Part shown: positions 1-64,000 of the stretch, piece after piece
How positions within the stretch are numbered: position 1 is the stretch's first letter
Layout of the letters: every line of letters starts with the position of its first letter
Assembly: GCF_003428645.1 (NCBI RefSeq)
Contig: NZ_QVQH01000013.1
Coordinates: 1-64,000, forward strand
Length of the DNA stretch: 64,000 nt
Source: Geodermatophilus marinus
GTDB taxonomy: Bacteria; Actinomycetota; Actinomycetes; Mycobacteriales; Geodermatophilaceae
Reading direction: 5' to 3'
Made by a program: the position numbers and the translations under genes
Notes under the pieces: generated by a model
What the model was told of the DNA's origin: nothing
Seen by the model: the letters and a program-made list of their open reading frames with translations, nothing else
The model's database searches: none

Positions 1-128
1 CTACCACCGCCGCCGGCGGCAACGCCGCCTGGGCCGGCTCACCCCGGTCGAATACGAGACACTCACCCACGCCGCAGCAGCGGCCTAACCCCTACCGAAG
101 AGAGTCAACCGGACTGGGGGCAGTCCCA
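1..128 (+). mobile_element. Right end of an IS3-family insertion sequence (partial)
   Basis: The last codons of an IS3-type transposase run from the window edge to a stop at 86-88. Forty bases later the segment 101-128 (ending GGGGGCAGTCCCA) has the look of an IS3-family terminal repeat, which characteristically ends in CA. The left end is outside the window, so the matching inverted repeat and the target duplication cannot be checked. By the tRNA-fragment logic below this copy lies outside the integrated element, in flanking DNA. Confidence 0.6.
2..88 (+). CDS. IS3-family transposase, C-terminal end only
   Basis: Only 28 codons are visible, reading YHRRRRQRRLGRLTPVEYE followed by an Ala-rich tail and TAA at 86-88. 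The Y-x-R-R-R(R/H)...L-G-x-L-T-P-V-E-Y-E pattern is the conserved C-terminus of the rve-type (DDE) integrase subunit, OrfB, of IS3 elements, which performs strand transfer during transposition. The catalytic core lies to the left of the window, so whether the copy is active cannot be judged. Confidence 0.75.
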   Translation, partial: YHRRRRQRRLGRLTPVEYETLTHAAAAA

Positions 129-1389
129 TGGCTGCGACCAGCCCGGCGAACGCCCCAGCACCCATGCTGGCCATTGCAGCATATGTCGGCATGAGTTCCC
201 ATGCCGATCCGTCGGGCGTGTCGCAGATCGGTGGGTCGTGATGGCGCCGCCCGCCGGAGCATGACAGCGCCTCACAGGCGAGCCGTCCGGGCGACCGCGT
301 TCCCGCGTCAGCCCGGGTGCTGGCGGCTACGTGTAGCGACTTAGCCAGCGACATCTGTACGGAACAGACATGCCCGCACCTGACGGAGCGCACCTGATCG
401 ACTCGGTCGTAGTCGAGTCTTTCAGCTGGTCAACCCTCAATGGGCGCGGAGATGAGGTGTGAACAGCAAGCTTACTTGCGGATAGGGTCTCCACCTCCCG
501 CGCAGCGCAACGGCATAATCAGCGCAACGGCATAATCAGGGTTTCAATTGCACCCAGGCACCTTGGACGCGGACGTCGGGTGACCGGAGCGGCACCTGGC
601 CTGGATGTTCATGTGCCGCACAAGATCGAAGCCTCATCGCCTCCCAGGTCGCTGGATAGTGGCCCACGGTCGTTCTCGGGAGTCCTCGGGTCCTGGAGCT
701 CTCGCTGCCCGGTACTCCATCCGTGCACGTCCAGGTTCGGGGGGACGACGAGCTGTGGGCCACCACCCCGGTGCCGCCCCCCGCCACCGCGCTCCCCTGG
801 CGAGCCGACGACGCTCATGCTCGCCAGCGCGATATACCCTGCCTCGGGTTGCTGGCGATGAACGCCGCCCCGGCCAGCGGCGAGTACCTCGACGCCCTGC
901 GGTGACTCGTGGCCACTCGTCCGCATGACAGAACGCGAGTCCAAACGTTCCCACGCGACGACGTCGCCGGGCTGAAGCAGAAGACCTGGTTGGGGACCCC
1001 TTCCTTTGGACGTGGGTCGCCGTCAGGAGACAGCTGTCCGGCTTGAGAGCCGAAGACGGTTCCCCGCTGGGGTCGGCACTGCGATACGTCAAGGTACTCG
1101 TGGTGCCGCTCACTGTCAGGTGGACCGATGCGCATGCAGGAGGAGGAGCCACCCGCGGCCACACAGATGCCACGCGGTGCGCTGGCTATGACGGAGGGTG
1201 GTCGACCTATGGCCCTCCCGTCTTCGGTGACGGGACTGCGATCACCGTGCCGCCGTGGGCGCAGGTGACCACGGATGAGCGGGGTCCCTTTCGATCCAGC
1301 CGTCCCACGCCCCTGTAAGAGAAAAATGGGGGTTTGATGGGGCTCTAGGGCTTAAAGGAGGCTAAGGCTGCCACCTGACCTGCGGTGTT
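129..1389. other. 1.26-kb stretch without a recognisable gene
   Basis: Several open frames cross this stretch on both strands but none shows a recognisable domain, a plausible ribosome site, or the amino-acid composition of the real genes elsewhere in the window. The one structured item is a tandem 17-bp repeat at 504-537. It probably represents decayed chromosomal flank between an insertion sequence and the attachment site. Confidence 0.5.
504..537. repeat. Perfect tandem duplication of a 17-bp unit
   Basis: AGCGCAACGGCATAATC occurs twice, back to back (504-520 and 521-537). There is no gene close by. It may be a slippage duplication or a pair of protein-binding sites; nothing decides between them. 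Confidence 0.7.
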
Positions 1390-1426
1390 GCTCCCCCGAT
1401 TGGACTCGAACCAATAACCCTGCGAT
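1390..1426 (-). other. 3' half of a tRNA gene, probable attachment site (att)
   Basis: Read on the minus strand, the segment has a perfect 5-bp T-stem (ATTGG / CCAAT) closing a canonical TTCGAGT loop, then CGGGGGA as acceptor 3' strand and G as discriminator. An acceptor of this type with G73 is consistent with tRNA-Asn. Upstream of about 1426 the sequence no longer fits a tRNA: there is no D-arm and no 5' acceptor strand, so this is not a functional tRNA. Tyrosine-recombinase elements commonly integrate at tRNA 3' ends and leave a 3' fragment at the distal junction. In this orientation the element would lie to the right and the intact tRNA beyond the right-hand window edge. Confidence 0.65.
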
Positions 1427-1906
1427 TTGATCTTGAGGCGATTGCTCGCGTTGGCACGCGTTGAACACGCAGGTCAGATACGGTGCGGAGCGTTGGCTGC
1501 GACGGTTGCGAGCGACTGGTTGCGAGAGTATTGGGTGCCTAAAGAGTGCCTGTCACAGTGGCTCGCCGGCAGCTTCGATCACCGGGTCCGGCGCCTCGGT
1601 GGGCCGCCGAAGATCCACTCTTCGCCACTGACTTCACCCCTTCCTCGACGGGTGTCCCACCGGGGCAGCGTGACACCCCGCGCGGCTGACATCCCGTCGT
1701 CGCGATCGAGACAGAAGCAGAGTTCCTCGTAGCCACTCCCCCACGGACCAACGAAACCCCACGACGCGACACGACTCGCCTCGACCGGAGCTTCGCTAGA
1801 CATCTGATCCATCGCCGCCGGACCCGACTTTTCGGCGGGGTGTCACCAAACGGCTCCGAAAAGCGCCTTCTCCCGGTGAGAGCAACTACTCACCAGCGGA
1901 GCAGGG
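1427..1906. other. Gene-free stretch next to the attachment site
   Basis: About 480 bases to the right of the tRNA fragment show no recognisable coding sequence, integrase remnant or repeat. It precedes the first plausible gene of the element and may hold its promoter. Confidence 0.4.
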
Positions 1907-2296
1907 ATGTGCGGTCAGCCGAGACGACGGACGGCGGCAGCCCCTGCGCTGGCACCGTCCCACGTCTCCCCTGCTTGCTGCGGCGTGCTGCAGGACCTCG
2001 TCGACTGCTACAGCGGCGACACCCACCGTCTGCTCACCGACCTGGCCGACGTCATCGGCGCCAGCATCGCCTACGTCGACCGGCCCACCGTCGAAGCGCA
2101 CCTCGAGCGGCCCCTGTCCGACCGGGAGTGGGCCGTCACCGCCCAGCAGTTCACGGCCATGGCCTTCGACGACCACGTCGGAGACGCCGGCAGCCTGCGC
2201 ACCGACTGGATCGAGGACGTCCTGGGCAGGGCCGGCGTACCCGGTCGTGGCCACACCGGTCAGCCCGTCGCCGCATCTCCATTGGCCGGGGCATGA
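1907..2296 (+). CDS. Small acidic helical protein of unknown function
   Basis: The convincing coding part begins around residue 27 (LQDLVDCYSGDTHRLLTDLA) and continues with an acidic, helix-rich sequence to the end; the first 26 residues are Arg/Ala-rich and may not be translated. A GTG at 1985 is an alternative start, giving about 103 residues. I do not recognise the family. The stop overlaps the start of the next gene (ATGA at 2293-2296), so the two are probably co-transcribed and translationally coupled. Position next to the att-like site fits an accessory or regulatory gene of an integrated element. Confidence 0.55.
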   Translation: MCGQPRRRTAAAPALAPSHVSPACCGVLQDLVDCYSGDTHRLLTDLADVIGASIAYVDRPTVEAHLERPLSDREWAVTAQQFTAMAFDDHVGDAGSLRTDWIEDVLGRAGVPGRGHTGQPVAASPLAGA

Positions 2297-3357
2297 GCGC
2301 CACCCGTACCTGCCCGGCCTGCGGCTACAGCAGCACGTACGCCAGCGACGCCCTCGCCGACCTTCACCACGCGCGCCATTCCTGTGCGAAGCACCAGCGG
2401 GCCACCGAGCGAACACGTCGCCGTGTCCAGCGCGCTCAGAGCCGGGTGAGGCGGGACTGCACCCATCCGCGTGCTCGGCATGTGCACGGAACCCGTGCCG
2501 CCTATGTCAAGGACCGCTGCCGATGCACCGACTGCACCGCCGCCAACACCGCGTCCGGCCGTGCCGTGCACCGCGCGCAGACCTTCGGCCGCTGGCGGCC
2601 GTTCGTGGACGCGGCCCCGGTGCGCGAGCACCTCCGCGCGCTACGGGCCGCCGGCATCGGCGTCGAGCAGATCGCCATGCTCGCCGGCCTCTCCACCAGC
2701 CACGTCCGCGAGCTGGCCAACCCCGGGCGCGACGGCAACCCAGGCATCCGGCGGGTCCGGCCCGAGACCGCCCACCAGGTCTTACGCGTTCGCGTCGACG
2801 AGGCCAATCGTGCACCGCGCAGTCACGTCGGCGCCACGGGCACTCGTCGCCGGCTGCAGGCCCTGATCGCCATCGGATGGCCCCACGACGAGCTGGCCGC
2901 CAGGCTCGGCCGAAACTCAGCTGGTCTCCGACGCAGCATGCTCAGCGACGCCGTCACCGCGCGAACCGCCCAGGACGTCACCGCCCTCTACGAACAGCTG
3001 TGGAACCTCCGCCCACCACACTCCACCGACGACCAGCGCGCCGCCGCCGACGCCGCCCGCGCCTTCGCCGCCGAACGCGGCTGGCTGCCACCTCTGGCCT
3101 GGGACGACATCGACACCGACCCAGAGCCTCAACACCACGCTCGGCGCGTAGAGAAGGACGACGACCTCGACGAGATCGCCATCGAGCGCGCCCTCGCTGG
3201 CGACGGCGTCCGCCTCGAGCACCTGACCCTCGCTGAGCAGGACGAAGTCGTCCGGCGCCTCACCGAACGCGGCGAGTCCATCCGCGACATCGCCCGGCAG
3301 CTTGCCACCACCAAACGAACCATTTCCCGCCGGCGCGCATCCATCAACGCCGCGTGA
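2293..3357 (+). CDS. Zinc-binding, helix-turn-helix protein of mobile-element type
   Basis: The 354-residue product starts MSATRTCPACGYSS, a CxxC zinc ribbon completed by a later H/C pair. A second cluster follows around residues 60-85 (HGTRAAYVKDRCRCTDCTAAN), a Cys-rich motif I recognise from actinobacterial phage and plasmid proteins. The middle contains a probable HTH (IEQIAMLAGLSTSHVRELA-like, with V for I at its start) and the C-terminus another (SIRDIARQLATTKRTISRRR) resembling a sigma region 4 or resolvase HTH. The start is fixed by the ATGA overlap with the preceding gene; the frame continues upstream to 1840, but there the overlapping frame carries the plausible protein. Probably a DNA-binding regulator of the element; the specific role is unknown. 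Confidence 0.65.
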   Translation: MSATRTCPACGYSSTYASDALADLHHARHSCAKHQRATERTRRRVQRAQSRVRRDCTHPRARHVHGTRAAYVKDRCRCTDCTAANTASGRAVHRAQTFGRWRPFVDAAPVREHLRALRAAGIGVEQIAMLAGLSTSHVRELANPGRDGNPGIRRVRPETAHQVLRVRVDEANRAPRSHVGATGTRRRLQALIAIGWPHDELAARLGRNSAGLRRSMLSDAVTARTAQDVTALYEQLWNLRPPHSTDDQRAAADAARAFAAERGWLPPLAWDDIDTDPEPQHHARRVEKDDDLDEIAIERALAGDGVRLEHLTLAEQDEVVRRLTERGESIRDIARQLATTKRTISRRRASINAA

Positions 3358-3450
3358 TCATGTGCGGCACGGCGTCGTTGAGGGGCAGCGCCGGCACGGC
3401 CGCCGCCCTGTACGGCACGCCATGAACTCCGGCGACCGGGTGGCGGACAG

Positions 3451-4911
3451 TCAGCCCGGCAGGAGAACAGCGAGCCAGACGCCCGACCAGATGCCGAGAA
3501 GCAGGGACGCGACGGCGGCCGTATGGAGAACGACGACCGGCTCGAGCACGACACGCTGCACCGTTCCCGCGGAGGTGCCCGGCCCCGTCCCCCGGGCAGC
3601 CGCCGTCGTGCTTTCGCTGGCGGCGACTCCCGTAGCGGCGGGAGCGATCCAGCGCAAATAGTAGAAGAGGCTCGCTACCGTGTTGATGGCTGCTACGACC
3701 ACCAACCAAGCAAGCCCGCCATCCCAGGCCGCCGCGAAAACGGCGAGCTTGCCGACGAAGACCGCCGTGGGTGGAGTGCCGACGAGGCCGAGCAGGCAGA
3801 CGACGAGGCTGACGACGAGCCATCGGTGGCGTCCGACCGCGGTCGCCCAGTCGGTGATCGTCCGGGCCACCGGGACCGCCGCGACGGCGGCGAAGGCGCC
3901 GATGTTGGTCACCGCGTAGCCGGCCAGGTAGATCGCCAGGGCCGGAACGGCGAGATCGGTGCGCGCGGCGACGGCGACGACCATGAAGAGGTAGCCGACC
4001 TGGCTGACCGTGGAGTAGGCCAGCAGGCGGAGTACGTCGGTCTGGTTGAAGGCGGCCAGGTTGCCCAGGGTCATGCTGGCCGCGGCGATGACGGCGACCA
4101 GGAGTGGCACGTCGAGCGGGACGTCGGCGAAGGGCTCGGCGAGCAGCCGGAAGGCCGCTGCCACCGCGCCGATCTTCGGGATCGTGGTGATGTAGGCGGC
4201 CATCGGCGGAGTGGTGCCGGCCGTGACGTCGGGAACCCAGAAGTGCACCGGGACGGCACCGGCCTTGAAGGCGACCCCGGCGAGCACGCCGAGGACGCCC
4301 ACCGCGAGCAGCGCCGGCGATGCCTCCGGGAGCTGCGCGGCGAGGTCGGGGTATCCGGTTGTACCGGCGGCGAGCACAAGGGCGGCGACGCCGACCAGCA
4401 TCAGCACGCCCACGAAGGCGCCCATCAGGTAGTACTTCATCGTCGCCTCGACACCTGCGGGGTCCTTGGCGAAGCCGGCCAGCGCGTACAGCGGGACGCT
4501 GGCCAGCAGATACGCGGCGACGAGCAGCAGCAGATCGCCGCTGGCGGCCAGCGCAATGCTGCCGAGCCCGCCGAGCAGCATGAGGACGTAGGCCTCGGTC
4601 TCCCGCGGATGTCCGGCCAGCGAGGCCGATGCCAGCCAGACCAGGACAGTCACACCGAGCGCGACCACGATCCGGACGACGCCGGTGGTGGTGTCAACGA
4701 CCCAGGTGCCCTCAAACACCCGCTCCGCCGGCTCGGACAGCGCGACAGCAGCGGCGATCGCACTGGCCAGGCAGGCGGCGGTGACCAGGAGCCGGACCCG
4801 CCACTGCCGGTGCTGCGGGGTCCAGAGGCCCAGCAGCAGGCCGCCGACGGCGCCGAGGAGCAGGAGCAGTTCGGGGAGCAGGGCGAGCACCCGCTCCCCG
4901 CCGCCGGACAT
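3451..4911 (-). CDS. nuoN: Complex I-like antiporter subunit NuoN
   Basis: A 486-residue, 14-helix membrane protein of the NuoN/MrpD antiporter family, last gene of the nuo-like operon. In complex I, NuoN is one of three proton-pumping subunits. The Lys-containing helices are recognisable (GVAFKAGAVPVHFWVPDV; GTTPPMAAYITTIPKIGAVA). The canonical Glu of the L-G-L-E-L-L-S-L-x-L-Y motif seems replaced: the corresponding stretch reads LVAAYLLASVPLYAL. ATG 4911 is taken as start; a GTG at 4920 overlapping the nuoM stop (GTGA) is equally possible and would couple the two genes. The C-terminal region carries a Ser/Thr/Gly-rich loop before the last helix. Confidence 0.85.
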   Translation of the reverse strand: MSGGGERVLALLPELLLLLGAVGGLLLGLWTPQHRQWRVRLLVTAACLASAIAAAVALSEPAERVFEGTWVVDTTTGVVRIVVALGVTVLVWLASASLAGHPRETEAYVLMLLGGLGSIALAASGDLLLLVAAYLLASVPLYALAGFAKDPAGVEATMKYYLMGAFVGVLMLVGVAALVLAAGTTGYPDLAAQLPEASPALLAVGVLGVLAGVAFKAGAVPVHFWVPDVTAGTTPPMAAYITTIPKIGAVAAAFRLLAEPFADVPLDVPLLVAVIAAASMTLGNLAAFNQTDVLRLLAYSTVSQVGYLFMVVAVAARTDLAVPALAIYLAGYAVTNIGAFAAVAAVPVARTITDWATAVGRHRWLVVSLVVCLLGLVGTPPTAVFVGKLAVFAAAWDGGLAWLVVVAAINTVASLFYYLRWIAPAATGVAASESTTAAARGTGPGTSAGTVQRVVLEPVVVLHTAAVASLLLGIWSGVWLAVLLPG

Positions 4912-4916
4912 GCCGG

Positions 4917-6515
4917 TCACCGGCCCACCAGCTCCACCACCGCCATGGCGGCCGGCTCGAGCACGTCCAGCAGGGCACGCGGGAGCAGGCCCAGTACCAG
5001 CGCGAGTACGAGGAGCGGGACAACCGATGCCACCTCGTGACCGCGCAGGTCCTGCATCCGGGTCGCTGTCCGCGGCTGGACGGCGGTCGCCGTCGTGCCG
5101 TCCGCACGGTCCGGACGCGGCCCCTCCGCCGGCTTGTCGGGGTCTGTCTCGGATGGGACGACGGTGTCGCCGGTGAAGAGCCGCTGCAGGGCCAGCAAGA
5201 AAAGTCCGGCGGTCACGAGAATGCCGACGACGGCGATCACCGTGGCCACCGGCGCGGCCTGAAGCGCACCGGTGAACACCTGAAACTCGGCGATGAACCC
5301 GGAGAAGCCGGGCAGCCCCAGGGAGCCGAACGCGGCGACCGCGAAGCAGGCGGCGAAGACCGGCGCCGGCCGGGCCAGTCCACCCCACCGGTCGAAGGCG
5401 TAGGTGCGTCCACGGGACCACAGGACGCCGCTGAGCAGGAAGAGCGCGCCGGTGAGCAGGCCGTGGCTGACCATCTGGTACATCGCCCCGACCGTGGCCA
5501 CGGTCCGTGCCCCCTCGTCGGCGGAGGCGACCAGGCCGGCTGCGCCCAGTCCGAGCAGCACGTAGCCCATGTGGTTGACCGAGGTGTAGGCGATCATCCG
5601 CTTGACGTCGGTCTGGGCCAGCGCCACGAACGCGCCCCAGAGCACGCTGATCACCCCGACGACGGCGGCGACCATGGCCCACCGCTGCCAGGCGTCGGGG
5701 AGGATCGGCATGGCGATCCGCACGAACCCGTAGGTGCCGAGTTTGAGCAAGATCCCGGCGAGGACGGCGGACCCGGCGGCCGGTGCGTCGGTGTGCGCGT
5801 CGGGCAGCCAGGTGTGGAACGGGAACAGCGGCGTCTTCACCGCCAGCCCCAGACCGATCGCCAGCAGGACCAGCCCTCCGGCGACCGGGGAGTCCGCGAG
5901 CGGCGGGTTCGCCGCCAGCGCCACCATGTCGAAGGTGCGCTCCTCGCTGCCGAGGAACAGCCCGATGAAGCCGACGAGCAGCGCGAGTGACCCGATGAAG
6001 GTGTAGAGGAAGAACTTCAGCGCGCTGCGCCGGGCGTTGCCGTGACCCCAGCCGGCGATGACGAAGTACATCCCGACGATGGACAGGTCGAAGAAGACGA
6101 AGAACAGGATCAGGTCGAGCGAGGCGAACGTGCCCATGCACGCGGTCTGGAGGAAGAGGAACAGCGCGGCGTAGGTGTGCGGCCGGTCCGGTTCGCGGAG
6201 TGAGTAGATGGCGCAGGCCAGGAACAGCACCCCGGTCAGGGCCAGCAGCGGCAGGGAGAGCCCGTCGACGCCGACGTGGTAGCCGGCGTCGACGGTGGGG
6301 ATCCACTGCAGGTCGGCCTCGTACGCCAGGCCGTCGACGACGCCCGAGGCGCCCTCCCCTGGCTCGAAGCCCCACCACATCCAGCCGACCAGCGCCAGGT
6401 CGACGGCGGAGGCAGCCACCCACACCCCGATCGCCGCGCGACCGGGGACCCTCGGGACTGCCAGCAGCACACCAGCAGCCAGCAACGGCAGGAAGATCAC
6501 GACGGTCAGCAGCAC
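4917..6515 (-). CDS. nuoM: Complex I-like antiporter subunit NuoM
   Basis: A 532-residue polytopic protein of the NuoM/MrpD family. The conserved core AVKTPLFPFHTWLPDAHTDA (pumping Lys on the discontinuous helix) and QTDVKRMIAYTSVNHMGYV (second Lys helix) are intact. The usual Trp-Glu pair at the helix-5 charge centre appears as FFDLSIVGMYFVIAGWG, so Glu is replaced by Asp. The GTG start at 6515 overlaps nuoL's stop region and has GGTGAGG about seven bases upstream. A hydrophilic insert of about 45 residues (ETDPDKPAEGPRPDR) lies near the C-terminus, which is longer than in typical NuoM. It would act in the cytoplasmic membrane as part of the ion-translocating arm. Confidence 0.9.
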   Translation of the reverse strand: MLLTVVIFLPLLAAGVLLAVPRVPGRAAIGVWVAASAVDLALVGWMWWGFEPGEGASGVVDGLAYEADLQWIPTVDAGYHVGVDGLSLPLLALTGVLFLACAIYSLREPDRPHTYAALFLFLQTACMGTFASLDLILFFVFFDLSIVGMYFVIAGWGHGNARRSALKFFLYTFIGSLALLVGFIGLFLGSEERTFDMVALAANPPLADSPVAGGLVLLAIGLGLAVKTPLFPFHTWLPDAHTDAPAAGSAVLAGILLKLGTYGFVRIAMPILPDAWQRWAMVAAVVGVISVLWGAFVALAQTDVKRMIAYTSVNHMGYVLLGLGAAGLVASADEGARTVATVGAMYQMVSHGLLTGALFLLSGVLWSRGRTYAFDRWGGLARPAPVFAACFAVAAFGSLGLPGFSGFIAEFQVFTGALQAAPVATVIAVVGILVTAGLFLLALQRLFTGDTVVPSETDPDKPAEGPRPDRADGTTATAVQPRTATRMQDLRGHEVASVVPLLVLALVLGLLPRALLDVLEPAAMAVVELVGR

Positions 6516-6517
6516 GA

Positions 6518-8455
6518 CTACCTCACCACGAGCAGGAGGACGAGCAGGAACCCCAGACCGACGACGGCCTGGGCGTAGTACTGGTGCAGCAGCCCCGTCT
6601 GCGGACGGCGAGCAGCGCCCCCCGCGTGGCGGAACGCCCGCGCCATGCCGCGGACGGCGCCGTCCACCACGTCGGTGTCGATGCGCGCGGAGCCGGCCGC
6701 GGTGCGGCGGGTCGCTGCGGCGACGCCGGACACCGCGCCGCCCAGGACGCCGTCGTCCGCCCGGGATGCCATGCCGGCGAGCCGACGGGCGCCGAGGGCC
6801 ACCCCCACGACCGCCCGGTCGATCACCCTGTCGTCCACGGTGGCCAGCGCCCGGGCTAGCGCCATCGCCGGTCGTGGCGAGAGCAGCCGTCCCAGCCCGG
6901 CCCACGACGCAAGCGGCCCCCGGGAGAGCTGCTCCGTGACGGCAGGGCGGGCCCGGACCACGGCGACGGTCAGCCCCAGGGCCACCAGCGCGAGCGCCCC
7001 GGAGAGCAGCAGCTCCCCCAGCCCCGGGGACGGCTCCCCTCCCACATCCAGGACCGCCTTGAGTTGCTCTGCCACGGCCGGCAGCGCGAGCACACCCAGC
7101 CCGGCGGCGAACACGGCCAGCACGCCGGCCACGACCGTGGTCAGGGCCGGGACGCGCCGGGTGCCCGGCTCCTCCTCGTCGAACGCCTCGTCCCCCGCCG
7201 GCCTGGCGAGGACGACGGCCAGGATCCGACCGGCGTAGACCGCCGAGACCGCGGCGGCGGCGAGGCCGACGATGTTCAGCGCGGTCCCGTCGACACCGGC
7301 GAGTACCTCGTCCTTGGTGGCCCACAGCGATAGCGGCGGCACGCCGGCCAGCGCGAGGGCGGCGACGGTGGCCGCTGCCCCGATCCCCGGATACCGACGG
7401 GCGGCGCCACGCAGGCCGGCCAGCTGCTTGGTGCCCAGCGCGGTGAGCCAGGCCCCGGCGGCGACGAACAGGCCGGCCTTGACCGCGGCGTGCGCGACCA
7501 GCTGGGCGGTGCCGCCAGCGGTGGCACCCACCCCGGCGGCGAGGACGACGAAGCCGATCTGCGCGGCGGTGCTGGCCGCGAGCAACTGCTTGAAGTCGGT
7601 CTGCGCCACGGCCACCGCACCCAGGACCAGCGCGGTCATCGCCCCGGCCCACGCCGCCGCCGTCGCGGCCCAGCCGGTCGCGGCGAAGAGCGGCTGCATC
7701 CGGATCAGCAGGTAGCCGCCGGCGGCCACCATCGTCGCCGAGTGCAGCAGCGCGCTCACCGGGCTCGGTCCCTGCATCGCCGCCGACAGCCATCCGGAGA
7801 AGGGCAGCTGCGCGGACTTGCCGAGTGCGGCGACCAGCAGGCCGGCGGCGGCCACGTCCGCCCAGCCGCCGCCCGCAGTGTCCAGGTCTGCCAGCACCAG
7901 GCTTCCGGGCGCGGCCAGTGCCGCCCCGGCGGCGACGTACAGGCCGAGGTCACCGGCCCGGGTGGTCACGAACGCCCGGGTGCCGGCGGCCAGCTTGCCC
8001 GGCTCGTCCCAGTGGTAGCCGATGAGCGCGTAGGAGGTCGCGCCCATCACCTCCCAGGCCAGCAGCAGCGCGGGCAGGGTGGCCGCGGTGACCGTGGCCA
8101 GCATGGCCGCGACGAACAGCAGCAGGTAGCCGAAGAACCGCCCCCGAGCGGCATCCGCCGGCAGGTCCACGACGGCGAACACGGTGACCAGCAAGGCGAT
8201 GCCGGCCACCAGGACGACGAGCACGGCGGAGAGCCCGTCGACGACGAGGCGCAGATCCCCGCCCTCGACGATCCCGAGGAACGGCATGGAGACGCTCGGT
8301 CGGGCAGCCGCCACCAGGATGGCGAGGACGATGGCGACGCCGGTGGCACCAACGGCGACCGGACCGGCGGCGCGGTCGGCCCGCCGACCGGTAGCCAGCA
8401 GCCCCGCGCCAGTCAGGGCGGGAAGCAGCGCCAGGGCGCCGAGGACGGCGCTCAT
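6518..8455 (-). CDS. nuoL: Complex I-like antiporter subunit NuoL
   Basis: A 645-residue membrane protein. It keeps the NuoL core: LLLAWEVMGATSYALIGYHW (helix-5 Glu), GKSAQLPFSGWLSAAMQGPS (Lys plus the broken helix), SALLHSATMVAAGGYLL and QTDFKQLLAASTAAQIGFV. Beyond the 14-helix core there is a long C-terminal extension ending in a final hydrophobic helix (GFLLVLLLVVR), matching the lateral helix HL plus terminal TM of genuine NuoL and distinguishing it from Mrp antiporters. The start ATG 8455 overlaps the nuoK stop (ATGA). Ion-channel residues therefore look functional even though the operon lacks the electron-input module. Confidence 0.9.
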   Translation of the reverse strand: MSAVLGALALLPALTGAGLLATGRRADRAAGPVAVGATGVAIVLAILVAAARPSVSMPFLGIVEGGDLRLVVDGLSAVLVVLVAGIALLVTVFAVVDLPADAARGRFFGYLLLFVAAMLATVTAATLPALLLAWEVMGATSYALIGYHWDEPGKLAAGTRAFVTTRAGDLGLYVAAGAALAAPGSLVLADLDTAGGGWADVAAAGLLVAALGKSAQLPFSGWLSAAMQGPSPVSALLHSATMVAAGGYLLIRMQPLFAATGWAATAAAWAGAMTALVLGAVAVAQTDFKQLLAASTAAQIGFVVLAAGVGATAGGTAQLVAHAAVKAGLFVAAGAWLTALGTKQLAGLRGAARRYPGIGAAATVAALALAGVPPLSLWATKDEVLAGVDGTALNIVGLAAAAVSAVYAGRILAVVLARPAGDEAFDEEEPGTRRVPALTTVVAGVLAVFAAGLGVLALPAVAEQLKAVLDVGGEPSPGLGELLLSGALALVALGLTVAVVRARPAVTEQLSRGPLASWAGLGRLLSPRPAMALARALATVDDRVIDRAVVGVALGARRLAGMASRADDGVLGGAVSGVAAATRRTAAGSARIDTDVVDGAVRGMARAFRHAGGAARRPQTGLLHQYYAQAVVGLGFLLVLLLVVR

Positions 8456-8769
8456 CCGCGCAGGTCCGACGCCATGTCGATCATGTCGAGCTGTCGAGCT
8501 CGGTAGAAGGCGACGGTGACGGCGAAGCCCATGGCCATCTCCACCGCCATGACCACCAGGGCGACGACGACCAGCACCTGGGCGTCGGGCAGCTCCGGCG
8601 CGAGGAAGTACCAGGCCGCTCCCCCGGCCAGCAGCACACCGTTGAGGACGAGTTCGAGGCCCATCATCACCATGACGATCGTCTGCTGGGACAACGCCCC
8701 GAACAGCCCGACACCGATCAGGCCGGCGGCGACGGTCAGCACGATCTGCAGCACCAGCTCGGCGGTCAT
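8452..8769 (-). CDS. nuoK: Complex I-like subunit NuoK
   Basis: A 105-residue protein with three predicted membrane helices, the usual length of NuoK/MrpC. The typical Glu-containing helices are visible (IVMVMMGLELVLNGVLLAG and VALVVMAVEMAMGFAVTV); in NuoK these two membrane-embedded glutamates are needed for energy coupling. Both ends overlap neighbouring genes by four bases (ATGA with nuoJ and nuoL), implying translational coupling and stoichiometric expression. Confidence 0.92.
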   Translation of the reverse strand: MTAELVLQIVLTVAAGLIGVGLFGALSQQTIVMVMMGLELVLNGVLLAGGAAWYFLAPELPDAQVLVVVALVVMAVEMAMGFAVTVAFYRARQLDMIDMASDLRG

Positions 8770-9347
8770 CGGCGCAGTCCCCCGGACACCGGGTCATCCG
8801 GGCGCTGCGAATCCAGCCGCGGGCCGAAACGGTCGTAGCGGCCGCGCGCGGTGGCCAGGACGGTGCCGGCCAGGATCGTGGCGAACAGCCCGATGCCGAT
8901 CACCAGCATGACGAGCATGTGGCTGCCCATGATCGCCTCACCGAGCTGGCGGGTGCTGTCAGCCGGGCGGGAGGTGTCCCGGGTCGGCCAGTCGATCGTC
9001 CAGATGCCGACGACGAGGACGACGAACGCACCCGCACCCGTCACGGCCGAGCCCTTGGCGTTGTGCACCATCGTCATCGGCATAAGCCCGGCCGGGTTCA
9101 TCATGAACATGATCATGAAGACGGCCATGATCGCCATCTCGATCGTCATCATCAGCGCGGTCACGACGGCCAGGTAGACCAGGTCGAGGGCGAGCAGGAT
9201 GCCCGCCACGGCGAGGAACGACGCCAGCAGGGCGAAGGTCGCCCGTGCCATCGAGTCGACGACGAAGACGGCGACCCCCGCGGCGACCGACAGGACCCCT
9301 AGGACGGCGACGGCCGTGATTGCCCAGCCGGAGAGATCGCTCAGCAT
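8766..9347 (-). CDS. nuoJ: Complex I-like subunit NuoJ
   Basis: A 193-residue protein with five predicted membrane helices. The first helices read VLSVAAGVAVFVVDSMARA and FALLASFLAVAGILLALDLV, the hallmark NuoJ region (in canonical NuoJ: R-N-P-v-h-a-a-l-f-L), here with the Asn-Pro replaced by Asp-Ser. A Met-rich helix follows (MMTIEMAIMAVFMIMFMM), even richer in methionine than usual. NuoJ lies next to NuoK and NuoA in complex I and contains the pi-bulge helix that couples quinone chemistry to pumping. It starts ten bases downstream of the nuoH stop. Confidence 0.85.
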   Translation of the reverse strand: MLSDLSGWAITAVAVLGVLSVAAGVAVFVVDSMARATFALLASFLAVAGILLALDLVYLAVVTALMMTIEMAIMAVFMIMFMMNPAGLMPMTMVHNAKGSAVTGAGAFVVLVVGIWTIDWPTRDTSRPADSTRQLGEAIMGSHMLVMLVIGIGLFATILAGTVLATARGRYDRFGPRLDSQRPDDPVSGGLRR

Positions 9348-9357
9348 CGGCTCCTCC

Positions 9358-10296
9358 TCACGCGTAGAACCCGTTCAGGACGAGGACGGCGACGACCAAC
9401 GCCTGCAGCAGCGTCAGCGGGACGAGGACCATCCAGCCGACCTCCACCGTGCGGTCGGGCCGCAGCACCGGCATCCGTCGTCCCACCCAAACCAAAGCAG
9501 CGACGACGGCCAGCGTCTTCAGCAGGTGCCACAGTGGGCCGGGCAACCAGGGGCCGGAGTCGCCCCCGAGGAACAGCGCCGCCGCCATGGCCGCGCTCGC
9601 GCCGAGGAAGACGGCACGACCGGCCTCCACCAGCAGCCGGTCCACCCCGGACAGTTCCGAGGTGACGCCGCCGGCGATGTCGGCTGCGGCGGGTGCGGCG
9701 AACGGCCCCCAGAAGGCGAAGGCCGCGGCGCTGGCCACGAAGATCACGAAGGCGACCGGCATCGTGACCACGAACCACAGGCCCTCCTGCGCGGCCACGA
9801 CGTCCGTCGTGCGCAGTGAGCCGGCCGCCAGGCCAGCCGTGATGAGCGCGAACATCAGCGGCAGCTCGTAGGCCAAGCCCTGGGCGAGGAATCGGTATCC
9901 ACCGGTCAGCGCATGGACGGCGTTCGGGCCCCAGCCGACCAGCCACACCGCCGCCCACAGCAGTGCCTCCATGGCGTTGAACCACACGAGATCGGCGCTG
10001 GTCGACCACAGGGTCCGGCCAGCCACGGGTACCACCGCCAGAGACAGCAGCGCCAGTGTCGGCACAGCGACGCAGCCGATCCGCCACAGCAGCCGATCCG
10101 CCGCCAGCGTCGTCCGCCGCTGCTCGACCAGCAGACGCGCGCTCGAGCGGATCGGCTCGACAGCGGCCCCCGATGCGCCGAAGACGACGACGCGGTCGAC
10201 CACCGCCACCACGAGACCGAGGACAAGTCCCAGCCCCACGACCCCGAGGACCGCCGGGGCCAGCCCCCACGCCTCCGCCAGAGTCTGCTCAGGCAT
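9358..10296 (-). CDS. nuoH: Complex I-like subunit NuoH, quinone-site protein
   Basis: A 312-residue, eight-helix protein of the NuoH/ND1 family, the subunit that normally forms the quinone channel with NuoB and NuoD. Recognisable landmarks are a second helix with DRVVVFGASGAAVEPIR after it, and the late segment ELSGVDRLLVEAGRAVFLGA followed by AALFLGG. In canonical NuoH that late segment is much more acidic (EAESELVxGxxxEYSxxxF, with further Glu/Asn). Here most of the conserved charged quinone-pocket residues are replaced by small hydrophobics, so electron transfer to quinone is doubtful. The start overlaps the preceding gene by eight bases. Confidence 0.82.
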   Translation of the reverse strand: MPEQTLAEAWGLAPAVLGVVGLGLVLGLVVAVVDRVVVFGASGAAVEPIRSSARLLVEQRRTTLAADRLLWRIGCVAVPTLALLSLAVVPVAGRTLWSTSADLVWFNAMEALLWAAVWLVGWGPNAVHALTGGYRFLAQGLAYELPLMFALITAGLAAGSLRTTDVVAAQEGLWFVVTMPVAFVIFVASAAAFAFWGPFAAPAAADIAGGVTSELSGVDRLLVEAGRAVFLGASAAMAAALFLGGDSGPWLPGPLWHLLKTLAVVAALVWVGRRMPVLRPDRTVEVGWMVLVPLTLLQALVVAVLVLNGFYA

Positions 10297-11593
10297 GCAG
10301 GTGCTCCGGAGCCGACACCGCGGACACGGGGCTGAGGTCGAGGCTGGCCACGAGGAGCCGGGCGCTCCCGACTTCCGCGCCCTCCACCAGAGCCGCGACC
10401 TCGTCCAGTGACATCGCGGGCAAGTCCTCGACCGGCTGCCCCGACGCCATGTCGCACCAACGCCTGACCCGGTCCAGGGCGTCTCCCCCGGACCCGCGCC
10501 TCCCAATGCCCCCGGCCGTCCACGCCAAGGTCCGCGAACGGCTCACCCGCCGCGCCACGGCCTTAGCGAGCCGTTGCGCCTCATCTCGATCGGCCCCTTC
10601 GGCTACCCCGTCCCGGGCGCGGCGCGCGTCTCGGGCGGCGGTCGGCCAGCCGGCCACGTCCAGGAAGCGGGCGAGCCGGTCGAGTGCGGCCCCCTGGGAG
10701 TCGGACTGCTGTTGAGCGGCTGGGAGGATGCCGGCGTCGAGCCAGGTCAGCTCTGCAGAAGTGAGGACGTCACCCTGCAGCTCCGCCCGCAGGACCAGCC
10801 CCGTCGGCCAACCCGGCAGCACTGGCCCGAGCGCCACCTTGAGGACATCGAGTTCGAGGCCGTCCCGATCGGGGCCTGTCATGGCCATGGGCAGCCCGGC
10901 GACCTCACCACCGTGGTGCATTCCGTGGTCCATGCCCTCGTGACCACCACCGCCGTGGTCCATGCCCTCGTGACCACCACCGCCGTGGTCCATGCCCTCG
11001 TGACCACCACCGCCGTGGTCCATGCCCTCGTGACCACCACCGCCGTGGTCCATGCCCTCGTGACCACCACCGCCGTGGTCCATGCCCTCGTGACCACCAC
11101 CGCCGTGGTCCATGCCCTCGTGACCACCACCGCCGTGGTCCATGCCCTCGTGACCACCACCGCCGTGGTCCATGCCCTCGTGGCCGGCGTGGCCCATGCC
11201 CTCGTCGTGGGCGTCCTCGTCCTCGTCGTTGCTAAGCAAGGAGGCCGGCGACGGCCGACCGTCCTCCTTCGTTCCTGATTCGGCCGGCCGGACCAGCGCA
11301 GCTCGGCCCTGGTCCAGAGCGACGGCAACGTCACCGGTGCCCTGCACTTCCACTCGGCGCCGCGGCTCGGGGACCTGGCTCCACAGCACGTCGACGGCTT
11401 CTGCAAGCTCCGGTCCGGGTTCGCCGAGGACGACCAGCAGGTCGGTGTCCGCAGGTGACACGGCGCACGGCCAGCCGCGCCGGTCCAACTCGGCCTCGAC
11501 GGACCACCGGAGCGTCGTCGCACCCGGGGCGTCGACGAGCAGCACCCGCGGCCTCGCCAGCGCCCAGTTCCGCACTCGGGCGATCAGGTCCAT
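10289..11593 (-). CDS. Degenerate NuoB/NuoD-like fusion with a His/Met-rich metal-binding repeat
   Basis: The 434-residue product occupies the place of nuoB-C-D. Residues 1-100 match the NuoB layout (RVRNWALARP, then LLVVLGEPG and LWSQVPEPRRRVEV, cf. canonical LIVAG and YDQMPEPKW) but have none of the cysteines that hold cluster N2. Residues about 125-235 are a hydrophilic linker with nine HEGMDH hexapeptides separated by GGGG, ending GMHHGG: a strong candidate Cu/Zn/Ni-binding array. The following segment (GLELDVLKVALGP, LVLRAELQGD, LTWLDAG) resembles the N-terminal beta-domain of NuoD, while the rest is helical. Classified by position and pattern, not by a database match. The start overlaps nuoA and the end overlaps nuoH. 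Confidence 0.75.
   Translation of the reverse strand: MDLIARVRNWALARPRVLLVDAPGATTLRWSVEAELDRRGWPCAVSPADTDLLVVLGEPGPELAEAVDVLWSQVPEPRRRVEVQGTGDVAVALDQGRAALVRPAESGTKEDGRPSPASLLSNDEDEDAHDEGMGHAGHEGMDHGGGGHEGMDHGGGGHEGMDHGGGGHEGMDHGGGGHEGMDHGGGGHEGMDHGGGGHEGMDHGGGGHEGMDHGGGGHEGMDHGMHHGGEVAGLPMAMTGPDRDGLELDVLKVALGPVLPGWPTGLVLRAELQGDVLTSAELTWLDAGILPAAQQQSDSQGAALDRLARFLDVAGWPTAARDARRARDGVAEGADRDEAQRLAKAVARRVSRSRTLAWTAGGIGRRGSGGDALDRVRRWCDMASGQPVEDLPAMSLDEVAALVEGAEVGSARLLVASLDLSPVSAVSAPEHLHA
10931..11180. repeat. 30-bp minisatellite encoding HEGMDHGGGG, eight perfect units
   Basis: Eight identical 30-bp units fill 10931-11170, and a ninth begins with CATGCCCTCG at 11171-11180 before the sequence diverges. 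Each unit encodes one HEGMDHGGGG decapeptide on the minus strand. Complete identity, including third codon positions, indicates very recent expansion or active homogenisation by slippage or unequal exchange. Copy number is probably variable between isolates and could be mis-assembled from short reads. Confidence 0.95.
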
Positions 11594-11925
11594 CGCAGCG
11601 CACCTTCACGCCAGACGTAGGTGACACCGACGAGCAGCACGGCGAGGAAGCCGAACATCTCGACGACGGCCGTCGTCCCCATGTCCGCGACCACGACCGC
11701 CCACGGGTACATGAAGATCATCTCCATGTCGAAGGCCAGGAAGAGGACCGTGACCGCGTACCACCGCGCGTGGTAGCGAGACACGGCGTGCTGCTGTGGA
11801 AGCAGGCCTGACTCATACGGCAGCACGGCGGCGGGCCCCCGGGCGGTGCGCAACGCCGCCGACAGCGCGTACAGCCCGACGATCCAGGCCACGACCAGGA
11901 CGGCCAGCGAGAGCAGCGCAACCAT
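11584..11925 (-). CDS. nuoA: Complex I-like subunit NuoA
   Basis: A 113-residue protein with three predicted membrane helices, first gene of the nuo-like operon. The diagnostic segments are LPYESGLLPQ (canonical PYECGFxP) and FLAFDMEMIFMYPWAVV (canonical FDVExxFLYPWAV). The Cys of the conserved ECG loop, which faces the quinone cavity in complex I, is Ser here. The gene overlaps the NuoB/D-like gene by ten bases. The 177-bp gap upstream, containing a dyad, separates it from the arsR-type gene reading in the same direction. Confidence 0.88.
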   Translation of the reverse strand: MVALLSLAVLVVAWIVGLYALSAALRTARGPAAVLPYESGLLPQQHAVSRYHARWYAVTVLFLAFDMEMIFMYPWAVVVADMGTTAVVEMFGFLAVLLVGVTYVWREGALRWT

Positions 11926-12102
11926 GGCGCTCTCCTCCCCTCAACGGAGATGCCGTTGGGAATGGCCGGTGCCGGGCGGCGGATACGACAACGTCATCCG
12001 GACGACCGTCCGGGTGTGCCCGACTGTAGGGGTGGTCGGAGATGTTCGCGCGGCGACGATCACCCTGCCTTGGCCGCCGCGCCAGCCTCGACACACCGAC
12101 CG
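11926..12102 (-). promoter_or_regulatory. Presumed promoter region of the nuo-like operon, with a dyad
   Basis: This 177-bp gap between arsR and nuoA contains the inverted repeat CCGGAC-GACC-GTCCGG at 11998-12013, a possible operator or hairpin. No clear -10/-35 pair was identified. It is the only place where an operon-specific promoter could lie; otherwise transcription reads through from arsR. Confidence 0.4.
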
Positions 12103-12480
12103 TTAATCGTCGTCGGGCGCCGCTTCCGAGAGGACGACCAACTGGCGGAGACAGTGCTCCCGCAGCGGCTCGGGAAAGCCCTCGGCCAGGCGGTAGTACA
12201 CGACGCGACCCTGCTTCCGGTTGGTCACCAGTCCCGCCGTGCGAAGCAGCCGCAGGGCATAGCCGACGGCGTCCTCGTTGGCCTCCAGGGCCAGAGCCAG
12301 GTCGCCGACGCAGAGCTCCTCGACCATGTCGAGCGCGAATAGCACGCGGGCCCGGGTGGGATCGGCCATCAGGCTCAGCACGCTGGTCAGCTGGGCGGCT
12401 TCTTCCCGGCTGGGCAGCCGGGCACGGGCGTGCGCGACACGTTCCGGGTCGACCGGATGGGCGTGGTCAGGTTCGGACAT
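12103..12480 (-). CDS. ArsR/SmtB-family metal-responsive repressor
   Basis: A 125-residue winged-helix protein. The HTH core is clear: VLSLMADPTRARVLFALD, then ELCVGDLALALEANEDAVGYALRLL as recognition region, then LVTNRKQGRVVYYRL as the beta-wing. The ELCVGDL motif sits where ArsR/CadC proteins carry the alpha-3 metal-binding Cys, here a single Cys. A C-terminal helix has a His-Cys pair (PLREHCLRQL), and an N-terminal His-rich tail (SEPDHAHPVDPERVAHARAR) may add ligands. Such repressors leave DNA on binding metal. It is upstream of the nuo-like genes in the same direction and divergent from the Csp3-like gene, so it probably controls both. Confidence 0.85.
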   Translation of the reverse strand: MSEPDHAHPVDPERVAHARARLPSREEAAQLTSVLSLMADPTRARVLFALDMVEELCVGDLALALEANEDAVGYALRLLRTAGLVTNRKQGRVVYYRLAEGFPEPLREHCLRQLVVLSEAAPDDD

Positions 12481-12505
12481 CGAGAAACACCTCCAGGCCG
12501 CTCAT

Positions 12506-12517
12506 ACCCGTACGGGT
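12506..12517. promoter_or_regulatory. Palindrome ACCCGTACGGGT, candidate operator
   Basis: A perfect 12-bp palindrome lies in the divergent gap between the arsR-type gene and the Csp3-like gene. Its CCGTACGG core recurs as a tandem pair at 13311-13326 upstream of a DUF305 gene. The position suits an operator for the neighbouring ArsR protein; binding is inferred. Confidence 0.5.
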
Positions 12518-12598
12518 CTGCGGGTACCGCCGGAATCGTCGGCGTCCGATCCGGGCGACATCCGAGCCGTCCGGCGCCGAGAAACCGAGGAGGCAACC

Positions 12599-13006
12599 AT
12601 GACCGTGGCAGCCCAGATGCTCGACACCTACCCCAAGGACCTCGGCGGGGTGGACAAGCAGAAGCTCCTTGAGTGCATCGAGGCCTGCTTCGAGTGCGCC
12701 CAGGCGTGTACCGCTTGCGCCGACGCCTGCCTCAGCGAGGACATGGTCGCCGAGCTGACCAAGTGCATTCGCACCAACGCCGACTGCGCCGACGTCTGCG
12801 ACACGACCGGCCGTGTGCTCTCCCGGCACACCGGCTACGACGCCAACCTCACCCGGGCGGTGCTCGAGGCCTGCGCTGCCGCCTGCAAGGCGTGCGGTGA
12901 CGAGTGCGAGAGCCACGCCTCGATGCACGAGCACTGCCGGGTCTGCGCCGAGGCCTGCCGGCGCTGTGAGCGGGCGTGCCGGGACCTCATCAGCTCGCTG
13001 GGCTGA
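12599..13006 (+). CDS. Four-helix-bundle copper storage protein, Csp3-like (DUF326)
   Basis: The 135-residue product has 18 cysteines in CxxxC/CxxC spacing along predicted amphipathic helices (CIEACFECAQACTACADAC; CAAACKACGDEC; CRVCAEACRRCERAC). This is the pattern of Csp proteins, whose four-helix bundle is lined with Cys thiolates and stores many Cu(I) ions. There is no signal peptide, so it belongs with the cytosolic Csp3 type rather than the exported Csp1 type. GAGGAGG five bases before ATG is a strong ribosome site. It is divergent from the arsR-type gene across a palindromic operator candidate and lies beside other copper genes. Confidence 0.88.
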   Translation: MTVAAQMLDTYPKDLGGVDKQKLLECIEACFECAQACTACADACLSEDMVAELTKCIRTNADCADVCDTTGRVLSRHTGYDANLTRAVLEACAAACKACGDECESHASMHEHCRVCAEACRRCERACRDLISSLG

Positions 13007-13518
13007 CAGGGACTGCACGGTGGGTCGGCCTCGGCGGCGCCAGGCCAAGAGCGGCCCCAACGACGCCCCGGGGCCGAACCATCGCTCCAGCGGCGCTGGA
13101 CGTCGAGCTGCCCCCGCCGACTGTCGAAGGCATCGTGGTCACAACGACACCCGACGCCATCGCTTCCGCAGATCGGCGCGCTCTTCGTCCAGTCGTCGGC
13201 GTCGCGGGCTGATGTCGCCCGATCGATGCCGAACAAGTCGGCACTTATGGCGAGTTCGTCGTGAGCGCAACCCCAGCTGTCCCGACGGCGGTATCGACTC
13301 TCCGGTTTATCCGTACGGCCGTACGGGCATCCAGACGTCCGACGTACGCCAACCAACGTCTACCCATGCAGCGGTCCGGGCCCGGGGGCCGACACCGCTG
13401 CCACTGCAACCACGCACATGTGACGTCGCGGGCTGCGGCGAACGGCTCGCGTGACGATGCAGTCAGTGGTTTGCGGAGTTCCTCCCCACCGACGACAGCA
13501 AGGACGGAGATCGGATCC
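13007..13518. other. 512-bp intergenic region with a CCGTACGG palindrome pair
   Basis: No convincing gene is present. Its one clear signal is CCGTACGGCCGTACGG (13311-13326), two copies of an 8-bp palindrome in tandem and thus a 16-bp palindrome, about 190 bases before the DUF305 gene. The same core stands at 12508-12515. The remainder shows nothing I can interpret. Confidence 0.5.
13311..13326. promoter_or_regulatory. Tandem CCGTACGG palindromes, candidate operator
   Basis: A perfect 16-bp palindrome made of two CCGTACGG units, sharing its core with the site between the arsR-type and Csp3-like genes. It probably marks the promoter of the downstream DUF305 gene under the same regulator; that is inference from sequence sharing alone. 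Confidence 0.45.
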
Positions 13519-14115
13519 ATGGCGACCAAGAGGAGCGACGAGGCGAAGGAACACGGTCAGGACGGCGGCATGTCCCACGAGACGAAGATGTACCTGCGCT
13601 TCACAGCCATGATCACGACGTCCATGGTCGTCATGTACTTCACGATGTTCGCCGGCACGTGGGAGTGGAGTCACGTCCGGTTCAGCCAGAGCCGCGTGTT
13701 CATGGCGGTCACCATGGGCGGCACCATGGGCCTGATCATGCTCGCGTGGATGCTCAACATGTACAAGAACGTGAAGGGCAACATCGCGATCGTGGCGGTG
13801 AGCCTGCTGCTGCTGGGTGGCGGAATCGCGCTGGACCGCAGCCAGGCCACCGTGCAGGACTCCGCCTGGATGAGTGCGATGATCCCGCACCACTCGCTGG
13901 CCATCACCCGGTCCGAGCGCGCCGACATCACCGACGTCCGGGTGTGCCAGCTCGCCGTCGAGATCATCAAGGCCCAGGAGCGCGAGATCGCCGAGATGGA
14001 GTGGCTGATCCAGGACATCGAGGAGAACGGGAAGGCCGCCACGACCGAGGAGGCGCAGGCCCGCGCCGTTCCCGACTTCGAGGGTTCGGCCCTGCGGGAC
14101 TGCGCGTCGGAGTGA
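13519..14115 (+). CDS. Membrane-anchored DUF305 protein
   Basis: The 198-residue protein has three N-terminal membrane helices (about residues 25-100: FTAMITTSMVVMYFTMFAG; VFMAVTMGGTMGLIMLAWML; IAIVAVSLLLLGGGIAL) followed by a DUF305 ferritin-like domain with the signature WMSAMIPHHSLAI and a helix EREIAEMEWLIQDIEENG. DUF305 proteins are frequent in copper and heavy-metal islands and are thought to bind metal through the His pair and methionines; biochemical data are sparse. The start is an ATG with GGAG nine bases upstream; an upstream in-frame GTG (13261) would add an Arg-rich stretch unlikely to be translated. Confidence 0.8.
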   Translation: MATKRSDEAKEHGQDGGMSHETKMYLRFTAMITTSMVVMYFTMFAGTWEWSHVRFSQSRVFMAVTMGGTMGLIMLAWMLNMYKNVKGNIAIVAVSLLLLGGGIALDRSQATVQDSAWMSAMIPHHSLAITRSERADITDVRVCQLAVEIIKAQEREIAEMEWLIQDIEENGKAATTEEAQARAVPDFEGSALRDCASE

Positions 14116-14147
14116 TCGCGGTAAGGCCGGCCACATGTCCATGACGG

Positions 14148-14267
14148 TGACGACTCGAGCAGGGGTCTCCGGCCGGTGGCCACGGTCCCGGTCTTGTCCG
14201 GGACCGTGACCACCCTGAGCACCTTCGGGCCTTTGATGAGGACGCCGAGCTGCGCCACAGCCGGCAC
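14148..14267 (-). pseudogene. copA: Remnant of a copper P-type ATPase (copA) around the DKTGT motif
   Basis: The minus strand reads AQLGVLIKGPKVL, then VVTVPDKTGTVATGRRPLL, the region around the phosphorylated Asp of P1B-type ATPases (canonical AQLGVLIKGPEVLE...DKTGTVTTG). Only about 40 residues survive: an in-frame stop precedes them, a few residues before DKTGT are missing and nothing recognisable follows. The remnant lies directly downstream of copZ and the shortened csoR in the classical csoR-copZ-copA order, so it is the stub of a deleted efflux pump. The perfect hairpin at 14181-14208 partly reflects the DKTGT codons but might now act as a terminator. Confidence 0.7.
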
Positions 14268-14429
14268 TTACAGCGCGGCGGCTCCCGAAGGGGCGCCACC
14301 CGAGTCGTGCCGACACAAGGCCACTTTCGGTCAGCTGCCTGCGGTGCCGCCGCCCGCGTGGCGGACGTCGGAATGGGCCGGCGATGGGCCGCTAGCGGTA
14401 CCCCACGACCAGCCTCCGGGCGCAGACTT

Positions 14430-14696
14430 TCAGCTGCAGCCGCAGCCACACCCGGACGTCTGGTCACCAGCCCCTGCGAGCAGGTTGGCGGGCTCGGCTA
14501 CCTGATACCCGGCTTCTTCAACGGCAGCGCGCACGGCACCGTCGTCCACATCGGCCACGGCGCTGACGGCGAGTCCACCGGTGGCGAGATCGACGCTGAC
14601 GTCGGTGACGCCGGGGACCTGGCGGACCTCTTCGGTCACGGAGTTGACGCAGTGGCCGCAGGTCATGCCGACGACGCTGTACGTGGCGGTGCTCAT
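14430..14696 (-). CDS. copZ: CopZ-like copper chaperone (heavy-metal-associated domain)
   Basis: The 88-residue protein is a single HMA domain with ferredoxin-like fold: TYSVVGMTCGHCVNSVTEEV has the copper-binding MxCxxC, followed by GVTDVSVDLATGGLAV and VRAAVEEAGYQV. Such proteins carry Cu(I) in the cytosol to CopA and to CsoR. A C-terminal tail SGCGCGCS adds three cysteines as CxCxC, which is not part of the usual fold and may add a second metal site. ATG 14696 is preceded by GAAAGGA at good spacing; the longer reading from 14732 is less likely. The partner pump gene downstream is reduced to a fragment. Confidence 0.9.
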   Translation of the reverse strand: MSTATYSVVGMTCGHCVNSVTEEVRQVPGVTDVSVDLATGGLAVSAVADVDDGAVRAAVEEAGYQVAEPANLLAGAGDQTSGCGCGCS

Positions 14697-14763
14697 CTCG
14701 AGTTGTCCTTTCGATTCCTCATGTACGTGCATTGCCGTGGATGTTCGTTCTGGTGGTCCTGTC

Positions 14764-14901
14764 TCAGGAGCGGACCCGGCCGGCGATGGCCTCGATCACC
14801 TCGCGGATCATCTCGTCGGCCTCGACCACGGACTGGAGGCCTCGTACCTCCCCTTCCATCCGACGAAGGGGCCTGAGGTAGTCGTCCTTGCGCTGCTGCA
14901 T
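14764..14901 (-). pseudogene. csoR: Internally deleted CsoR-family copper repressor
   Basis: The 45-residue frame begins MQQRKDDYLRPLRRMEGEVR, a clear match to helix 1 of CsoR (KDDYLxRLRRIEGQVRGLQ), and ends EVIEAIAGRVRS, like the CsoR C-terminus. The middle of a normal 85-95-residue CsoR is missing, including the Cys-x-n-His-x3-Cys copper ligands and the tetramer helices. The junction is in frame, so this is either a pseudogene or a mini-protein that cannot sense copper. The frame is open upstream of ATG 14901 with no better start. Its CsoR-type operator is still present about 100 bases upstream. Confidence 0.65.
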
Positions 14902-14998
14902 GTAGCCGCGAGAACTGCTGGCCTCTGCGTGGCCCGTGACAGGTTCCTGCGCCGACCGACGGATACCCCCCGCCAGTACCCACGCCTTGGAAACCTAT

Positions 14999-15011
14999 AC
15001 CCCCAGGGGGT
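14999..15011. promoter_or_regulatory. CsoR-type operator ACCCCC-A-GGGGGT
   Basis: TATACCCCCAGGGGGTGTG is a G/C-tract palindrome of the type bound by copper-sensing CsoR repressors of actinobacteria. It lies upstream of the csoR remnant and copZ, reading toward them. A half-site-like GATACCCCCC occurs at 14971-14980. With the local csoR broken, control would have to come from a CsoR encoded elsewhere or be lost. Confidence 0.65.
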
Positions 15012-15076
15012 GTGATGCAATGACGCATCAAGTGCTCACCCGAGCAGGACCTGGGAGGGCATCGCCCGGTGCGGCA

Positions 15077-15101
15077 GCAGGAGAGCCTTTCGGCTCCCTG
15101 C
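15077..15101 (-). terminator. Hairpin downstream of the lipoprotein gene
   Basis: GCAGGAGAGCC-TTTC-GGCTCCCTGC forms a ten-pair stem with one bulged base. It lies 23 bases beyond the stop of the minus-strand lipoprotein gene, in a suitable place to end the tlpA-ccdA-lipoprotein transcript. There is no long U-tract. Confidence 0.5.
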
Positions 15102-15123
15102 GCTGACTCATACCCGCCACGCC

Positions 15124-16017
15124 TCAGTCCTCCAGGACCACTTCAAAGGTCAGTCCGCCGTCGTCCGACTCCACCAGCGCCGTGGTCGTGACGACGGTGA
15201 TCCTCAGCGAGGCCCCCACCGAGGACGTCGCCGCCACAGCCTGCGGGGGTGATTCCAGCTTGGGCCCCGCCTGCCAGGTCCGGGCTGCGTCCGCGCTCGT
15301 CCACACCGCACCGGACGAGTCCACCCCCGCGACGTTCATGCCGTCGTCAGCCCAGTCGACCACCTGGAGGAGCGGCGCACCGTCGTTCCGGACCCACGAC
15401 CTACCGCCGTCGAGGGAGCTGAGGAGCCCCTGCTCCGTGGTGGCGAGGATCGTCCGCCCGTCCGGTGCCGCGGCGAGTGCTGCCGGAGCTGCTGGGATCA
15501 GTAGTTGCTCCCACTCTTCGCCGTCGGCGCTACGCACGAGTGAGCCGTCGTAACCGAGGATCCCGGCATCGCTGACAGTCAGCGCATGGAAGTCGGACTC
15601 CCCCTGCCGGGATCGCGGTTCCCACGTCCGGCCGCCGTCCGTCGACTCGATCAGCCCGACCGGCTCGGGCAGGTCGGCGTCCGGCCCGGGGTGACCTGAG
15701 GCGAGGAAGTGCCCCGGTCCGCGGACGGCGAATCCCATCAGGTCGATGACCGGGCCTATATGGGTTGACTCGCCGTCATCGCCCACGTCGAAGAGCCCGT
15801 CGTGCGTGGCCAGGAGCAGCCGCCCGTCAGCTGGGTCGATCGCGACACCGTGGATGTGACTGGACGGCAGCATGCCGGCTGTCGCTCCGGCGGCGGCTGC
15901 TTCCGACTGTCCGGACGAGGAGGTGCAACCAGCGAGGAGCAGCGCCGAGGCGGCCGCTGCAGCCGTCGCGACCAAGGGACGCCGCGCCGGCCCCGCCGGT
16001 GAGTACTTGTCGGTCAC
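15124..16017 (-). CDS. Secreted lipoprotein with BNR/sortilin-like beta-propeller
   Basis: The 297-residue product has a signal peptide with lipobox (ALLLAGCTSSS), so it should be anchored outside the membrane. The body has repeated beta-propeller blades of the BNR/exo-sialidase type: ESTDGGRTWEPRS, SSLDGGRSWVRND, TSADAARTWQAGP and ESDDGGLTFEVV, spaced 40-50 residues. It begins with HIHGVAIDPADGRLLLATHDGL, the signature of a family often found beside copper/DsbD-type genes. The GTG start at 16017 overlaps the ccdA stop (GTGA). A role in extracytoplasmic metal or redox handling is suggested by context; ligand unknown. Confidence 0.8.
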   Translation of the reverse strand: MTDKYSPAGPARRPLVATAAAAASALLLAGCTSSSGQSEAAAAGATAGMLPSSHIHGVAIDPADGRLLLATHDGLFDVGDDGESTHIGPVIDLMGFAVRGPGHFLASGHPGPDADLPEPVGLIESTDGGRTWEPRSRQGESDFHALTVSDAGILGYDGSLVRSADGEEWEQLLIPAAPAALAAAPDGRTILATTEQGLLSSLDGGRSWVRNDGAPLLQVVDWADDGMNVAGVDSSGAVWTSADAARTWQAGPKLESPPQAVAATSSVGASLRITVVTTTALVESDDGGLTFEVVLED

Positions 16018-16883
16018 AGAAATGACTCTCCCCATCCAGTGGCCGCGAGCCATGCCCGAAGCCAGAACATCAATCGATCCCAGTAGCCGGTGAGCAGCAG
16101 AATGCCGAGCACGATCAACAGGCCGCCGCCGATCCGTGTCACGGTGTGGGCATGTCGGCGCGCCCAAGCGGACACGCCAACGACGCGACGGGCACCGAGC
16201 GCCATCGCCACGAAAGGGATCCCCAAGCCGAGGCAATAGGCCAACCCGAGCACTGCACCACGAAGCGCGGAGGCCTCTGCGTAAGCGAGGGTGTTGACCG
16301 CGGCGAGCGTGGGTCCCAGGCACGGCGTCCACCCCAACCCGAAGACGACGCCGAGCACGGGCGCGCCGGCTAGGCCACCGGACGGCCGGTGGTGCAGACG
16401 GCGTTCTCGCTGCAGCCAGGGAAGCAGGCCGAGGAACGCCAGCCCCATGCCGATGGTCACGACACCGGCCACCCGGGTCAGCACCGGTGCCCACTCCAGC
16501 AGCAGCCGACCCAGGCCACCGAACAGGGCGCCGAAAGAGATGAACACCAGGCTGAAGCCGGAGACGAAGAGCAGGGATCCGATCAACATTCTTCGTCTGC
16601 CGGGGCTGCGGACCGCCGTCCTGACGGCGCCCGTGCCGTCGCCTGCAGATGCCGCCACCGGTGTCCCTGTTCCGAGAGCGGGTACGGCTCCCCTGCCCCT
16701 CGGTTCTTCCGCATCCACTGCCGTTCCGGCGAGCCCCGCGATGTAGCCGACATATCCGGGAACCAGGGGCAGGCAGCAGGGCGAGGCGAAGCTGATCAGG
16801 CCGACCAGCGCGGCCACGGCGAAGGCCACCAGCAGCGACCCATCGGTGACGATGTCGGCGAACAAGTTTCCGAGGTCGGTCAT
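16014..16883 (-). CDS. ccdA: CcdA/DsbD-type thiol-disulfide transporter
   Basis: The 289-residue membrane protein has six or more predicted helices. Landmarks are FASPCCLPLVPGYVGYIAGL (the P-C-x-L-P motif that carries one redox Cys) and GLGWTPCLGPTLAAV (the second, TPC-x-GP). These proteins move electrons from cytosolic thioredoxin to extracytoplasmic thiol proteins. A hydrophilic loop of about 45 residues separates helices one and two. The start overlaps the tlpA stop (ATGA), and the downstream lipoprotein overlaps its end, so the three genes form a tight operon for disulfide reduction outside the membrane. Confidence 0.88.
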   Translation of the reverse strand: MTDLGNLFADIVTDGSLLVAFAVAALVGLISFASPCCLPLVPGYVGYIAGLAGTAVDAEEPRGRGAVPALGTGTPVAASAGDGTGAVRTAVRSPGRRRMLIGSLLFVSGFSLVFISFGALFGGLGRLLLEWAPVLTRVAGVVTIGMGLAFLGLLPWLQRERRLHHRPSGGLAGAPVLGVVFGLGWTPCLGPTLAAVNTLAYAEASALRGAVLGLAYCLGLGIPFVAMALGARRVVGVSAWARRHAHTVTRIGGGLLIVLGILLLTGYWDRLMFWLRAWLAATGWGESFL

Positions 16884-17500
16884 CCTCCGGTCTCCTGCAT
16901 GAGGCTCGACAGCACCGACTGAAGGTCGTCTCGTGCCACGGCCCCGGTATAGACACCGGCGACCCGTCCCTCCGTGTCGAGCACGATGGTCGACGGGACG
17001 ACGTTGGCCGGGAAGCCCCGGAAGGCCATGGCGACCTCGCCCCGCGGGTCGAACATCGACGGATACTCCGCGCCCACGTTGGTCATGAAGGCGCTGGCCA
17101 TCTGCCGGTCGTCTTTCACGTCGACGCCGAGGAATTGCACGCCCTGGTCGCGCACCTCCGCGTAGACGGCCTGGAAGTCGGGGGTCTCGACGCGGCAGGG
17201 GGCACACCATGATCCCCAGAAGTTGAGCACGGCGATGTCCCCGTCCAGGTCGGCCGAGTCGAACGGTGTGCCATCGAGAAGTTCGCCGCTAAAGGATGGC
17301 GCGACTGCGCGCCTGGTGGCTTCGATCACCTCGCCAGCAGAGGTGGCGCCGTTGAACTCGTAGCGGGTCCCGGGCGTGGTCTGGTCGACGTCGCTGGACG
17401 AGCAACCGGCAAGGGTGAGGAACAGGGCCGAGACGGCCAAGAGTGCGAGGCGACGAGGCGCACGAACAGATCTGGTTGAGCCACGCATGCCAGCGCGCAT
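16880..17500 (-). CDS. TlpA/ResA-like extracytoplasmic thioredoxin lipoprotein
   Basis: The 206-residue product begins MRAGMRGSTRSVRAPRRLAL with a hydrophobic segment and lipobox (FLTLAGCSSSD). The mature part is a thioredoxin fold of the TlpA/ResA/AhpC-TSA class: AVLNFWGSWCAPCRVETPDF has the active-site W-C-A-P-C, and FPANVVPSTIVLD carries the cis-proline loop. It would reduce disulfides of exported proteins using electrons from the co-transcribed CcdA. AAGGA about eight bases before ATG 17500 decides the start. Confidence 0.88.
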   Translation of the reverse strand: MRAGMRGSTRSVRAPRRLALLAVSALFLTLAGCSSSDVDQTTPGTRYEFNGATSAGEVIEATRRAVAPSFSGELLDGTPFDSADLDGDIAVLNFWGSWCAPCRVETPDFQAVYAEVRDQGVQFLGVDVKDDRQMASAFMTNVGAEYPSMFDPRGEVAMAFRGFPANVVPSTIVLDTEGRVAGVYTGAVARDDLQSVLSSLMQETGG

Positions 17501-17590
17501 GGGGTAGTCCTTCGAAACGGAGGGGCTGACGTTGAGGGAGCGCTCCGGCTCTACGGCCGAAGCGCGAAGCCGCGAGGCCGCGCAAGCTGT

Positions 17591-17636
17591 CGACGGGGTG
17601 GCGCTGCCCCGAAGCTGGAACAGCGCCACCCCGTCG
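17591..17636 (-). terminator. Strong hairpin terminator after the DUF305 lipoprotein gene
   Basis: A perfect 16-bp stem (CGACGGGGTGGCGCTG paired with CAGCGCCACCCCGTCG) closes a 14-base loop and starts six bases beyond the DUF305 stop at 17642. There is no U-tract, as often in actinobacteria. It separates the DUF305 unit from the tlpA operon downstream. Confidence 0.75.
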
Positions 17637-17641
17637 CGGCG

Positions 17642-18277
17642 TCATCCGCCCAACTGAGTCAGCAGCGTCTGCATCTCCTCGATCTCAGCGGTCTGGGACT
17701 CGACGATCTCCCGAGCCATCTCGACGGCGTCCGGGTTGGAACCGTCGGCGATCTCGGTCTCCGCCATGTCCACGGCGCCCTGGTGGTGCGGGATCATCAT
17801 CTCGAGGAACATCCGATCGAACTCAGCGCCGGAGGAAGAGTCCAGCGCTGTCATGTCCTCCTGGGACATGCCTTCCATGTCCATGCCGCCCGAGCCGTGG
17901 TCCATGCCGCCCATGTCCTCCTCGGGCAGCGGCTCGCCCCACGCCTCGAGCCAGCCGGTCATCGTCTCGATCTCCGGCCCCTGCGCCGCCTCGATGCGAT
18001 CGGCTAGGTCGATCACCCTCGGGTCCGAGGCCCGGCCATCGGCGAGCTGAGCCATGCGAAGGGCCCCCTCGTGGTGCGGGAGCATGCCCTGGACGAAGGC
18101 CACGTCGGCGTCGTTGTGGGCGGTGGAGTCGTTGGCGGAGCTGTCGGCGGCGGCGGTGCCCTCGGCGCTGCTCCCAGCACTGGCGCCTTCGCCTCCGTCG
18201 GAGCAGCCGGCCAGCACGATGGCGCCTGTCATGAGTCCGCCGGCAAGGCGGACAAGTCGAGCGGTGGTGCGCGTCAT
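17642..18277 (-). CDS. Two-domain DUF305 lipoprotein
   Basis: The 211-residue product has a lipoprotein signal (GAIVLAGCSDGGEG) and a Ser/Ala-rich linker, then a tandem DUF305 ferritin-like domain: FVQGMLPHHEGALRMAQL in the first half and FLEMMIPHHQGAVDMAETEI in the second. Between them lies a Met/His-rich loop (GGMDHGSGGMDMEGMSQEDM), a likely copper-binding patch that echoes the HEGMDH repeat of the nuo-associated protein. It would act outside the membrane, probably sequestering copper; function is inferred from context. CAGGAG precedes the ATG. Confidence 0.85.
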   Translation of the reverse strand: MTRTTARLVRLAGGLMTGAIVLAGCSDGGEGASAGSSAEGTAAADSSANDSTAHNDADVAFVQGMLPHHEGALRMAQLADGRASDPRVIDLADRIEAAQGPEIETMTGWLEAWGEPLPEEDMGGMDHGSGGMDMEGMSQEDMTALDSSSGAEFDRMFLEMMIPHHQGAVDMAETEIADGSNPDAVEMAREIVESQTAEIEEMQTLLTQLGG

Positions 18278-18357
18278 TGCAAGTCTCCTGGGTCGGTGTC
18301 ATAGGCATGCGGAACGGACCCGACCGAGCACATGGCTGGCGGGTCTGGGCATTCGGC

Positions 18358-18819
18358 CTAGATCCGGAGGAGACAGAGAGCGGAAAGATCCGGTGGCCGC
18401 GGGAGCCTGGACCACCAGGCGTGCCACAGCACTGAGGGCGCCCTGGCACGGACGACGGAGCCTGGAACTCGTCGGATCAGCGCAGCCACGCCCAGAAGGA
18501 CCACGCCGGTCAGAAGCACCGCGAGACAGACCGCCCCGAAGGCGGTACCGGACGTCGACGGACTGTCGTGCGGCGGACCGGATATGGCGGCGACAGGACC
18601 CGCGCCCGGGACGACGCCGGGCGACTGATACCCCACGACCGTGAGCGCCGGCCAGACGAACTCTGCCGACGCTACGCCGTGGACCACGGGCATCGCGGAT
18701 GCCGCCGTCCCGTGGCCGGCGTCCATGTCGGCCGCCATGCACTGAACACCGTGCATGGAGAAGACAGCAGCGAGCAGCAGCAGCGCCCACACGCGTCGCG
18801 CCGACATCCCACCTCCCAA
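18358..18819 (-). CDS. Small membrane protein, DUF6153-like, partner of DUF305
   Basis: The 153-residue protein has an N-terminal signal/TM segment (VWALLLLAAVFSMHGVQCM), a central His- and Met-containing extracytoplasmic region (MAADMDAGHGTAASAMPVVHG) and a second TM helix (AVCLAVLLTGVVLLGVAAL), and ends RPPDLSALCLLRI. That ending is typical of a small actinobacterial family found next to DUF305 genes; I assign it to DUF6153 from memory. It is 80 bases upstream of the DUF305 lipoprotein gene in the same direction, so probably co-transcribed. No catalytic motif is visible. Confidence 0.7.
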   Translation of the reverse strand: MGGGMSARRVWALLLLAAVFSMHGVQCMAADMDAGHGTAASAMPVVHGVASAEFVWPALTVVGYQSPGVVPGAGPVAAISGPPHDSPSTSGTAFGAVCLAVLLTGVVLLGVAALIRRVPGSVVRARAPSVLWHAWWSRLPRPPDLSALCLLRI

Positions 18820-18905
18820 CGACTGACTTCAGGCTACTAGGCCGCGTAGTACTCCCTGCCGCCATGAGGCGGTTCGCCTCACGGCGACAGTTCGCGGTCC
18901 AGCCT

Positions 18906-19952
18906 TCAGACGATGCGTCGCGCCCCCGCGTAACCCGACATGTCGACAGAGCCGACCTTGACAGGTTCACCGAACGTAGATGCGTGGACCATCTGTCCAC
19001 CGCCGATGTAGATGCCGATGTGGCTCACCGGACTGTAGAAGTAGACGAGGTCCCCCGCCTGGAGCTCCGCCCTCGGGACCGCTTGGCCCATGGTGGCCTG
19101 CATCCTGCTGGAGTGCGGCAGCGAGATCCCCGCTGCTGCGAAGGCGTATTGGGTAAGCCCGGAGCAGTCGAAGGAGTCGGGTCCCGCCGCGGCCCAGACG
19201 TAGGGGTCCCCGAGCTGGGCCATTGCGGTGTCGACGGCAGCCTGCGCCGCAGCGCTGTCGGCCACCACTGCACTGGGCGGCGGCGCGGCCAGCGTCCGTC
19301 CGCCGTGGGCAGCGTCGGCCTCTTCCCGCTGCGCGGCTGTCAGCGCCGTGTACTGGGCTTGGTATTCGGCGATCTCCGACTGCAGGTCCGCCTGCTGAGC
19401 GGCGACCTCGTCAACCTGCTGCTGCGCCTCGGCAGCTGCCTTCTCGGCCGCCGCCTGCGCCTCCTCGGCCGCGGTCCGAGCGATCGCGACTCGGTCGAGA
19501 ACGTCGTTGTGGTGGCCGGCCACTGATTCCAGGAGGGCGATCCGATCGAGGAACTCCTCGGGGGATCCGCTGGTCATGAACGCCTGGACGGCGCCGAGTC
19601 CGTCTCCCGTGTACGCGGTCTGTGCGACGGCTGCCAGTTGGTCACTCAGCGCGGCCAGTGCCGCCTCGGCTGCGGCGACTTCATCCTGAGCCACCGCCGC
19701 CGCCATCTGCTGTGACTCGAGGTTCTCGCGCGCCTCGTTGAACTGCTCGGTGAGAACTTCCAGCTCGTGGCCGCGCTCGGCGACGAGAGAAGCTGCATCC
19801 TCGGCTGTGACGGGGTCACCCGGCGCTGCCGCCGCAGGGGCGGAGGCGAGATCGATCCCGACGACGGCGATGACAGCCAGGAGCAGAGTGCGCTTTCGCC
19901 ACTGTGGGCCGGAGCGGGTCACGGGCAGGGAGTCGCGATGGGTAGTCGCCAC
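18906..19952 (-). CDS. NlpC/P60 peptidoglycan endopeptidase (RipA-like)
   Basis: The 348-residue product has a signal peptide (LAVIAVVGIDLASAPAAAA), a long coiled coil of Ala/Glu/Gln-rich helices (about residues 50-210) and a C-terminal NlpC/P60 domain with the catalytic Cys in DSFDCSGLTQYAFAAAG, and the His in VSHIGIYIGGGQMVHAS. These enzymes cut peptide stems of peptidoglycan, and the coiled coil normally occupies and controls the active site, as in mycobacterial RipA/RipC. It is divergent from the BlaI-type regulator, separated by a 450-bp region with an inverted repeat, which suggests stress-responsive control. Confidence 0.88.
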   Translation of the reverse strand: MATTHRDSLPVTRSGPQWRKRTLLLAVIAVVGIDLASAPAAAAPGDPVTAEDAASLVAERGHELEVLTEQFNEARENLESQQMAAAVAQDEVAAAEAALAALSDQLAAVAQTAYTGDGLGAVQAFMTSGSPEEFLDRIALLESVAGHHNDVLDRVAIARTAAEEAQAAAEKAAAEAQQQVDEVAAQQADLQSEIAEYQAQYTALTAAQREEADAAHGGRTLAAPPPSAVVADSAAAQAAVDTAMAQLGDPYVWAAAGPDSFDCSGLTQYAFAAAGISLPHSSRMQATMGQAVPRAELQAGDLVYFYSPVSHIGIYIGGGQMVHASTFGEPVKVGSVDMSGYAGARRIV

Positions 19953-20402
19953 GGCGGGCGGCTCTCCTGTCTTCCAGTGGCCGCCTACCGAGTTAGCTGA
20001 CGGATTCGGGCGGGAAGACGCCCTACCTGCGGCCGGCAGTTCGGCTCGCAGGATTCACCCCAGTACTGCGGTGGGTCCCCGGTCTCGGACGGTCGCCCGT
20101 CCTGCGTTCGGCGGCGCCCGGACGGGCCTCCATGTGCGGAGGACGACTGCCGAACCGAGCCTCGCCAACATAGGTGCGTGACCGTTTCGTGACAACTATG
20201 CGGGCCAAATAGTTGCCGTGTCGGAGACGACGGTTCCTGAGCCTTGCGGCCCACTGCGGCCATGCTGGAACGAGGACTCCCTCGCCGACTGCCAGTAGTG
20301 TGCAGCGACCGATACACCGTGGAACGTGCGAGACCGCTCCCGACACGACTCCGCCGCTCCGACGCACGGAGAGCGTGCTGCGGCACTAACGAAGGAGCAC
20401 CG
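19953..20402. promoter_or_regulatory. Divergent promoter region between NlpC/P60 and BlaI genes
   Basis: A 450-bp gap without a convincing gene. At 20193-20215 it holds the inverted repeat CAACTAT-N9-ATAGTTG, the most AT-rich and symmetric signal in the gap and a candidate operator for the BlaI-type repressor. Confidence 0.55.
20193..20215. promoter_or_regulatory. Inverted repeat CAACTAT-N9-ATAGTTG, candidate BlaI operator
   Basis: Perfect 7-bp arms are separated by nine bases, about 190 bases upstream of the blaI-type start. BlaI/MecI repressors bind AT-containing dyads as dimers, usually around ACA-TGT cores, so the assignment rests on position and symmetry. Confidence 0.45.
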
Positions 20403-20765
20403 GTGCCACCGCTGGGCAAGCTGGAGGCGGCCGTCATGGGCGTCCTGTGGTCGGCCGACGCCGCACTGACCGTGCGGGAGGTTCTCGAGCGGCTGCCCGT
20501 GCAGCGGAACCTGGCCTACACGACGGTCATGACGGTGTTGAGCACCCTGCACCGCAAGGGGATGGTGGATCGCGAAGCGGTCGGCCGCGCGTACAGCTAC
20601 CTCCCGGCACGAAGCCGGGAAGCAGCGGCCGCGGCATCACTGCGAGAGATCCTCGAGGCCTCGGAGGATCCACGGTCGGTCCTCCTGCACTTCGCCGAAA
20701 CCGCGACCGACGAGGAATCCGAAGTCCTCCGTGACGGCCTCGCCAAGCGGAGTGCTGAACCGTGA
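20403..20765 (+). CDS. BlaI/MecI/CopY-family repressor
   Basis: The 120-residue protein is a winged-helix repressor: LGKLEAAVMGVLWSADAALT begins the fold, VREVLERLPVQRNLAYTTVMTVLSTLHRKGMV holds the recognition helix with the family signature A-Y-T-T-V-M-T-V-L, and DREAVGRAYSYLPARSRE is the wing. There is no CxC copper motif as in CopY. The GTG start 20403 follows AAGGAG at six bases, excluding the longer reading from 20244. The M56 peptidase overlaps its stop (GTGA), giving the standard repressor-antirepressor pair. Confidence 0.9.
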   Translation: MPPLGKLEAAVMGVLWSADAALTVREVLERLPVQRNLAYTTVMTVLSTLHRKGMVDREAVGRAYSYLPARSREAAAAASLREILEASEDPRSVLLHFAETATDEESEVLRDGLAKRSAEP

Positions 20766-21697
20766 CCGCGGTCGTTGCTCTCATCGCCGGCACTCTGTTG
20801 TTCGGCTGGCACGGCCACCGCGTGCTGATGTGGCTCGCGGATCGGCGCCTGGATCCGACGATCCTGCTCACCGGCTGGGTTCTGTCGACGCTGGGCTTCG
20901 CCGCCTCGCTGTTCGCCATGCTCAGCCTGGTGGCCCTACCCGTCGACGAGCATCATGCCGGCACCTTCGGTCTGGCCGGAGACTGCTGGATGGCCCTCTC
21001 CTCCGGAGTCCTGCCAGGGACCGCGGAGGCTGTCGCCGCCGCGGGGGTGGTGACTGCCGCGTTCATCGCCTCCAGAGTCGGCCTCGTCATCCACAGAAGA
21101 CTTCGGCGTCGGCGGCGCAACGCCCCGCACCTGCAGCAGCTGCGCCTGCTGGCCGCCGGCTGCCGGGCGCATGACCCACTCTGGATCGAGGACGAGCGCC
21201 CCATGGCACTCTCCATCGGCGGACGCTCTGGTCTGATCGTCATGAGCCGGGGATTGCGGGATCAACTGACACCCGCGGCCGTGCACGCCACCCTTGAGCA
21301 CGAACGCGCCCACCTCAGGGGCCGACACCACCTCATCCTGGCCATCCTCGAGACACTCGCCCTGGCTCTGCCGTGGTGCCCTTTGCTGCGTGCAGCGCCT
21401 GAAGCCGCGCGAGACCTCGTGGAATTGGCTGCGGACAGCCGGGCAGCCCGCCATTGTGGACCGTCCGCGGTCCGCGAAGCCTTGTCTCGCCTGACCGGTC
21501 ACCCACTGCCTGTCGGAGCTCTCGCCATGGCCGGGCGCCTGACTGCGGCGCGACTCCAGCGGCTCTCCACAGGCAGCATCGGGGGAAGCGGACTCAGCCG
21601 ACTGGCTGGTTGCACGGCGGTTGCGGCCGGGGCCCTGGCGTTGCCCACGGCCGCCGCCGCGCTGGCCGTCAGTGTCGTGCAGTGCGCCTTTGCCTGA
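20762..21697 (+). CDS. M56-family membrane metallopeptidase (BlaR1/MecR1-like)
   Basis: The 311-residue membrane protein has an N-terminal hairpin of helices, a cytoplasmic basic segment (HRRLRRRRRN) and the zinc-protease motif LEHERAHLRGRHH (HExxH, His180-Glu181-His184), then further helices. M56 proteases cleave the cognate BlaI repressor when a signal is sensed. Unlike BlaR1 it has no penicillin-binding sensor domain, so the signal is unknown; actinobacterial pairs of this type have been linked to cell-wall or respiratory stress. The start overlaps the blaI-type stop. Confidence 0.88.
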   Translation: MTAVVALIAGTLLFGWHGHRVLMWLADRRLDPTILLTGWVLSTLGFAASLFAMLSLVALPVDEHHAGTFGLAGDCWMALSSGVLPGTAEAVAAAGVVTAAFIASRVGLVIHRRLRRRRRNAPHLQQLRLLAAGCRAHDPLWIEDERPMALSIGGRSGLIVMSRGLRDQLTPAAVHATLEHERAHLRGRHHLILAILETLALALPWCPLLRAAPEAARDLVELAADSRAARHCGPSAVREALSRLTGHPLPVGALAMAGRLTAARLQRLSTGSIGGSGLSRLAGCTAVAAGALALPTAAAALAVSVVQCAFA

Positions 21698-22022
21698 CAT
21701 GCTCCAGGACACCGACCACAGCGCCTGATCCCCTCCAGCGGCATTGGAGGCGATTCACTGAGTTTCCAGTACCTGACCAGAAGGGCGCACCGCCCCGGCC
21801 GCCCCGCCAGACCGGGGGTCGGGGCGGGGCTCTCCTCATCCCTGTCCGAGCGCACACGCCCGCCGGTGTCTTGCCCTTTCAGCGCACGTCGATTCCGGGC
21901 GCTGTACAGGAGAATGTGCTGCCCCCCCCCGTAGTCGAAGTCTGGCCTTCTAGGTAGGCCTTTTCCCCTGCCGCGGCGGCCGGTTCCAGTCGACCAGGCA
22001 ATAACTACAAGGACGTGGCGAA
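21698..22022. other. Convergent intergenic region
   Basis: This 325-bp gap lies between convergent M56 and MFS genes. It contains G/C-rich inverted segments around 21789-21832 and a better terminator at 21944-21964. No gene is apparent. Confidence 0.5.
21944..21964 (+). terminator. Intrinsic terminator with U-tract
   Basis: GGCCT-TCTAGGT-AGGCC followed at once by TTTT is a short hairpin plus U-tract on the plus strand. It is downstream of the blaI/M56 pair and would prevent read-through into the convergent MFS gene. Confidence 0.55.
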
Positions 22023-23288
22023 TCAAAGCTCGCCGGCGGCGTCACCGCTCCGGCGCAGGACAGGGCCAGCGACACGGCTGGCGGCGAAGCCGACGGCGGC
22101 GGCGAGCAGGAGAAGGACGCCGCCGAGGTAGTAGACGGCGCGGATCCCCATGGTGTCGGCGAGCAGCCCGCCGATGCCGAGGCTGGCCAGGCGCCCGGTC
22201 TGCCAGAGCAGGTCCATCAGGGCGAAGACCCGTCCGCGCGTGCGGTCGGCCACGTGCGACTGGAGCAGGCTGTTGAAGGTGACGGCGCCGGTAGAGGTTC
22301 CGACGCCGTACACGGCCAGGGCGGCGGCGGCGACCGGCAGCGAGCGGACCGAGGCGAGCACCAGGTCGACCACGCCCCGCAGCACATAGGGGCCGAACAC
22401 GTACAGCGGCCGGCGTGGATCGGGGATGAACCGCAGCAGGAGGATGGGCCCAAGGGCAGCGCCGACGCCGATCGCGCCGACCAGGATTCCGTAGGCATCC
22501 GCCGGTGCCCGAAGGTGCTCGGCGGCGAGGACGACCAGCAGCGCGCTGGTCGCCCCGGCCGACAACGCGGCCAGCAACTGTCCGATGGCAAGCGCGCGCA
22601 GCAGCCGGTCGCGGCCGACCAGGGCCACGCCGTTGCGGGCGTCGGCGAGCAGCCGGCGGCGGCCGACCTCGCCCGGCGGCTCGACCAGCCGCAGGCCGCG
22701 CAGCGCCAGCGCCGAGACGACGAAGCTCGCGGCGTTGATGCCGAACGCCCAGCCGGGACCGACCAGGGCAACCAGGCCTCCCGCCAGCGGCGCAAGGACG
22801 ACCTGCGACAGCACCGCCGCGGTCCAGACGGCGCTGTTGGCGGCGACGATCTCCCGGTCGGCCACGACCGAGGGCAACACGCTGTTGGCCGCGGGGTTGA
22901 AGAACGCCGCCCCGGCGGACAAGCCGAACGCGACCGCGTAAATGACCAGCGGGTCGTCGTGCCAGACCACCAGCACGCCGGCCAGGGCGGCACGGAGTAC
23001 GTCGGCGGCAACCATCACCTGGACGCGGGGCAGCCGGTCGACGACCACGCCGGCAATCGGGGCGATGAGCAGCACCGGGACGATCTCGGCGACGACGACG
23101 CCCGCCACGCCCAGCCCCGAGCCGGTCAGCCGGTAGATCAAGATGGCCAGCGCAACGAAACTGAAGATGTCACCCCACTGGCTGACCGTGCGCGCCGCCC
23201 AGAGCCGCCGGAATTCCGGCTGGGCCAGCACCGCACGCATCCCCGGCCGCCGCTCCTCGTCCGCCACGCCCCTCCTGTCCTTCGTCAC
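22023..23288 (-). CDS. Major facilitator superfamily exporter
   Basis: A 421-residue, 12-helix transporter of the MFS_3 (TMS, EntS-like) group. It begins with the typical LAQPEFRRLWAARTVSQWGD and keeps the motif-A-like loop GVVVDRLPRVQVMVAADVLRA between helices two and three. Members usually export small molecules such as siderophores or drugs; the substrate cannot be read from sequence. It follows merA on the same strand after 165 bases, so it may be read from the mer promoter, but it is not a recognised mercury transporter (no MerC/MerT Cys pairs). Confidence 0.85.
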   Translation of the reverse strand: MTKDRRGVADEERRPGMRAVLAQPEFRRLWAARTVSQWGDIFSFVALAILIYRLTGSGLGVAGVVVAEIVPVLLIAPIAGVVVDRLPRVQVMVAADVLRAALAGVLVVWHDDPLVIYAVAFGLSAGAAFFNPAANSVLPSVVADREIVAANSAVWTAAVLSQVVLAPLAGGLVALVGPGWAFGINAASFVVSALALRGLRLVEPPGEVGRRRLLADARNGVALVGRDRLLRALAIGQLLAALSAGATSALLVVLAAEHLRAPADAYGILVGAIGVGAALGPILLLRFIPDPRRPLYVFGPYVLRGVVDLVLASVRSLPVAAAALAVYGVGTSTGAVTFNSLLQSHVADRTRGRVFALMDLLWQTGRLASLGIGGLLADTMGIRAVYYLGGVLLLLAAAVGFAASRVAGPVLRRSGDAAGEL

Positions 23289-23453
23289 CGGAGTTCCACT
23301 GCCCCACCGTCCGGGGCTGAGCCTCGCTCAGCCCTCACCGGGTTGGCCCGTCCTTGTGAACGTCCGGGCTCCCCGTACTGCCGTCCAGGCACTCCGACAC
23401 TGGCACCTGAGCGAACGCAACCGACCCGCAGTGCCCAAGCAGGATGCCTCCGC

Positions 23454-24821
23454 TCATGCGCAGCAGCTGGTCGGCTTGTCGGTGCGGAACAGTCCGGCGG
23501 CGATGCGCAGCGCTTCGCTCATCGTGAGGTAGGGCGCCCACGTGTCGGCCAGGTCGTCGACGGTCAGCCCAAACTTGATCGCGTAGGTGGCGGCAAGCAT
23601 CACGTCACCGGCGCCGTCGAGTACGGCGTGCACGCCCAGCACCTTGCCGGTGTCGGCGTCGATGACCAGCTTGAGGGCGCCGCGGGTGTCCCGGTTGGCC
23701 AGCGCCCGCGGGATGTCCTGCGCGCCGAGCACCCGGCAGTCGCAAGCGTGACCGCGCGCGAGCGCCTGCTCCTCGGTGAGGCCGGCACTGCCCAGCTGCG
23801 GCGTCGTGAACGTCACCCCGGGCAGTCCGCGGTAGTCCACGGTTGTCGGCGCACCAAGCGCTCCTGCGGCAGCGGCGTGCCCGGTCTGCGCGGCGACGTA
23901 GACGTACTGCGGCGCCCGAGAAACGTCGCCGGCAGCGAAGATCCGCGGATTCGTGGTGCGCTGGTGCGCGTCGACCACGACGAAGCCCCGCTCATCGGTC
24001 GTCACCCCCGCCGCCTCCAGACCCAGGTCGCCGGTGTCGGCGTACCGGCCGGTGGCCACCAGAAGTCGCTGCCCTTGCGCCTCCCGGCCGCCGCTTGTCG
24101 TGACCACGATGCCGTCGGCGCTGCCGGCCACGGCCACCCCGCGCTCCTCGACCACGGTGATGCCGTCGTCGGCGAACACCTCACGCAACACCGCAGCGAT
24201 TTCTGGCTCCGTGTGCGGCGCGAACCGGCCCACGACGGTGACCTGCACGCCCAGGTGCGCGAAGAGCTGCGCCTGCTCCAGCCCGACGTAGCCGCCGCCC
24301 AGCACGACCAGCGACTCCGGCAGCCGGGTCAGCTCCATCGCCGTGGTGGAGGTCACGTAGTCGACGCCGGCCAGGCCGGGCAGGTCGGGGATGTGCGGGG
24401 CCGCGCCGGTGGCCACCACGTACGCAGGCGCCACCAGTGGCTGCCCGTCGACCTCGAGGGTCTGCTCGTCGACGAACCGGGCGTGCCCGTACCGGACGGG
24501 GAAACCGTGCGCCTCGGCGACGTCGGCGTACTTGAGCTGCCGCAGCCGGTCGATGAGCTCCTGCTTCTGCTCGGTCAGTGCGGCCATGTCCACGTCGCCG
24601 GCGCCGGTCGGCACCGCCGGGAACGGGTTGACCTGGGCACGGTGCCGCCGGCCGGCGGCGGCGAGCAGGTTCTTGCTCGGTACGCAGCCGATGTTCAGGC
24701 AGGTCCCACCCAGCGGTCCATGCTCGACCAGCACGGCGGACTTGCCGCGGGAGCGTGCCTCGATGCCGGCAGCCATCGCCGCCCCGCCGGTTCCGATGAC
24801 TACCAGATCGACTGCGTCCAC
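23454..24821 (-). CDS. merA: Mercuric reductase
   Basis: The 455-residue flavoprotein disulfide reductase reduces Hg(II) to Hg(0) with NADPH in the cytosol. An FAD-binding dinucleotide fold (VIGTGGAAMAAGIEARSRG) is followed by the redox-active GGTCLNIGCVPSKN, an NADPH fold (LVVLGGGYVGLEQAQLFAHLG) and the second FAD motif (RIFAAGDVS). The C-terminus ends PTSCCA, the vicinal Cys pair that distinguishes MerA from lipoamide dehydrogenase. The N-terminal HMA domain of many MerA proteins is absent. GTG 24821 is preceded by GGAGGAG; the longer reading to 24875 would cover the promoter. Divergent merR and a MerR-type promoter support the assignment. Confidence 0.92.
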   Translation of the reverse strand: MDAVDLVVIGTGGAAMAAGIEARSRGKSAVLVEHGPLGGTCLNIGCVPSKNLLAAAGRRHRAQVNPFPAVPTGAGDVDMAALTEQKQELIDRLRQLKYADVAEAHGFPVRYGHARFVDEQTLEVDGQPLVAPAYVVATGAAPHIPDLPGLAGVDYVTSTTAMELTRLPESLVVLGGGYVGLEQAQLFAHLGVQVTVVGRFAPHTEPEIAAVLREVFADDGITVVEERGVAVAGSADGIVVTTSGGREAQGQRLLVATGRYADTGDLGLEAAGVTTDERGFVVVDAHQRTTNPRIFAAGDVSRAPQYVYVAAQTGHAAAAGALGAPTTVDYRGLPGVTFTTPQLGSAGLTEEQALARGHACDCRVLGAQDIPRALANRDTRGALKLVIDADTGKVLGVHAVLDGAGDVMLAATYAIKFGLTVDDLADTWAPYLTMSEALRIAAGLFRTDKPTSCCA

Positions 24822-24860
24822 GTGCCGCTCCTCCGCTTGGCTCGATGACCTGGTAGCCGA

Positions 24861-24891
24861 CGCTAGGGCTTCCACTGGGCTGGAAGGTCAA
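24861..24891 (-). promoter_or_regulatory. MerR-controlled promoter with 19-bp spacer
   Basis: On the minus strand TTGACC (24886-24891) and CTAGCG (24861-24866) are -35 and -10 elements separated by 19 bases, the overlong spacing characteristic of MerR-activated promoters. The spacer is covered by the dyad CTTCCA-GCCCAG-TGGAAG (24869-24886). It drives merA, whose start is 40 bases downstream, and also lies just before merR on the other strand. Confidence 0.88.
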
Positions 24892-24907
24892 GTCGTAGGG
24901 TGCGCCG

Positions 24908-25333
24908 GTGCGTATCGGCCAGCTCGCCGCCCGAACCGGGCTGACGACCAAGACGATCCGGTTCTACGAATCCGCCGGCGTACTTCCCGCACCGGCTCGG
25001 CGTCCCTCCGGCTACCGGGACTACGACGAGGACGCCGTCGACCGGTTGGCATTCGTCAAAGCGGCCCAAGCCGCCGGGCTCAGCCTGGCCGAGATCCGCG
25101 AGATCATCACCGTCCGGGCGAGCAGCGGAGCTCCGTGCCAGCACGTCCTCACCCTGCTGGACAGCCACGCCGCCGACCTCGACCGGCGCATCGCCGAGCT
25201 GACCGCGTTACGCGCGGACGTCGAACGGCTCCGCTCCCGGGCGGGCACCCTGGACCCGGCCACGTGCAGCCCCGCCGCCGTCTGCCAGGTGATACCCGCC
25301 GACGTCGTTGCACGGCACGTGCCCACCAGCTGA
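24908..25333 (+). CDS. merR: MerR-family metal-responsive regulator
   Basis: The 141-residue protein has an N-terminal HTH (IGQLAARTGLTTKTIRFYES), a long coiled-coil dimer helix and the metal-binding cysteines: C at about residue 79 (SSGAPCQHVL), and a second pair near the C-terminus (PATCSPAAVCQV). This Cys arrangement is that of thiophilic sensors (MerR, and the related Cd/Zn/Pb sensors). Divergent position from merA with the shared operator makes mercury the best guess. It represses without metal and twists the 19-bp-spacer promoter into activity with metal. Its last 126 bases overlap the convergent HTH gene. Confidence 0.88.
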   Translation: MRIGQLAARTGLTTKTIRFYESAGVLPAPARRPSGYRDYDEDAVDRLAFVKAAQAAGLSLAEIREIITVRASSGAPCQHVLTLLDSHAADLDRRIAELTALRADVERLRSRAGTLDPATCSPAAVCQVIPADVVARHVPTS

Positions 25334-25735
25334 CGCCGGGTCACGCGTCCTGGCGCCGGCAGGGATGCCGAGAGCGCGGGACACCCGGTTCAGCGCCGTC
25401 AGGTCGTGCCGGTGGCCCCGGCCCTGCTCGATGCGCTGGCAAGTCATGATCGGCACGCCTGCCAGCTGGGCCAGTTGCTCCAGGGACAGGCCGCGGGCCA
25501 AGCGCAGCACCCGCAGCGTAGGGCGAGCCGGGTCGACGTCGTACAGAGCGACCGGGTCAACGCCGAGGGCGGCTGCCAGCCGCGGCACGTACCGCGCCTG
25601 CGGTGCGTGCGCGCCCCGCCTCCAGTCCCGGACGCGGTCGGCCGAGCGCACGCCGGCCTGCTGGGCGAGATCTTCGCGGGTCAACCCGGCGGCGAGCCGA
25701 GCGTGCCGCAGCCGGTCGCCGCAGAAGTGCCCCAC
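25208..25735 (-). CDS. Protein with two XRE-type helix-turn-helix domains
   Basis: The 175-residue product has two tandem HTH_3/Cro domains: LRHARLAAGLTREDLAQQAG with a diverged second helix, and LRLARGLSLEQLAQLAGVPI followed by MTCQRIEQGRGHRHDLTALN. Tandem XRE domains are common in actinobacterial plasmid and prophage regulators. The last 40-odd residues, Gly/Ala/Arg-rich, are encoded antisense to the 3' end of merR, an unusual 126-base convergent overlap, so the C-terminus may be poorly conserved. It may control the conjugation genes that follow or simply itself. Confidence 0.7.
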   Translation of the reverse strand: MGHFCGDRLRHARLAAGLTREDLAQQAGVRSADRVRDWRRGAHAPQARYVPRLAAALGVDPVALYDVDPARPTLRVLRLARGLSLEQLAQLAGVPIMTCQRIEQGRGHRHDLTALNRVSRALGIPAGARTRDPASAGGHVPCNDVGGYHLADGGGAARGRVQGARPGAEPFDVRA

Positions 25736-25924
25736 CGGCGCATCGTGACACCGGCCGTGGGTTCATCACCACCGGTTCGTCCCAGTCCTCGACCTCGCTG
25801 ACGCCGCTCCTAGTGTCGCTCCATGGCTCCCGGTGGCGGCTTGCGAGTCCTCGACCGCCGCCGGCGGGACCACTGGAGTCACCTCGGCTGCCTCTGGGCC
25901 ATGGGGCCGGCTCGGCTGCGCCGA

Positions 25925-26263
25925 TCAGGAGCTCCCCGTGGCCACCGGTCTCGCCGGAGTGGCCGCTGGCCGTTCGGTCATCTTCGTCAGCCGCCGTACC
26001 TCGGCGGTATCCATCTCCAGCAGCGCGGCCGCCCGCTCAGCCGAGACATCCTCGGCCAGGAGGGCGCGCAGCGTCTCAGCGAGCGTCGCCGTCGCCGCCT
26101 GCAGCCCCTGCTCGGTCTCCCGTCGCGCCTCCAGGGCCACGAGCGCCTCGGCCGTCGCCTGCTCGACCCGACGGTCGTGTTCATCGCGGGCGGCGTCCAG
26201 GGCCCGTCGTCGCTCCCGCGCCTTCGTCAGCGCCGCCGCCTGCCGACTCACCGTTCTGGCCAC
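25925..26263 (-). CDS. Small coiled-coil protein upstream of the relaxase gene
   Basis: The 112-residue, highly charged protein is predicted as a long coiled coil (residues 10-75, Ala/Arg/Glu-rich) followed by a short HTH-like segment, EDVSAERAAALLEMDTAEVRRL. I do not recognise the family by name. It is divergent from traA, separated by about 220 bases, where relaxosome accessory proteins such as MobC/TraK-type DNA binders are often encoded. Such a role is possible but unproven. Confidence 0.6.
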   Translation of the reverse strand: MARTVSRQAAALTKARERRRALDAARDEHDRRVEQATAEALVALEARRETEQGLQAATATLAETLRALLAEDVSAERAAALLEMDTAEVRRLTKMTERPAATPARPVATGSS

Positions 26264-26483
26264 CGCTTCCTCCGCTCTCTCAGCTGACCGACCGCCGGAT
26301 CGTCACACGCCCTCATGACACGGCTGCCGGCTCGAGCGTCACCCCAGCAGGCCGACGTCTGGAGCCGGCGTCACCCCGACCCCTCCGACCTGACACACCT
26401 CATGCATCACGGCCCGGACCGCCGCTTGTCGATGCGCCGCGGCGCCGGAGCGTGGCAGAGGTGCTCGCGATTGTCGGGTCGTG
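26264..26483. promoter_or_regulatory. traA upstream region with two GTCACCCC motifs; possible oriT
   Basis: This divergent gap contains GTCACCCC at 26338-26345 and again at 26370-26377, in the same orientation and 32 bp apart (three helical turns). The same octamer is clustered upstream of the type IV secretion operon. The gap is also the most likely place for the transfer origin, since MobF relaxases often nick near their own gene, but I could not identify a nick site. Confidence 0.5.
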
Positions 26484-29400
26484 ATGACGCTGCACAAGCT
26501 CACCGCGGGGGACGGATACACGTATCTGACCCGCCAGGTGGCTGCGCACGACGCCACGACCCGCGGGTTCGACAACCTGGGCGACTACTACAGCGAGAAG
26601 GGCGAGGCTCCGGGCGTCTGGATGGGACGCGGGCTTGCCGCCGTGCCCGATTTTACGGTCGGTGACCGGGTCACCGAGGCGCAGATGGTCGCGCTGTTCG
26701 GGGAAGGGCGACACCCCAATGCCGACCAGATCGAGCGCGATGCACAGCTTGCTGGGAAGACCCCCCAGCAGGTCGATCAGGCCAGCCGCCTGGGCGCGCC
26801 CTACCGGATTCACGAGCAGGCCAACGTGTTCCACCGCCGCTCGGCAGGGGCGTTCCGCGACCACAACACCGCGCTCGGCCTGCCCGCCGACACCCCCGTG
26901 CCGGCCGAGGAACGAGCCCGCATCCGCACCGAGCTGGCCTCGACGATGTTCGTCGAGACCTACGGGCGTCCGCCGGCCGACGCCCGCGAACTCTCCGGTC
27001 ATCTGGCCCGCATCTCCCGGCAGGCCACCACCGCGGTCGCCGGGTACGACCTGACGTTCAGCCCGGTCAAGAGCGTCTCCACGCTGTGGGCGATCGCCCC
27101 GCCAGAGGTCGCAGCCGTCATCGAGCAGGCGCACGCCGACGCGGTGGCAGACACCCTGACCTGGTTGGAGGACCACGCCGCCTACACCCGCACGGGCCGC
27201 AACGGTGTGGCGCAGGTGGAGGTACGCGGGCTGATCGCGGCGGCGTTCACCCATCGCGACTCACGGGCCGGCGACCCGGATCTGCACACCCACGTGGCCG
27301 TCAGCAACAAGGTGCAGACCCGCGACGGGCGGTGGCTAGCGCTCGACGGTCGGCTGCTCTACAAGAACAACGTCACCGCCTCCGAGCGGTACAACACCCG
27401 CCTGCAGGCTCTGCTCACCGAGCGGCTCGGCGTCCGCTTCGCCGACCGTCCCGGCGCCGACCCGAGCAAGCGCCCGGTGCGCGAGATCGTCGGCGTCGAT
27501 GGCGAGCTGCCCAGCCTCTGGTCGTCGCGGCGGGCGTCGATCGATAGCCGCCGCGCGGAGCTGTCGGCGCAGTTCCAGGCCGACCACGGGCGACCGCCGA
27601 CGCCGAAGGAGGCCGTGTCCCTGGCGCAGCGGGCCAACCTCGAGACCCGGCAGCGTAAGCACCAGCCCCGCTCCTACGCCGAGCAGCGCGCCGCCTGGCG
27701 CACCGAGGCGCTGGCGGTGCTGGGCGGCGAGAGCGGCCTGCGCGACTACCTCCGGGGTGCACTCGCCCCCCGCCGCGGACCCGAGGCGAAGCGCCCGACG
27801 CGCAGATGGATCGACCAGACCGCCCAGCACGTGCTGTCGGCGGTGCAGAGCTCGCGTGCGACCTGGCAGGTCAACCACGTCCGCGCCGAGGCCGAGCGGC
27901 AGGCTCGCGCCGCCGCGATCCGGCTGACCGACCTCGACGGAGCCACCGACGCCGTCGTCGAGAGAGCGCTGTCCCTGTCGACGCCGTTGGGCAGCCGTGA
28001 GCCGGTGGCCGAGCCAGCCGCGCTACGCCGCTCGGACGGCAGCTCCGTCTACACCGTGGCCGGTTCGGCGCTGTACACCTCGACCGAGATCCTCGCCGCC
28101 GAGCGCGCCATCCTCGCCGCGGCCGGACGCCGTGACGGACGCGTGGTGCCGGCTGCGGCCGTCGACGTCGCACTGCTGGAGTCCACCGCCAACCGGATCG
28201 AGCTCAACCCCGGCCAGGTGCAGCTGGTCCGCCAGCTGGCCACCTCCGGCACCCGGGTGCAACTGGCACTGGCCCCGGCAGGCACCGGGAAGACCACCGC
28301 CCTGCGTGCGCTGTCCGCGGCATGGCGGGCCGACGGTGGCAACGTCGTCGGCCTTGCTCCCTCGGCAGCTGCGGCGGCGGCGCTGGGTGAGGAGGTCGGC
28401 ACCGACACCGACACTCTCGCCAAGCTGATCCACGCACTATCCACCGGCAACGCCGTCCCGCCCTGGGTCAAGCGCATCGGCCCGGACAGCCTCGTGGTCG
28501 TCGACGAAGCGGGCATGGCCAGCACCCTCGACCTGGCCCGGGCGATCGCGTTCATCACCGAGGCCGGCGGGTCGGTCCGGCTGATCGGCGACGACCAGCA
28601 GCTGGCGGCGATCGGCGCCGGCGGAGTGCTGCGCGACATCGCCGCCGCTCACGGTGCGGTCACCCTCTCGCAGGTCCTGCGCTTCACCGACCCCGATACC
28701 GGTGCTCCTGACCACGCCGAGGGCGCCGCGTCCCTGGCGTTGCGCGACGGCGACCCGGCCGCCCTCGCCTACTACATCGATCACGGACGCGTGCATGTCG
28801 GGGACCTGGCCACGGTGACCGACGACGCCTACACCGCCTGGTCGAACGACCGCGCCGCCGGGCGCGACGCCATCATGCTGGCGCCCACCCGCGAGCTGGT
28901 CGCCGAACTGAACACCCGCGCCCGCCGCGACCGCCTCGCCCAGCAGAACGGCGCGATCGGTCCCCAGGTCACCCTCGCCGACGCTTCGCAGGCCTCCGCC
29001 GGCGATGCGGTCATCACCCGCCGCAACGAGCGCACCCTCCCGATCGGCGCCACCGACTGGGTCAAGAACGGCGACCGGTTCACGGTCACCGCCGTCCGCG
29101 ACACCGGCGCCCTCGACGTCGTCCACCAGCGCACCGGACGGCGCCTCACCCTGCCCGCCGACTACGTCAGCGACCACGTCAGCCTGGGCTACGCCACCAC
29201 CGTGCACGGCGCGCAAGGCCTCACCGCCGACACCTGCTACACCGTCGCAACCGGCGAAGAGTCGCGCCAACTGCTCTACGTCGCCCTGACCCGCGGCCGA
29301 CACGCCAACCACCTCTTCCTCACCACCGCCAGCGACGGCGACCCGCACAGCGTGATCACCCGCGACGCGCTGCTGCCGCCCACCGCCGTCGACGTCTTGA

Positions 29401-32093
29401 CTCGTGTGCTGGCTCGCGATGGCGCCCCGACCTCAGCCACCAGCCAGGCCCGCGAGCTGACCGATCCCGCCGCTCTGCTTGCTTGCGCCGCAGATCGGTA
29501 CTACGACGCGCTCAACACCGCCGCGGAGGAGCGCCTGGGCCTAGAGGTGCTCGAGGCCATCGACGCTGCCGCCGACGCCGCGATGCCGGGCCTGACCACG
29601 CAGGCGGCCTACCCCGTCCTGCGCGCGCACCTGGCGCTGTGCGCCGTCTCCGGTCGTGATCCCTCCGACGTCCTCCGGCAGGCCCTGGCCTCGGATCGAC
29701 GTCTGGACGACGCCCGCGATGTGGCCGCGGTCCTGGACTGGCGTATCGACCCCACCGGACGACACTCACCCGGGACCGGCCCCCTGCCGTGGCTGCCTGG
29801 CCTTCCGAAGACGCTCGGCGACGACCTCGAGTGGGGCCCCTACCTCGCCGACTCCGCCGATCAGGTCAGCTCACCGGCCGTCGATGTCGCCGCCCGTGCA
29901 CGCGCCTGGACCCCCACCAGCGCTCCCGCGTGGGCGCTTCCGCTCATCGACCGCGATCCCCAGCTGGTCGCCGATCTCGCCGTCTGGCGCACCGCCCACA
30001 GCGTTGACGACGCCGACCGCCGTCCCACCGGCCCGGCGCTGCCGCGCGCCGCTGACGCCCGGGCCCAGCGGGCGCTTGACGACCGCGTCACGCGGCTGCT
30101 CGGCGACGGGCGCGCGCTCACCGCGCGCTGGGCACCGCTTGTCGACAGCATCGACCCACGCATCGCCGGCGACCCCTACTGGCCGGTCCTGGCCGAGCGG
30201 CTCGCCGCCGCCGACCGCGTCGGCATCGACATCACCGCGCTCGCCCGGGCCGTCGCCGCCGAACGTCCCCTGCCGGACGAGCAGCCCGCCGCCGCGCTGT
30301 GGTGGCGCCTGTGTCGGCACCTCTCCCCCGCCGCGATGACCGCCACCGATTCCTACGTCCCGGAGACGCTGCGCCCGGACTGGACCCCGGTTCTGGCCAG
30401 CGTCCTCGGCTCTGAAGCAGCCGAGCGGGTGGTCGCCGACCCTGCCTGGCCCGCGCTGGTCGCCGCCGTCACCGCTGCCCGCCCCGCCGGTTGGCAGCCC
30501 GACCAGGTGCTGTCCACGGCCCATGACCTGCTGCGCGCCGGTCATCCCGACGACGACCAACTGCGCCCGGATGAGCTGGCCACCGCCCTGGTGTGGCGGA
30601 TCCGCGTGCTCACCGACCCAGCGTCCGCCGCACGCGCACACGCGCCGACGCCGCCGATCGACCTCGATCAGCTGCCCACTGCAGACGGAGTAGCCGCCGA
30701 CGACTGGCTGGCCGGTCTGGTCGAACCCGACGACACCGAACTTCTCCATGAGGACCTGTACGGGGACGACCCGGCCGGTGACGAACATCATGTCTCGACA
30801 CCAACCGACCGCCGGGCCACCAACCCGAGTCACCTAGCCGCAACTGACCGGGCTGACGAAGAGGGAGTTGGCGTTGACCGGGATCGTCTCCTGGAGCTCA
30901 ACCAGCAGGCCGCCGACTTCTTCGCCGCTCACTTCCGTGACTCTTGGGCGCCGGCCTACCTGACCGACCGGCTCGGCACCGACCTTGCCGACGAGGAGCC
31001 GTTCACCCTCGGCTACACACCCGTGGGCTGGACCGCACTGACCAGCCACCTGCGCCGCCTCGGCGCCACCGACGCCGAGATCGTCGCCGCCGGCCTCGGC
31101 AGCTACGCATCCACCGGCCGGGTCATCGACCGCTTCCGCGACCGGCTCGTCTTCGCCATCCGCGATGGCGAAGGGATCCACGGCTGGATCGGCCGCCGCA
31201 ACCCCGACCACGACGAGGACGGGACCCCCGCCGGCCCCAAGTACCTCAACACCGCGGAGACCGCGCTGTTCACCAAGGGCCACGAGCTGTACGGCCTCAC
31301 CGAAGGCGCCACCGCGCTGACCGGCGGTGCCGTCCCGGTCCTCGTGGAAGGCCCCCTCGACGCGCTGGCAGTCACCCTCGCCGGCGACGGCGACTACGTC
31401 GGCATCGCCCCACTGGGCACGGCCTTCACCGACGCACAGGCCGACGCGCTACGCCCATTCATCGGCGGCGGAAAGCCCGGGATCATCGTCGCCACCGACG
31501 CCGACCGGGCTGGACAGCGGGCCGCCCAGCGGATCTTCTGGCAGCTCACCGCCCGTGGTGACGATCCCCGCCACCTCGCCATTCCGACCGGCAAGGACCC
31601 CGCCGAGCTGCTGCAGACGGCCGGCGCCGCCGCTCTGCGTCGGGCCCTTGCGGCCTCCGACAGCCTGGCCAGCGCACTCATCGACGCCCGCGTCGCCGTC
31701 TACGCCGACCGGTTCGACACCGTCGAAGGCCAGGTCCACGCCGCTCGCCGCGCCGCCGAGGTCATCGCCGCCCTCCCCGCCGAGAGCTGGCCGGCGCACC
31801 TCACCCACGTCGTGGCCCGCACCAGCATCGCGCCCGATATCGCACTGTCCGAAGTCTTCGACGCCGCTCGAGCGCGGACCGAAGATGCTCACGTGCCGGC
31901 CCGCACAAGGCCGCCCGATCGGCTGCCCGAGCTGGCCACTGACCCGAGGGTGGAGGCCTCCGTCCCCGGCATGTCCCACAGAGAGACAGGGCCGGAAACG
32001 CTGGGCGACAGTGTGCAGGCAGCCCAGCGAGGTGCGTCCGCGGGCCGAATCCCTCGCCTCCCAGCTCGGCCGCGGCCACGCCAAGGGTTGTGA
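26484..32093 (+). CDS. traA: TraA: MobF relaxase-helicase fused to a primase-like Toprim domain
   Basis: The 1,869-residue protein begins with a TrwC-type relaxase: candidate nicking tyrosines in DGYTYLTRQV and LGDYYSEKG, and the metal triad in HRDSRAGDPDLHTHVAVSN (about residues 255-275). A RecD/TraI-like helicase follows, with Walker A APAGTGKTTALRAL near 600 and Walker B VVVDEAGMAS near 672. The last third contains a DnaG-like N-terminal fold (AADFFAAHF, YASTGRVIDRFRDRLVFAI, GPKYLNT) and Toprim motifs VEGPLDAL near 1622 and ATDADRAGQ near 1671. It would nick oriT, unwind the transferred strand and may prime its copy. ATG 26484 is chosen; GTG 26481 is adjacent. Confidence 0.92.
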   Translation: MTLHKLTAGDGYTYLTRQVAAHDATTRGFDNLGDYYSEKGEAPGVWMGRGLAAVPDFTVGDRVTEAQMVALFGEGRHPNADQIERDAQLAGKTPQQVDQASRLGAPYRIHEQANVFHRRSAGAFRDHNTALGLPADTPVPAEERARIRTELASTMFVETYGRPPADARELSGHLARISRQATTAVAGYDLTFSPVKSVSTLWAIAPPEVAAVIEQAHADAVADTLTWLEDHAAYTRTGRNGVAQVEVRGLIAAAFTHRDSRAGDPDLHTHVAVSNKVQTRDGRWLALDGRLLYKNNVTASERYNTRLQALLTERLGVRFADRPGADPSKRPVREIVGVDGELPSLWSSRRASIDSRRAELSAQFQADHGRPPTPKEAVSLAQRANLETRQRKHQPRSYAEQRAAWRTEALAVLGGESGLRDYLRGALAPRRGPEAKRPTRRWIDQTAQHVLSAVQSSRATWQVNHVRAEAERQARAAAIRLTDLDGATDAVVERALSLSTPLGSREPVAEPAALRRSDGSSVYTVAGSALYTSTEILAAERAILAAAGRRDGRVVPAAAVDVALLESTANRIELNPGQVQLVRQLATSGTRVQLALAPAGTGKTTALRALSAAWRADGGNVVGLAPSAAAAAALGEEVGTDTDTLAKLIHALSTGNAVPPWVKRIGPDSLVVVDEAGMASTLDLARAIAFITEAGGSVRLIGDDQQLAAIGAGGVLRDIAAAHGAVTLSQVLRFTDPDTGAPDHAEGAASLALRDGDPAALAYYIDHGRVHVGDLATVTDDAYTAWSNDRAAGRDAIMLAPTRELVAELNTRARRDRLAQQNGAIGPQVTLADASQASAGDAVITRRNERTLPIGATDWVKNGDRFTVTAVRDTGALDVVHQRTGRRLTLPADYVSDHVSLGYATTVHGAQGLTADTCYTVATGEESRQLLYVALTRGRHANHLFLTTASDGDPHSVITRDALLPPTAVDVLTRVLARDGAPTSATSQARELTDPAALLACAADRYYDALNTAAEERLGLEVLEAIDAAADAAMPGLTTQAAYPVLRAHLALCAVSGRDPSDVLRQALASDRRLDDARDVAAVLDWRIDPTGRHSPGTGPLPWLPGLPKTLGDDLEWGPYLADSADQVSSPAVDVAARARAWTPTSAPAWALPLIDRDPQLVADLAVWRTAHSVDDADRRPTGPALPRAADARAQRALDDRVTRLLGDGRALTARWAPLVDSIDPRIAGDPYWPVLAERLAAADRVGIDITALARAVAAERPLPDEQPAAALWWRLCRHLSPAAMTATDSYVPETLRPDWTPVLASVLGSEAAERVVADPAWPALVAAVTAARPAGWQPDQVLSTAHDLLRAGHPDDDQLRPDELATALVWRIRVLTDPASAARAHAPTPPIDLDQLPTADGVAADDWLAGLVEPDDTELLHEDLYGDDPAGDEHHVSTPTDRRATNPSHLAATDRADEEGVGVDRDRLLELNQQAADFFAAHFRDSWAPAYLTDRLGTDLADEEPFTLGYTPVGWTALTSHLRRLGATDAEIVAAGLGSYASTGRVIDRFRDRLVFAIRDGEGIHGWIGRRNPDHDEDGTPAGPKYLNTAETALFTKGHELYGLTEGATALTGGAVPVLVEGPLDALAVTLAGDGDYVGIAPLGTAFTDAQADALRPFIGGGKPGIIVATDADRAGQRAAQRIFWQLTARGDDPRHLAIPTGKDPAELLQTAGAAALRRALAASDSLASALIDARVAVYADRFDTVEGQVHAARRAAEVIAALPAESWPAHLTHVVARTSIAPDIALSEVFDAARARTEDAHVPARTRPPDRLPELATDPRVEASVPGMSHRETGPETLGDSVQAAQRGASAGRIPRLPARPRPRQGL

Positions 32094-32216
32094 TTCGTGA
32101 GCAGGTGCCTCTCAAAGCTCGTGCCACCGCCAGGCAGCCCGTCCCCTGAAGGCGGCGGCAGGGGAACCTGCTCTCGTGTGGCGACGGATCGTATCCGCTA
32201 AGCGTTGAGGCCCGCA

Positions 32217-34673
32217 TTAGTCGTGCGCTTCTTGCTCCCCGACCGCTTCGAGCAGTCCTACTAGCCGCGCAAGTAGGTCTGGTCGACCCGCACAGAAGTC
32301 CAGCGCCCGACACAGGATGCCGAACGCTATAACTTCCGAATGATGCCCGCGCCTTACGAGGCGTGATATCTCGGTATAGGACTCAACAACCAGATCAACG
32401 GCCCTATCGAGGTTTCCTGCTTGGAAGTGGACGATTCCAAGGTCTCCGCGCCTTCTTCCGCTACCAAGGCCCCCGGCAGGCTCGACCATCACCATCACCG
32501 ACAGTGCTTCCTCGCCGTCGGCAATAGCCTCGGGGAGTTCGCCTCGCACTGCTCTCAGATGGCTCCGTTGTGCAAGCACCGAAGCAAGCCGATGATTTGC
32601 CAAGTTCGCCCTGGAGATCTCAACTGCCTCATCAAGACAGCCCAGCGCGGCGTCGAAGTCTCCGTCGTCCTCGTGAACTTCCGCTATGCGCCCAAGCCCT
32701 ATGCACACTTCCGGCCACGCGACCGCGGCGGTCCGCGCAAGGGTCACGGACTCTCGAAGCTGCCGCAGCGCGGCCGCAGGATCGGCGGTCTTTATGATTC
32801 CTGCAAGGTCTTGCAGTGCATCTGCAGCTCGAGGGACATCGCCCTCCCTCTCATAGACGAGAAGCGCCCGCTCTAACAGCTGACGCGCCTCCGCGTAGTT
32901 CCCCCGTTTCCACTGCACCATCGCGAGAGAGGAGAGCGTTATGGCTGCCGGTAGAGAATCTGCATCCTCGCGCTGCTTGAGGTCTAGCGCGTGCTTGAAG
33001 GCATCCTCGGCACCATCTAGATTGTCGTCATCCTGTAGGATTGTCCCTAGATTGTGATACAGCGAACCCAACCCGTAGCGATCTTCATCCCTCCCGCGCT
33101 CGACGACCTCGATAGCAGAGCGGAATACCGTTTCCGCCCTTCGATCCTGGCCGCGCGCTTGAAGGTAGAGGCCGAATTTGTTCGCTAGCCAGCCGGTGAA
33201 GGGCGGCGCTATTGCAGCCTCGCCCCGCAACTCCCCAAGGACTGCGTCCACGTGGCCGGCGACAGAGTCGAACTCCACCAGATCAGCATCACGTGACGGA
33301 TCCTCCGGCACCAGAACATGCAGCGCTGCGGCTGCCAGCACCACAGCGGAACGACGCTCGTTGGCGCCTTGCACCTCACGCGCAATATCTCGAACCAGCT
33401 CGTGAAGGGCTACACCCTTCGGCCCACGCTCAATGAGGGAGAACTTTCTTAACGAGGCCAAGTGGTCCTCTAGAGCTAAATCGTCGCCGAGCGCTGGTAG
33501 TAGTGTCTGCAATTCTGGCATAGCGACAATAGGAAAAGGTCCAGGGCCTAGCACGGCAAGAAGGTCAAGGACGGACCGCGTCGTCCCGTCCAAGGCCTCG
33601 CGAGACAGCCTTACGGATGCAGCCAGCCCCCCATGCCCCGAAAGTTTTCCCCTGTCTAGCAATCGGGCCCGACTGGCGGCAAATAGGCCGAGGAAGCGAC
33701 CGGCGTCCATGCCTGTCTCATCGAGATACGAGGCGGACTGGGCGATTGCCAACGGAGAGCCAGCGCATAGATCGAGGATCGCGTCCTCGATCTCTGAATC
33801 CACCACTCGGCCTGTAATGGACCTAAAGATCCCGCGCCCCACCTGTGCGTCTACTATGGGGATGCGAACTACGGGATAGCCTGGCCAGCTTTGCGATTTG
33901 GATGTAATTATCAAGTCAAGACTTGAGGTCACATACTGAAGAAGAGGGAGGACCTCGTCGGCAAGGTCGTCGATGACTAGCAGGCCCGCCTCCGACGAAG
34001 CGAGCGCGCTCAGTATCCTGCCAGCGTAACGAATAGGGTCTTCGTCGGGCCACCTGTCGACGCCCAGGCCACGCCCTAGTGCGCTCGTGTCCGCATCCAA
34101 TGTTTCGAGGGTTGTTCCTCGCAGCCACCAGACATGACGATGACGTTGAGTGCGCATCGCATAGTCCGCGGCAATCTGCGTCTTGCCGTTACCGGACAGT
34201 CCCGCCAGTACGACGGCATGGACCTGCGCCAACCCGCATTCGATTTCTGTGGTGAGTTCATCACGAGTCTGATACTCGGGCACTGGCTTAGGGAAAGCGA
34301 GACTGGTGAGAGACGCCCTGGCACGAGCAACCTTACCTTCGTGTCGCCGCTTCCACCCTTGTAGCACTTCGGCGTCCGGGAGTGGTCGACCGCGATCGAT
34401 AGCCTTGTGGTGATCGGGACACAAGAGAAGACAGTTGGCCGCAGAATCCACGTCCTCCGGCAGCAGGTCTTGCCGATACCGTGGGCCGTTGGTCGATTGA
34501 GCGTGGATGTGAGCGACTTCACCCACAGTGACTAGGGCCCCGTCTATGACTTGCATCAGCCGCCGACCGCACTCAGGATGCGCACACTCGTTACCGGAAA
34601 GAGCCCAGAGCAAGTGCTCGTCTGGAGCTGGCAGCGCCGTCTTCCTCGCCTCCCTGCATTGAGTGGCGGCCAC
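32217..34673 (-). CDS. HNH nuclease-STAND NTPase-TPR protein, probable phage-defence sensor
   Basis: The 818-residue product has three parts. Residues 28-95 form an HNH nuclease with zinc knuckles (NECAHPEC; CLLLCPDHHK) and the catalytic-type EVAHIHA and Asn80. Residues 135-470 are an NB-ARC/NACHT-like STAND ATPase: Walker A AGLSGNGKTQIA (Lys164), Walker B LLVIDDLAD, sensor LIITSKSQ, GSPLAIAQSASYL (GxP) and the winged-helix motif ALHELVRDIARE. Residues about 490-810 are TPR repeats (SLYHNLGTILQDDDNLDGAE; TLSSLAMVQWKRGNYAEARQ). This architecture, ligand-sensing repeats plus oligomerising ATPase plus toxic nuclease, is that of Avs/NLR-type defence. Its codon use and GC content are visibly less extreme than its neighbours, indicating separate acquisition. 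Confidence 0.85.
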   Translation of the reverse strand: MAATQCREARKTALPAPDEHLLWALSGNECAHPECGRRLMQVIDGALVTVGEVAHIHAQSTNGPRYRQDLLPEDVDSAANCLLLCPDHHKAIDRGRPLPDAEVLQGWKRRHEGKVARARASLTSLAFPKPVPEYQTRDELTTEIECGLAQVHAVVLAGLSGNGKTQIAADYAMRTQRHRHVWWLRGTTLETLDADTSALGRGLGVDRWPDEDPIRYAGRILSALASSEAGLLVIDDLADEVLPLLQYVTSSLDLIITSKSQSWPGYPVVRIPIVDAQVGRGIFRSITGRVVDSEIEDAILDLCAGSPLAIAQSASYLDETGMDAGRFLGLFAASRARLLDRGKLSGHGGLAASVRLSREALDGTTRSVLDLLAVLGPGPFPIVAMPELQTLLPALGDDLALEDHLASLRKFSLIERGPKGVALHELVRDIAREVQGANERRSAVVLAAAALHVLVPEDPSRDADLVEFDSVAGHVDAVLGELRGEAAIAPPFTGWLANKFGLYLQARGQDRRAETVFRSAIEVVERGRDEDRYGLGSLYHNLGTILQDDDNLDGAEDAFKHALDLKQREDADSLPAAITLSSLAMVQWKRGNYAEARQLLERALLVYEREGDVPRAADALQDLAGIIKTADPAAALRQLRESVTLARTAAVAWPEVCIGLGRIAEVHEDDGDFDAALGCLDEAVEISRANLANHRLASVLAQRSHLRAVRGELPEAIADGEEALSVMVMVEPAGGLGSGRRRGDLGIVHFQAGNLDRAVDLVVESYTEISRLVRRGHHSEVIAFGILCRALDFCAGRPDLLARLVGLLEAVGEQEAHD

Positions 34674-34964
34674 GCGAAGGGTAACCGCCTCGTCTCCGTG
34701 GTCATATCACCACGCGGAAGACGGATCGGCCTTCCAACCCCACGCGCATGCACATCATCACCGCATCAAGCCAGCTGTCGGCGAAGAAGACGAGGCAGCC
34801 TCTGGGTACGGGGATGGCTGCGACGCTCCAAGTCACGGGAGCCTCCCTGATTGAGGCCGGTCAGGCGAACACTGCCTGGCGCAGCGCTACCACGGCGTTC
34901 CCCCAGCGCTGGCGGGACCAACCGCTGCAGCGTCTACTGCGCCGCTCGGCCGGAACCTGCGCCC

Positions 34965-35657
34965 TTACGGCCGGGCGGCCAGAACGCTCGAGACCGCGCT
35001 GGTGGCCTGCAGGTACTGGCCCAGCTGAGGGTCGAGCCGGCCGGCGAGAGCGATCAGGTCAGCCAGTCGGCCGGCGACGTTGGTGGTCAGCAAGGGTTCG
35101 TGGTGGGCCACGCGGTTGCGCAGGTCGTGCAGGCGGCCGACCGGGCCGTCGACATGGACGGCGCGGTCGGTGCCCGGTGGAAAGGCGCGGTGCAACGCGG
35201 GCACCCACAGCGTCTTCTCGTGCGCCGCTGAGCTCAGGTATCGCCAGAAGCCGAACATGAGCTCAGCGACGATCTTGCCTGGCGGTGCGGTCGGACCGCC
35301 GGCGTTGGCGATCGCGTGGCGCAGGCTGTCCCGGGGCCTGGTGTTTACGTCGACGCGGCGTCGTCCCCGGGTGCGGTACACCGGAGCGAAGACGGTGTCT
35401 GCGGCCAGAGTCCAGTGCGGAGGCCCGGGCCAGCGCGCGGAGAGGGCGACGTCGTAGACGTTGCGCAGCCCGACCTCCACGTGCGCCAGGTCGTGCAACA
35501 GTGCAGCGCTGAGTTGAGCGTTCCACTCGTACAGCGCCAACGCCCGGTCGCGGTCCGTACCGGTGGAGGCCAGGTAAACCGCGAATCGCGGGGCACTGAG
35601 CCAGGCCTCCACCCACCGACCGGCCGGTGGGAAGGCCGGCGGCGTCGGCGTTGTCAT
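34965..35657 (-). CDS. Abi-like HEPN protein (abortive infection family)
   Basis: The 230-residue protein has the pattern of Abi_2/AbiD-F-type proteins: an N-terminal RFAVYLASTGTDRDRALALY with EWNAQLSAALLHDLAHVEVGLRN, a central GKIVAELMFGFWRYL, and HDLRNRVAHHEPLL near residue 195, which is the HEPN motif R-N-x-x-x-H. HEPN domains are usually RNases activated during phage infection. It is upstream of, and in the same direction as, the HNH-STAND gene, with 290 bases between them, so the two may form one defence patch. ATG 35657 is preferred to the GTG one codon earlier. Confidence 0.75.
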   Translation of the reverse strand: MTTPTPPAFPPAGRWVEAWLSAPRFAVYLASTGTDRDRALALYEWNAQLSAALLHDLAHVEVGLRNVYDVALSARWPGPPHWTLAADTVFAPVYRTRGRRRVDVNTRPRDSLRHAIANAGGPTAPPGKIVAELMFGFWRYLSSAAHEKTLWVPALHRAFPPGTDRAVHVDGPVGRLHDLRNRVAHHEPLLTTNVAGRLADLIALAGRLDPQLGQYLQATSAVSSVLAARP

Positions 35658-35689
35658 CACGACCCATCCTGGCGTACAGTGACCGCGAA

Positions 35690-35731
35690 AGCCCCGGTGG
35701 ACCGCTGATCTCTGGTCATGTCGCCGGGGCT
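35690..35731 (-). terminator. Possible terminator of the conjugation operon
   Basis: AGCCCCGG (35690-35697) and CCGGGGCT (35724-35731) form an 8-bp stem with a 26-base loop, about 60 bases beyond the stop of the last gene of the minus-strand operon. Read on that strand the hairpin is followed by TTT. The large loop makes this tentative. Confidence 0.4.
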
Positions 35732-35793
35732 ACGTCTTTTCCTGGCCCTGGTCCGCCCGTTTCGTCGCGGTGAGCCGCTGGCACCTGCGCTGA

Positions 35794-36276
35794 TCATCGA
35801 GGCGAGGCCTCGAGGAAGGCGATGTAGCGGCTTTCGGCCGGCCAGTCCTGATGCCGGCCGGTGCGGCAGGTGCTCTCCCCGAGCCGTTGCGCCATGCGGT
35901 CGCAGAACATCGGAAAGGCGTAGCGGTTCCATTCCTCCATCAGCTGGGGACCTGCTGCGTTCTCCGCTTCCCACCGCAGCACCGCCAGCACGGGCAGCTC
36001 CCGGGCGATGTGCGGGTGGTGGGACCAGCAGGCCGGGACCATCTGCGCGGGCCGCCAGGCGTACTCGTGGTTGATCCATGCCACGACGTCGTCACACCAG
36101 CTCCAGACCGCTGCGCCCAGCTCCCCGGTGCAGGCGGCCGGCTCCCAGGGGCGCTCCAGGTCTGCCAGGGCGCCGGCTCGGGCCGCCCCCCCGCGGTCGC
36201 CTCCACGCGCGTTCCCCAGCAGTTCGAGCGCACGCAGGACCGCGAGGGGTGGCGGTGGGAACGGCAGGACGATCAC
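35794..36276 (-). CDS. Conjugation-operon protein of unknown function, Trp/His-rich
   Basis: The 160-residue protein is the last gene of the operon and overlaps the virD4-like stop (ATGA). Conserved-looking stretches are WSWCDDVVAWINHEYAW, WSHHPHIARELPVLAVLRWE and EEWNRYAFPMFCDRMAQRLG. The Trp-rich layout with a late Cys (GESTCRTGRHQDW) recalls DUF4913 proteins that accompany actinobacterial transfer genes, but I am not certain of the family. No membrane segment or signal peptide is seen, so it is probably cytosolic and perhaps works with the coupling protein. Confidence 0.6.
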   Translation of the reverse strand: MIVLPFPPPPLAVLRALELLGNARGGDRGGAARAGALADLERPWEPAACTGELGAAVWSWCDDVVAWINHEYAWRPAQMVPACWSHHPHIARELPVLAVLRWEAENAAGPQLMEEWNRYAFPMFCDRMAQRLGESTCRTGRHQDWPAESRYIAFLEASPR

Positions 36277-37793
36277 CAGGACCGCGTCTCGGACTGCGGT
36301 GCGACCGGCGGGTCGGCCGATTGGACGTGCCGGCTCGGGACGAGTCGGTGGTCGCGGGCGTAGGCCAGCGCGGCAGCCGTGCGCTGCTGGACGTCGTCGG
36401 TGTCGGGGCGGGCGTGGCTGACACGCGCACGGGCGGCGTCGAGCTCGGTCGTGAGCTGCTGACCGTCCTTGCCGTCGAGGCAGCGCCGCAACCGGGCGAT
36501 GATCGGCGGCGCGGTGCCTGCGACGACGAGAGCGTGCCGCTCGGGGATGCGACGGATGTCGCCGGGGCGCAACACCCGCACGTCCTCACCCGAGCGGGAC
36601 GTGCCCATGCCGCCGGGCCCCTCGGTGACGGTCCGCCGGCTGATCCGCACGTCATCGAGCAGGTCGGACAGTTCCCGATAGAAGTGGACGTCCTTGCCGC
36701 CGCCGAAGATGACGAGGTTGTTGGTGAGCCCGAACAGCGATCGGGCTTCGTCCTCGCCGTAGGAGACGACCATCTGTTTCCAGGTCTGGGCGGCGTAGAT
36801 GAACGACAGACCGAGCGCGCGTTCGTTGGCCATCCGCACCCGCAGGGTCGGCAGCGGCGTGGTGGACGGCAGTTCGTCGAGGCAAGCCAGGAAGCACGGG
36901 GTCAGCCGCCCGTGCGGCGAGGTGGTGGCGACCTGCAGGGCCGTGTCGAGGACGTGTTCCGCGACCGCGGTCATCAGCGGTGCCGCCGAGGCGTACGGAT
37001 CCTCACGGCCGAGCAGGTACACCGTTCCCTGCCGGGCGATGAGGTCGGCCAGGTCGGTCGCCGACCGTCCCCGCGAGGGCACGCAGCGCGCCCTGATGTC
37101 CGGCTGGAAGAACAGGGCCATCGCTTGCTGGACGGTGGTCACAGTGTTGCCGACGGTGTCCGGGCTGCCGTGCAGCGCGCCGACCAGCAGCCCGTCCCAG
37201 AACCGGGCCGCGTGCGGATGCTGCTGCAGGATCTCGGCGGGCTGCTCGGCGGCGACAGGGTTGGCGACCCACTCCAGGACGTGCTCCAGGGTGCGGCCGG
37301 TGAGTGCCGCCGCGTGCAGGAATCCTTGCAGCACCTTGGCGGTCTCCGCGGCGTAGAACCGGGCGGCGTTGTCCTGCCGGCCGCCGGTGACCGCGCCGGC
37401 GACGGTGCCGGCGGCGAACGCCTTGGCTCGTCGTTCGGCGATCCGAGGATCGACGCAGCCAGCGACCGGATCCCACACCAGCTCCGGCAATCCCGGTGCC
37501 GCACCGAACGGATCGAGCACCGCGACCGGGCGCGGCGGCTCGTCGGGGCCAGCGGGCCGTTGCCGTCGTCCGGCGGTCAGCAGCAAATCGTCGACCTTGG
37601 TCAGCGTCGCCAGGCCGGCGCCGCGGTGGGCCAGCAGGGCGGGAGCGAGCAGGTCGAGAGTCTTGCCGGACCCCTGCTCGCCGTAGACGCCGGTGGTGCG
37701 GTCATACCGGCACCACAGCTCCACCCCGTGCGGCTGGGAGGAGCGGCCCAGCCGCCAGCCGACGTCGGTCGGGTCGAACCTTGACGTGAGCAT
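36273..37793 (-). CDS. VirD4/TraG-type coupling ATPase
   Basis: The 506-residue ATPase has Walker A GEQGSGKTLDLLAPALLAH (Lys at about 44), a VLDPFGAAPGLPELVWDPVAG segment and Walker B CFLACLDELPS near residue 300, followed by LGLSFIYAAQTWKQM, the typical TraG/VirD4 helix with sensor Gln. Coupling proteins recruit the relaxase-DNA complex and pump it through the secretion channel. Unlike most VirD4 proteins it has no N-terminal membrane anchor; the 206-residue two-helix protein encoded upstream could supply one. It ends overlapping the 160-residue gene and starts 12 bases after the preceding stop. Confidence 0.88.
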   Translation of the reverse strand: MLTSRFDPTDVGWRLGRSSQPHGVELWCRYDRTTGVYGEQGSGKTLDLLAPALLAHRGAGLATLTKVDDLLLTAGRRQRPAGPDEPPRPVAVLDPFGAAPGLPELVWDPVAGCVDPRIAERRAKAFAAGTVAGAVTGGRQDNAARFYAAETAKVLQGFLHAAALTGRTLEHVLEWVANPVAAEQPAEILQQHPHAARFWDGLLVGALHGSPDTVGNTVTTVQQAMALFFQPDIRARCVPSRGRSATDLADLIARQGTVYLLGREDPYASAAPLMTAVAEHVLDTALQVATTSPHGRLTPCFLACLDELPSTTPLPTLRVRMANERALGLSFIYAAQTWKQMVVSYGEDEARSLFGLTNNLVIFGGGKDVHFYRELSDLLDDVRISRRTVTEGPGGMGTSRSGEDVRVLRPGDIRRIPERHALVVAGTAPPIIARLRRCLDGKDGQQLTTELDAARARVSHARPDTDDVQQRTAAALAYARDHRLVPSRHVQSADPPVAPQSETRSW

Positions 37794-37805
37794 CCGTCTC
37801 TCCTT

Positions 37806-39098
37806 TCAGCGTGCCCGGCTCGGCCCGGACCGCTGGGCTCGTGCCGCCTGCAGCTGCTGGTGGGCCTGCTGGATGGCCACGCTGAGCGCGACCGGCGTCT
37901 GCGGGTCGTCGAGCAGCGCCCGATTCGCGGCCCAGGCCCGGCGCGGGAAGCCGGCGATCGCGCGGGCGCCCGGATCGGCTGCCCGGTCCGCAACGGCGAG
38001 GGAGAGCAGGCGGGCGTTGTGCAGGGCTCCGGCGACCGGTTGCAGGTCGGTCGCGTCGACGCGAACCAGCCCGCCGGGCTGATATCCGCGCAGGTACGCG
38101 GCCACCCGCTCCTCGCGCGGCGGCACATCACGGGCGTAGGCGACCAGCGATCCGTTGTCCGCCCAGGACCGGACGGTGCGGTAGAGCAGCTGCGTGGCGA
38201 GAGTCGGCAGGTGCTGAGCCGCGGACGTGACCGATGAGCGCAGGGACGCCGTCCAGGTGGTCGGGTCGGGCTCGGAGCGGAGGACGCCATGGAGGCGACC
38301 GGCTGCGGTGACGCCGGATGGTGTGTGCTGGTGGAAGCGGCGGCTACCGTCGTCGTACGGACGCAGGGATGCTCGGACGGCGCGCCAGGCGTCGGCCGCC
38401 GTCGTCTGACCTGCCGGTGGTGCGTCGGTCGAGCCGAGGCGCTCCGCAGCGGAGCTGAGTGTCTGGGCGGCGATCGTGTAGGCCAGGACCTCGGTGACCG
38501 ACGGCGGATCATTCGCTCGGGCCGTGGCCTGGAGTAGGACGCCGATGGCATCGGGGACCACGCGTGCCGGGTCGACGGACGCATTGACCGCGGGACCTGG
38601 AACGGGGCGGTCGAGGATGGCGACGTCCGCGCGTGTCGGCGGTTGCAGCGCGGCTGTCTGCTGGACCAGGGCCGCCTGACGCTCGACCTCGGTGTGCCAC
38701 TGCGTCGCCGGACCGGCAGGCAGGCGGTGGGCGACCACCTCGGCCAGCGGCGTCACTGTCTCGGCTACGGCGGTGGCGACGGCCCACCGGCTGGTCACGG
38801 TGGTGTGGTCGTACAGGACGCCGACGGTGTCGGCCGCGGCAGCCGCCAACCGCGTCAACGCCGACTCGGTCGCCGGAGCGCGGACGCCGAGCTCTGTGCA
38901 GGCGGCAGCCAGGGCAGCGACCTGTTGTTCGCGGCCATCGCCGGCGAACGGGGAGACGCCGTCGCGGCGCAGGTGGGTCAGCGCCCGACCCAGGTGGCCC
39001 AAGGCGGTGCCTGCATCGGCGCGCGCGGCTGCGCTGTCGTCCGTGGTCCGCGCTGTGTCGGCGAGGGCGTCGAGTAGCTGCCCGAGCGAGGTGGCCAT
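37806..39098 (-). CDS. Alpha-helical conjugation-operon protein of unknown function
   Basis: The 430-residue product is rich in Ala, Thr and Arg, predicted nearly all helical, with no membrane segment, signal peptide or nucleotide-binding motif. A somewhat distinct C-terminal part (VPPREERVAAYLRGYQPGGL, then RVDATDLQPVAGALHNARLL) may be a separate domain. I do not recognise the family. Translation is coupled to the small gene before it (ATGA), and the coupling-protein gene follows after 12 bases, so a cytosolic role in substrate selection or relaxosome docking is conceivable. Confidence 0.65.
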   Translation of the reverse strand: MATSLGQLLDALADTARTTDDSAAARADAGTALGHLGRALTHLRRDGVSPFAGDGREQQVAALAAACTELGVRAPATESALTRLAAAAADTVGVLYDHTTVTSRWAVATAVAETVTPLAEVVAHRLPAGPATQWHTEVERQAALVQQTAALQPPTRADVAILDRPVPGPAVNASVDPARVVPDAIGVLLQATARANDPPSVTEVLAYTIAAQTLSSAAERLGSTDAPPAGQTTAADAWRAVRASLRPYDDGSRRFHQHTPSGVTAAGRLHGVLRSEPDPTTWTASLRSSVTSAAQHLPTLATQLLYRTVRSWADNGSLVAYARDVPPREERVAAYLRGYQPGGLVRVDATDLQPVAGALHNARLLSLAVADRAADPGARAIAGFPRRAWAANRALLDDPQTPVALSVAIQQAHQQLQAARAQRSGPSRAR

Positions 39099-39406
39099 CA
39101 GCGTGGCGCACGCAGCGCGCGGTGGCCGTGCTGAGCCGCGGCGAGGACGTCGGGCTGCGCGAAGTCGTCAGCGGGCAGGTTGCCGAGAATGCGCAGCGCC
39201 TGCTCGACGAGCCGGTCGGGGTCGGTGGCGTCGGCGGTCGCGGGCACCGGGCCGCTGGGTGCGCGTAGGGCGGTGGCTGCGGCGAGGCAGTGGAGCTGCG
39301 CTGTCGGTCCGGCCTGGTCGTTCCGGGAAGCGGCGGCGAACAGTGCCGCAGCCTCGGCGCGGGCGGCGAGAAGATCGGCGTTCAGGCCGTCGTCGGTCGA
39401 GCTCAT
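39098..39406 (-). CDS. Small conjugation-operon protein of unknown function
   Basis: This is a 102-residue, mostly helical, acidic-to-neutral protein (MSSTDDGLNADLLAARAEAA; DRLVEQALRILGNLP). No domain is recognised. Both ends overlap neighbouring genes by four bases (start with the 206-residue membrane gene, stop with the 430-residue gene), which is the strongest evidence that it is real. GGAG-type sequence precedes the ATG (GGAGACCCCTCG). Confidence 0.65.
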   Translation of the reverse strand: MSSTDDGLNADLLAARAEAAALFAAASRNDQAGPTAQLHCLAAATALRAPSGPVPATADATDPDRLVEQALRILGNLPADDFAQPDVLAAAQHGHRALRAPR

Positions 39407-40023
39407 CGAGGGGTCTCCTTCACGGTGCGGACGGGTGGTGCCTGGTTCGACGGTGCTGGGGATGTCGATCGGGAAGTGGTGCTCGGGACGGATCTGTGGG
39501 TGCGACCCCGGATCGCGTCGCCGCCTGTGGACAGGAGGCGATGGACACGGCCTCGGCTGCCTCTGGACGGGTATCGGTCCGGGCGGATGACCGCTCGCCC
39601 GTCGCGGAGCTGGCGCAACCCGAGGGCTTGCTCGGCCTCCCTGCGGGTGGCCATGCCGCCGCGGGCGTCGCCCGGGCGCCGGTGGCGGGCGACCAGGACA
39701 GCGGTGATGACCGCGGCGGTCAGCAGGACGAGCTCGGCGACGGCAACACACGCGTACACCGGGGTGGGCCCGGCGACCCGACGCAGTTGGTCGGGCGGCA
39801 GGCCGCGGCCGGGGTTGCCGTCCAGCAGTCCGCCGAGGACGTGGGTGATCGTCTCGGTGCCCTGCGGCCACACCCAGCCACCACCCCACAACGCCGAGGC
39901 GAGCCCGAGACCGACCAGAGCCGCCAACGCGACAGCGATCAGGGCGCCACCGGCCGCGGCGACGGCCAGTTCCCATCCCCGGGCAATTGGCTGCGGATCG
40001 CGACGCCGGAAGGGCGTCGTCAC
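39403..40023 (-). CDS. Two-helix membrane protein of the conjugation operon
   Basis: The 206-residue protein has two predicted membrane helices (WELAVAAAGGALIAVALAAL; VYACVAVAELVLLTAAVITA) separated by a short extracytoplasmic loop with WVWPQGTET, and a basic cytoplasmic tail with GMATRREAEQALGLRQLR. That tail motif (A-S/T-R-x-E-A-x-x-x-L-G) is seen at the N-terminal side of TraG/VirD4 proteins in other actinobacteria, so this could be the detached membrane anchor of the coupling protein. The GTG start lies 54 bases after the peptidase stop. Function inferred from layout only. Confidence 0.65.
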   Translation of the reverse strand: MTTPFRRRDPQPIARGWELAVAAAGGALIAVALAALVGLGLASALWGGGWVWPQGTETITHVLGGLLDGNPGRGLPPDQLRRVAGPTPVYACVAVAELVLLTAAVITAVLVARHRRPGDARGGMATRREAEQALGLRQLRDGRAVIRPDRYPSRGSRGRVHRLLSTGGDAIRGRTHRSVPSTTSRSTSPAPSNQAPPVRTVKETPR

Positions 40024-40076
40024 GCGCCAGCCCTGAGCCGGTGGTTGATGTCCACGTCCTGGTTCCTCTCTACCGG

Positions 40077-41246
40077 TCAGCCGGCGCTGGCTGCATGCAG
40101 GTCGACGCCGCGGCTGGCCAGCCACGGCACGGGATCGACGAACGCGCCGTCGAGGCGGACCTCGAAGTGCAGATGGACGCCGGTGCTGTTGCCGGTGGAC
40201 CCTTGGAAGCCGATCAGCGCCCCGGCGCTCACGCGCTGGCCGGCTGTAGCGGTGTAGGCCGACAGGTGCGCGTAGCGGGTGGTCACCCCGCCGCCGTGGT
40301 CGAGTTCGACGAGGTTGCCGTAGCCGGCCAGGCTCAGGGTGCCGTCGCGGTCGCAGTAGGCGCTGGTGCACTCGGCCCGAACTACGGTGCCGTCGGCAGC
40401 GGCGTAGACGGGGCTGTCGCGGGGGCCGGCGATGTCGACCCCGGCGTGCAGGGTGCCCCAGCGGGACCCGTAGCCGGAGGTGACGGTGCCGGCGGTGGGG
40501 CGGATCCACGACCCGGCCGGGACCGGCAGGTCTGGGCAGACGCCGGCCGCCGCACCGCTCGCGTCGGCCGCGGTGGCTTGGGCGGCGGGCCACAGCATGG
40601 CGGTCAGCTCGCGGGCGAGCGGCTCCCAGCGGGCGTATGCGCCGCCGGCAGCCGAGATCTGCACGGCCTGGGCCGCCTGAGTGAGCGGGATGGTCCGCCA
40701 GTTCGGTACCTCGACCAGCCGGCGGTAGAAGGCCTCGGCGGCATAGACGGGGTCCATCAGCTGGGCGACGGTGCCCCATCCGGCGGTCCAGCGCTGTTGG
40801 AAGGCGTTGACGCTGTCGTGGTCCGAGCCGAGCCCGTCGTGCGGGTAGGTCAGGCTGGTGGCGGTCACTGCGGCCTGTTCGGCGGTGAGTTCGGGGCTGC
40901 TGCCGTCGTTGGCCAGCATCCGGATGCGCGACTCCTGGTAAGCGGTGGCCAGCGCCACGGTGGCCGCGTACGGGCCGAGTCCTTGTGCCGAGGCGACGGT
41001 GACGATGGTCTGCGCGTGGCCCATCTGGACGGCGTCCAGTTCGATGCCGGCGACGGTGGCGCCGGTGCCGCCGATCGAGCAGGACGATGACGCCGCCGCC
41101 GTCGACGCCTCCGGAGCGGCGAGAACCGCGAGCGGGATCAACAGCAGGGTGAGTACGCCGAACACTGGGACGGCGACGGGAGCGGCGGCCTTCCACAGCC
41201 ATCGCTTCGCATACGCCCGGGCCAATCCCTCGGCCGTCCCGCTCAT
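40077..41246 (-). CDS. Cell-wall hydrolase with lytic and M23 peptidase domains
   Basis: The 389-residue protein has a TM/signal segment (about residues 20-43), a lysozyme-like helical domain (YAATVALATAYQESRIRMLA, then DSVNAFQQRWTAGWGTVAQL) and a C-terminal LytM/M23 domain with zinc ligands in HAGVDIAGPRDSPVYAAADG and HLHFEVR. In type IV secretion loci such VirB1-like proteins open peptidoglycan for the channel. Having glycan- and peptide-cutting domains in one protein is typical of Gram-positive conjugation systems. It overlaps the virB4-like stop (ATGA), so channel ATPase and wall hydrolase are made together. Confidence 0.88.
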   Translation of the reverse strand: MSGTAEGLARAYAKRWLWKAAAPVAVPVFGVLTLLLIPLAVLAAPEASTAAASSSCSIGGTGATVAGIELDAVQMGHAQTIVTVASAQGLGPYAATVALATAYQESRIRMLANDGSSPELTAEQAAVTATSLTYPHDGLGSDHDSVNAFQQRWTAGWGTVAQLMDPVYAAEAFYRRLVEVPNWRTIPLTQAAQAVQISAAGGAYARWEPLARELTAMLWPAAQATAADASGAAAGVCPDLPVPAGSWIRPTAGTVTSGYGSRWGTLHAGVDIAGPRDSPVYAAADGTVVRAECTSAYCDRDGTLSLAGYGNLVELDHGGGVTTRYAHLSAYTATAGQRVSAGALIGFQGSTGNSTGVHLHFEVRLDGAFVDPVPWLASRGVDLHAASAG

Positions 41247-42748
41247 GCCGGAGGTCCTGTGAGGGCCTCGTTGGTGTCGGTCAGGGCCAGCTCGGGCGCG
41301 GTGAGGACGGTCTGCACCTTGAACGCACGGTCGCCGACCAGCCACAGGGCACGGCCCTTGCCTGCGATCGCCCACCCGGTGACCACCCGCTGGGCGATCG
41401 GGGTCAGCCCGAGCATGGAAGCGAGCTCGTCGGCGACGGCCTGGTCCTGGCCGTGCAGCACCTTGACGTCGCACAGATGCAGCAGGTCGCGGGCGATGGC
41501 CACCGCCTGGGAGGAGGCGTCGCCGGCGGTGAGCATGTCCGAGGGCTTGTGCGCGAGCAGTATCTGCACGTCGGCGTCACGGCGGGACAACCGCAGGTTG
41601 GCGTCCAGGCTCTTCATCGCCTCGGCACCGAGGCGCATCTGCCGCCAGGTCTCGTCGCGGATGACGATGCGCAGGTCACCCGGGTCGGCGATCTCGCGCA
41701 TCGCCTGCCCCCAGGAGTTCAGGCAGGTCAACGCGATGCCGACGGCCTGGTCGCCGAGCGGCTCGAGGCGGGACAGCGACAGGGACTGGATGGGCGCGCG
41801 CCAGTCGACCTCGATCGACGTGTGGTCGTCGAACAGCCCGGCCAACGAGCCCTTGACGAGGGAGCCGAGGGCGTCGCGCAGGGTGCGGGTGGCGTCGAGG
41901 AAGTGCCGCCGGTCGGCGTACCGGCAGCAGGCGACGAGCTCGTCGGTGGGCTCGTCCAGGGCTCGCCACAGCTGCGGGATGGTGGGCTCGGTCAGCCGGG
42001 TGGCTCCGCTGCGGTAGCCGGTGAGCAGTCGCAGCGCCTCGCCGACTGCGGTCTCCTCCACGGGGCCGAAGGGCATGTTCTGCGAGCCGACCAGGCCACG
42101 GATCAGCACAAGCCAGCGGGCGAACATGATGGCCTCGCGGCGGCGGGCCTCGGCGGCGTCGAGCTGCTCCCAGCCGTGGCCGAGCGGGCCGAAGGCCAAC
42201 GGGTTGACCCGGGCGGAGAGTCCGTGGCCGATGACGAACGGCTGCACGCCCAGCGCGCGACACAGCGGCTCGTACTCGTCCTTGGTGTCGCCGAGGACGA
42301 GGCTGCGGTAGCCGTAAGCCACCATGCGCAACGCGAAGGCCTTGACGGTGGCGGATTTGCCGCGGCCGGGCTTACCGAAGACCACGACGTTCGGGTTGGT
42401 GACCGAGATGTCGTCGTCGGTGACCCAGCCGACCGGATCGCAGTAGAACGCCCCGCCCGACAGTAGGTCGATGCCCATCTGCGCCCCGGTGGGCGGCAGC
42501 CCGCTGGTGGCGATCAGCGGCCACACCACCGGCGTCTGCTCCGACGTCATTCGCCACACCGACAGCGGCGCGAGCGCCACCGCGCGACCCCGGCCGCGGC
42601 CGTGCGGCCCGCGGCGGGGCACTAGCGCGGTGAATGGCCCGCGCTCCCGTTCCGCCGTCTCGACGGCGACGACGGCGGGCAGCCGGTGGCCGAAGTCGTC
42701 GAGCAGGACCGCGACGTCCCGGCCCCGGCGGGAGCCGCGGCGGTTCAT
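41243..42748 (-). CDS. VirB4/TraC-type conjugation ATPase
   Basis: The 501-residue protein has Walker A VVVFGKPGRGKSATVKAFAL (Lys131), LVLGDTKDEYEPLCRALG downstream, Walker B region LRIVIRDETWRQMRLG and RRDADVQILLAHKPSDML with sensor motifs. VirB4 ATPases power assembly and substrate transfer in type IV secretion. It consists of little more than the C-terminal RecA-like motor; the N-terminal half of VirB4, about 300 residues, is absent and may be replaced by the overlapping upstream SCO6880-type protein. The Walker B Glu-containing motif is DE as usual. Confidence 0.88.
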   Translation of the reverse strand: MNRRGSRRGRDVAVLLDDFGHRLPAVVAVETAERERGPFTALVPRRGPHGRGRGRAVALAPLSVWRMTSEQTPVVWPLIATSGLPPTGAQMGIDLLSGGAFYCDPVGWVTDDDISVTNPNVVVFGKPGRGKSATVKAFALRMVAYGYRSLVLGDTKDEYEPLCRALGVQPFVIGHGLSARVNPLAFGPLGHGWEQLDAAEARRREAIMFARWLVLIRGLVGSQNMPFGPVEETAVGEALRLLTGYRSGATRLTEPTIPQLWRALDEPTDELVACCRYADRRHFLDATRTLRDALGSLVKGSLAGLFDDHTSIEVDWRAPIQSLSLSRLEPLGDQAVGIALTCLNSWGQAMREIADPGDLRIVIRDETWRQMRLGAEAMKSLDANLRLSRRDADVQILLAHKPSDMLTAGDASSQAVAIARDLLHLCDVKVLHGQDQAVADELASMLGLTPIAQRVVTGWAIAGKGRALWLVGDRAFKVQTVLTAPELALTDTNEALTGPPA

Positions 42749-44259
42749 CGGCGTCCCCTGCGATCGGGCAGCCCCACACCGAGGGGTATGGCGGCGGCGG
42801 CGAAGCCGGAGTCCTGCGCCAAGTCCAGCCGCAACGGCACGAAGCCGGCGGCACGGATAGAGGCGGCGAGCCGGCGGCCGTGCTCGTCCACCGGCCAGGT
42901 GGCCGGGACGGTGACACAGGCTGCGACGGCCGGGCGGACCAGCGCACGCCCGGCGGCCAGCTTCTCGTCAGCGGCGCCGATTCGCTCGGTGTCGCGCCGC
43001 TGTCGGGCCCGCTGACGGAAGCCCATGCGGGCGCGCAGCTCGTTGCCGGTGGTGGCGCTCATCTCCTCCCGGCCGACCACCCGGGTGGCCCGGTCCAGCG
43101 GCAGCGGGGCGAGGAACACCGTGAGACAGCGCCGCTCCCCCGCCGTCGCCGGGACCAGCACCGGGGCCAGTGCACCGAGCACCGCCCCGGAGTCGGGTAG
43201 CAGGATCGTGTCGGTGACCGACGCCCATGCGTCGTGCACGTAGTGGCGCACCTCGGCGCGGGCCTGGGTGGGCCCGGCGGCGGCCATCGGAACCCCGGTC
43301 GCCAGCTGCGTGCCGTTGGCGGCGGACAGGTCGGCGGCGATCAGTTGGCCACGGTCGCCGGGAGCGAAGCCGGTGCGCACCGCGGCAGCGAGTGCAGCCG
43401 AGTCCAGCCAGGTGACGGCGGTGCAGCCGACCGGGCCACGCAACGCACTCTCGACCTCGGCCATCACCCCGTGCAGCACCCGAGCGCGGCCGTCCACCCC
43501 GCCGCCGGACTCCTTCGCGGCCCGGCCGATCCGTCCCTCACCGACGACGACGGTCACGAAGGCTTCGGTGCGCACCGCGGCCGGGGTGAGAGTGGCGCCC
43601 AGCAGTGCGTTCACCCGGGCGGCCAGCGGCGCGGCGTCGGAACGGGTGTGGGTTCGTTCCCAGGCGGCGCGCTCGGCACCGTCGTCGGGCACGGTGCGCA
43701 CCTGCAGTGCCAGGACGTCGATCAGTTCGGTGCGCGCGGCGATCTCGCACAGCTCGGCCAGGCCGGCGCCCATCCTGTCCCGCTCAGCCGGCTCAGCGAG
43801 GCCGATGCCGGGATGGTCGATCCGCGCCACGGCCGCCCACGTGCGCGCCGCGGAGTCCTGCACGATCACCGGGCGGGTGAACAGCTGCCCGTAGGGCGGT
43901 CCGTCGTGGGTCCGGATGCCGGCGAGCACTCCGGGCAGGTCGGCCGCGGACAGGTCCTCGGCCGTCCCGGCGGCGGCCCGGGAGCCGAAGACCGTCCAGC
44001 CCATGGCTCCTCCAATTGCGTGCAGACAGAGATCGCCGAACCAGCGGCCGGCCGCGCGCCCCCGAATGGGGACCAGCAGCACGGCGGCCAGCAGCGCCCA
44101 CACCGGCAGCCAGATGGCGAACAGCCCCCATGCCTGCGCGTTCAGGGCCAATAGCGCCGGTACGCCCGTGAGGGTGACGAGGGCCAGTTGGGCGCCGGTC
44201 ATCCCGAGGAACCAGCCGGAGACGTCGCGGGAGTAGTCGCCGTAGCGGACGGCGTTCAT
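42745..44259 (-). CDS. SCO6880-family conjugation membrane protein
   Basis: The 504-residue protein starts with two membrane helices after a short basic segment (FLGMTGAQLALVTLTGVPAL; GLFAIWLPVWALLAAVLLVP), matching a PrgI-like anchor fused to a large cytoplasmic domain. The rest resembles the actinobacterial SCO6880 family, which accompanies VirB4-like ATPases; features are a DLPGVLAGIRTHDG segment and the late RVVGREEMSATTGNELRARM. It probably corresponds to PrgI plus the missing VirB4 N-terminus and docks the motor on the membrane. It overlaps virB6-like and virB4-like genes by four bases. Confidence 0.82.
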   Translation of the reverse strand: MNAVRYGDYSRDVSGWFLGMTGAQLALVTLTGVPALLALNAQAWGLFAIWLPVWALLAAVLLVPIRGRAAGRWFGDLCLHAIGGAMGWTVFGSRAAAGTAEDLSAADLPGVLAGIRTHDGPPYGQLFTRPVIVQDSAARTWAAVARIDHPGIGLAEPAERDRMGAGLAELCEIAARTELIDVLALQVRTVPDDGAERAAWERTHTRSDAAPLAARVNALLGATLTPAAVRTEAFVTVVVGEGRIGRAAKESGGGVDGRARVLHGVMAEVESALRGPVGCTAVTWLDSAALAAAVRTGFAPGDRGQLIAADLSAANGTQLATGVPMAAAGPTQARAEVRHYVHDAWASVTDTILLPDSGAVLGALAPVLVPATAGERRCLTVFLAPLPLDRATRVVGREEMSATTGNELRARMGFRQRARQRRDTERIGAADEKLAAGRALVRPAVAACVTVPATWPVDEHGRRLAASIRAAGFVPLRLDLAQDSGFAAAAIPLGVGLPDRRGRR

Positions 44260-45863
44260 CGCGCGTCGTCCTGGTCGGGACCGATCGGGTCGCTCTCACC
44301 GGGCCGGTCAGGTGCGATGCCGTCGAAGCGCTCGGCGGGCCAGGCCGCAGAAGATGCGCCTCCGGCATAGTGGACGCGCCCGTTCCCGGCCGGTCTCGTC
44401 GGCTGTGTTCCGCCGTCGTCGGGACGGCGCCCGCGGCCGTACCCGCCTCCGGTCGCCGTCCCTCCGCCGGAGCCGTTGCCGCGCGCCGGCTCCCGGGCGG
44501 GCAGCGGCTGCCCGTAGTACGGGTGGGTGTGCCCGACGCCGGCGCCCGACAGCACGTCTGACGCCGAGGCGGCCACCCCCGCGGCCAGTCGGCCGGCTGT
44601 GGAGGTACCCGTGGCCAGCGCTCGCAGCGCGCCGGCGAAGCGCCCACTGGTCGCCGCGTCTGCAGTCGACTCGCCCTGCGCGCGGTCGCCGGCCAGCTGC
44701 GCCGCTGCACCGGAGGCAGCCACCCCACCGGATGCGGCACCCGCCGCCGCGGTGGCCACGGCGGCTCGCCCGCCACCAGCCTTCTGCAGCGCGCCCACGA
44801 CTCCACCGGACGCGGCCAGCGAGGAGCGCAACCCCGCCCCACTCGACGTGCCCGGGTCGACGAACGCCAGCAGCCGGAACAGCGCCAGCGGACAGATCGC
44901 GCCGAGCAGGATGAGTAGGCAGCCGACAACCGCCATGCCGATCGCGGCCTCGGCGCTCGTCTCTTCTGCTCCGGTGAGGATCCCCTCGGTGATGGTCACT
45001 CCCACGCCGAGGACGAGCACGGCGACCGGGGCAACCAGCAGCGCGGCAAGGAACCAGCGGAGGCTCCGCCAGAACCAGCTGCTCGACGTCTGCGCCAGCA
45101 GTCCTCCTGCCGAGATCGCCGAGGTCGCGGCGAGCACGATCAGCGCCGCCTCGCGGACCAGCATCAGTAGCAGGTAGCCCACGCTGGCCGGCACCAGCAG
45201 GAAGATCGAACTGACCCCCAGCACGGTGGCGACCGTGCCGTCGACCAGGTCGCGGCTCACGCTGATCGACGGGTCGAAGGCGGCCATGGTGTCGATGTCG
45301 AGCAGGTTGCGCAGCAGGGCGGTGGTCAGTCCTGAGACGCCGGTGACCAGCAGCGCGGCCACCCCGATATAGCTGGCCCAGACCAGCCCGAACTGCAGCA
45401 CTCCGATCAGCAGCCGGCCGAGGGTCTGCCCGTCCCGGCGCACCGCCGCGACGCCCAGCTGCACCATGGCCATCAGCGCGGCCACGGTCGCGCCGATGCC
45501 GAATGTCACCGGATAGACGGCGGCCAGCGGGCCGTCGGCGGACAGGTCCGGAGTGGCCAGGGCGTCGATCACCGAGAACGCCAGGCTTAGCAGCCACAAG
45601 CCGGCCTCCCACAGCGACAACATGGCGTTGACCCAGACGTCTTCGACCACCGCGCCGGCTGCTTCGCCGATCACGCAGAACGGATTGATCGGCAGGCACG
45701 GCAGCGCGCCGCCCACCCCTGGAACGGCCGGAAAGGCCGTCACCATCGGGTCCGCGGCCGCCGCCGGACCTGTGGACACCAAGCAGATCGCCAGCGAGAG
45801 AAGAAGGACCGCTCCCAGTCGGCGCCCCCAACCGCTACACCCTTCGCGTCGCTGCTCAGACAT
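44256..45863 (-). CDS. VirB6/TrbL-like polytopic channel protein
   Basis: The 535-residue protein has a cleavable-looking signal (LLLSLAICLVSTGPAAAADP), then seven or eight membrane helices (e.g. FGIGATVAALMAMVQLGVAA; YLLLMLVREAALIVLAATSA), and a long Gly/Ala/Ser-rich cytoplasmic C-terminus with YGRGRRPDDGG. This is the usual layout of VirB6/TrbL proteins, which form the inner-membrane channel core of type IV secretion. Family assignment is by topology and operon position. The first eight bases overlap the preceding gene. Confidence 0.75.
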   Translation of the reverse strand: MSEQRREGCSGWGRRLGAVLLLSLAICLVSTGPAAAADPMVTAFPAVPGVGGALPCLPINPFCVIGEAAGAVVEDVWVNAMLSLWEAGLWLLSLAFSVIDALATPDLSADGPLAAVYPVTFGIGATVAALMAMVQLGVAAVRRDGQTLGRLLIGVLQFGLVWASYIGVAALLVTGVSGLTTALLRNLLDIDTMAAFDPSISVSRDLVDGTVATVLGVSSIFLLVPASVGYLLLMLVREAALIVLAATSAISAGGLLAQTSSSWFWRSLRWFLAALLVAPVAVLVLGVGVTITEGILTGAEETSAEAAIGMAVVGCLLILLGAICPLALFRLLAFVDPGTSSGAGLRSSLAASGGVVGALQKAGGGRAAVATAAAGAASGGVAASGAAAQLAGDRAQGESTADAATSGRFAGALRALATGTSTAGRLAAGVAASASDVLSGAGVGHTHPYYGQPLPAREPARGNGSGGGTATGGGYGRGRRPDDGGTQPTRPAGNGRVHYAGGASSAAWPAERFDGIAPDRPGESDPIGPDQDDAR

Positions 45864-46662
45864 AGCGCAGGTCCCGGTAGCCGGCTGCGATAGCTGCCTC
45901 GGTGCCTGGCCAGACCGAGGGCGCCGGCGCGGGCTCCTCCCCCGGGCCGATGACCCACCGGTCCCCGGCCCAGGTCATGCGCTGGCAGTCGGCGATCGCG
46001 ATTCGGGAGGTCTGCTCCACGGTGACGGTGAACTCGAAGTTCACGCACACCACGGCGAAGTCCTCCCCCACCGTGCCCTTGATCAGCCCCATCACCGGAC
46101 GGACGACGATCGCCAGCTGCGGAGACCCGGCACCGGACAGGCCCGCTGCGGACAACAGGCTCGCCATGCCGTCCACCCCCGACCACGTCTCTGAGGTCGG
46201 CCCGCCAGGAGCGGCCCACTCGGCGATCACCCGTCGCACGCCCGCCATCGAGCCGCTCTGCATCGCCGTCACGTCGATCGCCGCTAGCTGCGCCAGCGCG
46301 CCCTCCGGCGTCCGCGGAAAGCCGGTGGGCACGTCCGCCGGACCCACTCCAGTGGCGCGCGGCAGCTCGAGAACGCCGGCAGCCTGGTTCGACACCGGGC
46401 CGGGCAGCGCGTCATGCGGGTCGGCGGTCGGCATCGGGGCGGCGGCCATCGCATCGCGCCGCGTCATGTCCGGGGCAGCGCTAGCCGCCCGACGGGCGGG
46501 GGCCCTCTCGTCCGGCTCTTCGGTCAGCCCTCCGATGACTGCCAGGACCAGGCCGGCCAGCACCGCCAGCGCCACCGCCGCGCTGGCCACGAGCGCCGCA
46601 AGAAGACGCGCCGGGCTCCACTCCGGCGCACTGCTCCCATGTACGTCAGGACGGCGGCGCAT
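45856..46662 (-). CDS. Bitopic VirB8-like conjugation protein
   Basis: The 268-residue protein has one membrane helix (LLAALVASAAVALAVLAGLV) near the N-terminus, a Pro/Ala-rich linker and an extracytoplasmic domain with repeated beta-strand segments (DFAVVCVNFEFTVTVEQTSR; IAIADCQRMTWAGDRWVIGP). Topology and size match VirB8/TcpC-type NTF2-fold scaffold proteins of type IV secretion; sequence alone does not prove the fold. The two late cysteines may form a disulfide. The start overlaps the pilin-like gene stop (ATGA). Confidence 0.65.
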   Translation of the reverse strand: MRRRPDVHGSSAPEWSPARLLAALVASAAVALAVLAGLVLAVIGGLTEEPDERAPARRAASAAPDMTRRDAMAAAPMPTADPHDALPGPVSNQAAGVLELPRATGVGPADVPTGFPRTPEGALAQLAAIDVTAMQSGSMAGVRRVIAEWAAPGGPTSETWSGVDGMASLLSAAGLSGAGSPQLAIVVRPVMGLIKGTVGEDFAVVCVNFEFTVTVEQTSRIAIADCQRMTWAGDRWVIGPGEEPAPAPSVWPGTEAAIAAGYRDLRYV

Positions 46663-47042
46663 CAGGTGCACCCACTGCCGGTGATCGAACCGAGGATGAC
46701 CAGGATGACCGTGTAGGTGATGGCCACCATCACGACCACCGCGATGCCCATCGCCCCGTACCGGGAGGCATGCGGATGGGAGAACATCCGGCCCACCAGG
46801 ACTGAGCCCAGCGACACGACCGCGGCGATCCCGATCAGCGCCAGGACCCCCCACTTCACCCACGCCGTCACCTGATCGGCAAAGGCCTCCACTCCCGGCG
46901 GCGCCTCCGGGCAGACCGCCGCGGTGAGCTCCTCCGGCGCTGCGGTGGCAGGCCCCGCGGTCAGCACGACCAGGCCCAGGGCGACGAAGGCGACGGTCGC
47001 GGCCGTTCGTACCGCTGCATGTGCAGTCCGGTGGGGATTCAC
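46662..47042 (-). CDS. VirB2-like small two-helix membrane protein
   Basis: The 126-residue protein has a signal peptide (VAFVALGLVVLTAGPATAAP), a short extracytoplasmic segment and two hydrophobic helices (VKWGVLALIGIAAVVSLGSV; AMGIAVVVMVAITYTVILVI) separated by a short polar loop, ending GSGCT. This is the topology of VirB2/TrbC-type conjugative pilins, here probably a channel component rather than a long pilus. It is flanked by four-base overlaps with the MinD-like and VirB8-like genes. Confidence 0.7.
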   Translation of the reverse strand: MNPHRTAHAAVRTAATVAFVALGLVVLTAGPATAAPEELTAAVCPEAPPGVEAFADQVTAWVKWGVLALIGIAAVVSLGSVLVGRMFSHPHASRYGAMGIAVVVMVAITYTVILVILGSITGSGCT

Positions 47043-48031
47043 CAGGCCTCCCCCGCCGCGCTCGGCTGGGACGACGCCGCCCGACGCCGATGCTGCAGTG
47101 GCACCGCGGGCATCAGCAGCGCGACCAGTGACCGGCCGGCGGCCTCCACTCCTTTGGGCAACTGGTCCCCGGTCAGACCGGCGGTCTGCAGTCGTCGGTC
47201 GATCGGAACTCGGACCACCCGCCCCTTCGACCGCAAGTCGCGGAACCGCGGACCAGCGTTGGCCTTGACCACCTGAGGCCAGCGCGCCGCGCCCACGACG
47301 GCCACCATCACCGGCTGCCCGGCGAGCTGGCTCAGCACGTGCTCGGTCAGTCGCACTCCGGGCACGGTCGGCCGGCAGACGACGACGGTGCTCGTACGGT
47401 CGGCGGCCAGCCGGGCCAGGTCCTCCGGAGAAGGCAACCCGAGATCGAGGACGGTGACCGCCGGCTCCTCGCTGATCGGGAGGACCGGCCAGCCGTCAGG
47501 CTCCACGTCAGCGACGCGGCGGTCGATCGTGACGCGGTCGCGGGAGCCACGTCGCCAGGCGCCGGCGGCGTCGGTGCCCAGCTCCGCCGCCGCTGCGGCA
47601 ATCAGCCCCGACTGTCGGGGATGCGCAGTCTCCACCAGGTGCACCCGCCGGTCGGTGGCCGCGGCGGCGTCGCTGATGGCCAGCGCCACCGTGGAGGCGC
47701 CGGCACCGGCGTGTGCCGCTACGACCGTGATCCAGTCGGCCCCTAGCGCGTCGATGTCACCCCTGCCCGTGACAGCCGCGGGCGCGCTGTCACCCCTGCT
47801 CGCGCCTCGCTGAGGCGCTCTGTCACCGCTGTCAGCCCACCGCTCGTGGAGACGCGTCGGCACGGCCGGCCTGCTTGCGGCAAATGGCGGACGATGGGCA
47901 CGCAGCTCGCGGAAAGCCTGCTGGATCTCCGCAATCGACAGCAGTCGCTCGTCGGGGTCGACGTCGGTGCCGTTGGCCACACCGCCCGTCACGGCGCCGG
48001 CTTCGTCGACGTCCTGCAGCAGAGGACTCAC
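47039..48031 (-). CDS. MinD/ParA-like protein with a degenerate P-loop
   Basis: The 330-residue product has a disordered N-terminal half and a MinD/CpaE-type fold: DWITVVAAHAGAGASTVALA, AVTVLDLGLPSPEDLARLA and TSTVVVCRPTVPGV. The deviant Walker A of this class is KGGxGKT/S; here it is HAGAGAST, with neither lysine, so ATP hydrolysis is unlikely. Such proteins in SCO6880-type loci may act as structural or positioning factors. GTG 48031 overlaps the upstream stop (GTGA). Two GTCACCCC motifs occur inside the gene (47756-47763 and 47789-47796). Confidence 0.75.
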   Translation of the reverse strand: MSPLLQDVDEAGAVTGGVANGTDVDPDERLLSIAEIQQAFRELRAHRPPFAASRPAVPTRLHERWADSGDRAPQRGASRGDSAPAAVTGRGDIDALGADWITVVAAHAGAGASTVALAISDAAAATDRRVHLVETAHPRQSGLIAAAAAELGTDAAGAWRRGSRDRVTIDRRVADVEPDGWPVLPISEEPAVTVLDLGLPSPEDLARLAADRTSTVVVCRPTVPGVRLTEHVLSQLAGQPVMVAVVGAARWPQVVKANAGPRFRDLRSKGRVVRVPIDRRLQTAGLTGDQLPKGVEAAGRSLVALLMPAVPLQHRRRAASSQPSAAGEAW

Positions 48032-48804
48032 GCGACAGCCGCCAGGTACTGAGGAGCCATGCCGCGCAAGGCGGTCAGCGTCCGGCTCCGCCGGCGGTAC
48101 AGGGTGCGCGTCGTGATGCCGTGCGCGGTGGCGACCTTCTGGTCGGCGCGCCGGTGTTGCCGGTCGCGGCTGCACTCGGTGGCGATCAGCAGTGCGACGT
48201 CCTCGGCGTCGACCCCTGAGCGCACCGCCCACTGCAGCAGGTCGACGACGTCGAGGTCTTCCCCCTCCTCGTCGGCGCTCGCAGTTGCGATCCGACTGAT
48301 GTCGCCCGTAGCGGTCAGGCTCTCGACCCGCTCGGAGTGGTAACGGCTGCTGGGTCGCAGTTCGGCGAGTACCGCCCGCCGGGTCTCGGCGCGCAGGTTC
48401 GCCGCGATCGCCCGAGGTCGGCGTCGCCATGGGTAGCGGCGGATCTGGCAGGCGAGTTCACCGACGACCACGGCGAGGATGTCGGGGCTCAGATCTGTGA
48501 GCTGCCTGGCCATCGTCCGCACCAGTCCGCTGAGCAGGTGAAGCGTCAGCAGCAGCGCGTCGTCGTCGCGGCCGCCGTCCACAGCGGCCCGCCGGACGAG
48601 CGCGGCGAGCACGACGTCGCGGCGGTCGTCCGCGCCGCCCTCGGCCCAAATGCCGAGCAGGTCATGGACGCTGCCCAGCCCGGCCAGGCCTGGTTCGGTA
48701 GCTGCCCAACGGACGAGGGTGGCGTCGCCGTCCAGACGTGCGGCGAGCGCCGGCCAGCTGCCGACGATGGTGGGGTCGTGGAACATGTGCGGGTCCTCCG
48801 GCAT
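48028..48804 (-). CDS. Sigma-factor-like DNA-binding protein, first gene of the conjugation operon
   Basis: The 258-residue protein has a central helical region resembling sigma region 2 (LLTLHLLSGLVRTMARQLTD; RRYPWRRRPRAIAANLRAET, a pattern typical of actinobacterial sigma-like proteins) and a C-terminal HTH, DQKVATAHGITTRTLYRRRS, like region 4. It is probably a transcription regulator rather than a full sigma factor. It leads the 13-gene transfer operon and lies just downstream of five GGGGTGAC/GTCACCCC motifs, so it may autoregulate the operon. ATG 48786 (MFHDPTIV) is an alternative start. Confidence 0.7.
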   Translation of the reverse strand: MPEDPHMFHDPTIVGSWPALAARLDGDATLVRWAATEPGLAGLGSVHDLLGIWAEGGADDRRDVVLAALVRRAAVDGGRDDDALLLTLHLLSGLVRTMARQLTDLSPDILAVVVGELACQIRRYPWRRRPRAIAANLRAETRRAVLAELRPSSRYHSERVESLTATGDISRIATASADEEGEDLDVVDLLQWAVRSGVDAEDVALLIATECSRDRQHRRADQKVATAHGITTRTLYRRRSRTLTALRGMAPQYLAAVA

Positions 48805-48847
48805 CGGTGTGATGCCGTCGACGCTCCGCAGAGACGTTCAACGGGTC

Positions 48848-48976
48848 GTCACCCCTTGGCTGGGGTGACAGGGGGGCGATCGCGTCACCCCGTGACCAGC
48901 GCTGCCCCGCTATCGCGTCCGGGGAGTCTCGGCATCCCGCACCGAGGGGTGACGAAGTGAGAAGCAAAGGGGTGAC
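48848..48976. repeat. Cluster of five GGGGTGAC/GTCACCCC motifs upstream of the transfer operon
   Basis: GTCACCCC-TTGGCT-GGGGTGAC forms a perfect inverted repeat at 48848-48869, 44 bases upstream of the operon's first start codon. Further copies stand at 48884-48891 (GTCACCCC), 48946-48953 and 48969-48976 (both GGGGTGAC). The same octamer occurs twice upstream of traA. Best explained as operators for a transfer regulator; iterons of a replication origin are an alternative. The surrounding 330-bp gap (48805-49135) holds no gene. Confidence 0.7.
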
Positions 48977-49135
48977 GTACCGAGGTGCGACGGCGACGGC
49001 GGCACGACCGCTTCCAGCACCGGGCACCGTCATGCGCTGAAAGCCGATCGGCCGGCGGGCAGCCAACGCACGCCTTCAGGGTGAGCGGGCGATCCACTGC
49101 ACCTGCGCGTCCCGCCGAGGCCGAGCGGGCATCAA

Positions 49136-50557
49136 CTACATGAAGAGTCGGAACTGATAGCTGCCGTCAGGCAGAGACGGCACGCGCCCGATCATCTTGG
49201 CGAGCTTCTGGCTGTAGGAAATCGTCACGGGAGTCAGCCCGTAGAGAGCGTCGTTGTTCCAGTCGAGCTTCGACAGCGCGAGAATCTCACGGGCCGGGGT
49301 CTCGAGCGGTCCCTTCCCAGCGTCGCGGGAGAATGCGATGGGCGTGGGCAGCGCCTTCGCGGACTGATTGTAGTTTCCACCGCGTAGAGCGACGCCGGGC
49401 GCTGTTCCCGAAACCCACAGCAGTGCCTCGGTGCCGGAGAGGTACTGGAGCGTCCCCCGAGTAACCGGCCACGCGTCGGGACGTGACCGGTTGGTGTTAT
49501 CGGGAATCAGCGCGACTCCGGTCCAGGGTGTATCCGCCCTGATCTGAAGGCACTCGATGTCGGGCACCGCAGCTCCCCAGGCGTCGAAGACGCCCTCGAC
49601 TTCCTCGGGGCGCCAGGTAGACGTCTTGTGGACGACCAGCCGGGCGGGCATGTCCCCTGCGCGTCGACGCTGGTAGAGGCGAGCGCTGCGGGCCATTACC
49701 GTGCGCATCTCAGCGCGGGTGAGATGCGGGTTCTCCAAGTCTCGGTCGGCGCCGACGTTGTATGCGATGAACTCAAATCCACCGCCCTCGGAGTCGAATA
49801 CTTGGGAACAGCAGGTGACGAACTCGTTGGAGGTACCACCACGAATGGCGTACGCGAGCCCAACGAAGGCCGTGTCGATCGGCGTCGGCTGAACCATGCG
49901 GAAAGGGACACCGCCGGACTTAGAGAGCAAGGCGATCGAAAGTCGCCAGAACATCGAGCACTCGTACCTGAACTGCAGAGCTGAATCCTCGCGGATCATC
50001 TGGATGGGGCAGCCGATTGGTGCCGCTGCAGCCTTGAGGCGGTCGTGCAGGTCGAAGGCTCCGTCGGGACTTCTGCGCAGTGGCTCCCAAGCACGTGGGA
50101 GCAGGAACACGATCACGTCCCAGGTGTCGCGAACGGTCTGAAGCTGGGTGACCGCCCTCGCCAATGCCTCGCAGACCCGCTCGTGGCCCCCGCTGCCGGT
50201 ACCTGGGGTGTCGAGCGAGAGGTTGCGATGAGCGGATGTCTGCGGCAGCAGCTCGGCATGAAACAGCTCGCTAAAGCCGGGATACCGAGGGACGTAGCTG
50301 GTGCGGTCGCTCGGGTCGTGCGGCTGGGTCACCTTTCTCAGGAAGTCATACAGGGTCTGCTGCTGGCCATGAACCGTGATGGTGGCAACACGGATGTTGC
50401 CCGTCGGTGGCACGGCGTAAGGGCCATGGTTGGCCAACCCGACAAGTGGGTGGGGATGCGTGGCTGGCGCTGATCCCGAGTCGAACTTCAGCAGCGGCTC
50501 GGGCAGGACAGCATGTGGCGCCCAGGGCTTCCCTGGGGTCACCTTCGTCGTTGTCAC
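49136..50557 (-). CDS. Short prokaryotic Argonaute (MID-PIWI), SPARSA type
   Basis: The 473-residue protein matches short Argonautes, with MID and PIWI domains only. The PIWI region is recognisable from FVGLAYAIRGGTSNEFVTCC, LTRAEMRTVMARSARLYQRR, ARLVVHKTSTWRPEEVEGVF and the ending TPVTISYSQKLAKMIGRVP...FRLFM. Short Argonautes bind guide RNA and target DNA but lack slicer activity; the catalytic DEDX residues are not evident. Target recognition activates the partner effector. The GTG start overlaps the SIR2-APAZ stop (GTGA), the normal operon arrangement. Codon use is less GC-extreme than the conjugation genes. Confidence 0.85.
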   Translation of the reverse strand: MTTTKVTPGKPWAPHAVLPEPLLKFDSGSAPATHPHPLVGLANHGPYAVPPTGNIRVATITVHGQQQTLYDFLRKVTQPHDPSDRTSYVPRYPGFSELFHAELLPQTSAHRNLSLDTPGTGSGGHERVCEALARAVTQLQTVRDTWDVIVFLLPRAWEPLRRSPDGAFDLHDRLKAAAAPIGCPIQMIREDSALQFRYECSMFWRLSIALLSKSGGVPFRMVQPTPIDTAFVGLAYAIRGGTSNEFVTCCSQVFDSEGGGFEFIAYNVGADRDLENPHLTRAEMRTVMARSARLYQRRRAGDMPARLVVHKTSTWRPEEVEGVFDAWGAAVPDIECLQIRADTPWTGVALIPDNTNRSRPDAWPVTRGTLQYLSGTEALLWVSGTAPGVALRGGNYNQSAKALPTPIAFSRDAGKGPLETPAREILALSKLDWNNDALYGLTPVTISYSQKLAKMIGRVPSLPDGSYQFRLFM

Positions 50558-52353
50558 AGGGCCCTCATGCTGTAGGCCGACGTAGGGCCCAGTCGGAACT
50601 CACCGAAGGCGTCCCCGCCGAGTGCTCGTGTGAGTCGGAGCGGAGTCTCGCGGCGCTCCGGAGTAATCGCGGCAGTCCAGGCTGCGATGAGCTCAGCCCA
50701 GGTCTCGTTCTTCTTTCTGGTGACCCAACGTTCCCGGATCCAGTCGGTGGCGGGGTCGAACACGTCGAACTGGCCCTCCGGACGTTCCCAGCGTTCGACC
50801 CAAGTGAAGGGCGTGAAGATCAGCCAGCTCAAGCCCCAACGGTGCTCAAGGTGGAGTCGTACGGCCTCGGCGTAGGCACGCGGTCCCCCATCACGGTTAG
50901 ACCCGTAATCGGAGACACGCAGGTGACCATGCACGTGACCGCCATAGATCCTCTTGAACGCGGCCAGAGTCTCCTGTCGGCGCTCGTCGAGATCGTCGAA
51001 CTCGGTGAGGACGACCGCGTACTCGCGCCGGGTAATCTTGGGTCTGGTCGGCATCCGAGTGCTGAGTGCCTTGGTCAGCCCTTCGAGAGCGAGGGCGTGC
51101 AGCCCAGGGTCCAGTGCCGCCGAGGTGAGGTCGACGGTGACTGTCTCCGCAGGGCCGCCGGCCAGGGCTGCGAACGCCTCTGCTTTTCCCCACCCCCATA
51201 GGGAGCCGCCGCTCATCACGGCCGCGCCGCGGTACTCCTGAATTCTCAACCGGTCGCGGAACTCCCGGTGGTCAGGACCGGCGAAGGAGGCGCGGAGAGC
51301 GCGGGTGGGTGCCTGAAGAATTGGCAGAGCGTTGTACCGGATCAGGGGGAATCCTTGGCGGCCGTCGGGGGGTGCCGCCGGAGTCACCCGCTTGGCGGGC
51401 TGGAGTTGGCTGACGAACGTGCGCGCGTGGCCTGGCAGCTGTACCTGGAGCGCTAGATCACCCAGGAGTTCGTCGAACGCTCCGAGCCGGACCACGTAGG
51501 CAGAGGTGCCGGCGGCCGCGGCCCGGTCCAGGAGTTCCATGACGCGCTGTGGCGTGCGGTCGGGGTCTCGCGTGAACCACCAGACGCCGGCGGGCCACGC
51601 TCCCTCGATGTCGGCTGCGGCCTCGAGCATCGTCATAATGCTGTCGTCGCGGCCGCTGTAGCCGACAACGGCAAGTCCGTAGGTGCGGCTGAGGTCGTGC
51701 ACTGCCTGTCGTAGGACTGCGTCCTGCTCGGCGAGTTCGGAGTCGAGGTTCTTCAGTGACGACTCCCGAAAGTCGCCATGGAGCTTGATGAGCATGGGCA
51801 GGGAGTCGGGGTCGAGCACCGCACGGGCGCGGTCCCGGCTTCCCAAGGCCGCGACGTTCAGCAGCCGTCGCTGCCCGGGTGAACCGACCGCCGCGTACGC
51901 CTCGGCCGAAGCCGTCTCGAGGAGCTCGTCGAAATTGGTCGTGATGACGATGTCGGTCTGTCCGCCGCTGATCAGCGCGCCAAGGACTCGCTGCCCATAG
52001 CTGGGTTGCTTGCCCGCCAGGCGTTCGCGCAGATAACGCGCGCGTGCCGACTCGTCAGGCAGGGCAAGCTCGAAGGCGCGGGAGTAGTCGTCGTCAGCAC
52101 CGAACGCGACCATGCCGTTGCGACCGTCGAAGTACGCCCCTAGCTCGGCCGCGACCTTTGGGTCATTGGGGTGCAGGTTCTCCCGGAGCAGTCCGTGGCG
52201 TTCGGCGTAAACCCGCAGCAGCAGGTCGTCGCGTATCTGGGTTGCGGTCGGAAGCCCCGCGGCGGCGCTCGCCCCCGCGCCAAGCAGCCATGCGATGCGG
52301 CGCGTCTGCACGCTCCAGGAGCGCACGAAGGCGCCCTGGTCCACAACGTCCAC
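50554..52353 (-). CDS. SIR2-APAZ effector of a short Argonaute system (SPARSA)
   Basis: The 599-residue protein has an N-terminal SIR2 domain with all NADase motifs: WLLGAGASAAAGLPTA (25-36), DIVITTNFDELLE (Asn140), IKLHGDF (His192) and VVGYSGRDDSI. The C-terminal half (about 330-599) corresponds to APAZ, which replaces the missing Argonaute N/PAZ lobes and holds the heterodimer together. In characterised SPARSA systems guide-directed recognition of invader DNA triggers NAD depletion and cell death. Intact catalytic residues suggest activity. GTG 52353 has GGGAG upstream; a GTG three codons later is an alternative. Confidence 0.9.
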   Translation of the reverse strand: MDVVDQGAFVRSWSVQTRRIAWLLGAGASAAAGLPTATQIRDDLLLRVYAERHGLLRENLHPNDPKVAAELGAYFDGRNGMVAFGADDDYSRAFELALPDESARARYLRERLAGKQPSYGQRVLGALISGGQTDIVITTNFDELLETASAEAYAAVGSPGQRRLLNVAALGSRDRARAVLDPDSLPMLIKLHGDFRESSLKNLDSELAEQDAVLRQAVHDLSRTYGLAVVGYSGRDDSIMTMLEAAADIEGAWPAGVWWFTRDPDRTPQRVMELLDRAAAAGTSAYVVRLGAFDELLGDLALQVQLPGHARTFVSQLQPAKRVTPAAPPDGRQGFPLIRYNALPILQAPTRALRASFAGPDHREFRDRLRIQEYRGAAVMSGGSLWGWGKAEAFAALAGGPAETVTVDLTSAALDPGLHALALEGLTKALSTRMPTRPKITRREYAVVLTEFDDLDERRQETLAAFKRIYGGHVHGHLRVSDYGSNRDGGPRAYAEAVRLHLEHRWGLSWLIFTPFTWVERWERPEGQFDVFDPATDWIRERWVTRKKNETWAELIAAWTAAITPERRETPLRLTRALGGDAFGEFRLGPTSAYSMRAL

Positions 52354-52411
52354 TACGAATGTTCTCCCGAGTCTGGTGCTTGAAGCGACTTCGGCCCTGG
52401 CTGAAGATGAT

Positions 52412-52771
52412 CTACCCGGCGAGCAAGTGAGCCAGCTTGTCGACCAACTGCTGCTCTGCGGCCCGTGCGGCCTGGATGTCGGTGTTGCACTGCTCAGTGG
52501 CGAGCACCGTCTTGCCGAGTACTGCGATCTCTGCGTGCCAACGGTCCGGATTCACTTCATCGCAAACGGTGAACAGCTGCAGAGCGCCCGGTTGGAGGTT
52601 GGTGGGGTGCGGGATGCGGGCGCCAGGCTTGACCTCGTGCCCGCCGACGAAGCGCTGCGATTCAATAATCATGGGGGCAACGGTAGAGGCGCCGACCGAC
52701 CTCAGTCTCAGCGTCACCGTGCCGTAGCGGTCCTGCTTGTAGCGAAGAACCGCATGCTCCCACTTCTCCAC
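52412..52771 (-). CDS. Small unknown protein upstream of the SPARSA genes
   Basis: The 119-residue protein begins EKWEHAVLRYKQDRYGTVTL and ends with a helix containing a single Cys (TEQCNTDIQAARAAEQQLVD). The N-terminal half looks like beta strands, similar to small W-E-Y/H-type proteins of unknown fold common near defence genes, but I cannot name a family. It reads in the same direction and ends 58 bases before the SIR2-APAZ start, so it is probably co-transcribed. Possible roles are accessory, regulator or antitoxin-like; none is demonstrated. Confidence 0.65.
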   Translation of the reverse strand: MEKWEHAVLRYKQDRYGTVTLRLRSVGASTVAPMIIESQRFVGGHEVKPGARIPHPTNLQPGALQLFTVCDEVNPDRWHAEIAVLGKTVLATEQCNTDIQAARAAEQQLVDKLAHLLAG

Positions 52772-52902
52772 GCCGCGACGTTAGAGCGACACCCGGGCGC
52801 CCACGGAAGTAGGCGGCAGTCGACACGCCGTAGCAAGCGGCGATCCGTGAATCGCCCTTGGAGACGAACGCGCACGTGCTCGATGGGGGATGCTGGACGT
52901 TG

Positions 52903-53625
52903 ATGGCACAACATGAACAGGTTGAGCGAGTCAGCGCCGAGTTCGCCCGGGACTGGTGGAAAACCCTGATGGCCAACTCGTGCGCGCTGCTGAAGGATGG
53001 CGCGATCCTCGCGGCGCACGGCAGCGCCGGTAGGGCGCAGGCGCTACTGGTACTGGCGATGGAGGAGCTGGCCAAGGCCCGATGGCTCTATGACGCGGCC
53101 GAGTACGAGTGGAGCCGTCCCCTAGGTCTGTACGGCCTGCCCTCCACAAAGTCCGGCACCGTTCTGCTGCCGTCCGAGTTGAGCACCCGCCGACTGCCCC
53201 ACCTGCAGAAGCTGCAGGCTGCCGAACAGTTCTCCTCGGGTCTGGGCGGATTCTGGGACGCAAGCCGTCGTGAGGAGTACTACTTCCCAGCGGACTTGAT
53301 CACCTTCGAAGAGGCCGCCCGTAGGCGCAACGCGGATAAGCAAGCAGGCTTCTACGTCGACCGCCTTGGCGATGCCGTTCTGACACCCTTGGCGATCCCT
53401 TCCGAGGGCATCGACCCCTTCCTTCGTCGAGCGGCGCAGTCGCTTGAGATGCACCTCATCGAGGACCACACCCGCCAGCAGGACGCCGTTGCGGTCCACG
53501 CCATCGACTCAGTTCAAGACCTCCATTGGGAAGTCCTGCCCTATGCGCATCCAGAACTGTTCGCCGACTTCGCCGATCGAATCGGCGATGTTGCTGGCCC
53601 AGCGGCTGAAGCTGAAGGCGAATGA
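52903..53625 (+). CDS. AbiV-like HEPN abortive infection protein
   Basis: The 240-residue protein begins MAQHEQVERVSAEFARDWWK and has the AbiV pattern: NSCALLKDGAILAAHGSAGR followed by AQALLVLAMEELAKARWLYD, where A-x-x-L-A-x-E-E-L-x-K-A is the family hallmark, then a polar C-terminal half with DADKQAGFY-like and HAIDSVQDLHWEVLP segments. Lactococcal AbiV aborts phage infection by blocking translation. It is divergent from the SPARSA unit, adding to a defence patch. ATG 52903 is chosen; the 15 residues encoded upstream in frame are Cys/Gly-rich and implausible. Confidence 0.72.
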   Translation: MAQHEQVERVSAEFARDWWKTLMANSCALLKDGAILAAHGSAGRAQALLVLAMEELAKARWLYDAAEYEWSRPLGLYGLPSTKSGTVLLPSELSTRRLPHLQKLQAAEQFSSGLGGFWDASRREEYYFPADLITFEEAARRRNADKQAGFYVDRLGDAVLTPLAIPSEGIDPFLRRAAQSLEMHLIEDHTRQQDAVAVHAIDSVQDLHWEVLPYAHPELFADFADRIGDVAGPAAEAEGE

Positions 53626-53751
53626 CCTGGGGTAGTCGGCTCGGGGCCGTCCGGGGCGGGCGGGAGACTGGCCCTCCGCACGGCTACGCGACGTTCTGAG
53701 GTTCGTCGTCCGTCCGTAGCGGTTCACACCTCCGACCACCTCCGTCGTTGG

Positions 53752-56700
53752 TCAGCTGGCCCTGTTGATCCACTGACGGCGGAAGAGGATCTCGGCGGTT
53801 CTGGGCGGCAGGTCTTCTTCCACCTCGGCGTCGTGGTTGGCCAGGATGCGGGCAACGTAGGCGTCTGCCTCGGCCCGGTTGTCCTGCGCGTCGCAGGCCG
53901 CGACCAGATCGAGCAGGGGCACGTCCTCGTAGCTGCCGGCTTTCAGCGCCACGTGAGCGGCGGCCGCAGCGAGCTCGGGCTCGCCGGCGGCGAGGTGGTG
54001 CGTCGCGACGGTGTGCGCCACGTCGACGATCATGGCGGCGTACTCGTGGTCTAGCCGGGAGTTCTCCTCGACCAGCCAGCTGTAGCCGCCGGGCGAACCC
54101 TGCCGCGATGCGGGCAGGTCGAACGGCCGCCCAGTGACGAGGTCGAGAGCGGCGCGCAGGTCGGCGATGCCGTCGACACCGCGGGCCAGCCCGCGGACTC
54201 GCAGTCGGCGGAACAGCTCGGCGTCGATGAGGACGTCGTCGATGCGGTAGCGGCCGACCCCGCCGGCGGTGACCCCGGGCGGGAGGTAGTCCGCGCCGGT
54301 CGCCGGATTGACGCCCAGCCAGGCGCGCACGATCGAGATCGACTGCCGCACCTTTGTCTTGCCGACGACATCGGGCTCGTTGGGCCAGATCGCGGTGGCG
54401 TAGCGCTCGCTGGTCACGCCGCCGGGCCGGGTGGCCAGGTAGGCGACGATCTCGGTGTAGAACTGCCGCCGCGGGTTGCGCTCGGGCAGCGCGCCCTGCG
54501 CCCGCACTTCGACCGGGCCGAGCAGGGTCAACTTCGGCCGCGGGCAGGACGGGTCGGCCCAGTCGGCGAGGTCGGCGTCCAGGGCAGGGTCGGCGACCTC
54601 GACCTGATCGCGGATGTCTTCGTCGGTGGCCGGAGCCAGTGCCTGCACGTCCTGCTCGGTGGTCGCGGCCCGGTTCAGGTAGGTCTGCGCGGACAGCGGT
54701 AGCACCGAGTTGGTCGTCCAGGCCGCGGTGCCTGTCTGGTGGACCACCGGCACGTCGTCCGCCTGGGCCGGCGCTGGTGGCTGCCGCCGGCTGGCGCGGG
54801 ACGGGTCGACTCGAAGGCCGCCGCAGGCGTCGGCGTGCTCGTCCCAGGCCTCATCGCCGCGAGAGGGTGGGACCGGGCGGTCGTCGGTGACGGTAGCCAG
54901 CGCGAGGACCTGGGCCAGCTGCGCGGCCTCGTCGGCCGGGATCTGCTGCGCGATCAGCTCGACTCCCAGGGCGGGGACGCTGAGCATGCCGGCCTCGTCG
55001 ACCGTCAGCTGCCATCGGGCGGCCTCCGCGTGGTCCGGGTCGTCGATGAGCACCAACGCGACCGCGCCGCCAGCCCGCTGCTGCTTCATGGCGGTCATCA
55101 GCCGTTCCAGCCCGGCGCTGTCCTTGGCAACTTCCGGAGCGATGAGCAGCACGTGCGGCGCCCACGCGTCGCCGGCCACGTCGCGCATCCGGCCCGACAG
55201 CACATCGACGTCGGCCATTCGCATGGCCTCGGTGACCGATTCCAGGTGGCCGTCGAGCGCCGCGATCGCCTTCTCGACGTCGTCGGTGTGGGTCAGCCGG
55301 TCGGGATTGATCTGGGCCAACTCCTTGCCGAAGCCGACCAGGGTCACCTGCAGCATCTCCGACCACGTGTTGTGCGCGAGCTCGGCAGCGAGGAACCGGG
55401 CCAGGTTCAGGCAGCGTTCGGCGTCCCCGGACAGGGATAGGGTCGCGACCCGTTCCAGGTCGAGCAGCCAGTGCTCGCCCTCGGCCGTGTAGCCCACCGA
55501 CGCGAGCATGGGGAACGGTGCGAAGAAGTACGCCCGCCGCTGCTCGTCGTAGGTCAGTGGATCATCGCGCCGGATCGACCAGCGGGTGCCGGCCGAATCC
55601 ACCGTCCACGGCTCCGGGGCTCCCGAGGCCGGCTCGGTGAGTACCAGAGTCAGGACGTCGTCGGTCATGCAGGCCGCCACCACGTCGGGCAGGCGAGCGG
55701 CGTCGACCCTCGCCAAATCCTGCACCAGCGCCCGCAACGCCTGGTCCAGCCAGGTGACGTCGGCACTGCCGACGCTGCCGGCCTCCTGCAGTGCTCGTTC
55801 GACGCGCAGCAGCTCTGGTGGTGCGCTGCCGATCATGCGCCCGGGACGTCGCTGCCGGAACTGCCTGCGGCGGTAGCGCAGCAGCGCGGTCAGCGAGGCC
55901 CCGGCCAGCAGCAGCCCACCGCCGGCGGCGAAGGCGACCATCGGCAGCTCCGAGGTGCTACCCGTCGACGTCTCGTCAGGCCTCGCCAGCGACGGCTCGA
56001 CGCTGTTCGGTGCAGCCGTGGGAGACGAGGTCGGGGCGCTGGTGGCCGGACCGGGCGTGGCGGGAGGCGGCGCATTGGTGCCTGGCGCGGTCGGGTCAGC
56101 TGGAGGGGTGCTGCTCGGGGCTGGCGCTGATGGCGGTGCCGGTTCGGTCGTGGGCGGTGCCGGCTCGGCTGCAGGAGGCGCCGGTGCGCTGGGCGCAGGC
56201 GTCGCGGGACTGGTCGGGTCGGGGATGCTCAGCGTCCAGCCCGGTCGGATCAGCGACGGGTCGGTGAAGGTGGCACCTCCGGGTTGGCTGCGTCCCCGGT
56301 TGAGCTCCCAGGCTTGGCGCCAGTTGTGCCCGCTGCCGGTGATCTCCTCCGTGAGGTCCCACAGGGTGTCACCGGGTTCCACCGTGACGTCCTCGACGAT
56401 TCTCGCGGTGGTCGGGGCTGGGCCCATCGGCGGCAGGCCGACCGCGTCGGGCGGCAGGACCAGCACCGAGCCCGGGACGATTTCGTTGTCCGGACCCACC
56501 GCGGTCGGGTTGAGCCTGGCGATCTCCGGATAACGCAGCGGGTCCCCGAGATGCCGCTCGGCCAGCGCCCACAGGGTGTCCCGGCGCTGCACCTGGTAGG
56601 TCGTGGTCGCGACCGGAGGCGCGTGCTCGTCCGGCATGGAGTACGCGACCGGTGTCTGCGCTATGACCGGTGCGCTGGCGTACTGCGCCGACGCCGGGAC

Positions 56701-57123
56701 GGCGGTGGATGTGGCCGCGACCGGCAGCGGTGGCGCCGTTGCGGTGGATGCGGGGCCGCCGGCGGCCAGTGGAGCGACGGTGAAGCCGACCGCGACGGCG
56801 GCGACCAGGGCGGCGGCCGGCCGCTGGAAGATCCCCAGCCCGGGGAGGGCCGGAACCGGCCGTACGCGGGCGTACGCCACGATCTCCGCCACTGTCGCGG
56901 CGGTGAACAGTGCCCAGCACACCCACACCCCGGCTGCGAGGACGAGTCCGGCGAGCTGCCCGTTGTCGCGGGACGTCAGGACGGCGTCGACCTCGTCCAG
57001 CGACGGCAGGCTGTCCGGGACCAGGTGCAGAACCGCCATCAGCACCGGTACGCCGACGACGACGGCGAGCAGCGCCACGAGGGCGCCCACGGCCTTGAGC
57101 AGGCGGGCGGCGTGGCCGGTCAC
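53752..57123 (-). CDS. LysM-BTAD membrane protein of the Tad locus
   Basis: The 1,123-residue protein has two N-terminal membrane helices, a third near 115-125, two LysM-like modules (TYQVQRRDTLWALAERHLGD at about 172; DVTVEPGDTLWDLTEEITGS at about 245), a Pro/Ala-rich wall-spanning stretch with PAPSAPAPPAAEPAPP, another TM near 395-415, and a long cytoplasmic part ending in a BTAD/SARP-type winged-helix plus helical domain (SERYATAIWPNEPDVVGKTK; VRQSISIVRAWLG). LysM binds peptidoglycan; BTAD is found in transcription activators. It terminates the Tad operon, overlapping the TadG-like gene (ATGA), and probably couples wall or pilus status to gene control. Confidence 0.82.
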   Translation of the reverse strand: MTGHAARLLKAVGALVALLAVVVGVPVLMAVLHLVPDSLPSLDEVDAVLTSRDNGQLAGLVLAAGVWVCWALFTAATVAEIVAYARVRPVPALPGLGIFQRPAAALVAAVAVGFTVAPLAAGGPASTATAPPLPVAATSTAVPASAQYASAPVIAQTPVAYSMPDEHAPPVATTTYQVQRRDTLWALAERHLGDPLRYPEIARLNPTAVGPDNEIVPGSVLVLPPDAVGLPPMGPAPTTARIVEDVTVEPGDTLWDLTEEITGSGHNWRQAWELNRGRSQPGGATFTDPSLIRPGWTLSIPDPTSPATPAPSAPAPPAAEPAPPTTEPAPPSAPAPSSTPPADPTAPGTNAPPPATPGPATSAPTSSPTAAPNSVEPSLARPDETSTGSTSELPMVAFAAGGGLLLAGASLTALLRYRRRQFRQRRPGRMIGSAPPELLRVERALQEAGSVGSADVTWLDQALRALVQDLARVDAARLPDVVAACMTDDVLTLVLTEPASGAPEPWTVDSAGTRWSIRRDDPLTYDEQRRAYFFAPFPMLASVGYTAEGEHWLLDLERVATLSLSGDAERCLNLARFLAAELAHNTWSEMLQVTLVGFGKELAQINPDRLTHTDDVEKAIAALDGHLESVTEAMRMADVDVLSGRMRDVAGDAWAPHVLLIAPEVAKDSAGLERLMTAMKQQRAGGAVALVLIDDPDHAEAARWQLTVDEAGMLSVPALGVELIAQQIPADEAAQLAQVLALATVTDDRPVPPSRGDEAWDEHADACGGLRVDPSRASRRQPPAPAQADDVPVVHQTGTAAWTTNSVLPLSAQTYLNRAATTEQDVQALAPATDEDIRDQVEVADPALDADLADWADPSCPRPKLTLLGPVEVRAQGALPERNPRRQFYTEIVAYLATRPGGVTSERYATAIWPNEPDVVGKTKVRQSISIVRAWLGVNPATGADYLPPGVTAGGVGRYRIDDVLIDAELFRRLRVRGLARGVDGIADLRAALDLVTGRPFDLPASRQGSPGGYSWLVEENSRLDHEYAAMIVDVAHTVATHHLAAGEPELAAAAAHVALKAGSYEDVPLLDLVAACDAQDNRAEADAYVARILANHDAEVEEDLPPRTAEILFRRQWINRAS

Positions 57124-57545
57124 GACAGGCCCTCACCGGAGGTGACCCCGACCAGCAGCTGGGCGGTGTGCACGCGGGTCTGGCTGACCGGGATGCCCAG
57201 CAGGGGTGTCGAGTCGGTGACCGTCACGCTGACCTCCACGATGCCGGGGCCTGTGACGGTCACCGTGCCGGTCGCGCCGGCTTGGTCGAGGTAGGAACGG
57301 GCCGCGGTCGCCGCCAACTGTGCGTCGGTGCTGCCGCCGGTGGGAACCGGGCCGATGGCGATGCTGGCCGCGCGGGCTGCCTCAGCCGAGTAGGTGTCGG
57401 CGCGGTTGGCGGCCTGGATCGCGGTCCCGGCGTCGACGAGTGCGGTGACCAGGACGCCGACGATGAGCACGATGAAGCAGAACAGCACGGCCACGGACCC
57501 CCGGTCGTCCCGGAGTCCAGCGCTGGCGTGCGGGCGGGGTGTCAC
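57120..57545 (-). CDS. TadE/TadG-like pseudopilin
   Basis: The 141-residue protein has a basic leader and the motif DDRGSVAVLFCFIVLIVGVL, in which a glycine is followed by a hydrophobic helix; normal TadE/G proteins have G-x-x-x-V/T-E here, but this one has Val-Ala instead of the Glu. The remainder is a globular extracytoplasmic domain. Such minor pilins prime or cap Flp pili. GTG 57545 overlaps the stop of the upstream pseudopilin gene (GTGA). Confidence 0.75.
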   Translation of the reverse strand: MTPRPHASAGLRDDRGSVAVLFCFIVLIVGVLVTALVDAGTAIQAANRADTYSAEAARAASIAIGPVPTGGSTDAQLAATAARSYLDQAGATGTVTVTGPGIVEVSVTVTDSTPLLGIPVSQTRVHTAQLLVGVTSGEGLS

Positions 57546-58006
57546 GACAGGTCCCTGGCAGGGTCGAGCGGGCTGGTGGCGCTGTCGTGCAGCGTCCGAG
57601 AGCCGGGCAGGCCGGCAACTCCGATGTCGGAGAGGTCGACGGTGCACGTCACGGCGACGGTGACCGATGCCGAGGCGCCCGGCGGCGCAGTGAACCTGGA
57701 GGTGTCGACGCTGACCTGGACGTCGATGCAGTGCAGGCCCTGGCTCGTCAGTGCGGTGGTGGCGGTGTCGGTGGCGATCTGCTGGGCCGCGGCGGCCGAT
57801 CGGGCCAGCGAGGCGTCCCGCGCCGCGATCCCGGCGACTCCGCTGATGCGGTCGCCGGCCACCGCGATCCGGGCGCCGACCACGAGCATGGCCACCACGA
57901 GGAGTCCGACCGGCAGCAGGATCGCCAGCTCCACCGACTCCGAGCCTCGGTCGTCCCGCCACCGCCGTCGGCGGCCGTTCGGAGCCGGCTGCAGGTCGGG
58001 GCTCAT
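57542..58006 (-). CDS. TadE-like pseudopilin
   Basis: A 154-residue protein starting with an Arg-rich cytoplasmic leader and then DDRGSESVELAILLPVGLLV, the classic TadE signature (RGSxxVE followed by a membrane helix). A prepilin peptidase would cut after the glycine. A Cys pair (LHCIDVQV; VAVTCTVDL) may form a disulfide in the extracytoplasmic domain. The ATG overlaps the upstream gene's stop and its own stop overlaps the next start. Confidence 0.82.
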   Translation of the reverse strand: MSPDLQPAPNGRRRRWRDDRGSESVELAILLPVGLLVVAMLVVGARIAVAGDRISGVAGIAARDASLARSAAAAQQIATDTATTALTSQGLHCIDVQVSVDTSRFTAPPGASASVTVAVTCTVDLSDIGVAGLPGSRTLHDSATSPLDPARDLS

Positions 58007-58473
58007 GGCGAGTCCGGGGTGGTGAAGCGTTCCTTGCCGCGCACCACGGTGACATCGACGGTCGGGGCGAAGCCGGGCAGCGGGATCACGTTGGGCACGC
58101 TGGCGGTGACGTGCACCGAGACCGTGGTGGCGGTGCCGGACTCGGTCACCGAGTACCGGGTGATCGCGCCGGTCCCGAGCCTGGCCAGGTACGTGTCCGC
58201 TGCCGCCTGCCCCGCTCCCCCGGTCGCCCCGTGGACGCTGGCGGCGCGGGCTCCGACGTGCGCCGCGGCGTCGGCCGCTTCCCGGGCGAAGTACCACAGC
58301 GCGAGCTGCGGGCCGGCCAACAGCAGCGCGACGATGATGGGAAACAGGATCGCGAACTCGACGCTGGATGAGCCCCGCTCGCTGCCGCGGCCGCGGTGTC
58401 GGCGGGAGCCCGGGCGCGCGACTGGACCGTGCGGCGAGGATGCCGCACGGTTCGGAGTCCGCGCCTCGAGCAT
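58003..58473 (-). CDS. TadE-like pseudopilin
   Basis: The 156-residue protein has a basic, Arg/Gly/Ser-rich leader ending in RGSERGSSSVEFAILFPIIV, again the TadE processing and assembly motif (G-S-S-S-V-E-F). The following helix and small exported domain match minor pilins of the Tad system. It is 16 bases downstream of the Flp-type pilin gene and overlaps the second TadE gene. Confidence 0.85.
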   Translation of the reverse strand: MLEARTPNRAASSPHGPVARPGSRRHRGRGSERGSSSVEFAILFPIIVALLLAGPQLALWYFAREAADAAAHVGARAASVHGATGGAGQAAADTYLARLGTGAITRYSVTESGTATTVSVHVTASVPNVIPLPGFAPTVDVTVVRGKERFTTPDSP

Positions 58474-58489
58474 GAAACCGCTGCCGGTT

Positions 58490-58729
58490 CTACTGGAACA
58501 GCGACGTCTTGCTGGCCACGAACGCGATGGCCGCTGCGCTGACCGCGCCGCCCAGCGCGATGGCCAGGATGACCATGAACGCCTTCTCCGAGGAGTCCGA
58601 GCCTCGGTCGTCGGCGACGTGATCGGCGCTTAGCCAGGCCAGGACTGACAGCGCCATGACGGACAGGGCCGTGACGCACTGCGCCACGACGGCCTGGGCG
58701 CCCCGGCGCCGGATGGTGAGCTGGAACAT
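58490..58729 (-). CDS. Flp-type major pilin or pilin-like protein
   Basis: The 79-residue protein has two hydrophobic segments: VAQCVTALSVMALSVLAWLS, and after DDRGSDSSEKAFMVILAIAL a helix ending FVASKTSLFQ. The second has the Flp character (Gly, then a Glu-Lys near the start of a helix, and a C-terminal Phe). It is longer than typical Flp pilins at the N-terminus, where an additional TM-like leader replaces the short basic leader. Position between tadC and tadE genes supports the assignment. GGAGG precedes the ATG. Confidence 0.72.
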   Translation of the reverse strand: MFQLTIRRRGAQAVVAQCVTALSVMALSVLAWLSADHVADDRGSDSSEKAFMVILAIALGGAVSAAAIAFVASKTSLFQ

Positions 58730-58755
58730 GGGAAACCTCCGGGTAGGCGGTGCGG

Positions 58756-59655
58756 TCAGGACGAGATCCCGAACATGCGGAGCATGAAGGGGACGAGCAC
58801 GAACAAGGTCAGTCCGGTGACCAGCAGCGCCAGCGGGCGGGACATCCGCTCGCTGACCTGGTTGGCCTCGGTACGGGCGTCGGACAGCTCGGCGTGCCGA
58901 AGCGTGCGGGCGCTGGCCAGCAGGGTGTTGTAGACCGAGGCACCGTCGGCGGCCACTGCCGCGATGTCGGCGAGGTTGCGCAGCTCGGCGACCTGTAGCT
59001 CCTCACCGAGGTCGCGCAGCTCGCCCCAGGGTTTGCGGCCGGACAGCGCCGCGCGGCGGATGGCGCGGCGCATGCGGACGAACGGCATGCTGCCCGAGAT
59101 CTCGGCGGCCTCTTCCAGTGCCTGCTCCACCGAGCCCCGCGCGCGACGTTCACCGGCCACCAGGGTGAGGAAGGACTCCAGGTTGCTCCGGAACTCCACC
59201 CGCGCCTTCTCCGCCGCCTCGCGTGCCTCGGCTGAGGGCAGAAACCACCCGACGACGGCGATCCCCAGCCCGACCACGACGGGCAGGACGAAAGGCACCG
59301 GGACGTCGAGCAGCACGAACACCAGGCCGAACAGCGACGGAGCGAGCAAGCCGGCGAGCGCCAGGGTCAGCTTGCGGCCCGCGAGCTGAGCGCGGGTCCA
59401 GCCAATGATCGCCAAGTCGGCGTCTGAGACGCCCAGATGCCCGTCCAACGCCCGCGCCACCGGCCCCGGCAGCCAGTCCCACCGGTCTCGGGTGGACGTC
59501 GTCACCGCCGGCGCCGTTCGCACGGTCGGCTCGGCCGCCAACTGCTCCAGTGCGGCCACCAGTGACGGCGGCACTGGACGCAGTGCACGGACCGCGAGGA
59601 CGAGGCCGCCCGCGATGAGCATCCCGGCGAGGGTGGCCGTCTGCAGCCCGGTCAC
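58756..59655 (-). CDS. TadC-like pilus assembly membrane protein
   Basis: The 299-residue protein has a type II secretion F (GspF) domain: SNLESFLTLVAGERRARGSV and EQALEEAAEISGSMPFVRMR, then LRNLADIAAVAADGASVYNT, with membrane helices near 110-150 and at the C-terminus. TadC pairs with TadB as the inner-membrane platform of the Flp pilus. The GTG start at 59655 overlaps the tadB stop (GTGA); a later ATG would remove the first TM. Confidence 0.82.
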   Translation of the reverse strand: MTGLQTATLAGMLIAGGLVLAVRALRPVPPSLVAALEQLAAEPTVRTAPAVTTSTRDRWDWLPGPVARALDGHLGVSDADLAIIGWTRAQLAGRKLTLALAGLLAPSLFGLVFVLLDVPVPFVLPVVVGLGIAVVGWFLPSAEAREAAEKARVEFRSNLESFLTLVAGERRARGSVEQALEEAAEISGSMPFVRMRRAIRRAALSGRKPWGELRDLGEELQVAELRNLADIAAVAADGASVYNTLLASARTLRHAELSDARTEANQVSERMSRPLALLVTGLTLFVLVPFMLRMFGISS

Positions 59656-60518
59656 CGGTGCACCGGAGCCTGGTCCGGGTCGAAGAGCACCCGCGGGGGC
59701 TTGACCGGGTCGGACAACCGGCGCATCCATCGCAGCGACGTCGCGAAGATCGCAACCACTGCCAGCAGGGCGATCTGCCCCACCGGCGTCGAGTAGCCCG
59801 ACAGGAAGGTCCGGGCGAACAGGGTCATCCCGACCACCAGCACCAGGGTCACCACAACGATGGTGCGCATGTTCGACCGCGGCTTGGCGCGTTCGGCCTC
59901 CACTTCACGGACCATGCGGGAGCGGTCGTCGAGGTCGGCGGCCAGCGCGGTGAGCACCTCGGCGAGCCCCGGCCCGCCGTTGCGCTCCCGCAGGATGAGC
60001 ACCATGGCGATCTTCTCGGCGGCCGGGTCGTCGATCTCGCGGGCGAACTGCCGCAGCGCCGTCTCGGTGCCCTGTGGCCCCATCCTGGTCACCAGGTTGG
60101 TGACCGCCGGGGCGATCGGCTCCGGCACCGAGCTCAGGGAGCGACGCAGCGCATCGCGCGTCGACCCGGCGGCGCCGGAGCTGATCAAATCGGCCAGCCG
60201 CCGCGTCCAGTCCGCCAGCGCCTCGGACGTGGCGATCAGCCGCTTGGCTTCCTTGCCGCCGCCGAGCACCTTCGGAATGAACACGACACCGCCGGCAGCG
60301 CCCAGCGCCGCGGCCGGCCAGCCAGTGACCAGCAGGACGAGCACGCCGGCTGCCAGCGCACCGAGAAGCAGCGGAGTGGCCCCCCGCCGCGAGGACGAGC
60401 GCACCGACGGCGAGCGCTCCGGCAGGAAGGAGACGCCGCGCACCGCCCCGACGACGCCGACCAGGCCGGCCGCGAGCAGCAACCCGGCCAGGGTCAGGAG
60501 CAGGCCACCGGCCGTCAC
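59652..60518 (-). CDS. TadB-like pilus assembly membrane protein
   Basis: The 288-residue protein has three or four N-terminal hydrophobic helices, then a GspF-type domain: EALADWTRRLADLISSGAAG, DDPAAEKIAMVLILRERNGG and the conserved LAEVLTALAADLDDRSRMVR, ending with two membrane helices. With TadC it forms the platform on which the TadA motor acts. GTG 60518 overlaps the tadA stop (GTGA). Confidence 0.85.
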   Translation of the reverse strand: MTAGGLLLTLAGLLLAAGLVGVVGAVRGVSFLPERSPSVRSSSRRGATPLLLGALAAGVLVLLVTGWPAAALGAAGGVVFIPKVLGGGKEAKRLIATSEALADWTRRLADLISSGAAGSTRDALRRSLSSVPEPIAPAVTNLVTRMGPQGTETALRQFAREIDDPAAEKIAMVLILRERNGGPGLAEVLTALAADLDDRSRMVREVEAERAKPRSNMRTIVVVTLVLVVGMTLFARTFLSGYSTPVGQIALLAVVAIFATSLRWMRRLSDPVKPPRVLFDPDQAPVHR

Positions 60519-62044
60519 GACGCACGCTCGCGGCGGTGAGGACCGGTGTGCCAATCCGAGGCGCCCGGGTGCAGCCAGTTCAGATCGAAGCCGACCGCGG
60601 TCAGCCGCTCGGCCAGCGACTCGCTGAGCATCCCCGGCCCCGTGGCCTGGGCGCGCCCGTCCTCGGCGCGCGGCGCGAAGATCGGCTTGAGGTCCGGCCG
60701 ACCGGAGTCGCCGATCGGGCCGAGTTCGTAGATGCCGGAGACGTACCGGGCGTAGTCACGGTCGCGATGCACGTGCACGACCAGGTTCAGGGCGGCCAGC
60801 GAGCGCAGCACCAGCTCCGGGGACGGGGCCGGATGCGCCTTCAGCGCGTTGATCAGCACCTTGTCGAACACGCCGTCGGCCGACGGTGAGTGGATCGTGC
60901 ACATGACCGACGAGATGCCGCTGGTCGCCGCCTCCAGCAGATAGGTGACGTAGGCACCGCGGACCTCCCCGACGAGCACCCAGGTCGGGGACGCGCGCAG
61001 CGCCAGGTGCAGCGCATCCCCCATGTCGAACCCCCCTCTGCCTTCAGCGTTGGGTAGCCGGGACTCGAACGGTCGGCAGACCGCGTGCCGCCTGACCAGC
61101 TGCCGGCGCTCGGGATCCCACCGAGGCAGGTGCAGACCCAGCTCCCGCTCGTCCTCCACGGTGATGACCACGTTGTTCCACGGGATGGCGTTGCCCAGCG
61201 CGCGCAGCAGCGTTGTCTTGCCGACCCCCGGCGCTCCGCTGACCAGCGGAGATGCGCCGGCGAGGATCGCCGCATGCAGGAAGCCTCGCACCGGTGAGTC
61301 GACCATGTTCATCTCGTGCAGGTCGTCGAGGCTCGGATCACTGAACCGGTGCACCCGGATCACCCCGGCCGGGCGCGGCAGCACGTCCATAGCCGCCTGC
61401 AGCCGCGCGCCGAGCTCGGTCACGCCCTTCAGCCGCACGTTCAGGATGGGGCTGGCTGAGGAGAACTCGCGGCTGGTCTGACCGTCGTCCGACCGTGAAC
61501 CGATCGACCGCAGCAGCTGCTCGAGCTCCTCGTCGCTGGAGGCGATCGCCGGCCCGGGCACGAGTTGGCCGCTGGCCATCCGCAGCATCGTCGGCTCGCA
61601 GCCCTCGAAGTGGATGTCCTCCACGTCGTCCCGGGCCATCAGGGGAGCCAGTCGCCCCAGCCCGTCCAGCTCGGCCAGCACGGCCGCGAAGATCCTGTCC
61701 TCGGTGGTCACTTCCGGCGCCGGACGGCCGCGATTGGCCTCGTGCAACAGCCACTGGTCGTACTCGTCGCGGATCAACTTCCGGGTCAGCTCGCGCCGCG
61801 GGCCCGGGGCGTAGTTCCTGTCCTCCACCGTCAACCGGGTCGACACCCGGTCACGCAACTCCACCACGACGCGGTACTCGGTGCTGGTGAGCTCCTTGGT
61901 ATCGGCTGGTGTGGCGTCGACCGGCGCGGCCACCGCAGCCAGCGGCTCTGGCGGCGGCAACGGCGGACGCTCGCGGGCGGGCCGCGGCAGGTCAGGGGCG
62001 GCAGGCACTTCCAGCCGCGGCGACGCGGTGTCCTCGTTCCTCAT
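60515..62044 (-). CDS. tadA: TadA/CpaF-type pilus ATPase
   Basis: The 509-residue VirB11/GspE-class ATPase has Walker A SGAPGVGKTTLLRALG (Gly270-Thr277), an Asp box ITVEDERELGL, Walker B WVLVGEVRGAYVTYLLEA and the His box MCTIHS. The N-terminal domain has the CpaF pattern (LGRLAPLMARDDVEDIHFEG). A Pro-rich stretch of about 40 residues opens the protein. It drives extension of the Flp pilus from the cytoplasmic side. The start overlaps the TadZ-like gene stop (ATGA). Confidence 0.92.
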   Translation of the reverse strand: MRNEDTASPRLEVPAAPDLPRPARERPPLPPPEPLAAVAAPVDATPADTKELTSTEYRVVVELRDRVSTRLTVEDRNYAPGPRRELTRKLIRDEYDQWLLHEANRGRPAPEVTTEDRIFAAVLAELDGLGRLAPLMARDDVEDIHFEGCEPTMLRMASGQLVPGPAIASSDEELEQLLRSIGSRSDDGQTSREFSSASPILNVRLKGVTELGARLQAAMDVLPRPAGVIRVHRFSDPSLDDLHEMNMVDSPVRGFLHAAILAGASPLVSGAPGVGKTTLLRALGNAIPWNNVVITVEDERELGLHLPRWDPERRQLVRRHAVCRPFESRLPNAEGRGGFDMGDALHLALRASPTWVLVGEVRGAYVTYLLEAATSGISSVMCTIHSPSADGVFDKVLINALKAHPAPSPELVLRSLAALNLVVHVHRDRDYARYVSGIYELGPIGDSGRPDLKPIFAPRAEDGRAQATGPGMLSESLAERLTAVGFDLNWLHPGASDWHTGPHRRERAS

Positions 62045-62823
62045 CCGGCCACCACCTCGGCGACACGCGACGCCTCGGTCGGACTGGTCAGCGTCTTGGC
62101 CAGGGACGCCGCCGCGCGCAGCAGCGCGGACCGTTGCAGCGTCTTCGGGTTGACCGTCGCGCCGTCGGAGAGCGCCTGCGCTGCGGTCCGGTCATAGGGC
62201 AACGTGCCCGCCAGCGGTAGGTCCAACGCCTTGGCGACTTCGCCGGCGGAGTACGGCCCGTCCCCGACCACGAGTGCCGTGACCTTCGCCAAGTCGCCGA
62301 GCTCGTGTCGCAGTCGTTGCGTCGCATCCTGCGCCGCGTGCACCGACCGCACGCTGGGCCGCACCGCCAGCAGCACCCGGTCAGCGGCCCGCAGCACCGG
62401 CCAGCAGCCGCGCTCGGTCACCAGTCGTCCGGCGTCGACCAAGGCGTCCCGCCCGATCGACGCGCTCGCCGTGTGAAGGGCCGAGGCCAGCCGCTCCCAT
62501 GCGTCGGCGGTGAACGAGGTGCCCTGCGCGGCGGTCGTCACTCCTGGAACCAGCCACACCTGCGGCTGCTCGGGAAGCTGCACCGCATGCTGGGCGACCA
62601 TCGTGGCGGCCTGCATCGCCGGGACACCCCGCCGGGCCGCCGTCGACCATGACAGGAGTCCCCGGTCGGCGCCGACCCGGCCGGCCAGCAGCCCCGGCGC
62701 CATGTCCCCGCCAGCCGGGTCACAGTCGGCGACGAGCAATGGCCCGGGCCACGCCAGGGCCAACGCCCAGGTCGAGGTGGTCACCCCGGGCGCGGCCTTC
62801 CCCGAGGTCACGACGGTGAGCAT
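62041..62823 (-). CDS. TadZ/CpaE-like MinD-family protein
   Basis: The 260-residue protein has a MinD-type fold. The N-terminus reads MLTVVTSGKAAPGVTTSTWA, a deviant Walker A keeping the signature lysine but with Val in place of the second; LLVADCDPAGGDMAPGLLAG follows with the switch Asp. TadZ/CpaE positions the pilus machinery at the membrane or pole, and many members are poor ATPases. The ATG overlaps nothing upstream (four-base gap to the SAF gene), while its end overlaps tadA. Confidence 0.8.
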   Translation of the reverse strand: MLTVVTSGKAAPGVTTSTWALALAWPGPLLVADCDPAGGDMAPGLLAGRVGADRGLLSWSTAARRGVPAMQAATMVAQHAVQLPEQPQVWLVPGVTTAAQGTSFTADAWERLASALHTASASIGRDALVDAGRLVTERGCWPVLRAADRVLLAVRPSVRSVHAAQDATQRLRHELGDLAKVTALVVGDGPYSAGEVAKALDLPLAGTLPYDRTAAQALSDGATVNPKTLQRSALLRAAASLAKTLTSPTEASRVAEVVAG

Positions 62824-62827
62824 CAGG

Positions 62828-63562
62828 TCACCGCCCCGCCGGCAGCAGGATCAACGCCAGGTTGCCGGTTGAGGCGAGCTCGGCCACCCGCACGCCGTCG
62901 TCGGCGCTGACTCGCACGTCGATCACCGCCACCTGCGTGGCCTGGTTGAGCGATCCGACCTCGGCGACCGTCGCGTCGATCTGCTGACCGCGGGGACCGT
63001 CTGAGTCGGCAGACGGCGTACCGCTGCCACCGGTCGAGCCGGTGCTGCCGGGGGTCGCCACGATCAGCACCTGCTGGCCTGGGTTCAGCCCACCGGCCGG
63101 AAACTGCCCTTCCTTCAATGGCAGCGCGACCAGCATCTCCCCCGCCGTGAATCCGCTGTCCGGGCCGACCTGGGCGCCGGTCAGCAGCTCTCCGCGGGTC
63201 AGCGGCACCTGGGCGACCATCCCGACGATGTGGGACCGCTGCGAGGCAGGGATTGGTGACAGGTTGGGATCCGACGTCACGTTCGCGACCGTCAGGTCCT
63301 CCGCGGTGATCGTCGAGCCCACTTGCACGTCGCGGGCGACCGCCAGTACCTCCGTGCGCGCGGTCAGCATCTGGCCGGCACTGAAGGCCAGCAGGCCCCC
63401 GAGCAGCACGACCAGCACGCTCAGGACCAGCGACTTGCGGCTGGCACGTTTCCTCGCCGCCGCGGTACGCACCGGAGGAGCCGGCGGCAGCGCCGCCTCT
63501 GGCGCCGGAGCCGGATAGCGCTCGGCCGCCGGCGACGCCATCCCGTTGACCCGCGTCGTCAC
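62828..63562 (-). CDS. CpaB/RcpC-like SAF-domain protein
   Basis: The 244-residue protein has a Pro/Ala-rich cytoplasmic start, one membrane helix (SLVLSVLVVLLGGLLAFSAG) and a SAF/RcpC domain: VQVGSTITAEDLTVANVTSD, then QVPLTRGELLTGAQVGPDSG and a late beta region. CpaB proteins form part of the envelope-spanning section of Tad pili. The GTG start at 63562 overlaps the preceding stop (GTGA); an ATG nine codons later is possible. Confidence 0.85.
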   Translation of the reverse strand: MTTRVNGMASPAAERYPAPAPEAALPPAPPVRTAAARKRASRKSLVLSVLVVLLGGLLAFSAGQMLTARTEVLAVARDVQVGSTITAEDLTVANVTSDPNLSPIPASQRSHIVGMVAQVPLTRGELLTGAQVGPDSGFTAGEMLVALPLKEGQFPAGGLNPGQQVLIVATPGSTGSTGGSGTPSADSDGPRGQQIDATVAEVGSLNQATQVAVIDVRVSADDGVRVAELASTGNLALILLPAGR

Positions 63563-64000
63563 CTGATCACGACCGACTGCACCTCCGCCACCGTGAACGT
63601 CGCGTTCGAGGTCGTCGTCAGATCCGGCAGCGTGCCGGTGGCGCCCGTCGACGACGTCCAGGTGACCGACCACTGGATGCCGTACGTCGCCGTCACCTGC
63701 CCATCGGGCTGGCGGATCGATGAGTGCGGGTACCGGTAGTCACAGCCCGCCGGCGACGCGGCCCACACCCCGTCGCCCGGCTGCCACGCCATACCAGGAC
63801 CCGGGCACGACACCGTGGCAGCCCCATCGCCCGGCGTGAACGACAGCGCCGTCGGTGTCACCGTCACCTGTGCCCACACGCCTCCGGCGTCGGCACGCGC
63901 GGTCAGTGCTCGGAACGATCCCGGGTCGGTCCAGAACCAGGTGTAGGCGTTGACGACCGTGAACGGCTGTCCGTCCTGCAGAGTGCCGGCCGGATAACGG
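63559..64000 (-). CDS. Extracytoplasmic protein of the Tad locus, C-terminal part
   Basis: At least 146 residues are visible and the frame is open to the window edge, so the N-terminus, presumably with a signal peptide, is missing. The visible part is beta-rich: FTVVNAYTWFWTDPGSF, TVTPTALSFTPGDGAATVSC, then SPAGCDYRYPHSS and TATYGIQWSVTWTSSTGATG. The paired cysteines and Trp-rich strands suggest an exported immunoglobulin-like domain. Proteins of this appearance are regularly the first genes of actinobacterial Tad operons; their function is not known to me. Confidence 0.75.
   Translation of the reverse strand, partial: RYPAGTLQDGQPFTVVNAYTWFWTDPGSFRALTARADAGGVWAQVTVTPTALSFTPGDGAATVSCPGPGMAWQPGDGVWAASPAGCDYRYPHSSIRQPDGQVTATYGIQWSVTWTSSTGATGTLPDLTTTSNATFTVAEVQSVVIR

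Follow-up and report, generated by a model that had tools for sequence, protein, structure and literature searches.

What can a complex I membrane arm do in an operon that encodes no electron-input module? The question arises from the window, a stretch of 64,000 nucleotides of Geodermatophilus marinus contig NZ_QVQH01000013.1, in which positions 11925-3451 of the minus strand form a single eight-gene operon in the order nuoA-fusion-nuoH-J-K-L-M-N, with an ArsR gene upstream. It begins with a NuoA-like gene (11584..11925, -; Pfam PF00507, E=6e-28), followed by the gene for a putative, degenerate fusion of NuoB and NuoD that carries nine HEGMDH units (10289..11593, -; NCBIfam nuoB TIGR01957, E=0.0043; AlphaFold; Foldseek), inside which a 30-bp perfect tandem repeat codes for a His/Met linker (10923..11182, -; TRF, 8.7 copies, 100% matches). 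Next come a NuoH-like protein, most of whose acidic quinone-loop residues are replaced according to the residue table (9358..10296, -; Pfam PF00146, E=3e-42), a NuoJ-like protein with a Met ladder (8766..9347, -; Pfam PF00499, E=5e-12), a NuoK-like protein (8452..8769, -; Pfam PF00420), and three antiporter subunits resembling NuoL (6518..8455, -; Pfam PF00361), NuoM (4917..6515, -; GTG start; TIGR01972, E=8e-144, above cut-off) and NuoN (3451..4911, -; Pfam PF00361), the last of which has lost its TM5 Glu. All seven Nuo subunits (A, H, J, K, L, M, and N) are identified by Pfam, and the homologues that define the membrane arm of the complex I superfamily stand together in one operon. Open reading frames, Pfam, and NCBIfam reveal no gene for NuoB, C, D, E, F, G, or I within it; the NADH-oxidizing NuoE/F/G module, NuoI, and NuoC of the respiratory enzyme are missing, as the preliminary description had stated. 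Nor does the operon hold an MrpA-G subunit set, since Pfam and NCBIfam assign its genes to NuoA/H/J/K and NuoM/NuoN types, with no further genes. The ArsR/SmtB-type regulator said to precede the operon does so on the same strand (12103..12480, -; NF033788, above cut-off). Beyond it lie a divergent gene for a Csp1-like/DUF326 copper-storage-type protein (12596..13006, +; PF03860 above cut-off; TIGR04401, E=2e-8, below cut-off) and one for an HMA-domain protein of CopZ type (14430..14702, -; PF00403, E=2e-16).

The eight-gene set is a conserved family, beyond chance. Of 80 related loci fetched with NuoH, 69 contain the complete set in this order (the automatic order test passed 68, and L071 was added because its deviation was judged an ORF-end artefact; in a few loci, a gene is broken into two ORFs). 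Contig ends truncate another 10, and L095 holds only H, J, K, and L in 20.8 kb. The nuoA-(repeat protein)-nuoHJKLMN order, for which a search in other genomes had been suggested, is thereby recovered. The operon occurs on plasmids of Actinomycetota and Pseudomonadota, in many genera, and the origins of the plasmid carriers include soil, river sediment, and sputum. In marine actinomycetes, a partial “nuoAHJKLMN” operon has been interpreted as a proton pump that serves life in seawater (PMC3314556, PMC6676996), with a hypothetical protein without homologues between nuoA and nuoH (PMC6676996). Its gene order, including this middle protein, is identical to that of the window (PMC6676996), and by this order, with the genes themselves unaligned, it very likely belongs to the same family. 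In the accessible parts of the marine-adaptation literature (PMC3314556, PMC4018334, PMC6002675, PMC6676996, PMC8622039), the operon is not tied to copper transport and the fusion is not identified; a literature search for the operon or a copper link returned no paper on its copper transport. As far as these parts go, the gene set was already known, as a partial nuo operon ascribed to “marine adaptation”, and the conserved methionines of NuoA, NuoJ, and NuoK are new here.

These methionines are shared by the three subunits, through which the lateral proton path of complex I runs, and are absent from ordinary complex I. In NuoA, the ECG loop has become ESG, so that the loss of its cysteine noted earlier is real; the TM2 acids D66 and E68 are kept, and Met69 and Met72 are added. 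H52, M69, and M72 occur in 108/108 variants and loop H46 in 94/107. The NuoJ ladder comprises M66, M67, (E70), M71, M74, M78, M82, M83, M91, M93, H95, and M140/144/147. Its members M66, M67, E70, M71, M74, and M78 are conserved in all 115 aligned variants (4 of 119 rows, not aligned in TM3, are left out), at positions where canonical NuoJ has V/I, Y (50/50), A (50/50), I/V, L (50/50), and V (50/51), respectively. NuoK keeps E39 and E77 and gains Met33, Met35, Met74, and Met78. Methionine occupies 15 of 31 variant-specific conserved columns of A/J/K versus 0 of 26 in H/L/M/N (Fisher p=3e-5, in a test conceived after the ladder had been seen). A NuoJ model of moderate confidence has a helix at residues 57-83 and a loop at 84-96. 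Seven TM3 positions, picked afterwards, fall within a 160-degree arc, a clustering equalled by 0.7% of random draws; the arc test leaves out M80, which is Met in the canonical protein too, and M83, at the helix end.

The distal subunits largely retain the Glu/Lys positions, which we take to be antiporter residues: E135, K213, K326, and K381 in NuoL, and K229, K260, and E412 in NuoM. The earlier claim of largely intact pumping residues stands for most of NuoL and NuoM; it does not for NuoM E145, which is Asp in 99/112, nor for NuoN, whose TM5 Glu is replaced by Leu, Val, or Phe in 112/113 and whose K217 is Glu in 17/113; the NuoN changes may impair one pump module, a point against proton-driven export.

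Copper genes adjoin about half of the operon copies, compared with 0 of 40 control regions. Copper core genes were found in 43/80, 12/20, and 3/8 loci of three variant sets, versus 0/20 canonical nuo loci and 0/20 stretches of 20 kb taken arbitrarily from ten carrier genomes; the second control was added because the canonical nuo operon is longer and leaves less flanking DNA in the first. Of 9 plasmid regions, chosen and not randomly drawn among 29 NuoH-matching records, 8 have annotated copper or heavy-metal genes close to the operon; the region of a Rhodococcus plasmid has no copper core gene. CopA-type ATPase genes lie near 24/80 and 11/20 copies, CsoR-type genes near 25/80 and 10/20, Csp-type storage genes near 20/80 and 2/20, and multicopper oxidase genes near 7/80, 4/20, and 2/8. 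Two of these observations weigh against an exporter: the frequency of CopA-type ATPases puts the benefit of a second one in question, and the DNA of 37/80, 8/20, and 5/8 variant loci, some of them short contigs, holds no copper core gene.

It is proposed that the operon encodes a complex-I-derived, proton-coupled exporter of Cu(I)/Ag(I) that would remove copper from the cytosol without redox chemistry, a reading to which we give an even chance. Its starting points are the homology to complex I, the absence of most redox and quinone residues, the conserved Met ladder, and the linkage to copper genes. A rather unlikely alternative is the marine-adaptation view, in which the complex is a proton or sodium pump or antiporter for salt and pH homeostasis and metal is merely a switch. 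The largely kept NuoL/M/N residues would suit it, and the genes have been published as marine-adaptation genes in the accessible parts of four papers (PMC3314556, PMC4018334, PMC6002675, PMC6676996). However, the operon has no redox module to power pumping, the variant-specific methionines are restricted to A/J/K, copper genes are linked to it, and soil, river sediment, and sputum are also among the sources of plasmid carriers; one published carrier, according to the accessible text, originates from copper-rich mine fluid (PMC6676996). It is quite unlikely that the complex is instead a proton-coupled importer or loader that supplies copper to cuproproteins such as neighbouring multicopper oxidases. 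The Met ladder and the antiporter subunits are silent on direction, and multicopper oxidase and Csp-type genes do occur nearby. Nevertheless, CopA- and CsoR-type neighbours are commoner and point to detoxification, and the headpiece, cytosolic by homology, is on the correct side for export. If the complex transports copper, the direction is probably outward.

The headpiece itself is the most altered part. Going by the first structural matches of its AlphaFold model, NuoB and NuoD chains, the fusion is predicted to be a degenerate NuoB-NuoD; the best 50 of 382 Foldseek matches are all complex I or relatives (top E=0.0087). In this model, pLDDT is at least 90 in 237/434 residues and below 50 in 110. 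Sequence matches to NuoB are weak (TIGR01957, E=0.0043, over residues 32-81), and no Pfam match was found at E<=0.1, PF19335 HMBD included. The protein has two cysteines, at positions 43 and 380, and exactly nine HEGMDH units. These features, together with the coding repeat (8.7 copies, 100% matching by TRF), agree with the earlier account of one degenerate fusion replacing NuoB and NuoD. That it lacks Fe-S cysteines is borne out in relatives too: of four columns, presumably those of the N2 Fe-S ligands, the first three have Cys in 0/76 fusions compared with 31/31 canonical NuoB, and the fourth lies beyond the aligned stretch. The NuoD HPxxHG loop and the NuoH acidic loop, which we assume to form the quinone site, are changed as well. 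The first His of the former (19/19 canonical) is Leu in 66/76 fusions and kept in 1/76, and the second is Pro in 71/76; most NuoH loop acids are replaced across the family, as had been claimed for this site, although Asp200 is retained in 38/119 variants.

The system had also been described as built around the repeat protein. However, the HEGMDH repeat was rejected as a family-defining feature, as it is variable and absent in one clade, and the Met ladder hardly varies. Most close relatives have a linker rich in His and Met (60/76 close-group fusions pass the H+M test, versus 1/117 canonical subunits as a control). In another clade, HMBD heavy-metal-binding domains replace or accompany this linker, and one clade shows no more than a short GEGMMGG motif. 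PF19335 HMBD is present in 4/9 scanned proteins of relatives, with five copies in Sulfitobacter. A His/Met-rich part or HMBD occurs in 8/20 mid-tier and 4/11 Pseudomonadota fusions (5/11 with L224, of which the count took only the NuoB-like gene; L204 is a partial gene), and this lack of universality counts against the exporter reading. A fusion search of 298 genomes gave 74 matches, of which 52 reach E<=1e-12. The remaining 22 are weaker, align mostly over the repeat, and look like chance His/Met-rich similarity.

Could copper have taken the place of the Fe-S clusters, passing electrons from Cu(I) to quinone? Likely copper ligands occupy the former Fe-S/quinone headpiece, but the NuoD histidines and most NuoH loop acids are gone, and the variable linker resembles a buffer, not a fixed redox site, which makes such an enzyme very improbable. 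A decaying complex I remnant, or a membrane module that relies on the peripheral arm of canonical complex I, is scarcely credible and is disfavoured: NuoB and NuoD are degenerate, a canonical nuo operon is present in the window genome as well, and 10/16 carriers have NuoB, NuoD, and NuoF matches, but the subunits are strongly conserved across two phyla, the operon is on plasmids in many genera, and 5/16 carrier genomes searched, all drafts, have no NuoB, NuoD, or NuoF match. On these grounds, pseudogene decay and a shared arm were both rejected, and the five genomes argue that the family is not a fragment of ordinary complex I; NuoB, NuoD, and NuoF orthologues that could assemble with the arm were looked for there and not found.

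For the Cu(I)/Ag(I) exporter, the following mechanism can be envisaged. The eight proteins would assemble into one complex, in which soft metal ions bind to the NuoB/NuoD headpiece on the cytosolic side and the lateral E-channel of NuoA/J/K is converted into a Met-lined path for Cu(I), or possibly Ag(I). Metal arriving at the headpiece would pass to the cytosolic loops of NuoA (His46/His52) and NuoJ (Met83-His95), travel along the NuoJ TM3 ladder, and exit past Met147/144/140 of TM5. As the E-channel of complex I runs sideways, the route to the outside is one that we infer. Proton movement via NuoL/M/N may provide the driving force, coupled by the retained NuoA and NuoK acids. The preliminary description had named two options, both evolved from complex I: a translocator of ions or protons that responds to metal, and a proton-coupled membrane metal transporter. 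The sequence evidence is consistent with this pair; the metal link gains from the ladder, the HMBD of some relatives, and the copper neighbours, and the transporter option appears to fit better than a plain ion translocator. The broader proposal is tentative and falls slightly short of an even chance: complex I, probably in a single event, would have turned into a transition-metal pump free of redox chemistry, in which the headpiece serves as copper antenna, the E-channel as a Met wire for Cu(I)/Ag(I), and the old antiporter subunits as the power source, and which is now plasmid-mobile in two phyla. How the headpiece of complex I is coupled to distant antiporters is a long-standing question. 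If the proposal is correct, nature would offer a variant in which metal binding, not the reduction of quinone, sets off coupling, so that coupling could be tested apart from redox chemistry. Metal transporters would gain a new class, spread on mobile elements, and an operon currently seen as a marine-adaptation proton pump would need a new reading.

Among known systems, descent from respiratory complex I (NDH-1) is well supported: the NuoA, H, J, K, L, M, and N homologues, the NuoB/NuoD fold in the headpiece, the NuoA and NuoK acids, and the NuoL/M lysines are common to both. In contrast to that enzyme, the variant operon has no NADH module, the tested Fe-S cysteines are gone, and the quinone residues are mostly replaced, while a Met ladder in A/J/K and a metal-binding insert are gained. 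Mrp-type Na+/H+ antiporters use NuoL/M-like antiporter subunits without redox; compared with them, the variant operon adds NuoA, H, J, K, and N and a NuoB/D-like headpiece, and no other subunits. CusA and other HME-RND exporters move Cu(I)/Ag(I) through a proton-driven methionine relay, in a fold unrelated to the complex I-derived variant. Here the likeness is one of working principle only, apart from a weak CusB match in the HMBD region of relatives, and the variant operon has no RND-type subunit.

The operon of nuoA, a gene for a degenerate NuoB-NuoD fusion, nuoH, J, K, L, M and N occupies positions 11925 to 3451 (minus strand) of the window, whose G+C content is 70.7%. The NuoH alignment scan covered 84,980 species genomes and yielded 504 related stretches, of which the top 80 were retained as loci. 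The gene order in the preliminary description recurs elsewhere: 69 of these best 80 loci carry all eight genes in order, ten are cut by contig ends, and a single locus (L095) shows only H, J, K and L over 20.8 kb. In the same scan, the NuoH on a Blastococcus sp. TF02A-30 contig was 100% identical to that of the window. At ≥114 bits, the NuoJ alignment detected family members in 35 of 396 Actinomycetota (our own count; the next hit scored 44 bits) and, among 398 Pseudomonadota, in 9, counting the Lysobacter centre. Plasmid-borne copies occur in Mycobacterium, Pseudonocardia, Arthrobacter, Rhodococcus, Curtobacterium, Halomonas, Sulfitobacter, and Acuticoccus. The NuoM tree (77 rows, NuoL as outgroup) sets variants apart from canonical NuoM, support being moderate (87/92 and 92/84). 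To place the ten Pseudomonadota-labelled rows on it, three changes are needed, an indication of several transfers. On sequence grounds, the variant operon is a family rather than an oddity. In the window, an 1870-aa TrwC-type relaxase protein with helicase-type and DnaG/Toprim primase domains (26481-32093) suggests a plasmid or conjugative element.

Could the operon simply be a piece of ordinary complex I? The window's genome holds a canonical nuo operon, containing its only NuoB match, and a second variant copy on another contig (C56; locus L112, about 7500 to beyond 12789), with NuoH 76% identical to that of the window and a fusion linker poorer in His/Met (its best 40-residue stretch has 3 His and 4 Met). 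Many Micrococcales are without complex I, and for this reason twelve of the 16 carrier genomes searched for NuoB, NuoD, and NuoF were taken from that order. None of the three was found in five, namely Arthrobacter castelli, three strains of Arthrobacter sp. (H5, VKM Ac-2550, and SF27), and Agrococcus sediminis; since the assemblies are drafts, their absence is strongly but not absolutely established. NuoF was not found in a sixth carrier, Cryobacterium, and the other ten have all three. These carriers argue against such a piece.

Profile searches of the window fusion gave a mere trace of NuoB. Its AlphaFold model, which draws on 55 family members, shows confidently folded ends and a disordered repeat; Foldseek listed complex I and its relatives first, matching the N-terminal part to NuoB chains and up to about 400 columns to NuoD chains, although every E-value was weak, 0.0087 being the lowest and none falling below 0.001. 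Descent is plain in some relatives: among nine proteins scanned with Pfam, some match Complex1_49kDa (NuoD), with E-values as low as 4e-16, and four carry heavy-metal-binding domains (HMBD). On a Sulfitobacter plasmid (L224, 9319-11731), the NuoB-like part is a separate gene and the NuoD-like part has five HMBD copies, perhaps the state before fusion. The fusions keep the NuoD terminus (ASLDLSP in the window, ASLDPVMGGCDR in the same genome's canonical NuoD). The loss of Fe-S cysteines noted preliminarily was borne out, with none of 76 fusions having Cys at the three testable N2 columns. The 30-bp repeat in the window gene (10923-11182; 8.7 perfect copies) probably varies in copy number from strain to strain. 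Fusions without the His-rich part (L203, L205, L206, L209, L210, L212, L223, L225, L240-L243) have a short GEGMMGG- or GNGMMGG-type motif, followed in most by GRPMAM.

Upstream of the operon lie a gene of ArsR/SmtB type and, divergently oriented, a Csp1-like/DUF326 gene; farther out are two DUF305 proteins. The same flanking region encodes an HMA protein, a thioredoxin-like protein, a DsbD-type membrane protein, and a flavin disulphide reductase whose C-terminal Cys pair leads us to regard it as mercuric reductase. Elsewhere, a c-di-AMP riboswitch (RF00379, 67.7 bits; 19967-20123, minus strand) directly precedes an ORF (18906-19952) resembling, by eye, an NlpC/P60 cell-wall hydrolase. Copper-type genes, here those of CopA, CopB, CsoR, Csp or multicopper-oxidase type, were counted at 43 of 80 variant genome loci; the mid-tier set had them at 12 of 20 and the Pseudomonadota set at 3 of 8. 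CopA counts may take in ATPases for other metals, and the query set, drawn from the family's plasmid neighbours and the window, was thus not blind. No such gene was found at 20 canonical nuo loci, or in 20 arbitrarily chosen 20-kb stretches taken from ten carrier genomes.

Variant-specific columns number 57 across all seven subunits, and Met accounts for 15 of 31 in NuoA/J/K vs 0 of 26 in NuoH/L/M/N. In NuoJ, compared with 51 canonical sequences, Met66, 67, 71, 74, 78 and Glu70 are present in all 115 variants aligning there; canonical NuoJ has Tyr at position 67, the TM3 pi-bulge residue. M82, M83, M91, M93, and H95 are each retained in all but a few variants (114–116 of 117–119), M144 in 114 of 115, and M140 and M147 are Met in 87 of 88 (first sequence set). 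New Met33 and Met74 of NuoK occur in 119 of 119 variants (Met35 in 114, Met78 in 113), and Met69, Met72, and His52 of NuoA in 108 of 108. The NuoJ model, of moderate confidence (mean pLDDT 74), shows a single helix over residues 57-83, followed by a loop (84-96) whose charges suggest a cytosolic location.

Met and His at such positions suit Cu(I) or Ag(I), and the most economical reading is a proton-coupled Cu(I)/Ag(I) translocator. The sequences themselves establish homology, the loss and conservation of residues, and gene linkage, whereas assembly, metal, path, direction, and coupling are inferences. The cytosolic headpiece would bind metal, NuoA/J/K would form a Met-lined path for it, and NuoL/M/N would act as proton modules, the proton gradient powering export; we consider the chances of such an exporter machine to be evenly balanced.

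A literature search on the operon or a copper link found no paper tying the operon to copper transport. In their passages on this gene set, published studies assign nuoA-hypothetical-nuoHJKLMN of Salinispora, Streptomyces, and Kocuria to marine adaptation and interpret it as a proton pump in seawater (PMC6676996, PMC6002675, PMC3314556, PMC4018334, PMC8622039). One of them lists the operon in K. marina SO9-6, labelled 'copper miner' (PMC6002675), and another reports it in a strain obtained from mine fluid rich in copper, yet attributes it there to osmotic stress (PMC6676996).
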